Shown here piece after piece: positions 1 through 64,000 of a DNA stretch of 64,000 nucleotides. This DNA comes from Eublepharis macularius (Eukaryota; Chordata; Lepidosauria; Squamata; Eublepharidae). The DNA is taken from assembly GCF_028583425.1 (NCBI RefSeq), contig NC_072807.1:30943001-31007000 (forward strand). The letters run 5' to 3'. Within the stretch, counting starts at the first letter, position 1. Every line of letters begins with the position of its first letter. The notes under the pieces were generated by a model. The model did not search any database. It saw only the letters and a program-made list of their open reading frames with translations, and was not told the DNA's origin. The translations under genes and the position numbers were made by a program.

Positions 1-57
1 CAGCTCCTTCCCCATAAGACCCCTGGTCTTGGTCTTGGCCTTCCACAACTTCCCCAC

Positions 58-185
58 TCAATGACTCCCTCCTTTTTGTTCCATCCACTTCTGGAGGTAA
101 GTACCCTTAATCGGGAAAGATCTCAAAGCAGGCAGCAGAATTTCACCGTTGCCTGAACGCAACAAAACAGAACAATGGTTCCATA
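58..185 (-). CDS. Uncertain candidate for a TRIP4 last exon
   Basis: A pyrimidine-rich acceptor (long C run, then ttttcag) precedes an open frame that reads SGNGEILLPALRSFPIKGT then YLQKWMEQKGGSH and stops at 58-60. FPIKG is exactly the human TRIP4 pentapeptide at the expected place, and the upstream residues are loosely similar. However, exon 11 ends in phase 0 while this frame needs phase 1, and the downstream KIWKL and IHQGAKKG segments are absent. It may be a diverged or misassembled exon, or chance with the real exon left of the window. Confidence 0.25.
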
Positions 186-289
186 CTGAAAAGGGGGGGG
201 GGGGCTTCATATTTGCTGAGGCCAGCAAAACCACCTGCTTGTCAGCCCCGTCAATCCCCAAATCCAGCAGCTTTTTGTTTACCACTTAC

Positions 290-381
290 CTCTGCCCGAA
301 ATTGCTCTTGTGACAAGCAGTCAATCAAGTCCACAGAGCCAAGGAGGCAGCCAGAGGGATAATCTTTAGGGAAGTCCAAAT
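290..381 (-). CDS. TRIP4: TRIP4 coding exon 11, ASCH domain
   Basis: 92 nt between acceptor gccgtag and a strong donor gtaagtgg. It encodes DLDFPKDYPSGCLLGSVDL then IDCLSQEQFRAE and ends in phase 0, as in the human gene just before FPDIS. Confidence 0.92.
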
Positions 382-3300
382 CTACGGCAAGCGAGAGAGA
401 AAATTATTAGGCAAGCTTGAGCACGTGACCCTGGGGCCCTGCCATTCTCCACATGGTCCTGATTAGCCTGCCGCTGCCTCTCGTGCACTCTCTCCATAGG
501 CCCTTTCGATTGTTCTTGGCTTTGAACAAAAACATACACTGGCTTGGGAAAGAATTGCCTAGCACTAGTTATGCTCTCCCCCTCCACTCCCCCAGCCCAG
601 ACAATCATTCTTCTGCGTGACCTGAAGACCCGAGTCTCTCTGTGCCGTTTCATTAATGGACTTCCGACTCATGCTGCATGGATCTGCCCGAGGTTAAGGG
701 GACGGCTAAGCAAAAGATCAAATATTATGACTCGGTCTGCCAAGAAGAATACTTAGAGCACACCTTGGTATTCAGAGCACATTTTATGCGACTTGAACAA
801 CGTATTCAGATTAGTATTTGAATCCTTGTAGGATTTCCCATATTTGGTCAAAAGTGAGATGGAAAGGGAAATTAAAAACAAACAAAAGGGGAGGCAAGGC
901 TGAAAGACGAGACTGGATGGAGCAGGAAAGCCTTGAAGCGGTACATGTCTATTCAAGCACTTTTCCATGCTTGTAAGAACATAAGCCTTGTATTCACAAC
1001 ACACACACACACACACACACACACAGAGCTCTCAAGAAGCCAGATTCTGTGATGTGATGAGAATTTACCACGCATAGTTCATATTGTATCAAACCACTAC
1101 AGCTCAATTCAGACACCAAACTAGAGTCTGCACCTTTGGGAGGGTGTTGTTTTGGTCAGTCCTGTTCCAAGCTGAAACACACAATTATGTGAGTGTTTGG
1201 ATTTTGCTTCGGACCAACGTGGGGCTAACTTGCCACTTCAAACCAGAATCTGTGCTACTCGCAGCTGAGGGCTGAAGGCACGGTTAAAGCCTCTGGATGG
1301 AAGACTGTGCTTTTAGCACCATGCTTCTCTGCTTTGCTATCCTGACGCATTTGCAATTTTTCTCCTGTCTCTGCTGTGCAGTGGCGTCCAGAGGATATGC
1401 AACAGCCAGAGGAAGGAAGCGTGCTCAGGTTGTTTCTCAATTCAGACATGACACCAAACAACAGCTATGCCTTGCATGCCCTTTGCTGCAAGATTTCCGA
1501 TTCTTTGGCTGTTTTGTGGGTGTAACCCTTAGGGGAGTGGAGCTCAAGGCCCAACTGATATTTCACAGTGGGCGTGCTCCCCTGCTGCCAGCATCTTAGC
1601 CTGCCTCTCCTCCTTCCAGCCTTGAGTAGGCAGGGGTGGCGGTGGCTCTAATCCTTATAGGCACGATAGCCTCAACTGCAATAGTTCAAAATATTTCTCC
1701 TGTAGGTGATAAGAGTTCACTTCAAAACATCACTTCTAAATGGATTCTCTTCCCTTCCTTCTTTCCACTTAAGTTCATAAGAACCTAAGAAGAGCCCCAC
1801 TGGATCAGACCAGTGGTTCATCTTCTCTAGCATCCTGCTTCACGCCATGGCCAACCAATGGGCCTGTAGGTTCAGAAAAAAGGGCACTGGGGCCAAGATC
1901 TTCCCCTGATGTTGCCAACTTAGCACTGCCATTCAGGTGTCAACTGTCTCTAGCTGTGGAGGTTCTCTTTAGTCACCATGGCTAGTAGCCACTGGTGAAC
2001 TCAGCTGCCATGACTTTCTTAAAGCTATCTATGTTCACGGCCATCGCTCCACTGACCGGCAGTGAAGGCCATGATTGAATTACTGTTTGAGTAAAGGAGC
2101 ATTTCCTTTCGTCTGCCCTGAACCTATTGTCCAACACCTTCAATGGTTGCCCCCCAAACTGTAGTATTATGGGAGTGGGACAAAAAACTCCCTCTATCCC
2201 CTTTATAAACCTCTATCATTTCCCCCTTAGCCATCTTTTTTCCTAAACAGAAAAGCCCGAGATCATCACTCAAATGAAGACCTTTTCGTTAACAAAAGGA
2301 TGGAATTACTTTCTTAACAATATTCTAGGAATTCCCCTTTTGGTCTATAGAATGTTTTTAAACCAGCAAACTGAACAATGCCGTTAAGGGCAGAACTGTA
2401 TATGGAAGAATCATAGGGGTGGAGGGGACCTCCAGGCTCATCTAGTCCAACCCCCTGCACAATGCAGGAAATTCACAACTACCTCCCCTCCCCACACCCC
2501 CAGTGACCCCTGCCCCATGCCCAGAAGGTGGCAAAACACCATCAGGATCCTTAGCCAAACCGGCCTGGGGAAAACTGCTACCTTACCCCAAGGTGGTGAT
2601 CTGCCTTACCCTGGGGGCCACAAGAAGGGGCCACAAGAACTAAGCAATGATGTAACCCTTCCTGCCCTCCCTCTCATGATCTGCCCAGGTTCACAGGAGA
2701 AGCGCATCTTTCAGTACCGATCGCCCCTTTTTGTCTGGCAAACTTAGCTTCTACTTGCAGCATAAGGAAATCGGCTTTCCCTAAACAGAGGCCAAGTCTA
2801 TTTCCCAGTTAAATACAGCACAGAGCTACACAAAAATAATCCCTGCGAGCAGTCAGACAGACAGGAATCATTAGATGAGGTGAAAGGCTGCGATAACCAA
2901 AATGCACATGACTTTTGTTTCCCAGGGCTTCAGAAATTCAGTCCGACAGAAGCGTCACGGCCTTGCCATCATTTGCCCCCAAACACTTTCGACAGTGAGA
3001 TATTACCAAAGTGAAGCAGGGCAGAGAGGAACAGAAAGTACGCCCGCCCTCATTGTCTGGAAGCAGGGGGGGGGAGGTGCCCTTGAATTGAATTTTTACT
3101 GTACTTCCTTGTATATTATTTCTAAGCGACTGTTCTGTCGCCGAATGCAAATCAGATGTTCGAGGTGGCATTTTTCTGAAGCACTGCTTCATTTTGGAAC
3201 AGCTCAACACTCAGAGGCGGAGCGCGCATCATGAACGAGAGACGGGGAAAGGGAGCTTTTTGGAGAAGTCACAAGCTGCAGTGTTTCCAGAAGGGTAGCC

Positions 3301-6300
3301 GTGGCCATCTGTTGCAGTCGCATGCTAGACTTCCTGCATTTCATGACCCTTTGACCCTGTGGCTTATGACTTCCTTTTGCCCCTTCATCATCTCATACGT
3401 ATACATGCCCATCAAGTAAGGACCCTGCTACACGCAACTGACGAAGTGGGTTCTAGTCTGCAAAAGCTCATACTGGGAAAAATTTGCAGTAACTGTTTCC
3501 GTTCAATGTGCAGCCCAGAAGCCTCATTCATTCTTCCCCCTGAACCTCATCTAGCACTCCAGCTCAGGTAAAGGAGCCAGCAGAAGGCTCACCTTTCTGA
3601 AGCAGTACTTTGTAGCTGGCCTCCACTTCAGAGATTTCCTGAGGGGAAGGTCTTTTGGCGGTAGCTGCTATCCACAGGCGACCCCTGAGCGCTGTGTACC
3701 AAGTCCTGCCCTCTACCCTAGAGAGAGAGGAGAGAGAGAGAAGGGCACGAGAGGGTCAGAAACAAGTTCAGTTTCTAGGAGGCTGCCCCACATCTCAAAG
3801 TTCAAGGGAACATTTTAGTTGCAATCCCGGTGTCCAAGCTCTATGCTTTGGGAAGGGCAAGAACTTTTACCTCAAAAAGTGGTTTATAGTCTACCCACTC
3901 CACTCTACTGAGGCTGAACCCTTTCTTCAGTGGAAGGAAACCTCCCCAACTTAAAAATACTCCTCTACTGACCCATTTATGTTGAGGCAAGGCTCCTCAA
4001 GGTACACAATGGCTTCAAACGCGGCTGAGCGATCTGGTTAGACCCCAGCCATGGTCCCAGGGATGGTGACAGAGAAAAGCAAGGATGTACACTTCAAGTT
4101 TTCATTCTCTCTTTCCTTCAAGAAGCTCCCAACAGCAAAAGTCCAAGTCAGCATCCCACAACTGAGTGAGGTCTCTTTGGCCAAGATATGGCGACTGGCT
4201 CAAGGCCTCTGGGCCTGTTTCATGGCTAAACAGTAGTGGGAACTTAGGCTTCCTCGGGCCAGGGCCAGCACTCCACATTGGACTGGACCTCAAAAATAAA
4301 TCCAAAAAATCAATGCTGGCATCCAGACAGCCCTAGGTGTAGGAGGACCTAATAACATCATCCGCATGAATACGTTTGAGAGGATAAGCCTGGAGTTCAA
4401 GAAGTCTGACAAATTCTCTCTCTCCGCAGGTGTTAAAATCCTAAGTAGTCTCTGTTGTCACCAGTTACCACTGCCACAAACGGCTGCTGTGCTTCTCTGT
4501 ATGTTTTTGAATATCAAAAACTAGGCCCTTTTAACTCACATTGCTCACAATTTTTAAACCCCACCCCTTCCTCTCTCAGTGTATAAAAACCTTGATGACT
4601 GAAAAATTCACTTTCCACGCAGCAGACAAAGTGAGCTGAAGCCCACCAAAGCTGATACTACAATACATCCGTTAAAAGGGATCCAACAAGACTCTTTTGA
4701 CTTTGTAGCAGGACTAAAACACTCAGTATTTGGACAGAAAGTCAGACATCTTAGACTACACATCCAGTAAGATACAGTAGGAGTCCAGTAGCATCTAAAG
4801 AGACTGAATATTCCGGCATAAGACACAGCCAGGGTATTCTAAGGCATTTTCCCTTCAGGTTAAGAAGAGAGGAAAACAGTGACCCCTAATGCTCAATATA
4901 GGAGATTCTAATTTCTAAGGGCTGGAAACCAGCACACCTGGGTCAAAATAAGCATAAAACACGCCTCTGTGAAACAACCTGTTCAGAAATAAATATGATT
5001 GGAGGATGTGCCACATTCTTAATAACAGAGTAACACTCGATTTACATACTGCACTTCAGGGCAACTTAACACCCACTCAGAGCGGTTTACAAAGTGTTAT
5101 TATTATTATTATCCCAACAACAATCATCCTGTGAGATGAGTGGAGCTGAGAGAGCTCTGAGAAGTTGTGACTAACCCAAGGTCACCCAGTTGGCTTCAAG
5201 CGGAGGAGTGGAGAATCAAACCTGGCTCTCCGGATTATTGTCCTGCCGCTCTTAACCACCATACAAACTGGGTATGATTGGAAGAATCTACTCCATAACT
5301 TGTATGCCACTATAGAACTGGGGATAGCAACAGCCAATAAAGTTGCAAGTGGGGGACTGGGATATATACACTTGTGTGCTCTGGCCTTAATTAGTATCCA
5401 CCATATTTTAATTGATTGTTTTGCCTTGAGTGCCTTGGATATGTGTGGCACAAAATCAGTAAGATGTTACATACAACCTTAGGCTCCCCCTGACACGTGG
5501 CAGAATAATTATTTGAGGAGTGGGGGGGGGGGGGCTGCTTTTAGAAAACCTGCTCTAGATTGTTTTAAACCATTCTCTGACTGTGTTATTTATATAAGAC
5601 ACCTGCTGCATTGAGTGTTTTGTACCTGTGTTTTAATATACCAGTGATCAGGGTTGGATCAAAACATTTATACAAACGTTCTCCATAAAGCACGAGCAAA
5701 CTGTATTTTTACGAGGTGGACAGAAATCAACCTGTAGGGTTTCTGGCAACCCTGGGCTCCTCCAAGCACAGAAGAAAATTGGCGCCCTGAGGAAAGAGGG
5801 GTGGGGATCCCTTCGGTACATGCTCAGGAATCCCCCAAAGGAGCAGCATTCTGGTGTGTAAGTGCTCTCCCTTGCAAGCCCTTGCTTACCGTTTAATCCC
5901 TTTGACCAGCAGTGAGGCCCACGGCTGATGCATGCTGAGGCACAAGCCATTGTCTGAGATCTCCTGTATCTCCCGGTCTTGAATCCGTAAGCGGTTCCTT
6001 TCCAAGTCGGCCTCATTCTTGGTTTCCGTAGAAGGGCTGATTTTCCTGTGGCTGAGCAAGCCAGTTTGGTCCACCCACTTCAGCACACCAAAAAAAAAAA
6101 AAGTTAAAAAAAAGTTTTAAAAAAGAGTTAAAAATCCAAAATCGCACACATGCACACGAACAGAAGGCTTAATCCTTCTCTGGTCACCTCCAAGTGCAAA
6201 AACAGGCAGCGTTGACAGTTTCTGCAATTTTGGGGTTTGTCAGTGCAGGGTGGCATCACAGCTCAGTTGCCCGCAAGCAAAGCAGAGGGTGGGAAAGCTC

Positions 6301-9300
6301 ATTTGGGACGGCCTCAGGACAGCCAAATATCTGAAGCAAGAAACAGGCCCTGTGTTGCCCCTGCCCGAAGGGAGGCGAATTCTAAAGCGCCTCTGATCTC
6401 AATCACATAGTCTGCTCTTAGATTACCTCCTCAGAAGAAGCAAAACTGAGACAGGCTGAGATGCAGAGGGAAACATTAGTACACAACAAATCAACAGAAA
6501 GAGGGGGACATTAGCCATGCTGAACAAGACGCGCCAGGGAGAATTTTGCAAAGGAATCCCACGCCTCGATGACCACCAGCAACATTTGCTCAAGATTCTT
6601 TCCAACATAACAGCGCAAGAAGCCTCAGCATTCGCAGCTCTCAAAAGGGGTTTTGTCTATAGAGTGACGTGAAATTCCCAGAGGAGTTAGCCGTGTTAGT
6701 CTGTAGTAGCGAAATCAATTCCCAAACAGCATTAAGAAACTGAACAAGAAGCAAACTAGAAGAGAGTTTTGTGTGTGCATGTAAAACTAGGCATGTAGAA
6801 ACAAAAATAAATTAAAATTGCAGCCCCATCCCATCTTCCCCTTCCCCCAGCTATTGGATACAGGATGAGAATGAGGAGACTGGGGAGTATGGAAGAGGTA
6901 CAAGTGGCAGCAAGGTTCCCGGGCTGGAGGGTGGGGAGGGAACTACGGATGGGGGAAGAGGATAGCTGTATTCACAACTCCCTCCTGAGGGGGAGAGAAT
7001 GTTGTCTGCTGCAGAGAACAGGATGGAGAAGGAATCATAACTGATCTTCCCCTCTTCTAATCCTAAACTTCATCGGAGAGGGAAATGCTACATTATTTAG
7101 AGCAGCGACGTTCACACCGTGGCTCACAGAAAGCCATATTCACAATTATCATCAACCAAAAGAGCTGCATTTCCTTCCATTTCTGGCATGAGGCCAGGCC
7201 TGCATCTCAGGGAGGCTCACAGCTTACCCATTCTTCTGGCGGCAATTGTTTCAAGGAGGGAATCACCTGTCAACCACAAGTCCCACGTTGATGTTCAAAC
7301 AGTTATTAATCTTCCTGCACTTACAGGGTTTGGGAGTTTTAACTCCATTCCATTTTATCTAGTTTTCAATCATTACTTTGATCAATGTTTTTTGTTAACA
7401 TTTGCGTCTCATGTATTACTTTTTAGTCTCAGATGATAACGGTCTATTTGCAATAAACTCCGCTGCTACTACGCAAGGCCCACCAAGCAAGGGCCTTAGC
7501 CGCTTTCCTGAAATGTGGGGCAGGTGCCACGCTGGAAACCAGTGCCCAGAAGAGCCACAAGTGGCATGTCAAAGAGCCACACATGGTGCCCGAGCCACTG
7601 AGTGAGTATCACTGCTCTAGAGTTTGGGCATTTGATGCTACTGAGTCAGACCATGGGTGAGATCCTCCTAACTGGAGACGCCTGAGAGTTCTGGCTCGGA
7701 CCTTCTACGCACCAACACACGCTCTGCCACTGAACTGCAACAGCTTCTGGTAAGGAGGGGACGTTTTTTTAAAGAGGGAGGGAGAAGTACTGACCACAGG
7801 AGCTGGCTGGAGAAGGTTTGGATTCACCAGGACTCCTGGCTCATCATATTTCTCTTCAGTGCCTCGTCTCGGCTTTGTCAAGGTACCTCTGTGAAGAGCT
7901 TCGATAGTTTCATCCAGTCTACAAGGACAAACAACCCATTTCACATTCTCTGCAAATCATCCCACCAACTTTCACCCTATGTTATAGTATATTAATGGAT
8001 AGATTCTGCCTGTGAAGGGTACCGATGTGGCATCTTCAAGGGAAACGGCAGCTCAGGTAACAGGACTAGTAAAGTGGATGATCCCCCTTAGGCAATCTGA
8101 AGACCTGCTGGCCATTATTTATTTGTTTGTTTGTTTGTTTAATCAAATTTATACCCCGCCCTTCCCGTGAACAGGCTCAGGGCAGCTAACAACATATCAT
8201 ATAATTAAAACCATATACATATCTTAAAAACCATAAAAACAATACAAACAACTGGCGCCATTAATGCAGGCCTGGACAAATTTTATTTGGGAACAGAAGG
8301 CAGTTCAAAAATTTAGCAGCCAGACTCATATTTCATCTTTCAGGTTTATGTATGACGATATTTTCTAGTTACTGCCACCACAAAAACTATTAGGTGGCAC
8401 AACGAAATGTCTAGGCGCCCACCATAACACCTGGGATTTTGCAGGCCCAGCATTAATTTGGGAGCAGAAAAGACCCACCGCTGCCTTGAGTACGCGGCCC
8501 AAAGGAAACGAAACAATCCCCAAAATGAAAATCTTAGGGTCCAAAGCTGGAAACCAGGACAAGTAGGCAGAGTTTGGAAATGTTATGCAACCGGTTACCC
8601 AAGTTAACCAGAACACCCCAATAGGAAAAGCTGTTTGAGGAAAAAGTGAAAAAGACCATTCATGGTGGATCAACTGCCGCCATCCATGAAGGCTACATAG
8701 TCTTGGGACAATGCACCTCTGGTTATCATAAGCTGGGACCAGAAGGGGGTTGTCTCCATTGCACAATGCTCCTGAGCTTTGCAGCTTCGATTCATTGGTA
8801 TCGGAAGACAGAAGGCAGGGCCTGAGAGATCTGGACCTGATCCATGAAAACAATTCCTTTATTCTCGTGTCTTAAGGGGAAGAGGGCCAAGGAAGGCATC
8901 TATGGACTAGCCCAATGGTGCTCTTCAGACACGAGGTCGCAGTTGACACTTCAGACTTCAATGTGACCTGTGCACACCCCTGAAAGGAACGGAACATATT
9001 TCTGTGCGGTGCTTTTAGGATGTGCTGGACCGCTTTGCTCAATCCCTGCGGCTCCACAATTCAGACACTGTTTTGCTTCACTTCAGGCTTTTACATTCAT
9101 CACGGGGAGCAGATGCAGGAAGCTACCTCCTGGGAGGTGCATCTGTTCCTGTTCCTTTTTCCCTGCCTGTGCAGTTGACTGTGCAGTTGACTGCTGCCTG
9201 TGCAGTTGACTGCGGCATCACAGAAGAGAAGGGAGCAGGGAACGGGCCATAAATACTAAGAGTAAATTGGATGTTCAGAAGCTCCATTTCTGTGTGCTCT

Positions 9301-12300
9301 AATGGGGGCGGGGGAGAAGAGGGACGGATGGAACAGGAGAAGACACTGGCTCACAAGCAGAGCGTCCTCCAAAGGAATGCACATAATGGTACTGCCAGGA
9401 CTGGACTCTGGGGTCAAAAGTCCAGGGGTCTGGCCCAGGTACCTCCCCAAAGGCAGGCTGTAGCTAAAGATGGGTGAGCTCCTACCAACCCACCTTTCTT
9501 TATCCTTCCACTTCCTTTCCCCCCCCAAGTACCTCCTGGGAATAGCAGTTCCCAGACTGCCCGACATTTGCTTTCGGGGAACTGTAATTCCCACAATGTG
9601 TTGGGGTGGGGTTAAGAGAAGAAGAAGAGAAAGAAAGAGTTCTCCTCCCTCCCAGCTGCCTCCTGCTGCGAGCACATCACTTCCCACTGATAGGGCAGAT
9701 AAACTGAGGTGGAGCAGAAGAGGGAAAATTAGCTCAGGTTCATCATCTGAGCCAGGGAGGAATTCAGCACCTGTGAAGCTTTCCTTGTACTTGCATCTCT
9801 CAAATCAATTAGATCTTGTGAAGGAGAGTCCAGAGTCTAACCACACCACTGAACACGTGTGCTGTCACCAAAACAGAAAGCAAATGCCCTTCTCATTTGG
9901 TTATTACCCCTTCGTATCTTCTCTGCAAAGCATCCTAAATCTTGGGACCCCCATTCCTGAAAGGCCTCCCTCTGCATGTAGCCAATGCAGCAGCAGGAGC
10001 TCCTTTTCATCCCTTCTCTTGCCAGAGTTTGATCAGCTTCTGTCTGGGCTCACGCCTTCTCAATCTTTCACCCAGGTGGTAAAACAGAACTGTGTAAGAG
10101 GTCACTTGGGGAAGTCTGAGTAGCGGCTGGGATTAAAACAGCAGTATGGTTAAACTGCTGGACCCTAGGGTGGTTAAATGTATGGCCATTGTATTAATTT
10201 TGGTTTTAAATTCTGTTTAAAATGTACATCTGCATGAAGCAGTGGTTAGAGTGTTGTACTAGAATCTGGGGGATCCAGGTTCAAACGTCTGCTCTGCCAT
10301 GAAAGCTCACTGGGTAACCTTGGGCCTCTTAGAGCTGCTGTAGCACAGTGGTTAAGTGGTTCGGCTGCGAATCAGCACTCTACTGGTTCAAATCCCACTA
10401 CAGCCATGAGCTCAGTAGGTGGCCTTGGGTAAGCCACTCCTTTCAGCACAGCTCCCCAGCTGTACTGTGGGGATAATAACAACATTAACTTGTTCATTGC
10501 TCTGGGTGGGGCACTAATCTGTCTAGAAGAGCGGAATATAAGTGCTGTTGTTGTTATTATTAGTCTAACCTACTTCATAGGGTGGTAGGGATGATAAAAC
10601 AGAGAAGGGGACAATGTTGTACGCCACCAAGAGAAAGAGAAAAGCGGGATATAAATGAAGGAAAGAAATAAATATTCTAGGTTTTGATCTTATCGTCCTG
10701 GGTTAAGAGAAAGGCAGGCTGAGAGATATTTTCAACAGTTCAGTCCTCACTTGCTGTGATATTCTGCCAAGCTGCTGTCCTCGTCCAGGACCTGCCGCCC
10801 GGCAAAGTCAATGGTGATCTTCCTGGAGAGCCGAGAGGCGTGCCGCAACTCCCGCAGTTCCTTCTCCCTCTTCTCCAGTGCCTCCCGCTCCTGCCTTGAC
10901 AGCCACTGGTTGGAGTCTGTCGCAAAGTAGTCCGACTCATCATCGATCACTTGAGTGCGGCGCACACTAACAAACAAAAACAAAAAGAGAAGGAGGGTGC
11001 CAGGCAGCCCATCCGGGGCCATGGTTTCAGTAACAGCCCTTGAGAACGGCTTACCGATCTTGCAACAGCTTTTATTGATTCAAAACATTTGTATGCTGCT
11101 TTTCCACCCAAACTTAGGGTTTCCCAAGCAGTAAACAACAGTAAAATACAAGTATATACAAAATATTAAAAACAATTAAAGGAAGCCTATTCACACACCT
11201 GCTCTTGCATACAAATGCAACGATTGGAATGGGAGCCTTTAGCAGGGAGGAAACTCAGATCAGGCTCTTCAATGGCGAGGTTGGAAGGCTCTACACCTGT
11301 TAAGCTTTCTTCTTGCCGTATTGTACAGTGACACTTTTCATAAACAGGCACTGCCTGGAACACTAAGTCAAACCTGGCTTTCTAGAAGGACGAGCTTGCC
11401 AGCTTGGTGGAGCGTTTGGCAGTTACTTTGTCCTTTCCTGTGCAGGAGCCACCAGTTCGAATCCAGCTGCAACTTCCGCCTGAGAAGTGAGGGAGGATAT
11501 ACGTGTTGCCTCCCCCCACCCTAAGGCACGGGCTCATACCCCAGAGGCCCAGAACACACTCTGAATGCAGGAAGTCCCAGGTTCCGATCCCAGAATCTCT
11601 TCATGAAGCATCTAAGGGCTAGAAAAGACCTAAGACACTGGAGAACTGAGCTGCCGCTTGTCTGGACAGAAAATACAGGGCTCAATGGGTCCACGGCCCG
11701 CCTCACTGCAAGGTGGTCACAGGAACAAACCATGAGTGAAGAGTATGTGTTGATCTGGAAGAAACCGGGGCTCAGTGGTACAATTCCCACTTGGCATGCA
11801 GAGGGTGCTGCATTCAGTTCCTGGCATCTCCTCCAAAGAACCAGAACCAAGAATTCCAGAACCAATGAGAGAGAAGACAATACTCATTTGGGATGGAGCA
11901 ACCATCTAATGATATATATGTTCCATAAGAGATCAAGAAGAGACTTCGCTTAAACATCTGTGTCTACAAACAAGAACTCAGGCAATGGACCGTGGCCCCG
12001 TATGCACACCCAGGGCCTTGTTTTCTCAGTTTGGGTAACCAACGTGTGCCCCATTTCCAGAGCTATCCTGCTATCAGCCAAGTCTAGGTAGAGCCAATGA
12101 TTCTAGCAGTGAGCCAGAGGCCCACCTCAGGTCAAAGCTTTAGGAAAAGTTCTCCAGGTTTTCCTTCGAAAGCAACCTGCTCATCGGGAAACCGAAGCAC
12201 GCCTGCTTTAAACAGAAAGAGCCACTGCAAGGCTCAGCGGCCAGGAATGAAAACTGAACATTTGCTTTCCAGAGGCCTTAACCTACAAGAAAAGCTCCTT

Positions 12301-15300
12301 CGCCTCCAGCCACCTACTGTTATCTAGACAAGTCACGCTCAGTACCTTGTTTTGTCAAACTCCAGCAATTTGTCCTTGTGTTTCACTGCCATCTCCAGAC
12401 CTGCCTTGAGCCGAGCCTCTTGACGGGGAAGCAAGTCCTTGCTGCTGTCTTCCACCTTCCCGGAATTTTCAGTGCCTGGGAGGCAAAGAGGTGCAACTCA
12501 TGGTCTGCTTTGGGCACACCAACAGGGAAGCCCACTTTGCCTGGAATGGACCGCACAGCATGTAATAGCTCCGTTTTATCCCATCCTTCTTCCAAAGCAG
12601 CTTGGGGATGGCATATATGGTTCTCTGTTCCTGCATTTTATCCTCATGACCATCCCACTGAGCAAGAGTGAATGGACACAGGCATCACCGGCCCAAGGTC
12701 ACTCAACAAGCTTTGGAGCCGAATGAAGAACTGACCCTTGCACAAGTTGGGAGCCTGCAAAGCGGGGCGGCGGGGAGGGGGATGGCAGCCTTGCAAACTG
12801 GATATTTTCAGCACCCTTTTAGGCATTTGTAAGACAGGATCACTTCATTTTAAAACTTTATAAGATGGTGTGGGAACCCACCCTCACTTTCATAAGAGGT
12901 ACGAACCTCCAAGGAGTTTCTTCAGCAGCTTCTGGCTTTTGTTGGAATCACGCTGCAGGATGTCCTGCTCCTCTTTTGTGCACACCTGTGCGGGGGGAAA
13001 AGGAAGAGCACGGGTCTGAGAATAAGCTGCTTGAACAACTAGGAGGCGGCTCTCCTCACGCACAAGCACGAGAGTGTGAACCAGTAGGATACTGTCAGCC
13101 TACGGATTCCCCTAGCCTAATCCAACCCTACCTAAGCAGAGTGGCAGCGGTTCTCCGGGGTATTGCTTAGAGGTCTTCTCCAGGCCTACTACTGGAGATC
13201 AGGAGACAATCTGGGACTTTCTGCATGCAAGGCAAGTGTTTATTTATTAATTAAAATATTAATATCCTACCTTTCCTCACTGGTCAAGACAACTTTACCA
13301 CTGAACTGTTGCTCTTCTCAATAAATGTGTCCTTACTGCCTTTACCAACATGCAACAACAGTGGACAGCAACATCAAAGACACGCAAAGAAGAGTAGCTG
13401 GTTACTCTACAGTACAATCCTATGGAGAGTCGCACCCTCCTCCTAAGTCTCTTGACTTGGATTTATAAGGGAGTCGCTCTGCTTGGGAATGGCACTGTCA
13501 GAAGGGACCTAGAGACCAGCCAAAGGTCTGATCTTTATCGGTTCCTTATGTTTTGCAAGGCCTCTCAAGGTAATTCATCATTACAAACATTGCATAACTA
13601 GGGAAAGACTAATGCATACCGAGAGAAAAAGTCAAGGCTTAGATTCCAGATATACACAAAGCAGGGCTACAACAGGGACAGGAAAGCTGCCTGATGAAAA
13701 GTAGTTCCTTATCTCTGGACAAATCCAAAGCTAAAAAGAAATAAATCTTGTCCCTTTTCCCAGAGCAGTAAGAAACCACTAATCACAGCTGACCCTGTGC
13801 AGAACCTGTTACAGCTAAGCAAAGAAAAGGCACGAGCATAAGGCGGTAGCGTACCAGATTGCCGCAAAATAAGCAAGGCCCAGAGCCCTCTTGTTCACAG
13901 ACTATGCGCCCGCATGTCAGGCAGTTGTTGATGAGCTTGTGCTTCTGGGCCAGGCACTCGCATGAGTGGCGCCCAGGGAGCATGACAGTCAGCTTGTCTT
14001 GCCCTTCCTTCGTGTACAAGCTGACGTATTTCGCCTTCTTCTTGGAGGAACCGCTGCCGCTGTTTAACTCCTGGGCCTAATTTGACACAGAAACAAACAA
14101 ACAAAAAAGTTTCAAGGAACAACTGGAAAAGGAAACAGCCGAACTAGGATTCGCCATTTGGGGGGTTTACATAAGGATTGTGGATGTTTGTATCAGAGTG
14201 AAATAAAAAACACAGCCACCAAACCACGGCCTGAAAGCAGACTACAATAGTGGATTGTAGCTGGTATACAAACCACAGCTTGGACAAAGAGCGGTATAGT
14301 GTGCCTTCAGGTTTCATGTTTTAAGACTACTTGGGAAGGCTGAATAACCAAAAGAGAAAGAAATGTGAAGCAGGAGAAATAATCATTCTGGCAGCTTCCC
14401 CGAGTGCTCCTCTGTCCCTCCTTCAGCCATATCTCCCCTCCCAGCCACCTACTAGGACTGCTTTCAAGTTCAAGAAAATGACTGCCTGGAGATCTGATAA
14501 GCGAGCTGCTGCCGCAGCACAAGTGTTTCATCCATCATATTAAAAGCATTCGTGACTGAATGCAGTTATATGGGAAGACACTGCTCATGTGGAAGGGACA
14601 ACAAAAGTAGGGGGGTCAGAGTGCTGGACTAGCAGTGCAGAGGCCTGGGTTCCAATCTTTATTAGCCTAAGCTACACAGGACTGCTGTGAGGATAAAAGA
14701 AGAACCACAGTCACTACACGGAGCCCCCTGGAGCAGGATAAGAACATGATATAGAGGGGAGGGCAGGACTGAGCAGCTTGGAAGAGCAGCAGAGGATTCC
14801 GGCAGAAGGTGGGCAAGGCACACAATTGCCAACATTTTGTTTTGTGTGTGTGTCTGGGACATAAACTACTGCCTGGCACTCAAACCATGGTTAGCCTAAA
14901 CCACAGTTTGTTGTTACGACCAAACCACACTGATGTACGAGCCTGTCTATGTCTGTTGGGAGGTTGGTGGCCAGCGGTGGACTACTTGTGAAAGGAAGAT
15001 GGCATTTAAAAGCTGAATGTGTTGGAAAGACTCTTCTGTGGGAAAGGAAAAGGGAGTACATGGTATGAGTTTGGTTATTTGGAGAGTCTCCAATGCAAGG
15101 GCCGGAGTCTCTGATGAGAGTAGTATGGGTGGTGGTTGGAAAGAAAAGTAGGTAGAGAGATGTGCTACGGTAGGAATCTGGACTTGGTTTCACACAATGG
15201 CCCTGTTGAGACTTTCGTAAGTGTTCTTCTCTTCTTTCCAAAAATGTTTTATACATCTTTTTTCCTACAAATGGATCTGAACAAACTGAAAGAGCAGTGC

Positions 15301-18300
15301 ACTCATTTTGCAATTAACATGAACGGAACCAATTAACTGTAATTTGCAGAATCTCAGTTGTGGAGACCTTGTTCAGCCACACGGCTATGAGCCTGGGGTT
15401 AAAGAGTTACTGTGCATTATTTTGTTGCTACATTAGCTAAGTTTGTCTCTTGTTACGAAAAGGGGAGGAAAGGTTTCTGGGAGAAAAGTATATGAACAGG
15501 CCTCCAGAAAGACCTTGAGACAAGGAGTCAGTGAAACAGCTGGACTAAGATAAAATAGATTACGCAGCCTTGGGTTTCTTTAAAGCTCTAAAGCAGGCAG
15601 CACACCCTGACTTTGCATGTACTACAATTTATTTCAACCCTGCAAATGGGTAAGACCCACAGCTTGCCTGTACCCCAATATCCTTTGCTCTGACCCCCAC
15701 CTGGTGGAACAGCCTGACTGATGAGGTCTGGAAAGCTTCCACGCTACTATTATTCTACAGAATGGGCAAAACGGAGTGGTTCAGGAAGGCATTTTTATAA
15801 AGGGATTGCGATACTGTTTTAATGTTTGTGGAACTTTTCTAAGAAGTTTTGTTGTACTTTATTGCATTGGTTTTATTGTATCGTCTTTTGTAATTCGCCT
15901 TGAGTCTCTGCAAGAAAGGCAGAGCACAAATGAAGCAAGGATGACCGTTAGCAAAAAATATATCCAGGAAAACAGCTGACAGTGTATTCTATGACCTGGA
16001 CTACTTTTTTACTTTAGCTTTTCATACTAATTCTTTGAAATCCATATAAGAAAAGCCTGGGTCAGAGGTAACTCTGAAGTCACAACTGGATGCTACATGA
16101 ATGAGCCTGGAGGAGATACAGACATGTGCCCCCCTCCCAATCCAGCAACTGTCATGAGCTAAGAAATTTTCAAGCAAACATTTGAAGCAGCAAACTACAG
16201 CATGCGCTTATGCATCTACCAAGATTGCAAGTCCCATATATTCTTGGTTTGCATTGGCCCAATCAATGAAAAAAGCCAACAATTTCCCCCAAACAAGTAA
16301 TTAATCACCTTGCAGAATACAAGGGAAGAGGGGGCAAGAAAGCACAAACCTTCCCCAGGCTTTATCTAGCACACAGCAGTATATGTGAACGAATAAATGG
16401 GATTGGCGCATGCTCACGAATACACCTCTTCGTCATGTGTGGACTATCACAGACAAGACTCCAACACAGCTTGCCATCTGTGCATCTTACCAATCCAGTA
16501 TGACAAAGGGTGAGAATCTGTGATTCTTGCAACAGCTGCGCCCTCTCTATCCCCCTTACTGACAATACAATGGCTGCTTTGAGAGTATACAGTAAAAACT
16601 TACCTTCAAAACCTTTTCTTTTAAAGTTTAAAAAGCACCCACAAAGCAAACAGCAAACGTACCCACCTTGGCTAAATCAAGCGGAGTTTTTACTTCCTCT
16701 ACCAGCTGATTGGTTTCAATATGAACCGGTGCTTCCTGCTTGTTCCTCCCTTTGCGCCGTCCCCTCTTGGCTTGGTCTCCTGACCGAGGAGCTTCTAACG
16801 TATCTATATAGAAGGGAACATATAAAGGTTGTACAGGAGAAGAGTGGGAAAGACCACAACAGCGTCTCTTCCCTCACTTTCCTTGGAATGCCTAGGTAAG
16901 CAACAATGCTCGGTAATGACATCATCACGCTTTTGTTTAGCCACACCCCTGCCTCACATTGCTGGCCGTGAGCCACAAATGCAGAGCAACATGCAAGCAC
17001 AATGATGTCAGGTCACACGCTGCCATTTGCTTCAACTCTGTGGGAAAGAGAGATGTGGAATAGCAGTCGCTCTATCAGTGCAATCCTCAGCAGAGTTATA
17101 CCCTTCTAAACCTATCGACGTCAATGGATGTAGAAGGGTGTAACAGTAGGACTGTACAGTAGGCATCTCGTAATTGCTAGGTAAGCCAAGAGAATACTAG
17201 TAAAGCTTGGGGAAATATTGAGAGGAGCCGAGCTCTTCCTTCATAAAAAAAATTATTCCAATGGACAAAAAAAGTGAGACAATAGAAAATATCACAAAGG
17301 GACAAATCCCATCATTTATCATTCCATATTGTTATAAAGACAATCCAACTCTCAATAAATCTACCTGAGCGTATGCCAGCAAGGCTAAGACTCATCTGCT
17401 GATATGGAGCTGATAAGAAACACTTTCAACTCATCACTCCTGCCACCAGCACTCTTCAGTATGGCCTCAAAGCCCAGCCCCGAGGGAGTCACTGCCAGGA
17501 ACTACACCCAATTCAAGTTTGAGTTAATTCTTTTTTCCATAGACATAATTCTATGGGAATCAGCGGTCTTCCAATAAATAGTGGACTGGTTTTTATATTA
17601 CAGATAAATAGCTGCTCTGCGGATTTTTCCCTTCCGCTTACCATCTTTTTTCCGATAGAGAGGCAATGGGTCAGATGTTGTGAGCTCACAGGACCTTTGC
17701 CATCTGGCTACAAGCTCATCCACAAACTTTCTCTTCTTGCCATCTGTCCCTTGGACTAGGTCAGCAACGTATTCCCGGATCTCCTCCTCATTCTCAATAG
17801 ATAAGATGTATCTGAAAAGGGCAGAGGAGAGGCTTATAGGAGAGTTTTCCTACAGAACAAAAGTTAATATTCTCTCTTCTGATGTTCTTCACCTTCCTTC
17901 TTGAGGCACAATTTACACAAGGAAACAATTGTAGCACAGCAGCAATGTGTACGGCTGCATGGGACAAGAAGGTAACAGACTACAACAGCAGTTTTCAAAC
18001 CACTCGTCAGGGACCTTCTGGTCAGTTGTGTTCCTCCTGCTGGTCATGAGATTCTATTTATTTTAATTCTCTGCATATTATAGAAATAGTAGCCATCTAT
18101 GCAGAAAACCTGTCAAGTATGCTGGTCTGCTGGCTTTTAATTGTGAAAAAGTCTCATCTAATACTATGGTTCTGTCATACTGTTTTAGAAAGGGAGACAG
18201 ACTGGATATTTTGCAGCATAGCCTTTAAAGTGTCTTGACTATATTCTGGTAGAGTTCAAACTCTCATTCTACCACAAAGTTTGCTGGGTGACTTTGGGTG

Positions 18301-19537
18301 TGCTGTATTCTCACATAGGCTGTTGTAAGGAAGAACACAGAACAATACTACCCTGCCCTGGACCCTTGGAGAAAAGGCAGAAATAAAAAATGTACTAAAT
18401 AAGGACTGCCAACTGTCTTGGGAAATTCCTGGAGATTTGGGGGTTACGCCTGAGGAGAGGTCACACTAGGGACGTGATTACACAGAGCCCACCCTCTGAA
18501 ACGGCCAAGTTCTCCAGGTATGGTTGCCAACCTCCAGGTGAGCAAGATTTGGGTCCAGTAGCACTTTAAAGACAAGCTAGGTCTCCAAAGTGCTACTGAA
18601 CCTGAACCTTACTTTACTACTACACAGCCACCACACCTGAAGCAACCTCCAGGTGGTGGCTGGAAATCTCCTGGAGATACAACTGATTGCGAGGCAACAG
18701 AAATCAGTTCTCCTGGAGAAAATGCCAACTTTGGATAGTGGACTGTGAGGCATCATGCCCACCAGAGCCCCCCCTTCTCCCCAACTCCCGCCCTATAATA
18801 ATATGTAATAGGAACATTCAATTTATGTACTACCCTTCAGGACAACACCCACTCAGAGCGGTTTACAAAGTTATTATTATCCTCAGGACAATCTGTGAGG
18901 TGGGTGAGGCTGAGAGAGCTCCAAGAAGCTGTGACTGACCCAAGGTCACCCAGCTGGCTTCAAGCAGAGGAGTGGGGAATCAAACCTGGCCCTCTAGATT
19001 AGAGTCCCACGCTCTTAACCACTACACCAAATTAGCTCCCTCTGCAATCTTCATCCCCCAAATCTCCAGGAATTTCCCAGCCCAGAGCTGACAACCTAAA
19101 TCCAGGGCAGCTGATTTCTGTAGACTGGAAATCAGTCCCAATTCCGGGAGAACTCCAGGTCCCACCTGGAGGTTGGGAAAGCGCCCACGCTTTCTAATTC
19201 ATAGCTGGAAAACTAGCAGTAATTCAATAGATCAGCCTGCCTCATCGGTTGAATTTCTGCCTCAGGTGAAGGAGGGCTCGGCAGCAAAGCTCGCTGGGAC
19301 CCAAGCCAGGAGCGCTGTGGCCAAGCAAAAGGCACCCAAGCGGCCTCCTCCCGCCCCCGACAGCCTTTCTACTTGATACAGAGGCTGGGCGACGTGGCCC
19401 AGCCGACCCGCCAGCCCGGGGCCTTCCCCGTCCATCCTCCCCGCTGCTCACTGGACCAGCTCCTCGCCCACGTCTAGCCCGAAGACTCCACGGAGCTGCT
19501 CCATACACCAAGCCACAAGCCCCCCCGGCGTCGCCAT
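290..19537 (-). CDS. TRIP4: TRIP4, activating signal cointegrator 1 (ASC-1), 11 coding exons, C-terminal end not resolved
   Basis: TRIP4 is the ASC-1 subunit of the ASCC complex, a nuclear and cytosolic co-factor that also acts in ribosome quality control and alkylation repair. Eleven exons with GT-AG boundaries (listed separately) join without a phase conflict into 523 codons; the human protein has 525 residues to the same point. Seen in the translation: an N-terminal conserved block (LRGVFGLDVGEELVQ), a basic linker, a Cys/His zinc-binding region at about residues 170-202 (CxC, CLTCGRIVC, CLFCG), a coiled, charged middle (RRTQVIDDESDYFATDS), and an ASCH domain from about residue 434 (LSMHQPWASLLVKGIKR, RGRLWIAATAKRPSPQE, DYPSGCLLGSVDLIDCLS). 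The start is the ATG of MATPGG, in a GC-rich region where the homologue begins. The final exon or exons (human FPDIS to the stop) are not securely found and may lie left of position 1. Its neighbour PCLAF is transcribed divergently. The identification rests on recalled homology plus synteny. Confidence 0.96.
1000..1025. repeat. (CA)n microsatellite
   Basis: About 13 perfect CA units in TRIP4 intron 11, preceded by one interrupted unit. Confidence 0.95.
1766..2290. repeat. Dispersed LINE-like repeat ending
   Basis: Starts with the sauropsid repeat signature gagccccactggatcagac and ends near a c-rich block with ttcccccttagccatctttt. A second fragment with the same head lies at 63611-63790. I recognise the pattern as an old LINE 3' region of the CR1/L2 kind, but cannot assign a family name. 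Confidence 0.5.
2402..2712 (-). repeat. CR1-like LINE 3' fragment
   Basis: atcataggggtggaggggac followed by catctagtccaaccccctgc is the typical bird/reptile CR1 terminal motif read on the opposite strand, so the element points left. The remainder to about 2712 continues as a degenerate match. Confidence 0.6.
3593..3717 (-). CDS. TRIP4: TRIP4 coding exon 10, ASCH domain
   Basis: 125 nt between acceptor ctctag and donor gtgagc. It encodes VEGRTWYTALRGRLWIAAT then AKRPSPQEISEVEASYKVL, matching human VEGRSWYTPHRGRLWIAAT. Confidence 0.94.
3718..5889. other. TRIP4 intron 10
   Basis: Contains a minus-oriented Sauria-type SINE (5035-5271), a short fragment of the gtccagtagcatct repeat near 4785, and a G homopolymer near 5521-5534. 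Nothing else was recognised. Confidence 0.5.
5035..5271 (-). repeat. Sauria-type tRNA-derived SINE
   Basis: On the minus strand it reads ccagtttgtatggtggttaa, then the B-box-like ggtttgattctcc. It continues through ggtgaccttgggttagtcac and ends in a (TTA)-rich tail with the typical aaaccgctctgagtgggtgt. The same family occurs at 18795, 36136 and 58416. Confidence 0.85.
5890..6077 (-). CDS. TRIP4: TRIP4 coding exon 9, start of ASCH domain
   Basis: 188 nt between acceptor ctgaag and donor gtaagc. It begins WVDQTG and ends LCLSMHQPWASLLVKGIKR, the first strand and helix of the ASCH fold. The exon is slightly divergent before the ASCH domain, as expected for this linker. Confidence 0.94.
7795..7918 (-). 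CDS. TRIP4: TRIP4 coding exon 8
   Basis: 124 nt between acceptor ttgtag and donor gtcagt. It encodes LDETIEALHRGTLTKPRRG and EPGVLVNPNLLQPAPV, matching human LDETIQAIANGTL and GVLVNPNMYQSP. Confidence 0.92.
8118..8262 (-). repeat. SINE or LINE 3' tail with (TTTG)n
   Basis: A TTTG run is followed by atttataccccgcccttccc and gtgaacaggctcagggcagc, a tail shared by many squamate retroposons. It is also seen in degenerate form near 32145 and 56325. Confidence 0.6.
10228..10680 (+). repeat. tRNA-derived SINE interrupted by a second SINE
   Basis: The first SINE runs 10228-10327 (gtggttagagtgttgtacta to ggtaaccttgggcctct) and resumes at about 10563 (tctaacctacttcatagggt) to 10680. Between them (about 10328-10562) is a complete younger SINE with its own tRNA-like head (gtagcacagtggttaagtgg) and ttgttgttattatta tail. 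The order shows that the second inserted into the first. Confidence 0.75.
10751..10966 (-). CDS. TRIP4: TRIP4 coding exon 7
   Basis: 216 nt between acceptor tgttag and donor gtgagg. It encodes VRRTQVIDDESDYFATDSN, LRELRHASRLSRKITIDFA and SSLAEYHSK, the most conserved central segment of the protein. Confidence 0.95.
12346..12475 (-). CDS. TRIP4: TRIP4 coding exon 6
   Basis: 130 nt between acceptor tcccag and donor gtactg. It encodes TENSGKVEDSSKDLLPRQE and then KAGLEMAVKHKDKLLEFDK, matching human VENSGKVDISTKDLLPHQE. Confidence 0.92.
12907..12985 (-). CDS. TRIP4: TRIP4 coding exon 5
   Basis: 79 nt between acceptor cgcacag and donor gttcgt. It encodes VCTKEEQDILQRDSNKSQK then LLKKLLG, nearly identical to the human block after the zinc region. 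Confidence 0.93.
13855..14076 (-). CDS. TRIP4: TRIP4 coding exon 4, zinc-binding region
   Basis: 222 nt, phase 0 on both sides. It carries the complete ASC-1 zinc region: LPGRHSCECLAQKHKLINN, CLTCGRIVCEQEGSGPCLF, CG. All Cys and His positions expected of the family are present (residues about 170-202 of the joined protein). Confidence 0.95.
15690..15945 (+). repeat. L2-like LINE 3' end
   Basis: The first part translates to a remnant like WWNSLTDEV, resembling the C-terminal WNSLP-type segment of L2/CR1-group reverse transcriptase proteins. It is followed by an AT-rich 3' region and the shared tail cgccttgagtctctgcaaga. 5'-truncated and not functional. Confidence 0.5.
16667..16803 (-). CDS. 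TRIP4: TRIP4 coding exon 3
   Basis: 137 nt between acceptor tatatag and donor gtgggt. It encodes the basic linker (RSGDQAKRGRRKGRNKQEA) ending in VKTPLDLAK, matching the human linker RGRKKGRNRQE and VKTPFDLAK. Confidence 0.92.
17077..17162. repeat. Palindromic MITE, degenerate copy
   Basis: tgcaatcctcagcagagtta and, on the right, an inverted match ending in gtaggactgtac. It belongs to the short foldback family with gtgcaatccta ends seen also near 13409, 19893, 32231, 35308, 38134 and 51131. Confidence 0.6.
17642..17811 (-). CDS. TRIP4: TRIP4 coding exon 2
   Basis: 170 nt between acceptor ttttcag and donor gtaagc. It translates to YILSIENEEEIREYVADLV followed by QGTDGKKRKFVDELVARWQ and on to LPLYRKKD, clearly parallel to the human block YVLSIESAEEIREYV. 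An earlier possible donor at WQR was set aside because the longer exon keeps the homology SDPLPLYRKKD. Confidence 0.93.
18403..19180. repeat. Stack of TAGGGTTGCC-type MITEs with SINE and other insertions
   Basis: A minus-oriented copy (about 18403-18520) is followed by a plus-oriented copy (about 18521-19095), then another minus fragment (19098-19180). The plus copy is interrupted twice. One ~100 bp insertion is flanked by the 13-bp direct repeat caacctccaggtg at 18528-18540 and 18643-18655. The other is a minus Sauria-type SINE at about 18795-19039. All of it lies in TRIP4 intron 1. Confidence 0.7.
18795..19039 (-). repeat. Sauria-type tRNA-derived SINE inside a MITE
   Basis: The minus strand reads ttggtgtagtggttaagagc, then gccaggtttgattccccact and ggtgaccttgggtcagtcac, with an ataataact-rich tail. 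The MITE sequence continues on both sides, so the SINE is the younger element. Confidence 0.85.
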
Positions 19538-19752
19538 CGCCGCCCTGGCAGGTTGCCGGTCGGAGATGGGGGAAGGAATTAACAGGTGCACCTCCTCCAC
19601 CAAAGCCGAGGAATCCGGGCGACACACGCTTTTCCTTTCGGCTCGCAATCCAGACCTTGAGTCCATAGTTCCGAGCTTCATCGTTCCCCGGAGCTTGAGG
19701 CTCGATAAAGTTGCAAACGTTCGCTTGTTTCCCCGGAGCGTCCCCTCTTCTC
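19250..19752. promoter_or_regulatory. GC-rich region around the TRIP4 start, likely promoter
   Basis: CpG-dense stretch covering exon 1 and about 200 bp upstream of the TRIP4 ATG, in an otherwise AT-rich repeat-filled region. No TATA box is apparent. A foldback MITE begins immediately upstream at 19753. Confidence 0.55.
19452..19537 (-). CDS. TRIP4: TRIP4 coding exon 1
   Basis: ATG at 19537-19535; 86 nt coding, ending in CA before donor gtgagc. It encodes the N-terminus MATPGGLVAWCMEQLRGVF and then GLDVGEELV. It sits in a GC-rich, CpG-rich stretch that is the likely promoter side of the gene. Confidence 0.93.
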
Positions 19753-19870
19753 AGAGCCAAACTGCAAGTGGCGAATTACACTTGCGGGACAAGAGAACAG
19801 ACTCACGTGTATTCATCCCAGTTCACTTGCCATTCACTTGCTCTCCACTCGTCACTTGTAGCTTGGCTCT
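19753..19870. repeat. Foldback MITE with AGAGCCAAGC-type ends, about 215 bp upstream of TRIP4 ATG
   Basis: Left end agagccaaactgcaagtg pairs with right end cacttgtagcttggctct. The same termini flank the longer foldback at 34467-34672. No clear target duplication was seen. Confidence 0.6.
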
Positions 19871-20673
19871 ATGAGAGCCTTCTCAACAGCTGCAAAACTA
19901 AAAAGGATTACTCCGCTGGGAACCCACTGATTTCATTTGGGCTTAAACTGGACTAACTCTGTTTAGGATTGCACTGTTAAAAGTTGGCCTCTGGTCTCGA
20001 ATCTTGCTCTTCTGCTACAAACCAACAGGGCTACCCACCTGAAACTAGGATTGCACTGTGAGTTATTTATAAAAGCCGCACTCAGCTGCAAGAAGGCGAA
20101 GTGGAAAGTCTTCCTGCCCTGTCCCTACCTCCTCTTGCAAGTAAATACAGGGTGGTGCTATGTCCTTGTTGCCAGACGATAAGAATAATGAGGCAACAAT
20201 GTTTGCAAAAGAGACACAGTTTTAATCAGTCCCCCTTTCTTCCCCCTCCGTCTCTAGCTGTAGTTACAACAACAACTCCTCTCCTGCCCACACCAAATCC
20301 TGGAGCGCACATAGGCAGGCTCAAACACTGGGCCGGATTGAAGGAATGGAGGTTGCTTCTGCAGAGTCTGGATAATGCATTTTCAATGTCCTTTAGCAGT
20401 TGTTTGCAAGTGGATTTTCCTGTTTCACAGAGGGAAAACCAGCTGCTAATGATTGCTAAAGTGCATTGTGTGAAAGGAGCCATAGTTGTCAAAAATGCCA
20501 TAAGAGGAACAAGCATATCTACCTGAAAACATAATGTTCTGTTGGACTGGATATCTCTGTTAAACCAGGCTCTAAGGTTTGATGATAGCAACCCCACCCC
20601 CCACCCCCCACAAAACCCAAAAAATGGAATCTAAACTTCTGAGAGTCAGGACTGAAGAATTAGGGTGTAACAA

Positions 20674-21150
20674 TTATTTTGTTTATTTACTTGATTTATA
20701 CCCCAACTTTTTTCCTCCAATGGGAATCTATTACATTGTTATCCTGAACTCCCTTTTAACCTCATAATAACCCTGGGAAGTCAGGCTGAGTTTGTGCAAC
20801 TAACCCAGGGTTTTTTTTCAGGGAGAACGTGGGGGAACGGAGTTCTGCAACCTCTTGAAAATGGTCACATGGCTGGTGGCCCCGCCCCCTGATCTCCAGA
20901 CAGAGGGGAGTTTAGATTGCCCTCAGTGCTGCTCAATCTAAACTCCCCTCTGGTGGGAGATCAGGGGGCGGGGCCACCAGCCATGTGACCATTTTCTCTG
21001 AGGGCAACCAGCTGAGTTCCACCGCCTCTTTTCCCAGAAAAAAAGCCCTGGACTAACCCAAGGGCACTCAGCTAGCTTCCGTGGCAGAGTGGGGATTCAA
21101 AACTGGGTCTCCCAGATCCTAGTCCAACCCTCTAACCACTATACAACATT
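20674..21150 (-). repeat. tRNA-derived SINE split by MITE-A copy 1
   Basis: The SINE tail (atttataccccaactttttt) is on the left at 20674-20805 and its head (gtggggattcaaaactgggt to ctctaaccactatacaacat) on the right at 21059-21150. It reads minus, with the MITE between the halves. Confidence 0.75.
20806..21050. mobile_element. MITE-A copy 1, hAT-like foldback element
   Basis: Starts cagggtttttttt and ends aaaaaaagccctg. Arms containing aatggtcacatggctggtgg are inverted copies of each other around a short centre. It is flanked by near-identical 8-bp duplications (aactaacc at 20798-20805, gactaacc at 21051-21058). It has no coding capacity, and an 8-bp duplication points to the hAT superfamily. 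Confidence 0.8.
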
Positions 21151-21977
21151 GCCTTTCTCAAACCATTTGATCCAGAAGATAGGATAAAACAGGAGCCTAG
21201 TAGCACCTGAAAGATTAACAAAATTTATTCCAGCCAAAGCTTTTGAGAGTCAGAACACACTGACCAGGCTGGGTAGATGTCCCCTTTTCCAGTCTTTTTA
21301 AAGCCCTGTCCTCTATTGTCCTTTTTTCCAGTGGCAGCACTCTTTTCTGAGCCCTGTCCACTGAATTGTCCACTGGCCCTCTGTCCAGGAAAATCAACTG
21401 ACATGGCTGTGGAGGGTTGATTCTTGAGCAGCCACAAGGTACCCAAAGCTACCTCTAGCGGGAAGTATGGCTGCTCAAACAAACCAAGCTGCCTGAGGTG
21501 AATTAAAGATGAGCCATCAGAAGAGACAACAGGGACCATAAACAGCACCTGAATCGCCACTATGGGAATTGTAGTTCTATTTAAATTATAGAATTTATTC
21601 GTAAAGTTGAATTTCTGAATGGGAACTGTCATATGCATGATTTTTCCTTCTTTTTGAGGGCTCTTGTCCTCTTCTTTGGTCTTCTATAGATGACCACTCT
21701 ACCAAAGGAAAAGGTTAGTTCATGCTAGTATTAGAAGACTGTAAAGAATTAGTTAGGAAATTGGTGAACAAGGGAATGAAACCCCCCACCCCACCCCATG
21801 AGCAGAGCATACAAAAAGAGCATACAGGGTATAAATGTTAACTGAAAAGTACTTAACAGGACTTCTTAAAATGGATCTCTCGACAAGCACAGAGTGCAAA
21901 GGAAGAAAAAGGAGGTACGAGGATGAAAAATATACGTAGGGGGAAGATAAATGGCAAAGAGTGCAAACAATTCAAAA

Positions 21978-22196
21978 TAGGGTTGCCAGCCTCCAGGTAG
22001 TGGCTGGAGCTCTCCTGGAAATCCAGCTGATCTTGAGGCCACAGAGATCAGTTCACCTGGAGAAAATGGCTACTTTGTGGGGTGGACTCTATGGAATTAT
22101 GCCATGCTAAGGTCCTTTCCCTCCCCAAACCCCACTTTCTCCAGGTTTCACTCCCCAGATCTCCAGGAATTTCCCAACTTGCATCTGGCAACCCTA
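21978..22196. mobile_element. MITE-B copy with TAGGGTTGCC ends
   Basis: 219 bp beginning tagggttgccagcctccagg and ending tctggcaaccctaa-side, flanked by a perfect 8-bp duplication attcaaaa (21970-21977 and 22197-22204). Non-coding. The 8-bp duplication again points to a hAT-like source. Confidence 0.8.
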
Positions 22197-22789
22197 ATTC
22201 AAAAGGAAGCAAAATGAAGAGTGAGGCCAACAAGAAGCAACCCACTCACAGCTTCTTACCCTTTTGCTGCTCCTGCGGGAACAGAAATCTGAACTGGCTG
22301 TTCCAATATTCTGTACAAGGTTGAAAAGTTGTCACTATGTGCTGAGAAGGGCTTTCTATCTTCCTTTCTTGCAAGTCCTTGCAAAGTAGCTAGTGGGTTG
22401 CTGGGCTTGCAATCAGTGAAGGACAAGGAAGAACTCCCAAGGTCTCCTCCCACCCCAGCCCTCAATGGAGTGCCCCCTCCATTGAAAGAAACACTGGGTT
22501 ACAGGAGTTCATTCCTGAGCAGAAAGGAGAGTTTCTTGATTTGTTTATATATTTACTTACTTTCTTTCAGCGAGCTATCGTGAACAGCAAAATTTGCTGT
22601 TAACATCCCAATGTGTTGCATTCAGAAACGTACTGCCACTGCAATCTGAGCCTGTTCTGGCTTTCCTTCATCCCCAGAGGTGTGAGGAGGGAAGTATTGT
22701 GTAGCAGCATTTCTTTCAACAGCGATTTTGTGGTTGCCTATGCCTCCTGTGGCTGCCATTTCAGGGTGGCAGAACTCACCATTCTGTGG

Positions 22790-23006
22790 TAGGGTTGCCA
22801 GCCTCCAGGTAGTGGCTGGAGATCTCCCGAAATTACAACTGGTCTCCAGGCCAGAGATCAGTTCACCTGGAGAAAATGACTACTTTGGGGGGTGGACTCT
22901 ATGGAATTCTGCCATGCCAAGGTCCTTTCCTTCTCCAAACCCCACTTTCTCCAGGTTTCATCCCCCAGATCTCCAGGAATTTTCCAACTGGGATCTGGCA
23001 ACCCTA
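22790..23006. mobile_element. MITE-B copy with TAGGGTTGCC ends
   Basis: 217 bp, nearly collinear with the copy at 21978, with terminal inverted repeats tagggttgccag and ctggcaacccta. It is flanked by a perfect 8-bp duplication ttctgtgg (22782-22789 and 23007-23014). Confidence 0.82.
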
Positions 23007-23307
23007 TTCTGTGGTCTGCAGTAGAAGAGCAAGATTCAGGTCCAGTTGCATCTTGAAACCCAGTTAGATTTCCAGGGTAATACACTGGAAATCTAGCTGG
23101 TCTTTAAGGCGTGACTAGACCTCAATCTTGGGGCTTCTTGGAAGTTGGGGTTTTCTCAATTACAAAAGACAGCCACCCTCAAAGGCAGCATGTTTGTTGA
23201 TTGCCACCAAATTATTACATTTTTTATCCTACAGAGCTCAAGATGGTATGAGTGGTTCTCCCCTCTTTAATTTGGCCTCCATACCAAACCTGTCACGTAG
23301 GTAAGAC

Positions 23308-23600
23308 CAGGGCTTTTTTTCCGGGAAAAGAGGTGGTGGAATTCAAGACCGCGCAATGACATCACTTTGAGTTTTTTAAAGTATAAATTGCCCTCGGCGA
23401 AAATGGTCACATGGCCGGTGGCCCCACCCACTGATCTCCAGACAGAGGGGAGTTTAGATTGCCCTCCACTCCGGCAGCACGGAGGGCAATCTAAACTCCC
23501 CTCTGTCTGGAGATCAGGGGGCAGGGCCACCGGCCATGTGACCATTTTTAAGAGGTGCCGGAACTCTGTTCCACCGCGTTCCTGCTGAAAAAAAGCCCTG
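23308..23600. mobile_element. MITE-A copy 2, hAT-like foldback element
   Basis: 293 bp starting cagggctttttttcc and ending gaaaaaaagccctg, flanked by a perfect 8-bp duplication ggtaagac (23300-23307, 23601-23608). Long inner arms with gaggggagtttagattgccc and its complement make it an almost complete hairpin. Confidence 0.87.
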
Positions 23601-23874
23601 GGTAAGACTAAGAAAGCATGCTTGGACCAAGTTCACCCAGTGGGCATCAGGGCAGAGTGGCATTTTGAACCTGGGTCCTGGTCTGACACTAACTACTACA
23701 CCACAGTGTCTTGTGCTCTATAATGCACAGAAACAAGAATGCATTAGATGTGTTTTTAAGACTTTCTCAGGTCTGGGAGAACCTATAAGGCTGACCAGTA
23801 AACAAAGGATGCAGTCCTAAACATACTTACAAAGGGAATAAGCTCCATTCAGCACAGTGGAACTTGCTTCTGAA

Positions 23875-24133
23875 CAGGGCTTTTTTCTGGGAAAAGAAGT
23901 GGTGGAACTCAGTGGGTTGCCCTCGGAGAAAATGGTCACATGGCTGGTGGCCCTGCCCCCTGGTCTCCAGACAAGAGGGGAGATGAGATTGCCCTCCACA
24001 CCACTGGAGCGGCGCAGAGGGCAATCTAAACTCCCCTCTGCCTGGAGACCAGGGGGTGGGGCCACCAGCCATGTGACCATTTCAAGAGGTTCCGGAACTC
24101 CGTTCCCCCGCATTCCCCCTGAAAAAAGCCCTG
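23875..24133. mobile_element. MITE-A copy 3, hAT-like foldback element
   Basis: 259 bp with the same termini, flanked by the perfect 8-bp duplication cttctgaa (23867-23874, 24134-24141). It sits in what looks like a palindromic MITE remnant on the left and abuts the DIRS element on the right with only three bases between. Confidence 0.87.
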
Positions 24134-24144
24134 CTTCTGAATAA

Positions 24145-24356
24145 AAACAGGGTTTCTCACCTGTAACTGTTGATCGTCGAGTCTCTTCTGTGCAGACACA
24201 CATTGGGACTGCGCAGGCGCAGGCCAGCCGCGGAAAAGATTTTTCTAGCTTTTAGAGATGTGAAGGGGACGTTCGGATCCACCGCGCATGCGCGCCGGTG
24301 TTCCCGCCAATTTTGAATGCATATATATCCGAACGTCCCCGACATTCCCTCAGTTC
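24145..24356. repeat. DIRS left inverted terminal repeat with 28-bp outer extension
   Basis: 184 bp (24173-24356) is the inverted counterpart of 29767-29950; the inner ~150 bp is identical and the outer ~30 bp differs. A further 28 bp (24145-24172) has no counterpart on the right arm but is present in the internal complementary region. Confidence 0.9.
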
Positions 24357-24414
24357 ACCTGAGCCGCCGGAGAAACTCAGAAACCAAGCACTCACAGCGG
24401 GGTAGGTGGGAGGG

Positions 24415-24510
24415 AATGTGTGTCTGCACAGAAGAGACTCGACGATCAACAGTTACAGGTGAGAAACCCTGTTTATCGTCTTCGTCCTTCTGTGCAGCCC
24501 CACATTGGGA
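24415..24510. repeat. DIRS internal complementary region
   Basis: 24415-24474 is the exact reverse complement of the left outer end 24145-24204 (60 of 60). 24475-24510 is the reverse complement of the right outer end 29915-29950 (35 of 36). The junction of the two halves is in gtttatcgtc at 24471-24480. This bipartite match is diagnostic of DIRS elements. Confidence 0.92.
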
Positions 24511-24550
24511 GAATAATTAGCATCTCACCAATGGGGGCGGGTGTGAGTGT

Positions 24551-26221
24551 CTACTGGAACAAAGAATGCAGGACAGCCGTGCCAACAGCTGATTCACGCC
24601 GTGCATTCACGTCCACAGAATAGTGTTTGATGAAAGTGTCTGCAGTGGACCATGTCGCAGCTTGGCAGACGTCCCGGAGCGGCACTCCTCGCAGGAAGGC
24701 AGCAGAAGCAGCTTGCACTCGAGTGGAATGAGCGGTAACCAACAAGGGACACTGGACTCCAGCATGCTGATAGCAAAGTTTAATTGTAGACACAATCCAG
24801 CGAGAGATGGACTGGGCAGAAGCAGGTGAGCCCTTGCGAGGGCCAGAGTAACACAAAAACAGGGCAGGAGATTTCCTGAAGCATTTGGTGCGATGTAAAT
24901 AAAACAATAAAGCACGCTTTACATCCAATGTGTGTAGTGCTCGTTCCCCTGGGGATGAGGGTGATGGAAAAAAGGAAGGGAGGACCACCTTTTGCTGTAG
25001 GTGAAATTTGGACACCACCTTGGGCAGAAATTCCATGCTAGTGTGGAGCATGACCGTACCAGGGAAAAACTGCAGGAAGGGAGGGTCACACCTCAGAGCA
25101 GACAGCTCCCCAACACGCCTAGAGGACGTGACTGCCACCAGAAAGGCCACCTTTTGAGTGAGTAAAGGCAAGGGACAGGTGGAAAGGGGCTCGAAGGGCC
25201 GGAGCATCAGCTGGGAGAGTACCAGGGACAGACTCCACTGAGGAATCGGCGGGACCCTAGGAGGGAAGGTCTTGAACAGGCCCTTTAGGAACTGCTTGGA
25301 AAGCCAGTGAGTAAAAACGGTCTTTCCATCAATCTGCTCATGAAAAGCAGAGATCGCAGCCATGTGGACTTTAATGCTGGAGAAGGCAAGACCCTGTGAG
25401 CACAAGTATAGGAGGTAGTCGAGAATCACAGGCAAAGGGCAATCAAAGGGAGAGACCCCTTTTGAGGCCAGCCACTGGGAAAAACGTGACCACTTCCTCT
25501 GGTAGGATAGCCTGGTGGATGGCTTCCGGGCATTGAGAATGACTTTAAGAACCTCCGAGGAGAGGCCTACTCCGGAGCGCACAGGAGCCAGGCAGCCAGG
25601 CTCAGAACCGCCACATTGTGGTGTCTGACCCCGTCCCTGGTCAATAGGTCCGGGGCCGGCGGAAGTGCTAGGCACCGTCCCCGTGAAAGGGAGAGTAAGA
25701 GCGGGAACCAATCCTGGCGGGGCCACTGTGGGGCAATCAGGATACAGTGGGTGTTGAAGGCCCTTATCCTGGAGAGGACCTTGTGCAGGAGTGGAAAGGG
25801 CGGGAAGGCATAAAAGAGCCCCGGGGACCAGGGTATCTGAAAAGCATCCCCTAGGGAGCGACGGCCAATTCCGGCCCGGGAGCAGAACAGCGGGGCCTGC
25901 TTGTTTTGGGCCGTGGCGAAGAGGTCGATGAGTGGCGTGCCCCATGAGTGGAAGACCTGGTGGAGGTAAACCCTGTTGAGGGACCACTCGTGCTGAGGTA
26001 GAAACACCCTGCTCAGTGTGTCTGCTGCGGTGTTGAGCTCCCCGGCAATATGAACGGCCCTGGGAAGGACGTTGTTGACCATGGCCCACTTCCAGAGAGT
26101 CGTTGCTTCCCTGCAGAGCTTGAGCGAGACCGTTCCTCCCTCCTTGTTGAGGTAATAGCAGGCTGTGGTATTGTCCGACAGGACCTGAACCCTCCTGTTC
26201 CGAACGACATCTGCAAAACAA
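24551..26221 (-). mobile_element. DIRS tyrosine recombinase region (fossil)
   Basis: The frame carries a phage-integrase-like C-terminal domain with the family signatures SSRRVGELSAL, HSTRVQA (HxxR) and a late Tyr in FIKHYSVD, preceded by an N-terminal core-binding-like segment (RKPSTRLSYQRKWSRF). The upstream part of the frame overlaps the end of the reverse transcriptase region in another frame, as is usual in DIRS. The recombinase proper probably occupies about 24551-25650. Confidence 0.88.
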
Positions 26222-27465
26222 GCAAGGGAGTAACGGATCGCTCTAAGCTCCAAAAGGTTTATGTGCATGGATGCCTCAGTTGGGGACCAGACACCTTGGG
26301 CTGAGAGCTGCCCACAGCGCCCTCCCCATCCCAAGTTGGAGGCGTCAGTAAAGACGGTGACCTCTGCCAGGAAAGGGCCAAAAGGACAACCTTCGGACAG
26401 GTTCTCCGGGACAGTCCACCAGGCCAGGGAGCGCTGCACCACCCTGGGGATGGAGAATTTCTGATGCTGGCCCATAGTGAGGGGGTTGTACCTCCGGACG
26501 AACCAGTTTTGCAGAGGCCTCATATGCAGGCGTGCGAAAAAAACTACCCCTGTGGAGGAGGCCATAAGGCCCAACAACGTTTGGATCAAAAGGGCAGTCT
26601 GGAAACGGTTATGCAGGAAATGATGGGCTAAGGAGGAAAGCCTGGTCAGGCGATCGGGGGGCAGGAAGGCTCTGCCCCGGGGAGAGTCGAGATGAACCCC
26701 AATAAACCTAATGGCTGTGCCAGGAGTAAGGATGGACTTATCTCCATTAACCACCAAGCCCAACCTAGCTAGTACGGACAAGGTGAGGGCAATATGGGCC
26801 TGGAGAGAGTCAGCTGAGGGTCCCACCAGGAGCCAGTCATCCAGGTATGGGTAGATAAAGCATCCCCTGGACCGTAGATATGCCACCACGGTGGCCATGC
26901 ACTTCGTGAAGACCCTGGGTGCAGAGGCCAGCCCAAAGGGCAACACCGTATATTCATACACAGAATCCCCATAGACAAACCGCAGGTACTTCCTGTGGCC
27001 CTCGAAAATGGAGATGTGGAAGTAGGCATCTTTCAAGTCTAGAATAGCTAGCCAAACGCCAACCTCCAGGAGCTCTATAACCCGTGCCAGGGTCAACATC
27101 CGAAATTTCTCAACCTTCAAATAGCTGTTGAGGCCCCTAAGGTCCAAAATGGGCCGGGAACCTCCATCCTTCTTATCCACCAGGAAATACCTCGAATAAA
27201 ATCCCCAAGGGGAAGTAGCGACATTGACCACCCGGACAGCACCTTTGTTCACCAACTCTATAACATTATTGTGTAACACAATATCACAACATGGAGAACA
27301 ACGGGGAGGGAGAGAAAGGGGAGGTGCATCAACAAATAACAATTTGTAACCATGGGCCACAATAGACAGGACCCAAGTGTCAGATGTAACAAGTTGCCAA
27401 CAGGGCAAAAAAGGCCGAAGCCTGTCCAAGAACCGGGCAGCAGAGGGAGTGTCCTCAGAGGCCAA
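25567..27465 (-). mobile_element. DIRS reverse transcriptase, RNase H and methyltransferase-like region (fossil)
   Basis: Reverse transcriptase motifs: WGFYSRYFLVDKKDG, LDLKDAYFHI, VLPFGLASAPRVF and YLDDWLL (about residue 207). RNase H-like block: VFTDASNLGWGG, LLELRAIRYSL, VQVLSDNTTACYYLN and AADTLSR. The downstream block with IDLFATAQNKQAPLF resembles the methyltransferase-like part typical of DIRS. Confidence 0.92.
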
Positions 27466-27486
27466 CAGGGGAGCGTTCAGGCTTAG

Positions 27487-29631
27487 TCAGAAGACCGAGG
27501 GCTTCTGCACCGAGGTCGAAGGCTTGGGCGAAGAGGGCTGTTGTCTGCCCTTGGACCGGCCAGAGCGCCTGGACGAATGACGCTGCTGGGTAGAATAGGA
27601 TCGGTGACCATAGGACTGGCCCGAGAAGAACCGCCCTTGACGCTGCTGGTAAGGCTGATAAGGGGTCTGGTAGGATCGGAACCGACCATAACGATACCTC
27701 GGACCCGACGGCTGAGCTGAGGGGGCGACTCCCAGGGACTTGGCCGTCTGCTGATTTTTCTTCATCAGGGAAAGGGATTCATCCGTCTTCTCCGAGAAGA
27801 GCTGGGGCCCCTCGAACGGGAAATCCTAAACTTTCGCCTTCTTCTCTGGCGGCAGGGCCGTGGACCGGAGCCAGGCGTGCCGACGCAGGACCACTGAAGT
27901 CGCCATCGCTCGCGCTGCAGAGTCGGCGGCGTCCTTGCCAGCTGTCATCTGCTGTTTTGACAGCTTCATGGCCTCGGCTTGGAGGGCCTTAACCAGGTGG
28001 CGGCGATCCTCCGGGAGGTCGGAGAGGTAAGAGGACAGCCTTCTCCACAGGAACAAATTATAGGACCCCATTATAGCTTGGAAATTTGCTATACGGAATC
28101 CCAAGGACGCGGACGAGTAGATCTTCCTGCCCATGCCATCTAGCTTCCTGCCTTCCCGGTCCGCCGGAGCCGAAGAGGAACCATATCGGAACCGAGCCTG
28201 ACCTTCCTCCGCCACGATGGAAGAGGGCTTAGGGTGAGTGAAGAGGTACGGGCAATCATCCTGCTTCAGGCGGTAGTACCGCTCGACCTTCTTTGCCGTC
28301 GGCGGCAGGGACGCCGGTGACTGCCAGAGCGCAAGGGCATTGTCAACGAAATCCTCCACCGGGGGGAACGCCACCGACGCGGGGGACCCAGAATACAGCG
28401 CCTCTAGCAGCTTGCTTTTGGGCTTGGAAGTCGTGGAGGAAACGTCTATCTCCAACGCAGCGGCCATCCTCACCATCTGCTCAGCGAACATTCTATAGTC
28501 GTCGTTTGGGGACGACGAACGAAGCTCACCCACGGTGTCATCCGGGGAAGGGTCAGAAGCCACATCCGAAGAGTATTCTGACGGGGAAGCCAGGCCCTCG
28601 TCATCCTCGGAATCTGAAAATTCTGCCGGCGTTTGGGTCGGAACCGAAGTCCGGCGATCAACTGGGGCTGAAGGATGAGGCGCAGGAACCGAGGAATGGA
28701 CCAGCACGCTAGCCGCAGGAGGAGCAGGCGCAGGGTGCACAATCGGCTGAGCCAGAACGGGAGGCTGCGGAACCGAAGGATGCTGCAGGAAGGGCACGGA
28801 CTGCTGGAACCAGGCCACAAAATCCTGCCAGGAGGCCATGTTCCCTACTCCCGGGACAGACTGGCAAGGAGGCAGAGGAGCGGGCACCGGGGCAGGCCAG
28901 CGAAATGATGCCGGAACCGACGAGGCGGACGGCATCGGAACGGAGGATTCCGAAGGCGCCGGGGCAGACGGCAGGGAACGCTCGAATGACTGATATGGTT
29001 CCGAAAAAGGCGGGAACGGCAGGAATTCCTCCGGAACCGACGGAGGAGGCGTGCGAGGAGGTGACGGGGTGTGGAGACTCACCACATCGTCAGCTATCAG
29101 GACCGGTCTGGGCGGAGTACCGGGAAGCACAGTTGGAGCCGGGGATGGAGCACGGCCCTTGGCTTTTGATTTGGCCTTGGCCTTTTTAGGCGGGGGCTCC
29201 GAAGAAGCCTCTGAGGCCGAAGTTTTGGTCGAGGTCTTCGATTTGGATGACGGACGCTTCTTGGCCTTCCGACTCGAAGGACGATCCACGGAACCGGAGT
29301 CAGATCGGGCCTCCGGAACGGGTTGCCCCGTCGGTTCCGATGGAAGCGGCTCTGGCGACTTACGAGACGGCGCCGGTGACGGAGCGGCGGAGCGGGGCCT
29401 ATCTCCCGATGAGCCCGATGGCTTGGGGGGGAGAAGGTTGGCATCCCACAAGAAGGCACGGAGCCTGGCCTTTCGATCGCTCCTCGCTTTCGGGGTGAAA
29501 GACATGCATACCGCACAACGCTCCACGACGTGCCCCTTGCCCAGGCAGATGAGACAGAGGTCATGGCCATCCGAGTGTGTCATTTTCGTTCCGCATTTCA
29601 GACACTTTTTAAATAAAGACGTCTGAGACAT
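27487..29631 (-). mobile_element. DIRS gag-like region (fossil)
   Basis: Begins at ATG 29631 with MSQTSLFKKCLKCGTKMTH and a Cys/His cluster (KCGTKM, CLICLGKGHVVERCAVC). A long Ser/Pro/Lys-rich low-complexity stretch and an acidic segment follow. The composition and place in the element match the DIRS first reading frame. This part is broken, with about one break. Confidence 0.8.
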
Positions 29632-29766
29632 TTTGAACGGTATCTCCCGACAGATGGACACAGGAAAACACCGAATAGCGGAAGAAAACGACCAAAGAAC
29701 TCCGAAGAGACGCTGAGAGACAACGAACGCTAGACAATAAGAACCTTTTCGACGGCGGCGAAAAAG

Positions 29767-29950
29767 GAACTGAGGGAATGTCGGGGACGTTCGGATATAT
29801 ATGCATTCAAAATTGGCGGGAACACCGGCGCGCATGCGCGGTGGATCCGAACGTCCCCTTCACATCTCTAAAAGCTAGAAAAATCTTTTCCGCGGCTGGC
29901 CTGCGCCTGCGCAGTCCCAATGTGGGGCTGCACAGGAGGACGAAGACGAT
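29767..29950. repeat. DIRS right inverted terminal repeat
   Basis: 184 bp starting at gaactgagggaatgtcgggg and ending gacgaagacgat, the inverted counterpart of 24173-24356. It is the upstream (5') end with respect to the reading frames. Confidence 0.9.
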
Positions 29951-32230
29951 CCATGTTTATGATCGTACTGTAAGTGCGCACTCTAGAATGTGCCATGACC
30001 ATATTCTAAAACCTTGAGCAGTGTATATTCAGACAGGAAGTGCTATGCCACTGATGCCTAAAAACTGAAGACAGGAAATGACTGTTAGATCGATGCCACT
30101 TAGAACGTTTTAAACGATGCACAACTAACCGCTAGTAGAGAAAGGTTGCTCTTTTTCTTGATGTGTCTGATTCAGCATAACTATATTTAGGTTCATATGG
30201 GAAAGTCCCTATGTATGAAAACGAAAGAATGTTGAACAAACATCACCCATCGAAATATACAGACTCCAATGGGAAAGCATTTGTGACGGGAAAGAATTGC
30301 ACTCCACTCAAGAGCTGGAGTTGCAAGAACTATTTTTAACAGGGTTTCCAACTGGCCACTAGAGGGAAAAAATAGTGCTTTTGATCACAGAGGTATGACC
30401 TGCAGTAATTAGCATAGGAATGTATTTTTAAAGATAAAGGCTCAACTACAAAGGTCAGTTTGTAAAGAGTTAATATTCTTTTCCTTACAAGGGTTTATAA
30501 TCTTTCATACACATATATTCTTAGAATGAATTAATAGTGCAAAGTGCCTTTTTGCAATCCCCCCTTCTTTTCTTCTCTATTGTTCAACTTTTGCTGAAAG
30601 CTGTTTTTCAGAGAGAGACAGAACAGCATAACTGGCCGAAAATGTTTCTCTTTTCTCAGTTGTTTAGGAAACTTAAGATAAGGCCACATTCTTTGAGCTA
30701 CTGTCTCACGAGAAGGGAGGAATAGATACAACACTTTTGATTCTAAGGTTTGGAAGTCAGCAAGAAGTGAGAAATTCAGAGTCAGCAAAGGATAGTGACC
30801 AAATAAGGGGAATGAAAAGGTCACATTGATCGCGAGACTAGTTAGAGAACTGAGAAGTAGCCAATTGAAACAACTGTAGAGATCAGATGTATGTAAAGGA
30901 CCAATTGCAAATTGTTCAGCAGGCAGTCCCTTTTGTATTAGAAAAATGTTTTTAAAACTGCTTGTAAGCTTTATGTTCTTTGGTACTCATGGCTTCTTTG
31001 AAAGCTGGGTACCCATACTGCAATATTCAATACAATCATTGAAAAGAAGCACTTGTCTGTCTCCTCCTTTTGCTCTACAGAATCTGGGTAAGGGCAGAAG
31101 GGCATTTTTGTGTAACAAGTTCATTGGCAATCCTGATTTCAAAGGTAAAATGTTGGTTTTTAAGGTGCCCCAGGACTCTTCTTTTTAAACGGAACTCAGA
31201 TTCTTTTCTTAAATTAAGATTAGGACAGAAATAAATTATCTCCTATTTGACTTGTGCTTATATCATCAAGTTATGTTGTCAGAGTCCTCCTATCTTTCCC
31301 CTATTTACATTACAGCTCAACCCCCCCTCTACAATCAAAGCACGTTTAATGCATTTGATGAAGTGTTATCTCTGGCCTATGACAGGCTTATGCCACAATC
31401 AACAAGTTAACCACAGCAGTCATTCTTGTTATCTTACCGCTGCAGAGGAACACAATTACTCTTCGGTTAATGGGACTAAAGTGGTTTGGAACCAATTAAG
31501 CTAGTTTAACACAATAATGGATGGGACTGTAAAAGCAATCTGCCTTAAACCACTTTAGGCCCATTGACTTCAATTGGCTTTAAATCCAATTACTCTGGTT
31601 GCATTTTGGGTTTGAATGGAACTGTTAATCTTTCCAGACAGATAGAGGGGAGAGCATTTAGCACCTGAAAGAGTCACCAACTCAGCAGAGATTTAGATAT
31701 GGCTAGAACCCTCTTGCTTAGGTGGCTGGTGTTATTGTAGCACACGTGTAAATTTTTTAAGCTGTTCTCCTCTTATTGAGAATACAGCCCTCCTAAGTGA
31801 CACCCTTTCTAAACCCTTCAATGGATTTAGAAGTGTGGAATTTGACTGTAAATTAGCAATCCTTGTACAATTCTTTGGTAATAAAGCTTGTTGAACACAG
31901 TGGGATTTGTACTGTGAAAACAGGTATCTCACAACAGGTAAATGGGTGACAGAGAGACCGTCTCTACCAGAAAAGCTACTTTCTATCTGCAGGGAGAAGT
32001 GTTCTCTCTCCCCACCCCATTTAAACATAGGGCCCCTTCGAAACTGCTATGCCTCAGTTTATTTCCCCATGACTCACGCTGTCATCCGCCTTGAGTCTCA
32101 GCAAGAAAGGTGGACTATACATTTATTGATTGTATTGGATGTATAGTCCCCCGTGAACAGGCTCAGACAATAAGCAATACACATAAAAAAATAAAATAAC
32201 GTAAATAAAGAACAAATTTCGGCTCCATAT
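29951..32230. other. TRIP4-PCLAF intergenic DNA, right part
   Basis: AT-rich DNA with no recognised gene. Degenerate palindromic-MITE fragments lie near 31545-31620 and 31790-31845, and a SINE-type tail near 32085-32200. From 30000 to 31500 nothing was recognised. Confidence 0.5.
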
Positions 32231-32316
32231 GCAGCGCAATCCTATGCAGAGTTACTCCGGTCTAAACTCACTGAAATCAATGGGCTGAGATTGGAGTACG
32301 TCTGCATAGGATTGCC
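32231..32316. repeat. Palindromic MITE (gtgcaatccta family)
   Basis: Left arm gcgcaatcctatgcagagtt pairs with the right arm ending tgcataggattgc. The whole ~86 bp folds into one hairpin. It lies about 270 bp upstream of the PCLAF CCAAT cluster. Confidence 0.75.
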
Positions 32317-32588
32317 TGATAGAGTCGCAGCCTTCAACAAGCGGGCACAAGCCCTGTTCCCGCGTCACTGTGAACGCACGTGTATTGTGCAAGCACGCGC
32401 GTCCCTGCGCTGGATGTCCCAAGAGAATAACCCAACGCATAATAAAAGAAAAATCAAGCGTACGCCAGGCACGAGCTGAAGGTGAGGTCAGCGTAACGTG
32501 TGGACAGGGCGACGTTCTCTCGACACGAATGGCCCGCCCTTGGGGCCTTCAGCTCGCTCATTCAATTCACAAAAAAAGTCACCAAGGT

Positions 32589-32744
32589 CCAATTGTGGGT
32601 GGCACGCGTCTGATTGGTCAGACGGGGACACTCCCTCTCGCCCCAAACTCCGCTCCAGATGCCAGTTTCGCTGTGATTGGCTCGTCGGAGACAGCGCCTG
32701 GGCCAATGGGAGCGGGGCGCGCGCGCGGGAAAGGGCCGCTTGAA
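32589..32744 (+). promoter_or_regulatory. PCLAF promoter: CCAAT boxes, E2F site, CHR-like element
   Basis: Four CCAAT-type sites: CCAAT at 32589-32593, ATTGG at 32613-32617, ATTGG at 32676-32680 and CCAAT at 32703-32707. A consensus E2F site GCGGGAAA is at 32725-32732 and a CHR variant CTTGAA at 32739-32744, in CpG-rich DNA 67-220 bp before the PCLAF ATG. NF-Y plus E2F/CHR is the known layout of DREAM-controlled S/G2 genes, and PCLAF is one of these. No TATA box is visible. Confidence 0.65.
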
Positions 32745-32810
32745 TGGCCCGGCCTCTTCCAGCGGTGCGCGCGCGCGGGGCTGCAGTTGGAGCCTGGCTT
32801 TCGCGGCGAC

Positions 32811-32862
32811 ATGGTGCGGACCAAGGCGGACTGCGGGGGGACCAGCGGGGCTTATCGGAAAG
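32811..32862 (+). CDS. PCLAF: PCLAF coding exon 1
   Basis: Encodes MVRTKADCGGTSGAYRK and one base of the next codon; donor gtaatg. The transcription start is not marked, but should lie between the CHR element (32744) and 32811. Confidence 0.94.
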
Positions 32863-35800
32863 GTAATGGGGATGGGTCCTTGACCTCGTCGGTGTCCGTG
32901 CTAAGGCTGCAGGGGGCGCCCGGAGTCAAGCTATAAGGGGCGTATTGGGGCGCTGGAACGAGTCGCGCGTATTTTATTCTGATTTTTTTAAAGCACTATT
33001 GCCAGACTACAGAGAGCAGAGGGAAGCTTAATAAAAGCAGAGGAGTTCGCCGTGTTAGTTTATAGTAGCAAAACAGTAGAGTCCAGTAGCACTTTTAAGA
33101 CTAACCAACTTTATTGTAGCATAAGCTTTCGAGAGCCACAGCTCTCTTCGTCATGCATCTGTGGCTCTCGACAGCTTATGCTACAATAAAGTTGGTTAGT
33201 CTTAAAGGTGCTATTGGACTCTTTGCTATTTTAATAAAAGCAGACATCCAGGGGCACCAAAACTGTTAGATTTAAAAGTTATTTGCGTGTTTAATTGGGA
33301 GCGGGACCTAGGGCTGCCAACTCTGGATTGGGAAATTCCTGGAAAGTTAGTGATGGAGCCTGGAGATGACAGGGTTTGGGGAAGGACCCCCGTTGTGTAT
33401 GATGCCATAGAGTCCACTTTCCAAAGCAGCCCGTTTCTCCAGGGCAACTGATCCTTGTCATACAGAAATCAATTATGATTCCAGGAGATCTCTAGGCCCT
33501 ACCTGGAAGTTGGCAACTTTAGGAAGCCCATTGAATGCAATTGGGCTTGTTTACCAAGCATGCCCGGGGCCAGGTATCTGTCTGTCTTGACAGGTTTTGG
33601 GGTGGGGGCTTATTGCTCAGTTTAAACAGTGATTTTCCCCCGTTGTTGAATGATAGTATTTTTTAAAATCTAGTTCTTTAAGGTGCTCAGCCTAACAATT
33701 AGCTCAGACTTCTTCAAGTTCTGTAGTAACGTGAGGATTTGAACTTGATACCTAAGTTGGTCTAATGCTATAACCCTTAGGCTGTCCTGTCTGCTTAACG
33801 TCAGCGTTTTGTAACAGGAGCTTGCAAGAAAGGCCCCTAATTTCCTGTCAGAGATGGCTTCCTGAGCCCCTGCACCACACATTTCCTCAAGGTTGTGTTG
33901 AGTGCTTTCTATATTTGGTAATAAACGGTGCTTTTAAAAACCAAGGAAGTATGTGTGTTCTGGCTAAAGGCAAAACAAAATTTTCCCTACTGGGGGCTCA
34001 GAATGAACCTGACCAGAGTCAAAATGGCAGTCTGTGTGCGGTGCGGGAAATGAACAGGAGTCCTGTGGCACCTTGAAGACTTGCAAGTGTTTAGTGTAGT
34101 ATGAGCTTTGTGGGGTTGGAGGCCATTTTGTCTGACATATGTAGTGTGTCCTCACTAAGCAAACAGGTGGTTATGAATGGGGGGGGGCTGGTGTGGTCAG
34201 CAGAGTTCAGTGGCCATGAAATGGAGGAAGATGAAGGTCAGGTACTGGGTGCAATTAAAAGTCAGTTAAAGTACAGGCACTGGTCCTGTCATCCCTATAA
34301 GTGATAATGCAGTCTTGCTAGTTATTTTTCTGAGAGGGTTAACAATGGTAATGGTTGGGGAATCCCAGCTCCTTGTTTAGTCCTTGGCAGAGGGTAGCAA
34401 GTTTCTTGAAGAACTCAATTTAACAGCTTTGGGCTGGAGTTTCCTTGGGCTGAAATGATGACTCTTAGAGCCAAGCTACAAGTGACGCCTGACACAGGTT
34501 GGACACTTGTCAGCTTCCCTCAAGTTTTGATGGGAAATGTAGGCATCCTGGTCTCTTGTAGCTGTAATGGAGAGCCAAGCTGTAAAACCAGGAGGCCTAC
34601 ATTTCCCATCAAAACTTGAGGTAAGCCGACAAGTATCCAACCTGTGTAAGGCGTCACTTGTAGCCTGGCTCTGAGATAATCCATCTCCTGAGAGATTTGA
34701 CTTCTGAAGGCTTGGGGGCAAAGGGTGGAAACCTGAAGCTCAGGATAATTAAAAACAATGCAACATCCCCTGAATGATGCAAAAGGGGACTTCTCATGGA
34801 CAGGGGAAAATTATATCTATAATTCTGCTAACTTTGCAAACCAGGAATGACTTTTCCTGAGTTGTGCCACTTTCAAGCTGCAAGGAATGGTTGCATGTTC
34901 TGCATTGCTCCTGTGCAGTTGGAAAGAAAACACATCCCTGTATGTATACGTATGTATGCGTATGCTGCATGTATGCCATCCCCTGGATAGCCCAGGCTAG
35001 CCCAATTTAGTCTGATCTCAAAAGCTAAGTAGGGTCTACTTTGGTTAGTAACTGGATGGGAGGCCTTCAGTGAAGACCAGGTTTGCAAAGGCAGGCAATG
35101 GCAAACCACCTCTGTTAGTCTCTTGCCTTGAAAACTCCACTAGGAGTCGTAAGTCATCTATGACTTGATGGCACTCTCCACCATCAGCCCAATGGTATAC
35201 CTTCCAGGAAAAGCTTCGGTGCTGAATGCTGTGAATGTACAGATTGGCCCTGTGTTTATAGTCCAATCTAAAGTAGATCAAGTTTTCTGCAGTTCTATGT
35301 ACACTTACAGTGCGATCCTAAGCATAGTTACTCCAGTTTAAGCTCATTGATTTCAATAGGCTTAGACTGGAGTATCTCTGCTTAGGATTGCACAGTTACT
35401 GTAGTCTTATCATTGACTATAACTATGAGGTTTGCAGCACCCACATTTTTTTTTTAAGCACTGGACTCCCTCTGTTTATAAACTAAATTGTGGTTGTGCG
35501 TATGGGAGAAATCGGTAGTTACCGGGAAATTTCCTAACCTCGTTTTTTTCTTGCTATTTTAGTGGTGGCTGCGCGGGCTCCTCGGAAAGTGTTGACCTCC
35601 AGTAGCTCTAATTTGAATTCCTCTCCTACTTCACGGAAAGGTGAGTGTGTTCGCAGAATTTGGCCCTTGGCTGGCTTCAGTGTGTCTTGGAGTGTGTACA
35701 ATGGTGGTTGCCTGCTTACACCAAGGCAGTCTCTGGGCATTTGTTTACGTGGAAACACCACCAGCGAAGCTGCAGCTAGGCCCTCAAAGACTGCTTACAT

Positions 35801-38800
35801 GTGGTTGGACATTCTTAGGATGTGTTGGCTACTTAACCTTTTTGAAGATGGAGAATCCCCAGTAACTTTGTCTTCCCATATGCACTCAGTTTTCTACACA
35901 TGAATGCATCTTTCAGATTTAAATGATGTCATCACAGGAAGATTTTTCTATTCACACTACATGCTTCTTCATTTATAAGCGTTACCACTTGCATTTATGA
36001 GTCGGTAGGTTGCCACCCCAGGGATCCACTTGAAGAATTCCAGGATGATTTCACATGATTTTTTTAGTCTAGCAATAGCATTTGCACTGTGCTCCCAGGA
36101 ATGGGATCTTTAGTGTCTGTTGGCTGCAGGTTTCAGAGAGCCAGTTTGGTGTAGTGGTTAAGAGAGCGGGACTCTAATCTGAAGAGCCGGGTTTGATTCC
36201 CCACTCCTCTACTTGAAGCCATCTGGGTGACCTTGGGTCAGTCCCAATTCTCTCACTCAGCCCCACCCACCTCCCAGGGTGTTTTGTTGTGGGGATAATA
36301 ACATACTTCGTAAACCGCTCTGAGTGGGTGTTAAGTCACCCTGGTATATAAATCGAATGCTATTGTTGTTATTATAAACCATCCCAAAGAATAACATTGT
36401 ATGCGTGTCTCTTGTTCTCCCTCAAAATAATGGCTTCTACAGTTTCTTTCAATAACAATGATTTGTAATATGGAACCACTGCAGCTCCACGGGATTGGTG
36501 TGGGGGGGGGGAACATTATAATGAATGAAAAAAATTGTTATACAACTGAGTATGTGGTAAGCCATTTCATGTAGATCAGGCCCCTGTCTCAGGACAGGAG
36601 ATTTTGTAAGTGTGGTCTTCAATATGTATTATATTGTGATCATTTGGGCATTGATATATTCCTAATTACCCTTTGCAGCAGAAAGCAAGTATGCAGGGGG
36701 CAATCCAGTTTGTGTGAGGCCCACGCCGTCCTGGCAGAAAGGAATCGGAGAGTTCTTCGGTCAGTCCTCAAAACGCTCAGAGAAGGAAAACCAGATCTTG
36801 GATGAAGAACCAGGATGCAGCGGAATAGGACAGCGTCGAAGAAAGTAAGAGCGGCCATCTCTTCGCCACATTATACCTTTTAGCAGGACCTGTTTGCCAC
36901 TTTCTCCAGTTGTGTGAAGGCCTCCCAGGGAAACTCTTTACCCAAATTCCTGAAAGAAGCCTTCCTAAGTTTTTCCTAGAAGTTACAGGCCACCTGTTCC
37001 TGGTAGAGATGAGATTGCCTACAGATTTTCCTGTTCTTCTCATCTATGCTGGCAACAGCTTAGAGCCTCAGTTTCTCTCTTTACTAAGTAGCATAACAAC
37101 AAGCATTGACTTGTGAGTCTCTGGCTGTGGCATGGCCACTTGGCAAAACTTGTCAGGTCATAGAAAACATGGACCTTTCCCCAGTACTAAATTTTAAGTG
37201 TGGGTTTTTTTTCTGATCAATATCACAAGTCGGTACAATTGTAAACATAACCAACTGGTGGGAAAATACAATGCCAATTACATACAGTCTCTAGAATGCA
37301 CGCAGGCATTCAGAAATGATTCATTGGAAGAATTGTAGAGAACAGTCTCTGCATACGCCTGCAGAAGTCAGCGTTTAGACAAGCCACGCCTACGGGTTTT
37401 GCCAGCATAGATTCTCCGCCCCGTTTCGTCCAGTCACTTTTTCATAGGCAATATTAATTCATAGCATTTCATTCACAAGTACACCACCATGTTGGTTAGC
37501 TCAGGACGGTCTGAAAACCCCATCAGGGATCGCCATACGCCAGTTATGACTTGAGGGCACTCCACCACAAGAGGCCACAAAGCTATTTTTTCTGTGACAG
37601 GTTAATACCGCTGCCCCTTGGGAATTATTCTGACCTGGGGAGGGGGTTAGGGCTATTGGGGATACTGTTGTACTTTCTCCACATCTGGAACATAAGACTG
37701 TCTCGAAGGTGTCTTGCTTTATTCCTTTTAATGGCTTTTTAAAAAAGGGTTCAATTGTTAGTTTCCAGGGCTAGGCAAGGCAATCTTCAGAAGGTGACTT
37801 ATGTGAAGATTAAATCACAGGAGCTCTGAAATGCTGATGTTGTTTCCGAGCTTATCTGACTTAATCAGTACATGAGAGAGGAAAGTTCCTGGCATTCACT
37901 TTCAAATGTATTGTTTGAGGCCATTTGTCACATCACAAAGGTTTCTCTTGTTTGTTTACGAGGGAGATGAGTCATCAGCTATGGAGTTTACTCCTTTCGT
38001 TTCAGAACACTTTTATACCTTCTGGGTGTGTCATTTCCAAATCCTTTTAAAACTCAACTCAAGATAAAAAGGCTGATTATCTATAATCTAGGACTGTTAA
38101 CGTTAGCCTCCTCCTAAATGGTGCGATTATTCTAACGGTGCAGTCATACGTAGAGTTTATTCTAGTGTAAGGCCATTGAAATCTGAGGGGATGAGCTCTG
38201 TATAGGATTGGACTGTGCATTTAGCTGGATTGGAAATGTGAGACGCCAAACTGCTTGTTCTAAAATAGACGGACAATCCATGTGGCTAACTGGGAGGTGT
38301 AGAATGTAGCTGTCTATCTAGAAAAGAGCAGCTCCGTCATGTATTTGTAGTGTTTTGGGTCTGGGATGCTGAGCATGCAGACAAGGAATCATTCTGTCTA
38401 TCTCATTTTAAAAATAGCCTCGAGAGTAAACTTAACACCACTGCTGCACCCCCTTGGAGGCCAGATTTAGTCTCCAATCTGCATTGTGGTATAGCATTGT
38501 GACCGGAAGACATCCACAGCATACAGTATTATAACATTGCTGTGCTGGGCAAACAGCAAATGGTATGCCGTGCAAGAGAGAAGATATTCTGGCTAGTAGG
38601 TGGGAAGAATTCAGCGTAACACACCAATGTAGCACACCTCCATTACTGCTCAGTTCTCCCCCTCCCCATCCTGGGAAATGGGACTTGAGTGAACATTACT
38701 TTAAAATACTGAATTTAAGTGCTGCCTTTGGGATTCAGGGATCCCCCACTAGCTGTAGAGCTTTTCTACCAGGATATTAATGGCCCCTTCTTTTTCTGCT

Positions 38801-38892
38801 ACAGAGCTCTTCCCCTGCCTCCATGTCCTACGGAAAACGAAGCCACCTCTGACGATGAGAAGTGCGAGCCAGTTCTTGCCTCTTCCTGTTAA
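32811..38892 (+). CDS. PCLAF: PCLAF (PAF15), PCNA-clamp-associated factor, complete in four exons
   Basis: Small, intrinsically disordered nuclear protein that binds PCNA during replication and lesion bypass. Exons 32811-32862, 35563-35640, 36679-36844 and 38805-38892 join to 127 codons plus TAA; the human protein has 111. Motifs: N-terminal MVRTKAD and the YRK and APRK sites whose lysines are mono-ubiquitinated in human (here K17 and K26), RKVL (a possible D-box), a PIP box QKGIGEFF at residues 63-70, and a KEN box at 79-81 inside SEKENQI. The C-terminal exon is longer and diverged but keeps the acidic NEATSDDEK segment. The start is the ATG in the expected CpG-rich leader, and all splice phases agree. 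Divergent to TRIP4, with CSNK1G1 downstream on the same strand. The identification is firm; the exact C-terminus is moderately sure. Confidence 0.96.
33066..33234. repeat. Foldback repeat with about 76-bp arms
   Basis: The left arm 33066-33141 (gtccagtagcacttttaaga to gagagccacag) and right arm 33159-33234 are near-perfect inverted copies with a 17-bp loop. Scattered one-arm fragments of the same family occur near 4785, 6690, 18555, 21190 and 34045. Confidence 0.8.
33309..33522 (-). repeat. MITE-B relative, minus orientation, old copy
   Basis: tagggctgccaactctggat to ggaagttggcaactttagg. Same order of blocks as the copies at 21978 and 22790, but reversed and more diverged; target duplications are not clear. 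Confidence 0.6.
34467..34672. repeat. Foldback MITE with AGAGCCAAGC ends
   Basis: Left arm agagccaagctacaagtgac to ttttgatgggaaatgtaggc pairs with a right arm from about 34590 to 34672 that ends tcacttgtagcctggctct. About 80-bp arms with a short spacer. A shorter relative sits at 19753-19870. Confidence 0.75.
34980..35190 (+). repeat. 5S rRNA-derived SINE
   Basis: gatctcaaaagctaagtagg and ggttagtaactggatgggag match the 3' half of vertebrate 5S rRNA, including its internal promoter region. The squamate SINE body (ggcaatggcaaaccacctct) and tail (tatgacttgatggcactctc) follow. A tail fragment of the same SINE lies at about 37490-37575. Confidence 0.85.
35308..35395. repeat. Palindromic MITE (gtgcaatccta family)
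   Basis: cagtgcgatcctaagcatag pairs with the end ctgcttaggattgcac; one ~88-bp hairpin about 170 bp before PCLAF exon 2. Confidence 0.75.
35563..35640 (+). CDS. PCLAF: PCLAF coding exon 2
   Basis: Acceptor tattttag, donor gtgagt. Encodes VVAARAPRKVLTSSSSNLN then SSPTSRK, matching the human segment through the second ubiquitination site. Confidence 0.95.
35641..36678. other. PCLAF intron 2
   Basis: Holds a Sauria-type SINE (36136-36376) and otherwise no recognised feature. Confidence 0.5.
36136..36376 (+). repeat. Sauria-type tRNA-derived SINE
   Basis: gagagccagtttggtgtagt, ggtttgattccccactcctc, gaccttgggtcagtcccaat, aaaccgctctgagtgggtgt and a ttgttgttatt tail. A near full-length copy with tRNA-like head and simple-repeat tail. 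Confidence 0.87.
36679..36844 (+). CDS. PCLAF: PCLAF coding exon 3, PIP box and KEN box
   Basis: Acceptor ctttgcag, donor gtaaga. Encodes AESKYAGGNPVCVRPTPSW, then QKGIGEFF and SEKENQI, the functional core of the protein. Confidence 0.96.
36845..38804. other. PCLAF intron 3
   Basis: A 5S-SINE tail fragment at about 37490-37575 and a palindromic-MITE relic at 38134-38216. Nothing else was recognised. Confidence 0.45.
38805..38892 (+). CDS. PCLAF: PCLAF coding exon 4 and stop
   Basis: Acceptor ctgctacag. Encodes ALPLPPCPTENEATSDDEK and CEPVLASSC, then TAA at 38890-38892. Less conserved than the other exons, but the phase fits and the acidic run is retained. Confidence 0.88.
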
Positions 38893-39146
38893 TGGATTTT
38901 GCCATAGGCTGTCTAATGTGGTTTCGAGTGTACATCTGTATATATTTGATCTGAGTATGGTCTTTCAGACACACTTAATTGTGTTTACTTAAAATGTTCA
39001 TAACCTAAAACTTGAATGCCTGCAAGGGAATTGGGAGAGCTTGTCAATCCTGAAAGCTCAGCGGCCACTAAAGCACCGACTGTGTCATAAGTGGTGTTTT
39101 TCTCAGCACTTGTTAAAGTTCTGTGCCATAATATGTTATGATAACT

Positions 39147-39152
39147 ATTAAA
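39147..39152 (+). terminator. PCLAF polyadenylation signal
   Basis: ATTAAA followed by a T-rich stretch, about 255 bp after the stop codon. It is the only good signal close behind the gene. Confidence 0.6.
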
Positions 39153-41440
39153 CTTTTTTTTTTACAAAACTAAATTTCCGTTGATGCTTATCTTGGCTGA
39201 TGGGTCCTGGTCTTTTTTTCTGGGGGCTAGGCAAGTCTGAACTGAAATCCTGGGACTAATCAAAAGAGACTTAGGCCAATTTTGCTGAAATAAGTACTTA
39301 GAAAATGACTGTGTGGTGGTGATAATAATTTCTACTCTGATAAGTCAGGGTATGGTACAAAGAAGGGATGAGAACTAGTGATAGCAACATTAGAAACCTA
39401 ATATACTACTGCCTACAAGCAGTGCTTTCTTCCACCAACTTTCTTCTGAAATGTTTAGTTGCTAATGAAAGTGCTTAATTTCTTAAGCATCTACACAATA
39501 GTACACACACAATGAGCATATTATAAGAGTAAACATTTACTAGCTAGCATGTTATATTCTAATTGCCACCAAGCCAGCTGTTGTGGAATAGTATGGCAGA
39601 GTCGAAGAGCCCCATACATTATCTGCTCTTTTTTATTATTGCAAATCTCTAGAGAGAGCTTCTTTTGCTGTTCAGATGGTGCCAAAATGTATTGGCCTTA
39701 TGAGGCCATCAGGCACAGTGCTAGGAAGTCTGGTTTGTTCTATGTGTGGAAGTCTGTCTTCACTGAGACTGAAAATCTTTTAAATATATTTGTAAGCTTC
39801 CATGAGGACTCTAAAGTGGAATGATAAGGCTTTGGAAAATATAAATACTAGAAAAGGATGAGATCTAAGATGTACGGGAAAGGGTGTGTGTGACTTAATA
39901 AAATGGGCTCGGGTGGAATAATTATGATTAACAACAAATACTAGGAATAATTGCCAGATTCATGCTTATTAAGTAGAAATATTTATTGACAATACATGTT
40001 TATCCCCAAAAGCTATCACTCAGCACAGTAACTGACAATTAAAACTCGTAAGTTAACTATGCATTAATCATATGAAAACATCACAACTGATGCATAAAAT
40101 CACAAAGCAGTGACTGAGCACAGAAATAACATGTTTCCCACCCAAATCAACTTAAGGTCTTTTTTGTTTACCTTAATGGTTGCAAATCTTGGTAAACCCA
40201 AACCCTGAAGATTGATTTTAATGGAACTTCGTTATTTAGTCTTTATTTCAACAAATGTTTGAAAGTAACTTTAGTGGTTGTTGTCACTCTTCTGTGATAC
40301 TTAATACGCTAACAACCTGCATGACTTAATCCCTTTTGTCCCTGCTCAGCCAAGAAACTTTCTAGGTGACCTTGGGCTAGGACTAATGGACCTCACATAG
40401 TTGTGAGGATAAAATGGAGGAGATGTGAGCTGCTCTTATTAGGGAGAATGTAAGTAAAATAAGGTTTTCAAAGAGGAAGAGCAGCAAATGTTTGTATGAC
40501 TTGCCTAAGACTTAATGGCTGCCCTGAAAACCATTTGTGCAATTTGGGTATCTGGTGTCCAACACTATCAGGCACAGGTACTGCAGATGCTGGGAGTCAG
40601 GAAAGCCAATTTTGATACAATCTGGTTGATATTTTGAAGTTTGTTTTTGAACAAACATTTTTTTAAAAAAATGACATCTGAAAGAAAACCGCCACTGGTT
40701 CCCATGGTCAACAGAAATTGACCCTCCATGCTCTTACAGTCGCTAAAATACTTACATTATAGCACTGGAAAGAAAAGCCAACTTGTAACTCATTGGACTG
40801 AGGACATCTGAATGTATTGCATATAGATGGCAATTGCCTATGGACTTGTTAGATATTTGTAAACTTTTTTAGATGCTTATGTATAGATTTGCTGGCATTT
40901 TTATTTTGCACACAAGAAAATCAATTTTTTTTAAAAAAAGATCAACCAAATGAGGCTAATTGCACAGCATGCATTTCTCAGTCTTAGTGGTTGCCAACAT
41001 CCAGGTGGGGCCTGGAGAGCTGGAACTGCAACTGATCTCCAGGTGACATATCAATTCCTAGGCTTGCCAGCCTCCAGGTGGTAGCTGAAGATCTCCTGGA
41101 ATTACAACTGATCTCTAAGCAACAGAGATCAGTTCCCCTGGAAAAAATGGCTGCTATGACAAGTAAACTGGCATACCTCACCGAGGTCCCTCCTCCAAAA
41201 CCCCCCACCCTCTCCATGCTCCACCCCCCAAAACTCCAGGAACGTCCCAATCTGGAGCTGGCAACCCTATCAAGTCCCCTGTAGAAAATGGCAGCTTAGG
41301 AGGGTGGACTCTATGCCACTATATCACACCTCCCACCCACCCCAAGTTCAGAAATGTTTCAATCTGGACTTGGTAAGCATACACTTCCCCCTCTCCCCTC
41401 AGCCATTCCCACTATTACCTGCACCATCCCTCTTTCCCTT
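39153..41440. other. PCLAF-CSNK1G1 intergenic DNA
   Basis: AT-rich. A partial SINE lies at about 40345-40470 and a nested MITE-B pair at about 40988-41400. No gene was recognised. Confidence 0.5.
41059..41269. mobile_element. MITE-B copy inserted into an older MITE-B copy
   Basis: 211 bp from taggcttgccagcctccagg to gagctggcaaccta-type end, with 8-bp flanks tcaattcc (41051-41058) and tcaagtcc (41270-41277). The outer sequence on both sides (40988-41050 and about 41278-41395) is itself a diverged MITE-B interrupted at the same point. Confidence 0.72.
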
Positions 41441-42166
41441 CCATAGTTCCTAGGGGCGCCCCTTCCACAGAAACCCCCACCAACAGGGGGGCTAACGCCT
41501 AATCCCCCTCCCGTTGCCCGCCCCCATCACATGATCCCCCTCCTCCACGCTCACCCCCTACCAGGAACTCACTTCCGCCTAGCAACCGAACGCGGTTGCT
41601 AAGGCGCCTCCGTGGCGGCCTTGACTCGGAAGCGGTCCTGTGAGGGCGCGGCCGGCTCGCTGTGGGGCCTCCGATAGGGCGCCAGCGGGTGAGGGGGCGT
41701 GCCAGTAGCAAGCGCTTCCGGGTCGGGCTCCCTCCCTTCGCTTTCTCGCCCCTGCGCCTCCCGACAGAGCGCGGTCGACGGAGGGGGTTCGCGCCCCCGC
41801 TCCCCTGCCCGGGAGAAGCCGTCCTTGCCCCGAGCCCGTCGTCCTGTTGGGACCCGCGTCGTTCGCAGCCGCCGACGGGGAGACGAGACGGGTGGCGCCA
41901 TGCTCTGACTCGCCTGCCCGCTTTTTGTACTCGTGTGAACGGAGAACGGAGCGCCTTTCTTGCCCCCTCCCTTCCCAAACCACCCCCCGTAGCTCCCCAG
42001 CCATGCCCGAGCCCGCGCCCCGGTGTCCCGCGGGCGGCCTGCAGGTCTTCGCTGGCCGGCTCCCCGAGGCCCCCCGTCTCCGAGGCCCCCCATCGAGGCA
42101 TGCCCGGGAAGCGCTGAGAGGATGCCAGCGGCGGAGGACGGGCCGCTGACCGGGGACTCTGGGCAG
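41440..42166 (+). promoter_or_regulatory. CpG island with CSNK1G1 promoter and non-coding first exon
   Basis: Strongly GC- and CpG-rich, ending at donor gcag|gtaagc (exon end 42166). No TATA box. The first exon boundary on the left is not visible. Long frames across this block on both strands are composition artefacts. Two upstream ATGs in the likely leader open short reading frames (42003-42149, and 42122 continuing into exon 2). A truncated MITE-B follows the donor at 42176-42320. Confidence 0.7.
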
Positions 42167-45100
42167 GTAAGCTAAAGAGACCAGTTCCCCTGGAGAAAAT
42201 GGTTGCTTTGGAGGGACAACTGTATGGCATTATACCCCCTCTGAGGTCCCTGCCCTCCCCAGGTTCCACCCCCCCTCCCAAATCTCCAGGAATTTCCCGT
42301 CCTAGAGCTGGCAACTCTTATCTGGAGGAGGCGAAGAGCTCCTGCTGGGGTTTTGGCCCCAGGCACTTTCCAAGGAGATGGCTTGCCACGTGGGGATCAG
42401 GCCCCTGTTTGTGTTTCTTTCAGCCTTCTTTCTGAATATACCGTATTGCTTCTTCAGTATATCAACAAGGAGTGCCTTGTTATATTTATTTACTTTCTTT
42501 ATACCCCACTCTCGCCCCTGAGTAGGTACCTGTGTTTTCCCCTTTGGCCATCTTTATTCTCACGACAGTCCTGTAAAGTTTAGGCGGAGTGTGTGTGACT
42601 GGCCCTAGGACACCCCCAGGCTTGTGGCCAGAATTTTTTTTGGTGGAGGGGTGGCAAAGGAACACAGTGGGAGGGCAGCCCATCGTGTTTCTGTACATGC
42701 TTATTTTTCTAAATGCATGCATGAGTGCATAGACACTCTCATGCTTTTACTACCCACACCTGCCCTGCTACAGGCTTTTAACATCCCGGTCCTGATTGAA
42801 GTGGCATGACAAATGTTTGATGGGGCACTGCTCCCTTCTGCTTCACCATGGTTAACAGCCTATTTGGGAAGCTTCTATGGCATATTGGGGATTTGAACCT
42901 GGATCTCCAGATCCTATATTGAAGATACGCTATATTGGACAAAGTAACCTTTGACTCACAGAAGCACACCCTAGAAAATTTTGTTGATCTTTAAGGTGCT
43001 GGTGGATTAAAATCTTGTTCTGTCTGTGGTACAGGGGAAAAAAATAATTCCTCCATTTATGTTAAGCCTGTTGTTGACTCTCAGTTTGTGTATGCGCATG
43101 ACACTCTCTGCCTTCTTAAGTTTTGAAAGTTGAACTGTGTTCTCGACCTCTCTGCTTTTAGAGCCTTAGATAGATAACACCCTTTGGCCCTTCTTGTAGG
43201 GAACTAGACTCTGAACCATTTAAGATGAGGCTACACCAAAGGAACTAGGAAAGTTTTTCCTCTTCCTCTGTGCTGTTGGGCTCTTGACCGCATTGTTTTT
43301 CTCCTCTGAGCCTTGATGATTCAGTTCATAATATGCAGCAGTATTTATTATTCTGCCTTGCTCCTAGAGATCTGAGGTGAGGCTGGAATTCTGTTGTGCA
43401 TTTGGCCAGTTTAGCTCCTACGTCCTGCTCTTTATTGACCATTGACATCAAGCTGGACATACTTCTCTCTTCTTTTTCTGGCATTCTCACAGTGGCCTTC
43501 TGTGATGAGGTCACTGGGGGTCTAAATTTGCATCTTTCCCCATCCCAGTCCAGCACTAACCATTTTACTGCACAGCTGATGCTGATGCATGTTCGCAATG
43601 CATTTGGCATGCAGGGACACTGAAATGTGTGTATGGTATGTGAAAATATGCATTTGCCATACTGTTGTTTGATCGGCTGCTGCCTTAAGCAGAAATAAAC
43701 TTGGAAGTGGGTCTGACACAGAATCTACTTCCAAAGGCATGTTCAGAGTTGGACAGCTGGAAGAATAAAAACATTTCTTGGAAGCTGAACACAGTAAATG
43801 GATTTGACACTCTTTGGAACTTTCTTCAGTTATGAACTTTGCCCCAAACTTATCTGACTCTCATGCAGAAGGAACGCCCACATGGACTTCAGCACTACGT
43901 TATTTTAACAGTACAGTGTATACTCAGAAAGTAACAGCAAGTTTGTATTTCAGTAATGTCTCACTGAATCCTATAGGTAGCAGAGGATATTGTATGCTCT
44001 CTGCAGTACGCAGAAATTCTAGCTTGTCTTGGGTGTAATTGGTAAACTGAAACTTACGAGCACGAGAACCATGTGATAGAACAATCTCTGTGACCAGAGG
44101 ATATCTTAATTCCTGTGTAACCACTGTGAATGTACTCTGTCGCTCTGTACTTATTGTACACTACTGCTTCCTATTTGGCACTGCAGATCTTTATTATGAT
44201 CTTCCGATCTGTTGCTGTACTGATGCTTGCATGCACTTCAGAAACTGATCGAGCTGATCTTAAACTTTAAATTGGTAAGACGCACAGCCCGCTGAAGTGG
44301 AGCTGGGCATGGAATGGGAGCTGCAGTTTTATCTGGTATAGCAAACGATTAGAGGCCTTGGAGCCAAACGGTCTTGACCTGTTTTCAAACTTTATATACA
44401 CAAGCAATAATGAAAAATTAGTAACGGCTCAATGTTTAAGGAAATATAAGCCATATTGATTTGGGTGGAGTATAATTACATGCCATAAAGATTGCAGTGG
44501 AAGGTATGTTCATATTGATTTTTCACATGTTGAGTTCATAACTTACTGCAAACTTAAGCTATAAATCTTTTTCTTAGCATTCTGCAATACTTCCACAGTT
44601 TGTCCCACTTTAGTTTTTGGTCCTTGGTTTGGATCAGAGTCCGCTTTATGTTAGCCCATCTGGCCAAATGGTCTGCAGCTGGAATCTTCCTGCCCTTCTG
44701 GAGATCTTTGTGGCCTTTGATAAATAGTACAGAAGCTCGACACTAGACAGAGGGCTGGAACGTTTCACTTCCAGCGACCAACTTCATGTTGTGAGCCGAA
44801 ATGACTGTGTAAGAAATGATGGGATCGGGAAAATCTTGCTGTACTTGTGGTAGAACCTAAGTAGGCAGCCAGCAAGACTGTCTGGACATCAGAGTCACCG
44901 AGATGGAAACTACCTCTTTTGCTCAGTGAGGGTGTAGTGGTATCAGTCTTGCATCGGTGCCTCAGAGCTATGTTCTAGCATTTGATTATTAGCACTCTAT
45001 ATATAGCACTGCATTCCACTGATGGGGGACTGCTACTGCTGCAAGATCGAAGGATGCCCCTGAAGCAGCTGCTGCCGTTAGAATCTTAGGTGGTGCCTGT

Positions 45101-48100
45101 ATCCAGAAGCATGCTTCGTCTTCTTTGTTTAGTTTATAAGTACATGACAGGTTCTGATTCCCAGTTGTCTTTCCTGTATTTGTAGCCCCCTCCATCCCGG
45201 GTTGACTTCTGCATTGTTCTTTCCCAAGGCTTGCCCTTTAAAACAGGCTGGAAGATTCAGCTGGTGCAAAAACGTTGCACCCTGCCTCGCCAGCTGGTGC
45301 ATACAAAGTTTCCCCCTTCTCCACTCTGTCTTCACAACAACCCTGTGAGGTAAGCCAGGTTCAGAGACCCTGAAGCCCAGGATAACCCAGAAGCCATAGC
45401 TGAGTGGGAATTGAATGCTAGTCTCTAACTTGGTACGTTAACCATTACACATTACTGTTGCTGAGAGGAAGAAATCCATCAGGCAGCTATATTGGCTGCC
45501 TATTACCTGGAAGGCCCAGTTTCAGGTAACAGTGTTTCCCTCTAAAGCTGAACAGGGCCTGACCTCCACTTACTTCAGGAGAATCTTTCTCCCATGCAAG
45601 CCAAAGTGTATCTTGAGTTCAGCTGGAGAGGCTCCTGTTCAAAAAAAAGAAGAAACTGTAGCAGAGCCATTGCTAAAATGTGGAGCTATTAATTTGGACT
45701 GACAATCTTGAGAAACCCATTTGCAACCTTTTTGACAGAGGGCATAACGCTCTTTATTTATGAAAGCTTATCAAGATCCTTGTGAGCAAATCACTTTAGT
45801 TTGCTCCCCCTCATTTATCTGGGTATTTATTTATTTTATTTATGTCATTTATAGTCCGTCTTTCTCACTGAAACTCAAGGTGGATTACATAGCATGAGAT
45901 TAGTACAATCAATATCGGGAACATTTCCATACAGTATCAAGGACATTAAGTTGTTAACTCTTCTGTTAACTCTTGACATGTTTTGCTAGCTGTCTTGAGA
46001 AGTTTTAGGAGTAAGTAATAAAGGCAACTGAAATAGTTGAAGGGTTTTTTTTAATGCTAAGAAAAGATTATACATCTGTTGCTTGGTTCAGAAAATTGTT
46101 TGGAGCGAAGCACTGGTAGTCTTTCTGTCCAACTCTTGTTTACTTGTAGGGGCTTTATAAAGTTGGTGAGCATGAAGGCTTGCATGGAAGAGCCAGACAC
46201 ACTGACCACACATCAGGGGACTACCGTGTCTTGTTCTGCGGAAAACAGATCTCTATATCTATAACAAAAGCACAAATACGAAGTGCGTGTATTCCTAACT
46301 GGCCTAATGATCAGCACCCAAGAACTCAAGCTAGCCAAATTATTTTCCTGCGGCTCCTTGGTGCTTCTCTGGGTTCAACTCTTCCTGCCGCCACCTACTT
46401 GTTTAGTTTCTCAGCAGTGCTGCGTGGGCACAACTGTGAACCGCTTCCATGGCAACCACCTTCGGCTGGTGACTGATCTGCAAATAGGTGGTTAAACTAT
46501 GCAGATTTATTCAAAATATACAGAGACATTGTTTTGTGGGGTGGTGAATGCCAAGTCACCAGGGGTTTTGCTCGCTTCAGGTCGGGAAGTGGTCAGCGCC
46601 TCCACGCTTTCTGATGGCTTGTAGTGTGGTTTTCAGAAGAAAACTCCCAAGTTCGAGTCAGAATCAAATGGTCCAGCCCTGTAGTATTCTAGTCACTGAT
46701 ATCTAGTCATGTCCCGCTTCATGTTTTTGCAGTCTTCCATTGTATTGTTTGCTTGTAGGTGTGGTGGCTTCTGGGTATCTGGAATGGCTGTTTCATGTTG
46801 GGCAATGTGCAATGTTAAACTGTTATATCAGCGTGGTACAGTGCAAAGCAGAAGCCATATGGAACGTAAGTGAGGTCCTTATAATACAGTGTTTGTCTGT
46901 TTTTCATATGTACGTGCCAGTTAAACATACAATAGAACTCTCTGGGCTGTATGTGACTGTGGCACGCCACATCAGTAGACTCAGTAATCTGGTCTGCAAG
47001 CTGTTGGGCCACCCGTGGGCTGTCTTGTGAGTGCTGTTGCCGTAAAGGGTCATTAACGGTGCCCAGAATCTGCAGCTCCTTCCCCCAAGATGATTCAGCA
47101 TTAACTGAAAAGGACTTGCTGCCAATCCAGCCCTCCAATGTACAACAAACTGCTTTCACAAGTGTATTAATTGATCTTCTGATCAGTTTGACCTGCTAGG
47201 GAGCGGGGCTTTTTCTTTTTTAACCCCCAGTAGGGCATCACAGTCCTTCTCTTGTTGCGCATAATGAAGCCTGCACGCTCATTTCCTTCAAGCCAGCCAA
47301 CTTCCCCTTCCTTTGAGTTTCAGTTGGATTTCGCAGAGCCATTAGCTTGAACTGTAGATAATCTTATCGTCTAGCTCTGCTTTTGCTTTGTTCAGGGACA
47401 ATTCAAAGGGTTTTGAAACCGAGTGGCATTTGGGAGGCTTCGCTTGTAATTGCTGAAACTCTTTGGGCACATTGCTGAGGCTCTCACTGAAGATGCTGAA
47501 GATACATATTTATCTTATTAAAATGTGTGTAGAAGTGGCTTAAGGAAAACGTATCCAAAACAGGCCTGTGGGTTAGTAGAACAACATGAGTTAGTAGAAC
47601 CATTTAAAAAACGGAGGATATCATAAACTTCAGGCAGGCCTACTCAAAGTCTGATGCAAAAATTAAGTCCCATCTAAATCCATTCTAACTTACGATGTCT
47701 TGTAGGAATTCTTCAGGCCAGCAAGGTTAATGGTCCCAGACCAAAGCAATTTTTGCACCTCTGAGAGGATGAAGTGAGCAGGAATTGGGATATTTAACTT
47801 CTCTTGCCACCACCTGATTCTGTTTCTTTTCAGAGTCACTGTTAGGAAACTGTTAGGCATCGTCCTTGGAATCAGATCTACCAAAGTGTGTGTAGCCTTG
47901 GCTTGATGAGCAAAGACTGTCCCCCTGTTCTTTTACTTACCTGGAAGGTATATTGAGAATCACCTGTGAACTAACGTAGGGAGCCTGGAGCATTTGTATG
48001 GGTCACAAAGGTGCCTTTCCCATCAGGGCTAAGGTTGGTGCTTATTTGATGACTATTGGTACGTTCATATCTGATAACACCAACTGAGTAAAACTTTTTC

Positions 48101-50010
48101 CATTCCAGAGAACTGCATTTCAGTGCAGAAGGATTCAAGGAAGCTGAATAACCAGACTGTCGGCACACGTGTCCCCCCTCCCCCCCACAATGTAAGCTTG
48201 CTGCGTGATCGTGGGACGATCGCACACTCTCAGCCTAACCTACCTTGCAGGGTGGTTGTGAGGCTAAAATGGGAGAGCAGAGAAAGATGCAAGTTGGTTT
48301 GGGTTACCACTGGGGAGAAAGGCGGGGTGTAAATGAAATAAATTTCAGCGGTGCCTCTTGTTTTCTTCGATATGCTGCCTAGTTTCTTATTTTTTCTCTA
48401 TACATACTGGAAATTTTCTCTAATTATAATACACACAATTTATACATACCTAGATTTGTTTATTAATGGGACAGTTCCAAAGGCTTTCTAGATTTGTCTG
48501 TGACTACTTAACTGACCAAAGCAAAGAGCTGCCCGTGTTACCCATTGTGAAGTTGCCTCTCCTTCCTCATGGTTGTTGGCTCCTGAGCACACTTGGCTTG
48601 CATTGTGTTCTCACAGCCAGCTGAGTTCCATGAGTCTCACACATTCTAGGGTGATGCAGCCTTCAACATCAGCTAGCCAATTAAGCTTTCCTGAAGATTA
48701 TGGTATATACTACGTAAGATTTTTGTCGGGCTAAACAGCAACATGCTCTTGTAACTATACTTTGAGCCAGGTACGTCTAAATAATTAGGTGAGCTGTCAG
48801 TCAGTGCCCAAAGGGGTAGTAGATGGGGCAGGGGGTCTCGTTTCAGTTGCCTTCCACAAAATAAGACAATTCTAAAACAACATGATTGTATATTGTGATT
48901 TGACTTCAGAAAAACCACATTATAGACTTTCTCTGGTTTTACCGTGTAAAAATGAAGCAAAGCTGCTCTTGGGTTATTCCTGCTTTATTTATTCTCTTAA
49001 ATCTTTTAAATTTGTCTGCGCCTCCTACATAGATTTTTCCCAAATTGAGTGAGTGCCCGTTTCTCTACTATTCCTTCCAAATGAGACCAGAAGTTTGCCA
49101 TTTCTTTCACAAGGTTGAGAGAGATCCAGATGCAGGCTTGACAGTCAAGTGTTAACTGATTTGCATGCTGGACAAGACTGAATATATATTTAAGCCATTT
49201 TTCCCCCCTCAAACCTTTTGAGCTTCTAAACCATATGGAGATCGTTGTGTGCTGCAGATTGTGGTGAATTGATATTAAAGATTTTCTCGGTGGAGGGGAG
49301 TACCAGATTACAGCCTTATCCTCGTTTCTCCCACAGTCTTGTCTGTAGAGTGAGATCTCAGAATTTCCTTCCTTCCAGCTGTCGCTTGCAGAATTTGTGC
49401 ATCCATTTATTAAAGTCCTTCAGTATCCGTTAAGATCATTGCTCATAAGTGCAGCCGTTTCCATTCTCTTGTTACCATATACAAAGGCAAGGGATGGACC
49501 AAACATCCCACCCAGGATGCTGACGGAATCATTTCTCGAAAGGTTTCCAAATTGCCTTGCCACCTGTTACTCCTTTAGGGTTGAAATGTAATGTTCCCTT
49601 TAGAGAGGCAAAGATAAAACAACCTTCAATGTGTTATATAAGGGTGGTGTATTCTAAGAAAGTGCAGTTAAATGTTCTGCCCCAAGGAACAGGACATTTT
49701 CTTACGGTCTCCCAATGCATTTCTTATTTTGCAGCTCTTTGAGATGGGAACCAAATATTATCTTGTTGAAGCTGTGGGAAGTGGAGGAATTGATGCCATC
49801 GCTTGAGGTGGGATGGAGCAGCTGGGATTGGGAATGGTATCCTTCAGGTTCCTGGTCTCCCCAGAATGCAACAGCAAAGGGCTGCATTTGAACAATCAAT
49901 ATGCTGGAAAACTGACATTGCAGCCATCGGGTTCCTATTTTAGGGAGCTGCTTGTTCTTTTATAAATAGTATTTTGATCTTACAGTTGTCCGTTCTTTTT
50001 CTCTCTCTAG
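42167..50010. other. CSNK1G1 intron 1
   Basis: 7.8 kb with a 5'-truncated MITE-B (42176-42320) and SINE fragments near 42480-42630, 42890-42940, 45320-45460 and 48195-48350. A LINE-type tail lies near 45820-45940. The remainder is not recognised and no coding exon was seen. Confidence 0.5.
42176..42320 (+). repeat. Truncated MITE-B
   Basis: Begins inside the element (gagaccagttcccctggaga) and ends in gagctggcaactcttat; its left terminus is missing. It starts only ten bases after the first-exon donor of CSNK1G1. Confidence 0.65.
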
Positions 50011-50383
50011 GTTGCATAAGATTTTTCCCCCTTCTACCTCTTGGAGGATTCCGGAGCTGCCCGTCAAATGTTCTGTGGATACGATGCCAAAAGATCTCCA
50101 AATGATTTTATAGTTTGACCCAATGATTCTTCCGGATATTTATTTCTCTCTTCAAGAATAAAGTGCACAGTCCAGATCCTGGTCACTGGCAGATAACTTT
50201 ATTTTAAGATCATGGACCATTTTCCTAGGGAGAAAGATGAAAGGCAAAGAACAGGGAAAGGAAATCCGGGGAGAAGCTCCCGAGCATCAAGTTCCACGTC
50301 CAGTTCTGGCGTTCTTATGGTCGGTCCCAACTTCAGAGTGGGCAAGAAGATAGGCTGTGGCAATTTTGGAGAGCTCAGGTTAG
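50011..50383 (+). CDS. CSNK1G1: CSNK1G1 exon 2 (5' UTR 50011-50211, coding from 50212)
   Basis: Acceptor ctctctctag at 50010, donor gtaaga after 50383. The first 201 nt are leader; the coding part encodes the N-terminus, a serine-rich stretch ([12 protein letters not shown]), [14 protein letters not shown] and the glycine-rich loop. Confidence 0.94.
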
Positions 50384-53300
50384 GTAAGACAATGATTGTG
50401 TCACTGCGTAGGTCTACAAACTGTAGGTAACAGGTGCCAGATTAAGATGGGCATTCCCCCTTCTGTCTCAAACAGGAAGGAATGCCTCTTCTGAGCTGGG
50501 TTCTGCTGTGGTGCACCTACCGCCTGAAAACGAAAAAGGTCCTTTTAGTCAAAGTCTAGCTTTGTTCTGAACTTCACATCTTTATTCAGATGTAATCAGC
50601 TAATTGACCAAGGCTTGGATCTAGCAGCACTGTGCAAACAGAAACACAGATGGACTTGTGCACAAAATCTTGTGCAACGGCACCCAGAAATTGGTTGCAC
50701 AAGATCTTGTGCACGTAGAAATTCGAGTGGAAATACAATATGTCGGACTGTAGTATTTTTAGTTTGTTTTTGGTTGCACTAGAGCTCTACCACGAGTGGA
50801 AATTTTGCGGTGGATCCTCAAGACTCGTACAATATCTTTTTAACTGAATGATAGCTCTGCTCGCATTAAGTGTTCCTTTTTTAAAAATGAAGTGTTATGT
50901 CTGAAGGACTTCATACGAAGGGCTCAGAGCCCACATCTCATAATTCTTGGCCATTTCAGAACTGCTAGTTCTGTGCCTGGTCAGCTGTACAGCGTTGCTT
51001 TCTTTCCACATTACAAAATTCCTTTGAGGGTCAACATTGTCTGGTGGGTTTGCCTGGAATGTAGAAGCCGAGTTCAAGTCCTACCTTTTCTGTGACTGCA
51101 TGATGCAGCTTTGGGCAAGTTGGTATGAGTGACTGTGCAATCCTAAAAAGATTTACTCCAGCCGGAGTAACTCCCTTAGGATTGCGCTGTCTGTCATATC
51201 AACTTGCCCAAAGCTGCGGTCGCAAAAAAGGTAGGACTTGAAATCAGTAGGTTTAGACTGGAGTAACTCTGCATAGGATTGCACTGATAGCCTTTGTTTT
51301 CCAGCCTATGAAACTGGAATAACAGTGGCCTAACCCACAGGGTTATTGTGATGAAAAATACAGTGTGGTGAGGCATTTGCCAAATAGTGCTGCATATACG
51401 ATTGTGCTTGCAACTAAATCTAGACGTCCAAATAGGTACATTCTTTGCATTCTCTGTATGTGTGTGATTTTTAAATAACTTTTATGAAGAATAATCTAAG
51501 CCTCGATCAAAAACACACCTGATCTTAAACATGAGATTCCACTAGCAAGAAGCTTATATTAGAAGCAAGATTTTAGTCTGATTCTGTGTGACTCTTTTCC
51601 TGTGACTTCTGTTTGAGTTAGATTTCATTGGCTACACATTCAGCGATGCCAAAACCTAACTTGGCAGAGCTGCATCTCAGTTTCCCCGATCTGAGGTTCC
51701 AAATGGGCCTGGGAGGGGAGGACAAAAGTCTGTGAATGTCGAAGGTCATGCTGCGTACTGAGATGACAGCAGAACCACAAAATTGAGGCAGTCCGGAAGG
51801 AGACTTTCTAGATGGACAAAGTTTGCAAATCAGAGTTCCAAACCAATTAAGACAGCAGCGGAAAAACTCTTTTCAAGTAACCACCTGTTAACTCCCCTCC
51901 AGTAGAGTAGAATGAAGAAGGTCTGTACAAGACTGAACTCGTTCTATTTCAATATTACTGAATCTTTGTCTTCAGGACACAGAAGTTAAAAGTTTTACTT
52001 GGGCAATGGGTGTTCTTTCAAGTGATATGTGCAGGAATCACAGCTTTACAGAAGTCGGGATCTCATCCCAGAATTGTTTGATTTCCTTGTAATCTTTGGC
52101 TCAGGCCCTACAGCTTCATAGAATGTCTTTAAGATTCTTCCACAAATATAGCACTCCTCACTGTTATTAAATAAAATCAAAGTTTGTTCAGAGATTAACC
52201 TTGTATGTGTTGCAATTGCTATTAAAATCAGTGGTTGGAATGCTGTCGATTATTTACGTAGTGCTCTGTCCTTAGCACAGAGGAGCCTCTTTAATTCTCA
52301 CCCCATTTCCTTGATATAACCATTTTATCTTGTCTCTGAGTTGCTAGAGGAGCTCTCTTTGATTTCTAGCTGACTTTTAAAATGTCTCTTGTTTTCTGTT
52401 TTAATTATATATAACTCCCACCTCTACCACCACTGACAAAGCGACTGATATAAAATAACAAGCCACATTAAAAACATACCAGCATTTCTAAAATATGCTG
52501 TGCATAGGCTTTTTTTGGATGAACTTACCATTCCTTATCTAATTATGTTACATATTAAATTGCAATTGAAATTTATACCTTGCATAATCCCCACAGCCTT
52601 GCTTAGTGATTTGATGGTGGTACTGTGTACACCTAGATTAATTTGCAGCACCTTTTTCTGTTTGAAGTATGTAGATGCACTTGATTGAAGCTGGACAATT
52701 AACATGTTTTTTTAAGCTAATATTTCAATGGCCTGCCGTGTGAGATAGGTAAAAAATAATCACATCCGCATAGATGTTATATAGATCTCAATTACTGGAA
52801 AACTGATATGGGGAACTAGCCTTTATTACGCTTTATGTAGTTTTGGATAACATTTGAGAGAAATAATGTACATTTCTGCAAAGCAGATTCTCCGAATAAG
52901 AGAAATCTGTTTATAAAAAAGTGTTTCTGAACTCTCAAAAATTGATATCTACAGCCCTCTTATGTTAGTACAATATCAACTATTCCTTATTCATTCCTTT
53001 CCACATTTATATTCTGAAACTATGATTAAAAAAGCCTTGGGGTTTGTGGAGTATTTTACCCTCTGTACTAGTGGTTCCCAATTTAAGCAATCCCATTTTG
53101 ATTTTTTTTAAAATTGGAAGGACTCTCATCAGCGCACATTATACATTGGCCAGTCCTTTTTCAAACTGTGTACGATGCACTGTATACACCCTGGGGTGGC
53201 GCCTAATTTACATTGCAGCTTCTTGCAATTTTAAAACATTATGAATGTTTGAAGGAGCAAATACCCAAATAAAATGTATATTTGCTATGTGCCTCAGCAG

Positions 53301-56246
53301 TGGAAAACTCCCAATAATTTTGTAATGAATGAAGGAGAACATGCACCGTTTTTGTGTTCCCATTAAAATGGATCATATTGTCTCCATGCAGTCTTTTAAA
53401 TAATTTTTGCTAATAGATTAACATGGTTTATAAACCCAGAAATGCTTCCTTCTGTCCACCACAATTTAGACACTTTTGGTTTTTTTTTCTTTTTCAGGCA
53501 AAAATCTGTACACAAATGAATACGTAGCAATCAAACTGGTGAGTAAGCCTGCATTTAAAAAAAAAATCTCTGTGGTTTTGCACGTTAACAAAAATAGGCT
53601 AACCCTAAAAATATAGACGCTCTCCTCTTCTAAAGACAGTTCTGGAAAGCTGTGTCATTAACGGGCCAGAGACTTCTTAATGGGGCTTGTCCTGAACAGC
53701 TGCTTCTCTGCCTCTGCAGTTTATAGACTGGATGTATTCCCAAGTTAAATCCTCGGGCAGACGCTTCGCATGAAGTTGCAGCCTTTTTGCTGGCCAAGTG
53801 ACAGAAGCTGGGAGGTTTCCCCCTCCATCTCAAAACTTGAGGTTGTCATCTCTCATGCATGGAGGCTTGACCTTTTTGCACTGGGGATGAAAATCTGACG
53901 AGGTAGTTGTGTGGATGGCAGCGGGATTTCTAGGAAGGGAGGAGGGCCAAGAAACCTCTCTTTGCTAGCAGTTTGAGCTCTTGGGCTGAGCATCTTTCTG
54001 TGCCTCTGATGCAGGTATTCCACCTGTGTGTGGCAAAGGGCAAGAGCCATGGCTTCCAGTGTAGAGCGAGAAGCACCAGATTAGACTCAGAAGCGATTAT
54101 TGTACTGGTTAAGCCCCACCTCCACCCCATCTGTTTAAATTTTGTGTGTATTTTGTAAGCCACTTTGGGTCCCCACTGGGGAGAAAAGTGCAGTACAGAT
54201 ACTTAAAATAGTACTGTGGATTATGGCTCCATTGTTTTGAATCAGCTTCCATTTAACTTACTTGCGTCACCGATCCGCAATTCCCGCTTCTGCGCTGTCT
54301 TCTTTTTTCCCTTTCGTTCAGAATTCAGCAAACGCTCAGACGCTTGGTTTTGAAAAGGCATTCAAGCCACTCCGTCTGTTTCTTGTGTTCAAAGTTTGTG
54401 AAATGGTACATCAGCCCTAGAGCTCAGGTTATTGGATCTGACTGTTTCTTCTGTTTTTTTCCCCCCCAGGAGCCATTAAAATCCCGTGCCCCACAGCTGC
54501 ATTTAGAGTATAGATTTTATAAACACATTGGCTGTACAGGTAAGCAAGGCTTCTTGTAGGAACAGTCTCACTTTTCGGCTGACACAAACATGTAATTGAG
54601 AAACGCATCCCTAGTGTGCGAAACTACTCGGCTGGCCTAATATTGGGAACAGCCCGGGGAGGGAGGGGGAAGGTGTCGTTAAGAGGAAAAGGATGATTGA
54701 TTTGCTTCTGGCTGGTGTGACAGGTGGCATAGAGGGAATCTTTCCCTGTGGAACTGTGGGACTCTGACCTAAGAAGTAGTGCATTTAGTGCATTCACAGA
54801 CAGCTTGCGTCATTACGAGCCACAGGAATCTAAAGATCTTGGCGTTTTTCTTTCTGCTAGAAAACCAAACAAAAAAGGGGGGGAGTCTCCGTGTATAAGG
54901 ACAAACAAACCAAGAGGAGAAATACTCCAAGGAGACCAGAAACAATATAGTATGAACTTGACTATATAATTATTATCAAAGTGCTCAAGTGCAATATAAT
55001 TAAAGTGCAATCATCAATATTACGCATACAATTTAAATTTTGGTCACATTCCATCAGGGTAATAGTTAATCACAGTCCAATGCAAGAAAAGTCCATATGA
55101 AGGGTAAGTGCTGCAAACCACCCTCCCAGTGAGCATAAAAATGTCTTGCGCCAGCCCAGTAGTCTTATGCCAGCCCTGATAAGTTCTGCAGAAATTATGT
55201 TTGTTACATGCAAACCAGGCTTTCCTAACCAGCTAGTGTGAGCCCATGTCTCCCCCTGTGTCTCCTTTGCTTGAGATTCTGTGGCAGATGGACTGTCAGT
55301 TGGACAGAGTTCAAATACTTTTTAAGACCCATGGCTAGCAGAAGAATAGCGAAGAATCCAGTCTTAAAGTAGCAAAGTATTTGGGCTGCTTAAAACGAGG
55401 CGCCATCAAGGAACAGCGTGGGAAAGTAGCCGGTGGACGAAGGCTTTCCAAGAACTGCCAGATGTTCATCTGAGCCCTTTTAACCATGTGGGAAGGGAAC
55501 ATTCAGTCTGGCGAGGCCTTTTTAAGAGGGAACAAAAAGAGTCCTTTCCTTGTGGCTGAAAATGAACTTTTTGGAGTTGCTGGTTGAGACCAAGGCATCG
55601 ACTTGGGCTGGTGTTAGGTGAAGACCTGAGAATAGTCCCCAGTACGAGCGATCTGCGTCTGCGTTCTTTGCTGTTCTGTCAGCTGCCCCTAGATCAGACG
55701 CTGAACTTCTGTGGAGTGGTTGCTTGTTATCCAGAGCCGTTGCGAGGTTCTTCTTAAAAAGTTTCACAAGGGAGAATCAGTACACAGGCTGTAGGCAGAG
55801 GTGAGGATCCCAAAGAGTGACCCAGCTAGTTCTATATGCTCCAGAGGGGTTGCAGACTTGCCTTTCCGGAATGGCAGCTTGTCATTGCCACATTGTAAGC
55901 TGCTGTTGAAAGGCGAAGGCTGTTTTGAAGGCAACTTGTCCAAAGGAAAGATCAAGGGTAAAATATCCCCCGAGGTGTGCAAAAAGTGAACAGATCTTTG
56001 GAATCCCCTTCTGTGGCTCGTTGGATCCTAGCCACGAAGCGTTGCAGGCTGTTAACAGTCGACAAATTATTTTTGATTACTTTGATTATTTGTGTTAATA
56101 GAAATTGTTGTGTTAGTATTAGGGAATTTCGGGGTAGCCCCCTTATATCCAATCAAAACTCGTTGATCTGGATTGCTCAAAGCTTGCGAGGAAATCCTTC
56201 TGCACCCTATGTTTTGCATTTCTGTTCCTGAATTTTTTATTGTAAT

Positions 56247-56310
<64 letters not shown>

Positions 56311-59300
56311 TTTGATTTTTAGCTCTCCCTCCCCGCAAACGGGCTCTGGGCAGGGTACAATAAAATGCTTAATGAGCATTTAAAATATATATACATATAT
56401 AAATAGATTTTAAAATGCAGAAAACAAATACAGAAATACTTAAAACAACATATCAGATGGCGACCCCCCCCTCCAGTTTCCCCAAACCGAATATAAACAA
56501 ACCAAGAGGAGGTGTGGAAGCCATAGTTTGATAATATTCTGGTGATAGCGCTTATAGGGGGCGGATGACTTGTTGCCCCCCTGGCAGGAGACCGGTAGGG
56601 AAGCTCCTAAGCAATCAGAAGGTCAAAGACTGGCCTCAACCATATGCCTGATAGAACAACTCCGTGTTACAGGCCTGCTGAAAAGGCATAAGGTCTTGGC
56701 GGGCCCGGGTGTCCTCCGACAGAGAGTTCCACCAGGTTGGGGTCAGGACTGGAAAAGCCTTGGCCCTGGTCGAGGCCAGCCGGGCCTCCCTGGGGCTGGG
56801 GACCACCAGCGAGTTCTTATTTGCCGAACTTAATGCTCTTTTAATATAAAGGCCACGAGAACGGCACAGCAAGTTTAGTTCCACTATACACTGAAGGTTA
56901 AGATTTGTTTATACCCAGAGATATTCAGCTCCAGCCTTGGGTATCCTTTCCCAGTTATGTTTTGATATTAACGGTGCCATCCAAGAATGTTATTCTTACT
57001 GCATTCCTTTAATTGCTAGCTATGACCTGTCAATCCACACTGTTCAGAAGATCATGTACCTTGACTTGATTGCTTGTAAGAACTGGCTGTTTGTTTACAG
57101 AACTGTATGAAATCTTGCAAACTGTATACAATCTTTTCTGAAAGGTATAAAATACAGGTGCTGATGCTTACCTGTATGCATTCAGTTACCAAATTGACTG
57201 CATCAAGGCTCATTGCTAAATAAACCTTTTTATTTCTATGATCACCAAGTTTAAATGCCTTGAGTTATTTCTCAGACGAGTAGTGAAGTGGGGAAATCTA
57301 CAATTGGCTAAGGGTGTTGATTTCCCCATTAGTTAGCATCACGAATTCAAATTCATGTGTTGACAGCGGTAAGATGGGTGGCGAGGGGAGACAATCGTGT
57401 ATCGATCCCTGGAGCCATTTTACTGACCAGTTTAGCAGTCGGCCATTAAGGAATTTCCACTCCAGGAGATATCCTCATAGCAGTACCGATCCAGTTCTGT
57501 TCATGTCCTCAGTTTAGTTTCATATTGTTTCAACAGAAGGCTTCCCCCAGGTATATTACTACGGGCCCTGTGGAAAGTACAATGCCATGGTACTTGAACT
57601 CCTTGGTCCGAGTCTGGAGGATTTATTCGACCTCTGCGATAGAACATTTACTCTGAAGACCGTCTTAATGATAGCCATCCAGCTGGTGAGTGCTTGGGCT
57701 GAATCAGACCGAGTCCCGTGGCACCATAGTCATTTATTTATACACAGAATTTATTCTGGATAAGATTTTATGAGCCAGAACTCATGAGAGATGGATAGCG
57801 AATGGGATAAATGTGTTCTGCCTGATCCTTGGAGGCTTTGGCAGACTTTTCCTGGCCCTACTGGAGTCTGACAACTGTGCTTGACAAGGAGTGAATCCAT
57901 CTTCCCATATCCTTAATCTCCACAACCCAACTAGTCCCGTGTTTCATGTCCTGTTTCACCTGAAAGCCCTGAGCCAAATCTTGGATGGATGAAGGTCAGC
58001 ATACCTGGAATAGGATGAGATCGCCTTATTTTTGAGGCATACTAGAAATGGCACCTGAAGTTTTTTTCATTTTTCAGGAAGGCTTTTTTCTCCCCAAGTT
58101 TCCTGGCAAAATGTGGTCACCCAGCCACAGCTGCTATGGATTGCTTATCTGTGTCTCATTAAAACTTACAAACCATCCAGTACTGAGATTTATATCCCAG
58201 CTCTGAATAGCAGTGGATGCCTTAGATGTGAGACTCAAACCAGAGACCTCTCTTTCAGAGAGTGCAAATTATTTATAGAGATGCTCCTTGTTTTAACTCC
58301 TCCCATCAAGGCACACAGGGACTTCTTCTACAGATTAATGTTTATTCTTTATTGAAAAAAAACTCTCACTTTTTAAATAAAGCAAAGTATCAAAATATAA
58401 AAGATTATTCAAATAAAAGCCAGTTTGGTGTAGTGCTTAAAAGCTCAGGACTCTAATCTGGAGAGCCGGGTTTGATTCCTCACTCCTCCACTTGAAGCCA
58501 GCTGGGTGACCTGGGGTCAGACACAGCTTTGAGGAGGTCTTTCAGCCCCACCCACCTCACGGTGATTGCTGTTGTGGGGATAATAATAACACACTTTGTA
58601 AACCACTCTGAGTGGGTGTTAAGTCATCCTAAAGGGAAGTATATAAATCAAATGTTATGATTATTATTGTTACTTAAACCTATGATAATGGAACGAATAA
58701 ATGCAACTAGTATTAACTCTCCTAACACCGATCAATTAAATCTAAGATTGATTTAGAATCAGATTCACTATGAAATGCATTGAATTTTCAATAAGCATAC
58801 ATACAAATGTATTTTTCTCACCTAGATCTTCATGAGATTTCTTTCAGCAAAACCGCAGCTCCTTATCTGGTTGTCATCTTTTATACTAATTGACATGCTG
58901 TCTACTGAGAAATCTTAAGATCTTTCATACGTGACATCAGTATAAAAATATGTTAGGTTTTAGATTTAGTGGATCATTCAGACTTTTAATCATGTGACAT
59001 TCTACCTAGCCAAAGAGTGATGCTACGTCCAGATGCAAGATAAGCTATATAAATCATTAGAAGGTGACAGAAAAAGTTAAGTGAACAGATCATCATTGTT
59101 CCATTCTGACAACTAAAGAGCCTTTTATCTACTACTGTTCACTACTTTAATTGGTTGTCAAAGATGAAAAGAACACCTGTGTAGTTATACAACCTGTTAA
59201 AAAACTAAAATTCATGCACGGTTCACTAGAATACATGTATATTACTAATGGCTCTAATCCATATTCCCATTGCATGGCAACTTCCATTACTCAGAGTTCA

Positions 59301-62300
59301 GAACATTTGTTTCCTTTTTTAACTTTTACCATCACATTTCATGTGGATGCAAATAAGGAAGTGGGCAGTCAACTGGGGCTTAAAATCTTGAACCAAATAA
59401 TGAGGCAGAATAATAAGTACAGATTTCCTTAATAAAAATAAAAGCAAAATAACACACGTGGTTAACTAATGTTGGTGCCAGAGGCAGAGGACTGAAATAA
59501 TATTATCTCTCTGTCCCACTGGAATCACACACACACACACCAGCCTGCATGGTTTGTGAGTCGTGCATCTCAGAAACCAACTTTCCACATGTTGGCAGGG
59601 ACTGGTAGGGGAGGAGATCTCAGCAAAGATCTGCATCTTTTGCTGTCTGATCACTGGATTCAGCCTAGTGTCAAAATCGTTTCTTACATTAAAAAACATT
59701 CTTTTAATCTTCCGTTAACATTTAACGTTTTTTAAAATTACAAATCTTTTAAGGATTAATGAGGCAGATGGCTATTACCAGGCCTTAAATAATCATAGGA
59801 CTCACTGTTTTGCAAACTTTGGCTGCCCAAATAGTATCAGCACCTAAAAAAAAAAAGGCTATATCTATCTCATGCAGGCTTGGAGCATCACATTAAAGGT
59901 GTGGGATCAAGTTGCCCCAGACGATTTTTTGTTCTTTCAGTCTATGATACCTGTTTGAAATCCATTGCTCTAGATCTGTATTCTCTCCAACTGTGATCTA
60001 GGGAATTCTGGGTTTTCTTAGACTCTTTTCAGTATTTTCTCTATGAGAATATAATGCATGAAAGGCAAACTTAACTTTAATATACACTTCAGTATGGTGG
60101 ATTACAGATAAACATCCAATTGACAGATGTTTATAACTTTAGACATTTTTCAAAACGTATTTTAAAAAATTGCTTCTCTCCTCTGATAGATCACTCGAAT
60201 GGAATTGGTGCACTCAAAGAACCTCATTTATCGAGATGTCAAGCCAGAAAACTTCCTCATCGGCCGGCAAGGAAACAAGAAAGAGCATGTCATCCACATA
60301 ATAGACTTTGGGCTGGCCAAGGAGTACATTGATCCGGAAACACAAAAACACATCCCCTATCGGGAACACAAGAGTCTAACAGGAACTGCCAGATACATGT
60401 CTATCAACACACATCTTGGCAAAGGTCTGCTTTGTCTGACTTAATATCATCTGTGCTTCTTTGCATTACTGCTGTTCTGCATTGTTTATACAAGGAGAGC
60501 CTTATTTTTTAAGGCCTATCAAAATGAGAGAGTTTGGTAGGAAACAAATCTTTACTTTGTGAATAATTTTAAAATGAGAGAGAACAGAACATTAGATTTG
60601 AAGAGGACTTTTATGCACATGAAAATGAAAGGTTGGAGCAAAGTGGGTTAAGCGACTGTTAAGTGCTCCATAACTACACATTTATTTAGGATCTGCTTTT
60701 TGCTTATTTATTTATTTGCTTTACTTATAGTCCGCTTTCCCCAATAAGACTCAAGAGGGATTACACAGTGTAACCCAATGTAATCAATATAGAATTACAG
60801 AAATCTGGAATGAAGCATAAAGTATTCAACCATACAGAAAATAGTGTTTCAGAAGCATAAAAAAGCCGTGAGAGCAGGATAATACATATAGTGAAAAGAT
60901 TAACATAATATACACAGTGGTATAGTTTAGAGTCCTGCTCCCTTTAATCCTACATTGTCTGTTACTTGGCTCACTTCTTGCATAGTTCAGCTTTCCTAGA
61001 TTTCTGCCCTCCTGATCACACTTTGTTGTAGTTCACAAAACAGTGGTGAAGGGTATGCTCGTGTTTGTGTGTGTTTTTCAGAGCAAAGCCGGCGAGATGA
61101 CCTGGAAGCCCTTGGCCATATGTTCATGTACTTCCTTCGAGGCAGTTTGCCGTGGCAAGGCCTTAAGGTGAATACTAAAAGTGCACCTAGAATAAATTTT
61201 GCTCTGCCAGAAATCTGCTCTCCCATCTGAAACATCTTTCTTTTCGTCTTCTGCTTAACCTGGCGGTCTTGGGAGAGAACAGGGTGTCTTTGGACAGGGG
61301 CAGGCAGTTCAGGCCTGAAGTATAAGCTTGGAGAAAGAAGCCTTCCGGGGAGGCAGCGCTCAAGTACTGCTAAAAATCCTCTTTCCTGGAAGAGGAATGC
61401 TGAGCAGAGGTCATTCTTAGTGCCCTTGCCATATTGGTTTCAAGAGCACCTCCTGCTGCCTTCTTCTGGGAAAGATGGGAGATCAGGAACTGAGAGAAAA
61501 CTTGGTTTCTTTCTGTGTTTATATTCTGCTTTTTCAATGATGGAGTCTTGAAAATGTTGTGCAATGCTTAAAAATTATTATGTATTTATAGTCTACCGTT
61601 CTCACTGCAGTCCAAGGCGGATTACACAATGCAAGCGAAATGCAACATGATCAGCAGCTAGGACATTCATTAAACTATTTCTTCCCAAACATTTTAGCCC
61701 CTTCCTCCTAGAACAAGAGGCCAGCAGGGAGGAGCTAGATCCTTCTCTGCCTCTGAGCATGTTAGAGTTTGAATGGTGGGCCCTCAGCCCCTATCCTTCC
61801 AGGCAGGAGGACTTGAAAATCCCAAGAGTCCTTTTAGCTTAATAAAGACCTCCTGGTAGTGCTGTAACATTAAATAACAAACCTCTTTGTACTGTGCAGG
61901 CTGATACACTAAAAGAGAGATACCAGAAGATTGGGGACACAAAGAGGAACACTCCAATTGATGTTCTCTGTGAGAACTTCCCAGGTAAGTGTTGGACTGG
62001 GTGGCACCCTGTTGGTGTGAGATTCTTCCTTAAAATAGGCATATATCACTTTTTTTTCTAATCCCATCCGTCATAGTAAATTTGTATATTGACTGGAGAT
62101 ACTTTGAAAATTCAATATTAAAATACCGAAAACCTCTGACTTTCTCTGATACATTTAAATGAAAGGGACCACAGAAATAGGGATTTCATTTCCTTGAGAG
62201 GCTGCCGTGTATGGTCAGACTGCAGGTCTGCCTAGTGTATGCAAATTTTTTTTTTTACTAATTGCTGTATATGAATAGACTTGATACACTCCAGGTAAGA

Positions 62301-63319
62301 GCCAGCTATTCAGATCAGCTATTGTTGATTGACTTATAAATTCACTCTCAGCTTTTCCAGATGCACTTGGCAACGACAGGGGAATAAAAGCTGTTTTTGT
62401 GCATTATGAAAGTGATCTTGTATAGCAAAATAAATGAGTGATTTTGGTTTTTTTAGCAGAGGAAGGAAAATGCAAGTCTCTTATTTTAGAGAGTGGATGC
62501 CAGTCTAAGTAAATGAGCTAAAAGGCATGACCCATATTATCATTTGTTGCTTGATAATATTCAAAGCGGGTTCAGCCATTTGTTGCTTGATAATATTCAA
62601 AGCAGGTTCAGCCAGCCAGCGGGTTTTGCCATGTGCTGCCCCCCCCCATATGTGACTGTTTTTTGCATCTGCCCAGTTGTTTTAACCCAGCCTGTGTTGT
62701 TGAAATCCAGCCATTCCACAAATAGCTTTGTGTTTGTGTCTGCCATTGCCAAATCAACAGGCTGTACTAGTTAAATGAGTGATGCCTGTTGGTTGTAGCC
62801 GCTACTGTTGAAGTAGGACCTAGGAAGACCCAGATTCAAGTCACCACTCTGCCATGAAGCTTGCAGGGTAGTCTTGGGCCAGTTGTGTGCTCTCTGCCTC
62901 GCCTACCTCGCAGAGTTTTTGTGAGGACAAAATGAAAGGGAGGGAGAGCCATGTATGTCCATCCAGAAGGACTTCATCATCATGATCATAATATTATCAT
63001 GTTATAGCTGAATGTTGTCCAGAAATCTCTTTGCTACCCAAGAATGTTTTAATATGATTAAAAGGCCTCCCAAGTATCCTTAAGGTGCCATTGTTTGGAT
63101 TGTATTCTGCTTTTTATTTCTTCCTGAGCTAATTATCTGATGTTGCATCTTCCTAATTTCGTTTTAACAGAGGAGTTGGCCACTTACCTTCGCTATGTCA
63201 GACGATTAGACTTCTTTGAGAGGCCAGACTACGATTACCTTCGGACAATCTTCACAGAGTTATTTGACAAGAGAGGATTCATCTTTGATTATGCTTACGA
63301 CTGGGTTGGCAGGCCAATT
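50011..63319 (+). CDS. CSNK1G1: CSNK1G1, casein kinase I gamma-1, N-terminal 329 codons; continues beyond the window
   Basis: Ser/Thr kinase of the CK1 family, palmitoyl-anchored at membranes, acting on Wnt co-receptors and vesicle traffic. The coding part starts at ATG 50212 ([17 protein letters not shown], human [14 protein letters not shown]) and continues through eight exons with compatible phases. Glycine loop [12 protein letters not shown] in exon 2; catalytic lysine in EYVAIKL (about K70); YRDVKPEN loop (about D160); DFGLAKEY (about 183); and the CK1-specific YMSINTHLG in place of the usual APE. Gamma-1 rather than gamma-2 or gamma-3 is supported by [33 protein letters not shown] and position next to PCLAF. 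The kinase domain is complete to YDWVGRPI; the C-terminal tail with the CCCFFKR palmitoylation region lies right of the window. All key residues are present. Confidence 0.96.
50384..53497. other. CSNK1G1 intron 2
   Basis: Contains a large hairpin at 51072-51243 followed by a palindromic MITE half (51243-51289) and a SINE remnant near 51300-51370. AT-rich and without recognised features from 51400 to 53490. Confidence 0.5.
51072..51243. repeat. 172-bp hairpin: inverted SINE-like arms around a palindromic MITE core
   Basis: Outer arms 51072-51129 and 51194-51243 are inverted copies (ttcaagtcctaccttttctg, with a tRNA B-box-like start). The inner part (gtgcaatcctaa and ttaggattgcgc) is a palindromic MITE. 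Together they form one almost continuous stem of about 80 bp. Confidence 0.7.
53498..53538 (+). CDS. CSNK1G1: CSNK1G1 exon 3, catalytic lysine
   Basis: 41-nt micro-sized exon between acceptor ctttttcag and donor gtgagt, encoding [13 protein letters not shown]. Identical to the human segment. Confidence 0.96.
54470..54539 (+). CDS. CSNK1G1: CSNK1G1 exon 4
   Basis: 70 nt between acceptor cccccccag and donor gtaagc, encoding [19 protein letters not shown] then IGCT. The end (KHIGCTGE, human KQLGSAGE) is the most changed piece of the kinase domain seen here. Confidence 0.95.
56245..56890 (-). repeat. L2-like LINE 3' end with (TAAA)n tail
   Basis: The (TTTA)n run at 56249-56314 is the tail of a minus-oriented LINE. 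At its other end the minus strand encodes [19 protein letters not shown] then [15 protein letters not shown] and a stop, the C-terminal segment typical of L2/CR1-group reverse transcriptase proteins. 5'-truncated. Confidence 0.65.
56249..56314. repeat. (TTTA)n microsatellite
   Basis: About 16 perfect TTTA units, interpreted as the 3' tail of the flanking LINE. Confidence 0.95.
56900..57290 (+). repeat. Possible solo LTR (fossil)
   Basis: A TATAAAA box near 57147 and AATAAA near 57220, in the right order and spacing for an LTR promoter and polyadenylation signal. The sequence fits no other family here. No internal retroviral region adjoins it and its ends are uncertain. Confidence 0.3.
57537..57685 (+). 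CDS. CSNK1G1: CSNK1G1 exon 5
   Basis: 149 nt between acceptor ttcaacag and donor gtgagt, encoding [38 protein letters not shown] and [11 protein letters not shown]. Confidence 0.96.
57686..60189. other. CSNK1G1 intron 5
   Basis: A Sauria-type SINE at 58416-58675 and a short fragment of the agtcccgtggcacc repeat near 57710. The rest is AT-rich and not recognised. Confidence 0.5.
58416..58675 (+). repeat. Sauria-type tRNA-derived SINE
   Basis: agccagtttggtgtagtgct, ggtttgattcctcactcctc, gtgacctggggtcagacaca, aaaccactctgagtgggtgt and an attattattgtt tail; near full length. Confidence 0.87.
60190..60424 (+). CDS. CSNK1G1: CSNK1G1 exon 6, catalytic and activation loops
   Basis: 235 nt between acceptor ctgatag and donor gtctgc, encoding [38 protein letters not shown] and [14 protein letters not shown]. 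Confidence 0.97.
61082..61167 (+). CDS. CSNK1G1: CSNK1G1 exon 7
   Basis: 86 nt between acceptor ttttcag and donor gtgaat, encoding [19 protein letters not shown] then [10 protein letters not shown], unchanged from human. Confidence 0.96.
61900..61984 (+). CDS. CSNK1G1: CSNK1G1 exon 8
   Basis: 85 nt between acceptor ctgtgcag and donor gtaagt, encoding [19 protein letters not shown] then IDVLCENFP. Confidence 0.96.
62541..62612. repeat. 36-bp unit in two tandem copies
   Basis: catttgttgcttgataatat begins both copies (62541-62576 and 62577-62612); one mismatch between them. Confidence 0.9.
63171..63319 (+). CDS. CSNK1G1: CSNK1G1 exon 9
   Basis: 149 nt between acceptor tttaacag and donor gtaagt, encoding [38 protein letters not shown] and I, phase 0 at the end. 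The next exon (PTPVGSV in human) is outside the window. Confidence 0.96.
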
Positions 63320-64000
63320 GTAAGTTGGGGGCAAGGGATCTCTTTGATGTGTTGAGATCACAAGATTACTTCCTTTTAGACTTCCGTTGCAAACTTCAGA
63401 CGTCTTGAGGATCAAGTATTCCAGCGGGGATATGGACATCGAATAATGCTGCTTGGTATCTGTGGCTAGCCTCCCACTGTCAGGATGAGATTCCCCTTTT
63501 ACACACATAAGCATTAAGTCTTTCAAAAGTGGCAAAGCCTTCGGTATTGAAAACTTATTTTCAATAAGCCTTCGACAATACATCGAAAACTTATTTGCTG
63601 TACTCCATCCTATATTCAAAAGAGTTCTGCTGGATCAGACCAGTGGTCCATTTAGACAAGCGCCCGCTTTCTCCCAGCGACGGGTATGTTGCCCGCCCAC
63701 CCTGCAGCTGGTACTCAAAGTTCCGTTGCTTCCGAGCATGGCGACCTCATTCAGCCGTGATGGCTAGTGCCTGCTGATGAAGCTGTCCTCCTAGATTCAT
63801 TCTTTGCCATGTGCTTGGTAAAAAGATAACAATGTGCATTTTGTTGGGCTTCAGCCAAGACTGGCTCTCAAAGCAGCTTATGATGATTCAAATCCATGGC
63901 AAAGATGCAATTTAAAAAACTGGAATACATGGGGCGGTGTGTGGGGTGGGGGTGGCATCACCCCGGCCGCTGATGACAGAGTCGTGTAAATTACTGTGTC
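63320..64000. other. CSNK1G1 intron 9, left part
   Basis: A LINE-like repeat head (gttctgctggatcagaccag) at 63611 continues to about 63790, the same family as 1766-2290. No exon to the window end. Confidence 0.5.

Follow-up and report, generated by a model that had tools for sequence, protein, structure and literature searches.

The window (the whole 64,000-nucleotide stretch of DNA analysed) carries what is probably a recently made member of a DIRS1-like retroelement family with many copies, using the replication cycle proposed below for that family. Young and intact copies of this family expose a possible expression signal, given that pol, which has no early start codon, follows a conserved UGA in the same frame, and that this UGA stands in a leaky context. 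Reading through this UGA, to give a Gag-RT protein, appears the likely route to the reverse transcriptase (RT). If this is true, DIRS elements gain a Gag/Gag-Pol switch resembling that of retroviruses, it becomes clear how a DIRS pol ORF that has no early start codon is translated, and readthrough would set the Gag:RT ratio. Annotation, in which such a conserved UGA may be counted as the sign of a broken copy, would benefit too.

The DIRS1-like identity of the element is almost certain, and in this respect it is a new copy of an already known kind, ordinary for DIRS1-like elements. An earlier note on this DNA, which gave no strand, had placed a DIRS element of canonical layout between TRIP4 and PCLAF, and both the type and the site are borne out. 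The minus strand is the coding strand, and gag, RT/RNase H, a tyrosine recombinase (YR) with an HSTR motif, inverted terminal repeats (ITRs) and an internal complementary region (ICR) make up the element. To its left lie TRIP4 exons (Pfam TRI4_N and zf-C2HC5), and to its right PCLAF (Pfam PAF) and a kinase exon. The element and its repeats are as follows.

24145-29950, minus strand: complete DIRS1-like element (5806 nt, with the junction trinucleotide in addition), bounded by the ITRs and the ICR
29767-29950, minus strand: left (5') ITR, from the repeat comparison
24145-24356, minus strand: right (3') terminus, with the right extension (about 24145-24172) and then the right ITR
24415-24510, minus strand: ICR, complementary to the two ends
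24472-24474, minus strand: circle junction trinucleotide, inside the ICR

The inverted and complementary repeats reported earlier are indeed present. The ITR arms (24172-24356 and 29767-29951) are identical at 176 of 185 positions, with the inner 148 identical throughout (148/148). One half of the ICR, 24415-24474, pairs with the 3' end (24145-24204) at 60/60 positions and the other, 24475-24510, with the 5' end (29915-29950) at 35/36, and the ICR is the sole match of the right extension. Most of the 20 other copies end at bounds matching these, and in 17/20 the ICR matches the 3' and the 5' end alike, with no more than one mismatch in each half; in L009 and L024 it matches the 3' end only, the 5' end being missing or altered, and in the rearranged copy L012 it matches neither. 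DIRS1-like elements are defined by ITRs plus an ICR and a right extension, as set out in PMC3266345. Split direct repeats, a PAT and Ngaro trait, were not found in 23500-30600, where direct repeats are short or belong to the ITRs, the ICR or a flanking repeat, nor were the long terminal direct repeats of Gypsy and other LTR elements found in that interval. Membership of PAT or Ngaro, to which one could point given that the putative methyltransferase (MT) region of pol has no Pfam or PHROG match, is hardly credible against this set of repeats. Rfam gave 0 matches in the window at gathering scores, and searches of viral_contigs and genome_contigs with the RT protein or with the RT alignment A2 gave no independent relatives.

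Elements of this kind are abundant in Anolis, for which PMC3266345 gives 775 DIRS1-like copies in 42 families. AcDIRS2 of Anolis carolinensis, compared through the figures in Table 3 of that paper and not through its sequence, is alike in layout, which does not amount to family identity: it has the same AAA junction and ICR 39-60 as the window element, a right extension of 28 (about 28 here) and a long pol/YR overlap, with a length of 5997 against 5806, a conserved ITR of 136 against 148 and a divergent part of 26 against about 36. DIRS-1 of Dictyostelium, as described in PMC3266345 and PMC5633606, likewise has ITRs, an ICR, gag, an RT/RNase H pol and an overlapping YR.

Three ORFs of 677, 639 and 563 codons run from stop to stop on the coding strand, whereas dinucleotide shuffling of the element, done 300 times and read on the same strand in three frames, gave a longest ORF of 345 codons. 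They and their domains are listed here.

27487-29631, minus strand: gag ORF, from ATG to the conserved TGA, pN/pS 0.14, interrupted by a private TAG
27826-27828, minus strand: in-frame TAG in gag, private to the window copy, a sense codon in 20/20 other copies
25567-27486, minus strand: RT/RNase H/putative MT ORF, 639 aa, in the frame of gag, no ATG before codon 130
26689-27177, minus strand: RT domain (Pfam RVT_1, 7.9e-20; Ty3 RT structure 4ol8, 2.4e-12)
26836-26847, minus strand: YLDD motif of RT, in frame
26137-26364, minus strand: RNase H-like domain (Pfam RT_RNaseH, 8.5e-4, under the Pfam cut-off)
25567-26160, minus strand: C-terminal region of pol, the seat of the methyltransferase domain in DIRS1 pol, putative here
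24551-26242, minus strand: YR ORF, in the -1 frame relative to RT, its constrained part being 24551-25566
24719-24730, minus strand: HSTR motif of YR, from a motif match

The RT motif and the RNase H-like block of the earlier description are thus confirmed, the latter by a weak match, and so is the HSTR motif, with profile matches that are weak and concordant. The YR gave Phage_int_SAM_1 (7.9e-4) and Phage_integrase (0.016) in Pfam, both under the cut-off, and an integrase in PHROG (6.2e-4). The whole protein matched 17 Cre/Tre recombinase sequences in the PDB at 6e-4 to 3e-3; in the alignments listed, no single domain by itself did better than 0.8. Weak as each is, these agreeing matches together indicate a tyrosine recombinase in place of an integrase. 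AlphaFold models of the YR (mean pLDDT 40.5) and of the putative MT region (41.0) were of too low quality to be used in a fold search; the MT region is 52% identical to that of a second family (family C, below). Turtle DIRS gag has been related to LAP2alpha, according to PMC4495291; pieces of gag from the window gave no significant match in PDB or Pfam, LAP2alpha included.

The element was very probably inserted recently. Compared with the 20 other copies, it has only 9 private substitutions in 5806 nt, and a 701-nt RT probe found 24 other places, 97-99% identical and spread over many contigs. The young age claimed earlier therefore stands, on the 9 substitutions, which are a better measure of age than ITR/ICR identity. 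The unchanged arms and ICR from which that age had been drawn are a weak clock, because the model of PMC3266345 has the ends of DIRS elements restored from the ICR in every round of replication. The word 'fossil' is misleading, given that 6 of the 20 other copies have the full length and, compared with the window, neither a stop nor a frameshift in any of the three ORFs, and variable sites in gag, RT and YR fall mostly at third codon positions. The pN/pS ratio is 0.14 in the part of the recombinase ORF that is YR only and 1.33 where it overlaps RT. That the locus as a whole is an ancient and dead fossil, which looks intact by chance or through assembly collapse, could be argued from the stop that the window copy does hold in gag; it is very improbable in the face of the few private substitutions, the many near-identical copies, the open RT and YR frames and the concentration of variation at third positions. 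The count of about one break given in the earlier note also agrees with our results, the break being the private TAG; the TGA at 27487-27489 is not counted, because it is the conserved gag/RT boundary.

A less expected feature of the window element is the way in which pol follows gag. The two share one frame, with a lone UGA between them.

27484-27489, minus strand: TGA CTA, the stop of gag with the codon after it, a candidate readthrough site, TGA in 41/41 and CTA in 40/41

These 41 family A sequences (the window's family) are the window, 20 copies and 20 pieces. In family C, whose RT is 54% identical to that of the window, UGA is found in 7/7 loci, followed by CGG in 6/7, and in the older family B it is found in 14/15, as UGA-C in 12/15, with CTA after it in only 1/15. 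The RTs of families B and C are 52-56% identical to the window RT, and in all three families gag and RT lie in the same frame without a gap. All copy and family counts come from one genome, and copies inside one family are close relatives, so that conservation within a family, taken alone, is weak evidence. Genome patterns in which the stop codon was left free gave 133 matches for family A and 713 for family C, all of them TGA among the matches listed, and the backward control patterns for both families gave 0. The boundary UGA is not decay; it is a conserved gag/RT junction, in contrast to the private TAG in gag, which is absent from the other copies.

The nucleotides after this stop are those of known readthrough sites. 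UGA followed by CGG or CUA forms a set of readthrough stops mostly from animal viruses, and UGA-CUA alone gives 1.5% readthrough, in the data of PMC4132726; UGA_CUA is reported in PMC9841425 to raise readthrough selectively. It seems somewhat more probable than its opposite that vertebrate DIRS elements in general make their RT as Gag-RT by UGA readthrough, with families having settled separately on UGA CUA and UGA CGG, the contexts of animal RNA viruses. Features of family A count against readthrough, and so does the rarity of CTA in the older family B. The best motif is CUAG, and changing its G to C cuts readthrough by more than half (PMC9841425); the fourth base of this motif is not G in the 31 distinct family A sequences aligned. 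A purine is preferable as the last base of the codon before the stop (PMC4132726), and that codon here, TTC, ends in a pyrimidine. Also on this side, structure tests, which covered family A (31 distinct of 41 sequences), do not support a stable RNA structure 3' of the UGA (z +0.28), with two-sided change in 0/26 pairs and no covariation in a 7-pair stem (6-12/66-72). Such structure is not required, as 12 nt 3' of the stop were enough for four mammalian genes in PMC4132726. Animal viruses and the genes OPRL1, OPRK1, AQP4 and MAPK10, as presented in PMC4132726 and PMC9841425, have readthrough stops that share with the DIRS stops the same UGA-CUA or UGA-CGG and an in-frame coding extension; here the site is a DIRS gag/RT boundary, with a fourth base other than G in family A and no supported 3' structure.

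The head of the RT ORF bears on how its translation might begin. ATG is absent from RT codons 1-129 in 21/21 family A copies, and despite this pN/pS there is 0.21, indicating purifying selection; from this pattern of substitution, these codons are very likely translated. Codons 1-40 alone show no third-position excess (7/3/7 variable sites), though their pN/pS is 0.23. It is conceivable, though rather unlikely, that the UGA is a plain gag terminator and that RT restarts downstream, whether by reinitiation, through internal entry or from a non-AUG codon, for example the in-frame CUG at codon 3. An in-frame CTG does stand at codon 3 of the window RT, all three family C RT ORFs read have an ATG at codon 59 (two have one at codon 36), and the family C pieces L063 and L064 have an ATG at codon 3, so that RT in family C might have a start of its own. 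However, the codon-3 ATG is not common to L065-L067 or L077, reinitiation does not need gag and RT to be in the same frame without a gap in three families, the constrained first 129 codons offer no ATG in family A, and in families A and C the UGA is accompanied by CUA or CGG. Other retroelements use splicing. Were splicing to remove the stop, or to join an upstream start to RT, the enzyme would come from a spliced RNA, but this is improbable and leaves unexplained why the UGA is the stop in nearly all copies examined. By eye, the T-rich 3' flanks resemble splice acceptors; a rough estimate put this close to chance, and the idea was set aside.

A gag and pol of this arrangement have a viral parallel. 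In gammaretroviruses, gag and pol lie in one frame and a single stop between them, UAG, is read through with a pseudoknot. The DIRS arrangement is similar in its single frame and single stop, and differs in having UGA, no supported structure and a tyrosine recombinase instead of an integrase. As for DIRS-1, the accounts in PMC3266345 and PMC5633606 leave the translation of its pol unstated where they describe it; in the window element gag and RT share a frame, and one UGA separates them.

We propose that one element RNA would be translated into Gag, while a few ribosomes would read through the UGA CUA at the end of gag and continue in frame to make Gag-RT-RNase H(-MT). The recombinase would be expressed from the overlapping -1 frame. 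A -1 frameshift from RT to YR was considered as its route: the one heptamer seen for this in the RT/YR overlap, C CCG GGG (window position 25825), is kept in 20/21 copies; it is not known as a classic slippery site, and the heptamers of family C differ from it. RT would then copy the RNA, with missing ends rewritten from the ICR, and a circle with the junction CCCTG-TTT-ATCGTC would form; a circular intermediate is part of the published model of DIRS-1 (PMC3266345, PMC5633606), and we infer one here. The recombinase would finally insert the circle at a similar short site, with no target-site duplication. Insertion of this kind, without target-site duplication and with a 3-bp junction, is demonstrated in a single case, a sister copy nested in L020 and distinct from the window copy: the flanks of the nested insertion restore the interrupted protein when the three junction nucleotides are left out.

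The DIRS1-like element lies between TRIP4 and PCLAF, and no exon of either gene was recognised inside it. A kinase exon to its right resembles CSNK1G1 in sequence.

Features of the element and its setting
13786-14076 and 17601-17849, minus strand: TRIP4 exons (zf-C2HC5 and TRI4_N, respectively), left of the element
24145-29950, minus strand: DIRS1-like element
24209-24356 and 29767-29914: identical inner inverted terminal repeats, 148 nt, at the element ends
24415-24510: internal complementary region (ICR), near the 3' end, complementary to both element ends
24472-24474: ICR meeting-point trinucleotide, TTT on the plus strand, AAA in the element sense
29631, minus strand: ATG of gag
27487-27489, minus strand: TGA stop between gag and RT
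Between the element ends: RT/RNase H ORF, 639 aa
Between the element ends: recombinase (YR) ORF, -1 frame
36666-36845: PCLAF, right of the element
60190-60441: kinase exon, right of the element

The three ORFs have 677, 639 and 563 codons, the longest in 300 shuffles being 345. The ICR is complementary to the 3' end at 60/60 positions and to the 5' end at 35/36; its halves measure 39 and 60 nt with the trinucleotide counted in both, and the right extension spans about 28 nt. Anolis AcDIRS2 has the same ICR (39/60) and right extension (28) in Table 3 of PMC3266345.

The identification of RT is secure (Pfam RVT_1, 7.9e-20). Its closest solved structure is Ty3 RT (PDB, 2.4e-12), which is uninformative on the grouping of this RT because, to our knowledge, the PDB holds no DIRS RT. 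The RNase H and recombinase domains score under Pfam cut-offs; the recombinase aligns to Cre and Tre over its N-terminal and catalytic parts, each weak alone, and also matches one phage integrase family. Neither gag (domain and structure searches) nor the putative methyltransferase region (domain searches) gave a significant match.

A search of the source genome (2.24 Gb, 72 contigs) with a 701-nt RT probe gave 1375 first-look candidates, and 25 of the 40 scored, the window included, had at least 97% identity. Compared with 20 other copies, the window copy carries private substitutions at 9 of 5806 positions, a divergence of 0.16% (Poisson 95% range 0.07-0.29%), and a tenth at 29936 is hidden by one misaligned copy. 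Given an assumed rate of 0.5-1e-9 substitutions per site per year, the insertion would be a few million years old. The earlier note had proposed a young insertion with about one break, and both points hold, the break being a single in-frame TAG in gag made by two neighbouring private changes. The window element is of an already known kind, young and with one private break. Among the 20 other copies, six span the full length and have no stop or frameshift in gag, RT or YR; each of the rest has at least one break, truncation or in-frame deletion. In the C-terminal half of gag (28550-27751) the window is about 6-15% off copies such as those at L013 and L016, whose RT and YR mostly differ from it by 1-5%. 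There seem to be two gag lineages with one common pol/YR, a pattern suggesting that element lineages have recombined.

What merits pursuit in this element is the conserved in-frame UGA. Gag and RT share one reading frame, and frameshifting is not required to pass between them. In the window's own family (A; the window, 20 copies and 20 more distant pieces), TGA stands in 41/41 sequences, followed by CTA in 40/41. A family A copy nested within a different DIRS element at L020 led to two further families. The old, decayed family B (L020 and L049-L062) has UGA at this place in 14/15, L051 being the exception, with UGA-C in 12, CTN in 11 and CTA in 1. In family C (L063-L068 and L077) UGA is found in 7/7 and the next codon is CGG in 6/7; read over their whole length, three RT ORFs stay open for 630, 630 and 632 codons. 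RT identity is 54% between A and C (627 aa) and 52-56% between A and B (314-392 aa). Genome patterns that allowed any codon at the stop gave 133 family A and 713 family C matches (backward controls, 0), all TGA among the matches listed; these patterns fix the next codon and so do not bear on it.

Judged from sequence, RT is probably made as a Gag-RT fusion by readthrough of the UGA. The first 129 codons of the RT frame contain no ATG in the window or in 20/20 copies, and codon 130 already falls within the RT domain. Codons 1-129 have a pN/pS of 0.21 (variable sites by codon position 12/8/18) and are therefore very likely translated; for codons 1-40 by themselves the value is 0.23, but the third-position excess is missing (7/3/7). 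Families A and C both have near-identical copies and open frames, with the contexts UGA CUA and UGA CGG, respectively. CUA and CGG after UGA are the two triplets of a readthrough stop set mostly from animal viruses (PMC4132726), and UGA_CUA raises readthrough selectively (PMC9841425). Against readthrough count the fourth base after the family A stop, which is not G, the pyrimidine ending the codon before it, the absence of CTA from most of family B, and an ATG at RT codon 59 in 3/3 family C ORFs. This last does not alter the odds, which depend on family A and on gag and RT being in one frame. The 120 nt starting at the stop also tell against it: their folding is no more stable than that of shuffled sequences (z +0.28), and they show no covariation.

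Among the listed papers on DIRS with stop codon, readthrough, frameshift or gag, and on gag-UGA-CUA readthrough, no title or abstract start ties DIRS to readthrough. 'Stop codon' occurs 0 times in PMC3266345, 'readthrough' and 'stop codon' 0 times in PMC6681497 and 'frameshift' 0 times in PMC5633606; the single 'read-through' of PMC12440569 concerns transcripts. We claim no novelty for the in-frame stop, because the founding DIRS papers (Cappello 1985; Goodwin and Poulter 2001, 2004; Poulter and Goodwin 2005) lie outside this scope.

Selection is evident in gag (pN/pS 0.14; variable sites 107/78/278), RT outside the overlap (0.12; 32/16/72) and the YR-only part (0.14; 25/27/74). Within the RT/YR overlap (26242-25567), constraint is seen in the RT frame (0.38) and is absent from the YR frame (1.33); the functional recombinase therefore probably starts near the RT stop. 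A YR-frame ATG in the overlap, at 25945, is kept in 21/21 family A copies, and over the stretch read, the YR frame of three family C sequences lacks any ATG.

At L020 the nested family A copy displays its empty site. The host, an older, divergent DIRS (RT about 54% identical), is interrupted between L020:1-1838 and 7359-8681. Joining the flanks minus three 3'-junction nucleotides gives KATIFCSLAGADPLSIEDAF, colinear with family C KAHTFCSRAGSDPLSIGDAF, and retaining them adds one extra residue; the insertion thus added the element and three nucleotides, with no duplication. Such duplication-free insertion with three nucleotides is predicted by the DIRS model in PMC3266345.

Insertion sites (window 29951-29953 and 24144 outward, and 14 other copies) have common bases beyond the 3-bp core, with A at -8/-9. 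In the 15 of 21 copies, window included, with both ends matching the probes (six were dropped), G stands at -1 in 12, T at +4 in 14, T at +5 in 15 and A at -8 in 12, a bias partly like the circle junction. These bases suggest that the recombinase may recognise an extended target motif. The element flank at 23500-24144 is a repeat with 44-48-nt units, some direct and some inverted, and with the ends AAAAAAGCCCTG; it is probably another mobile or foldback repeat.
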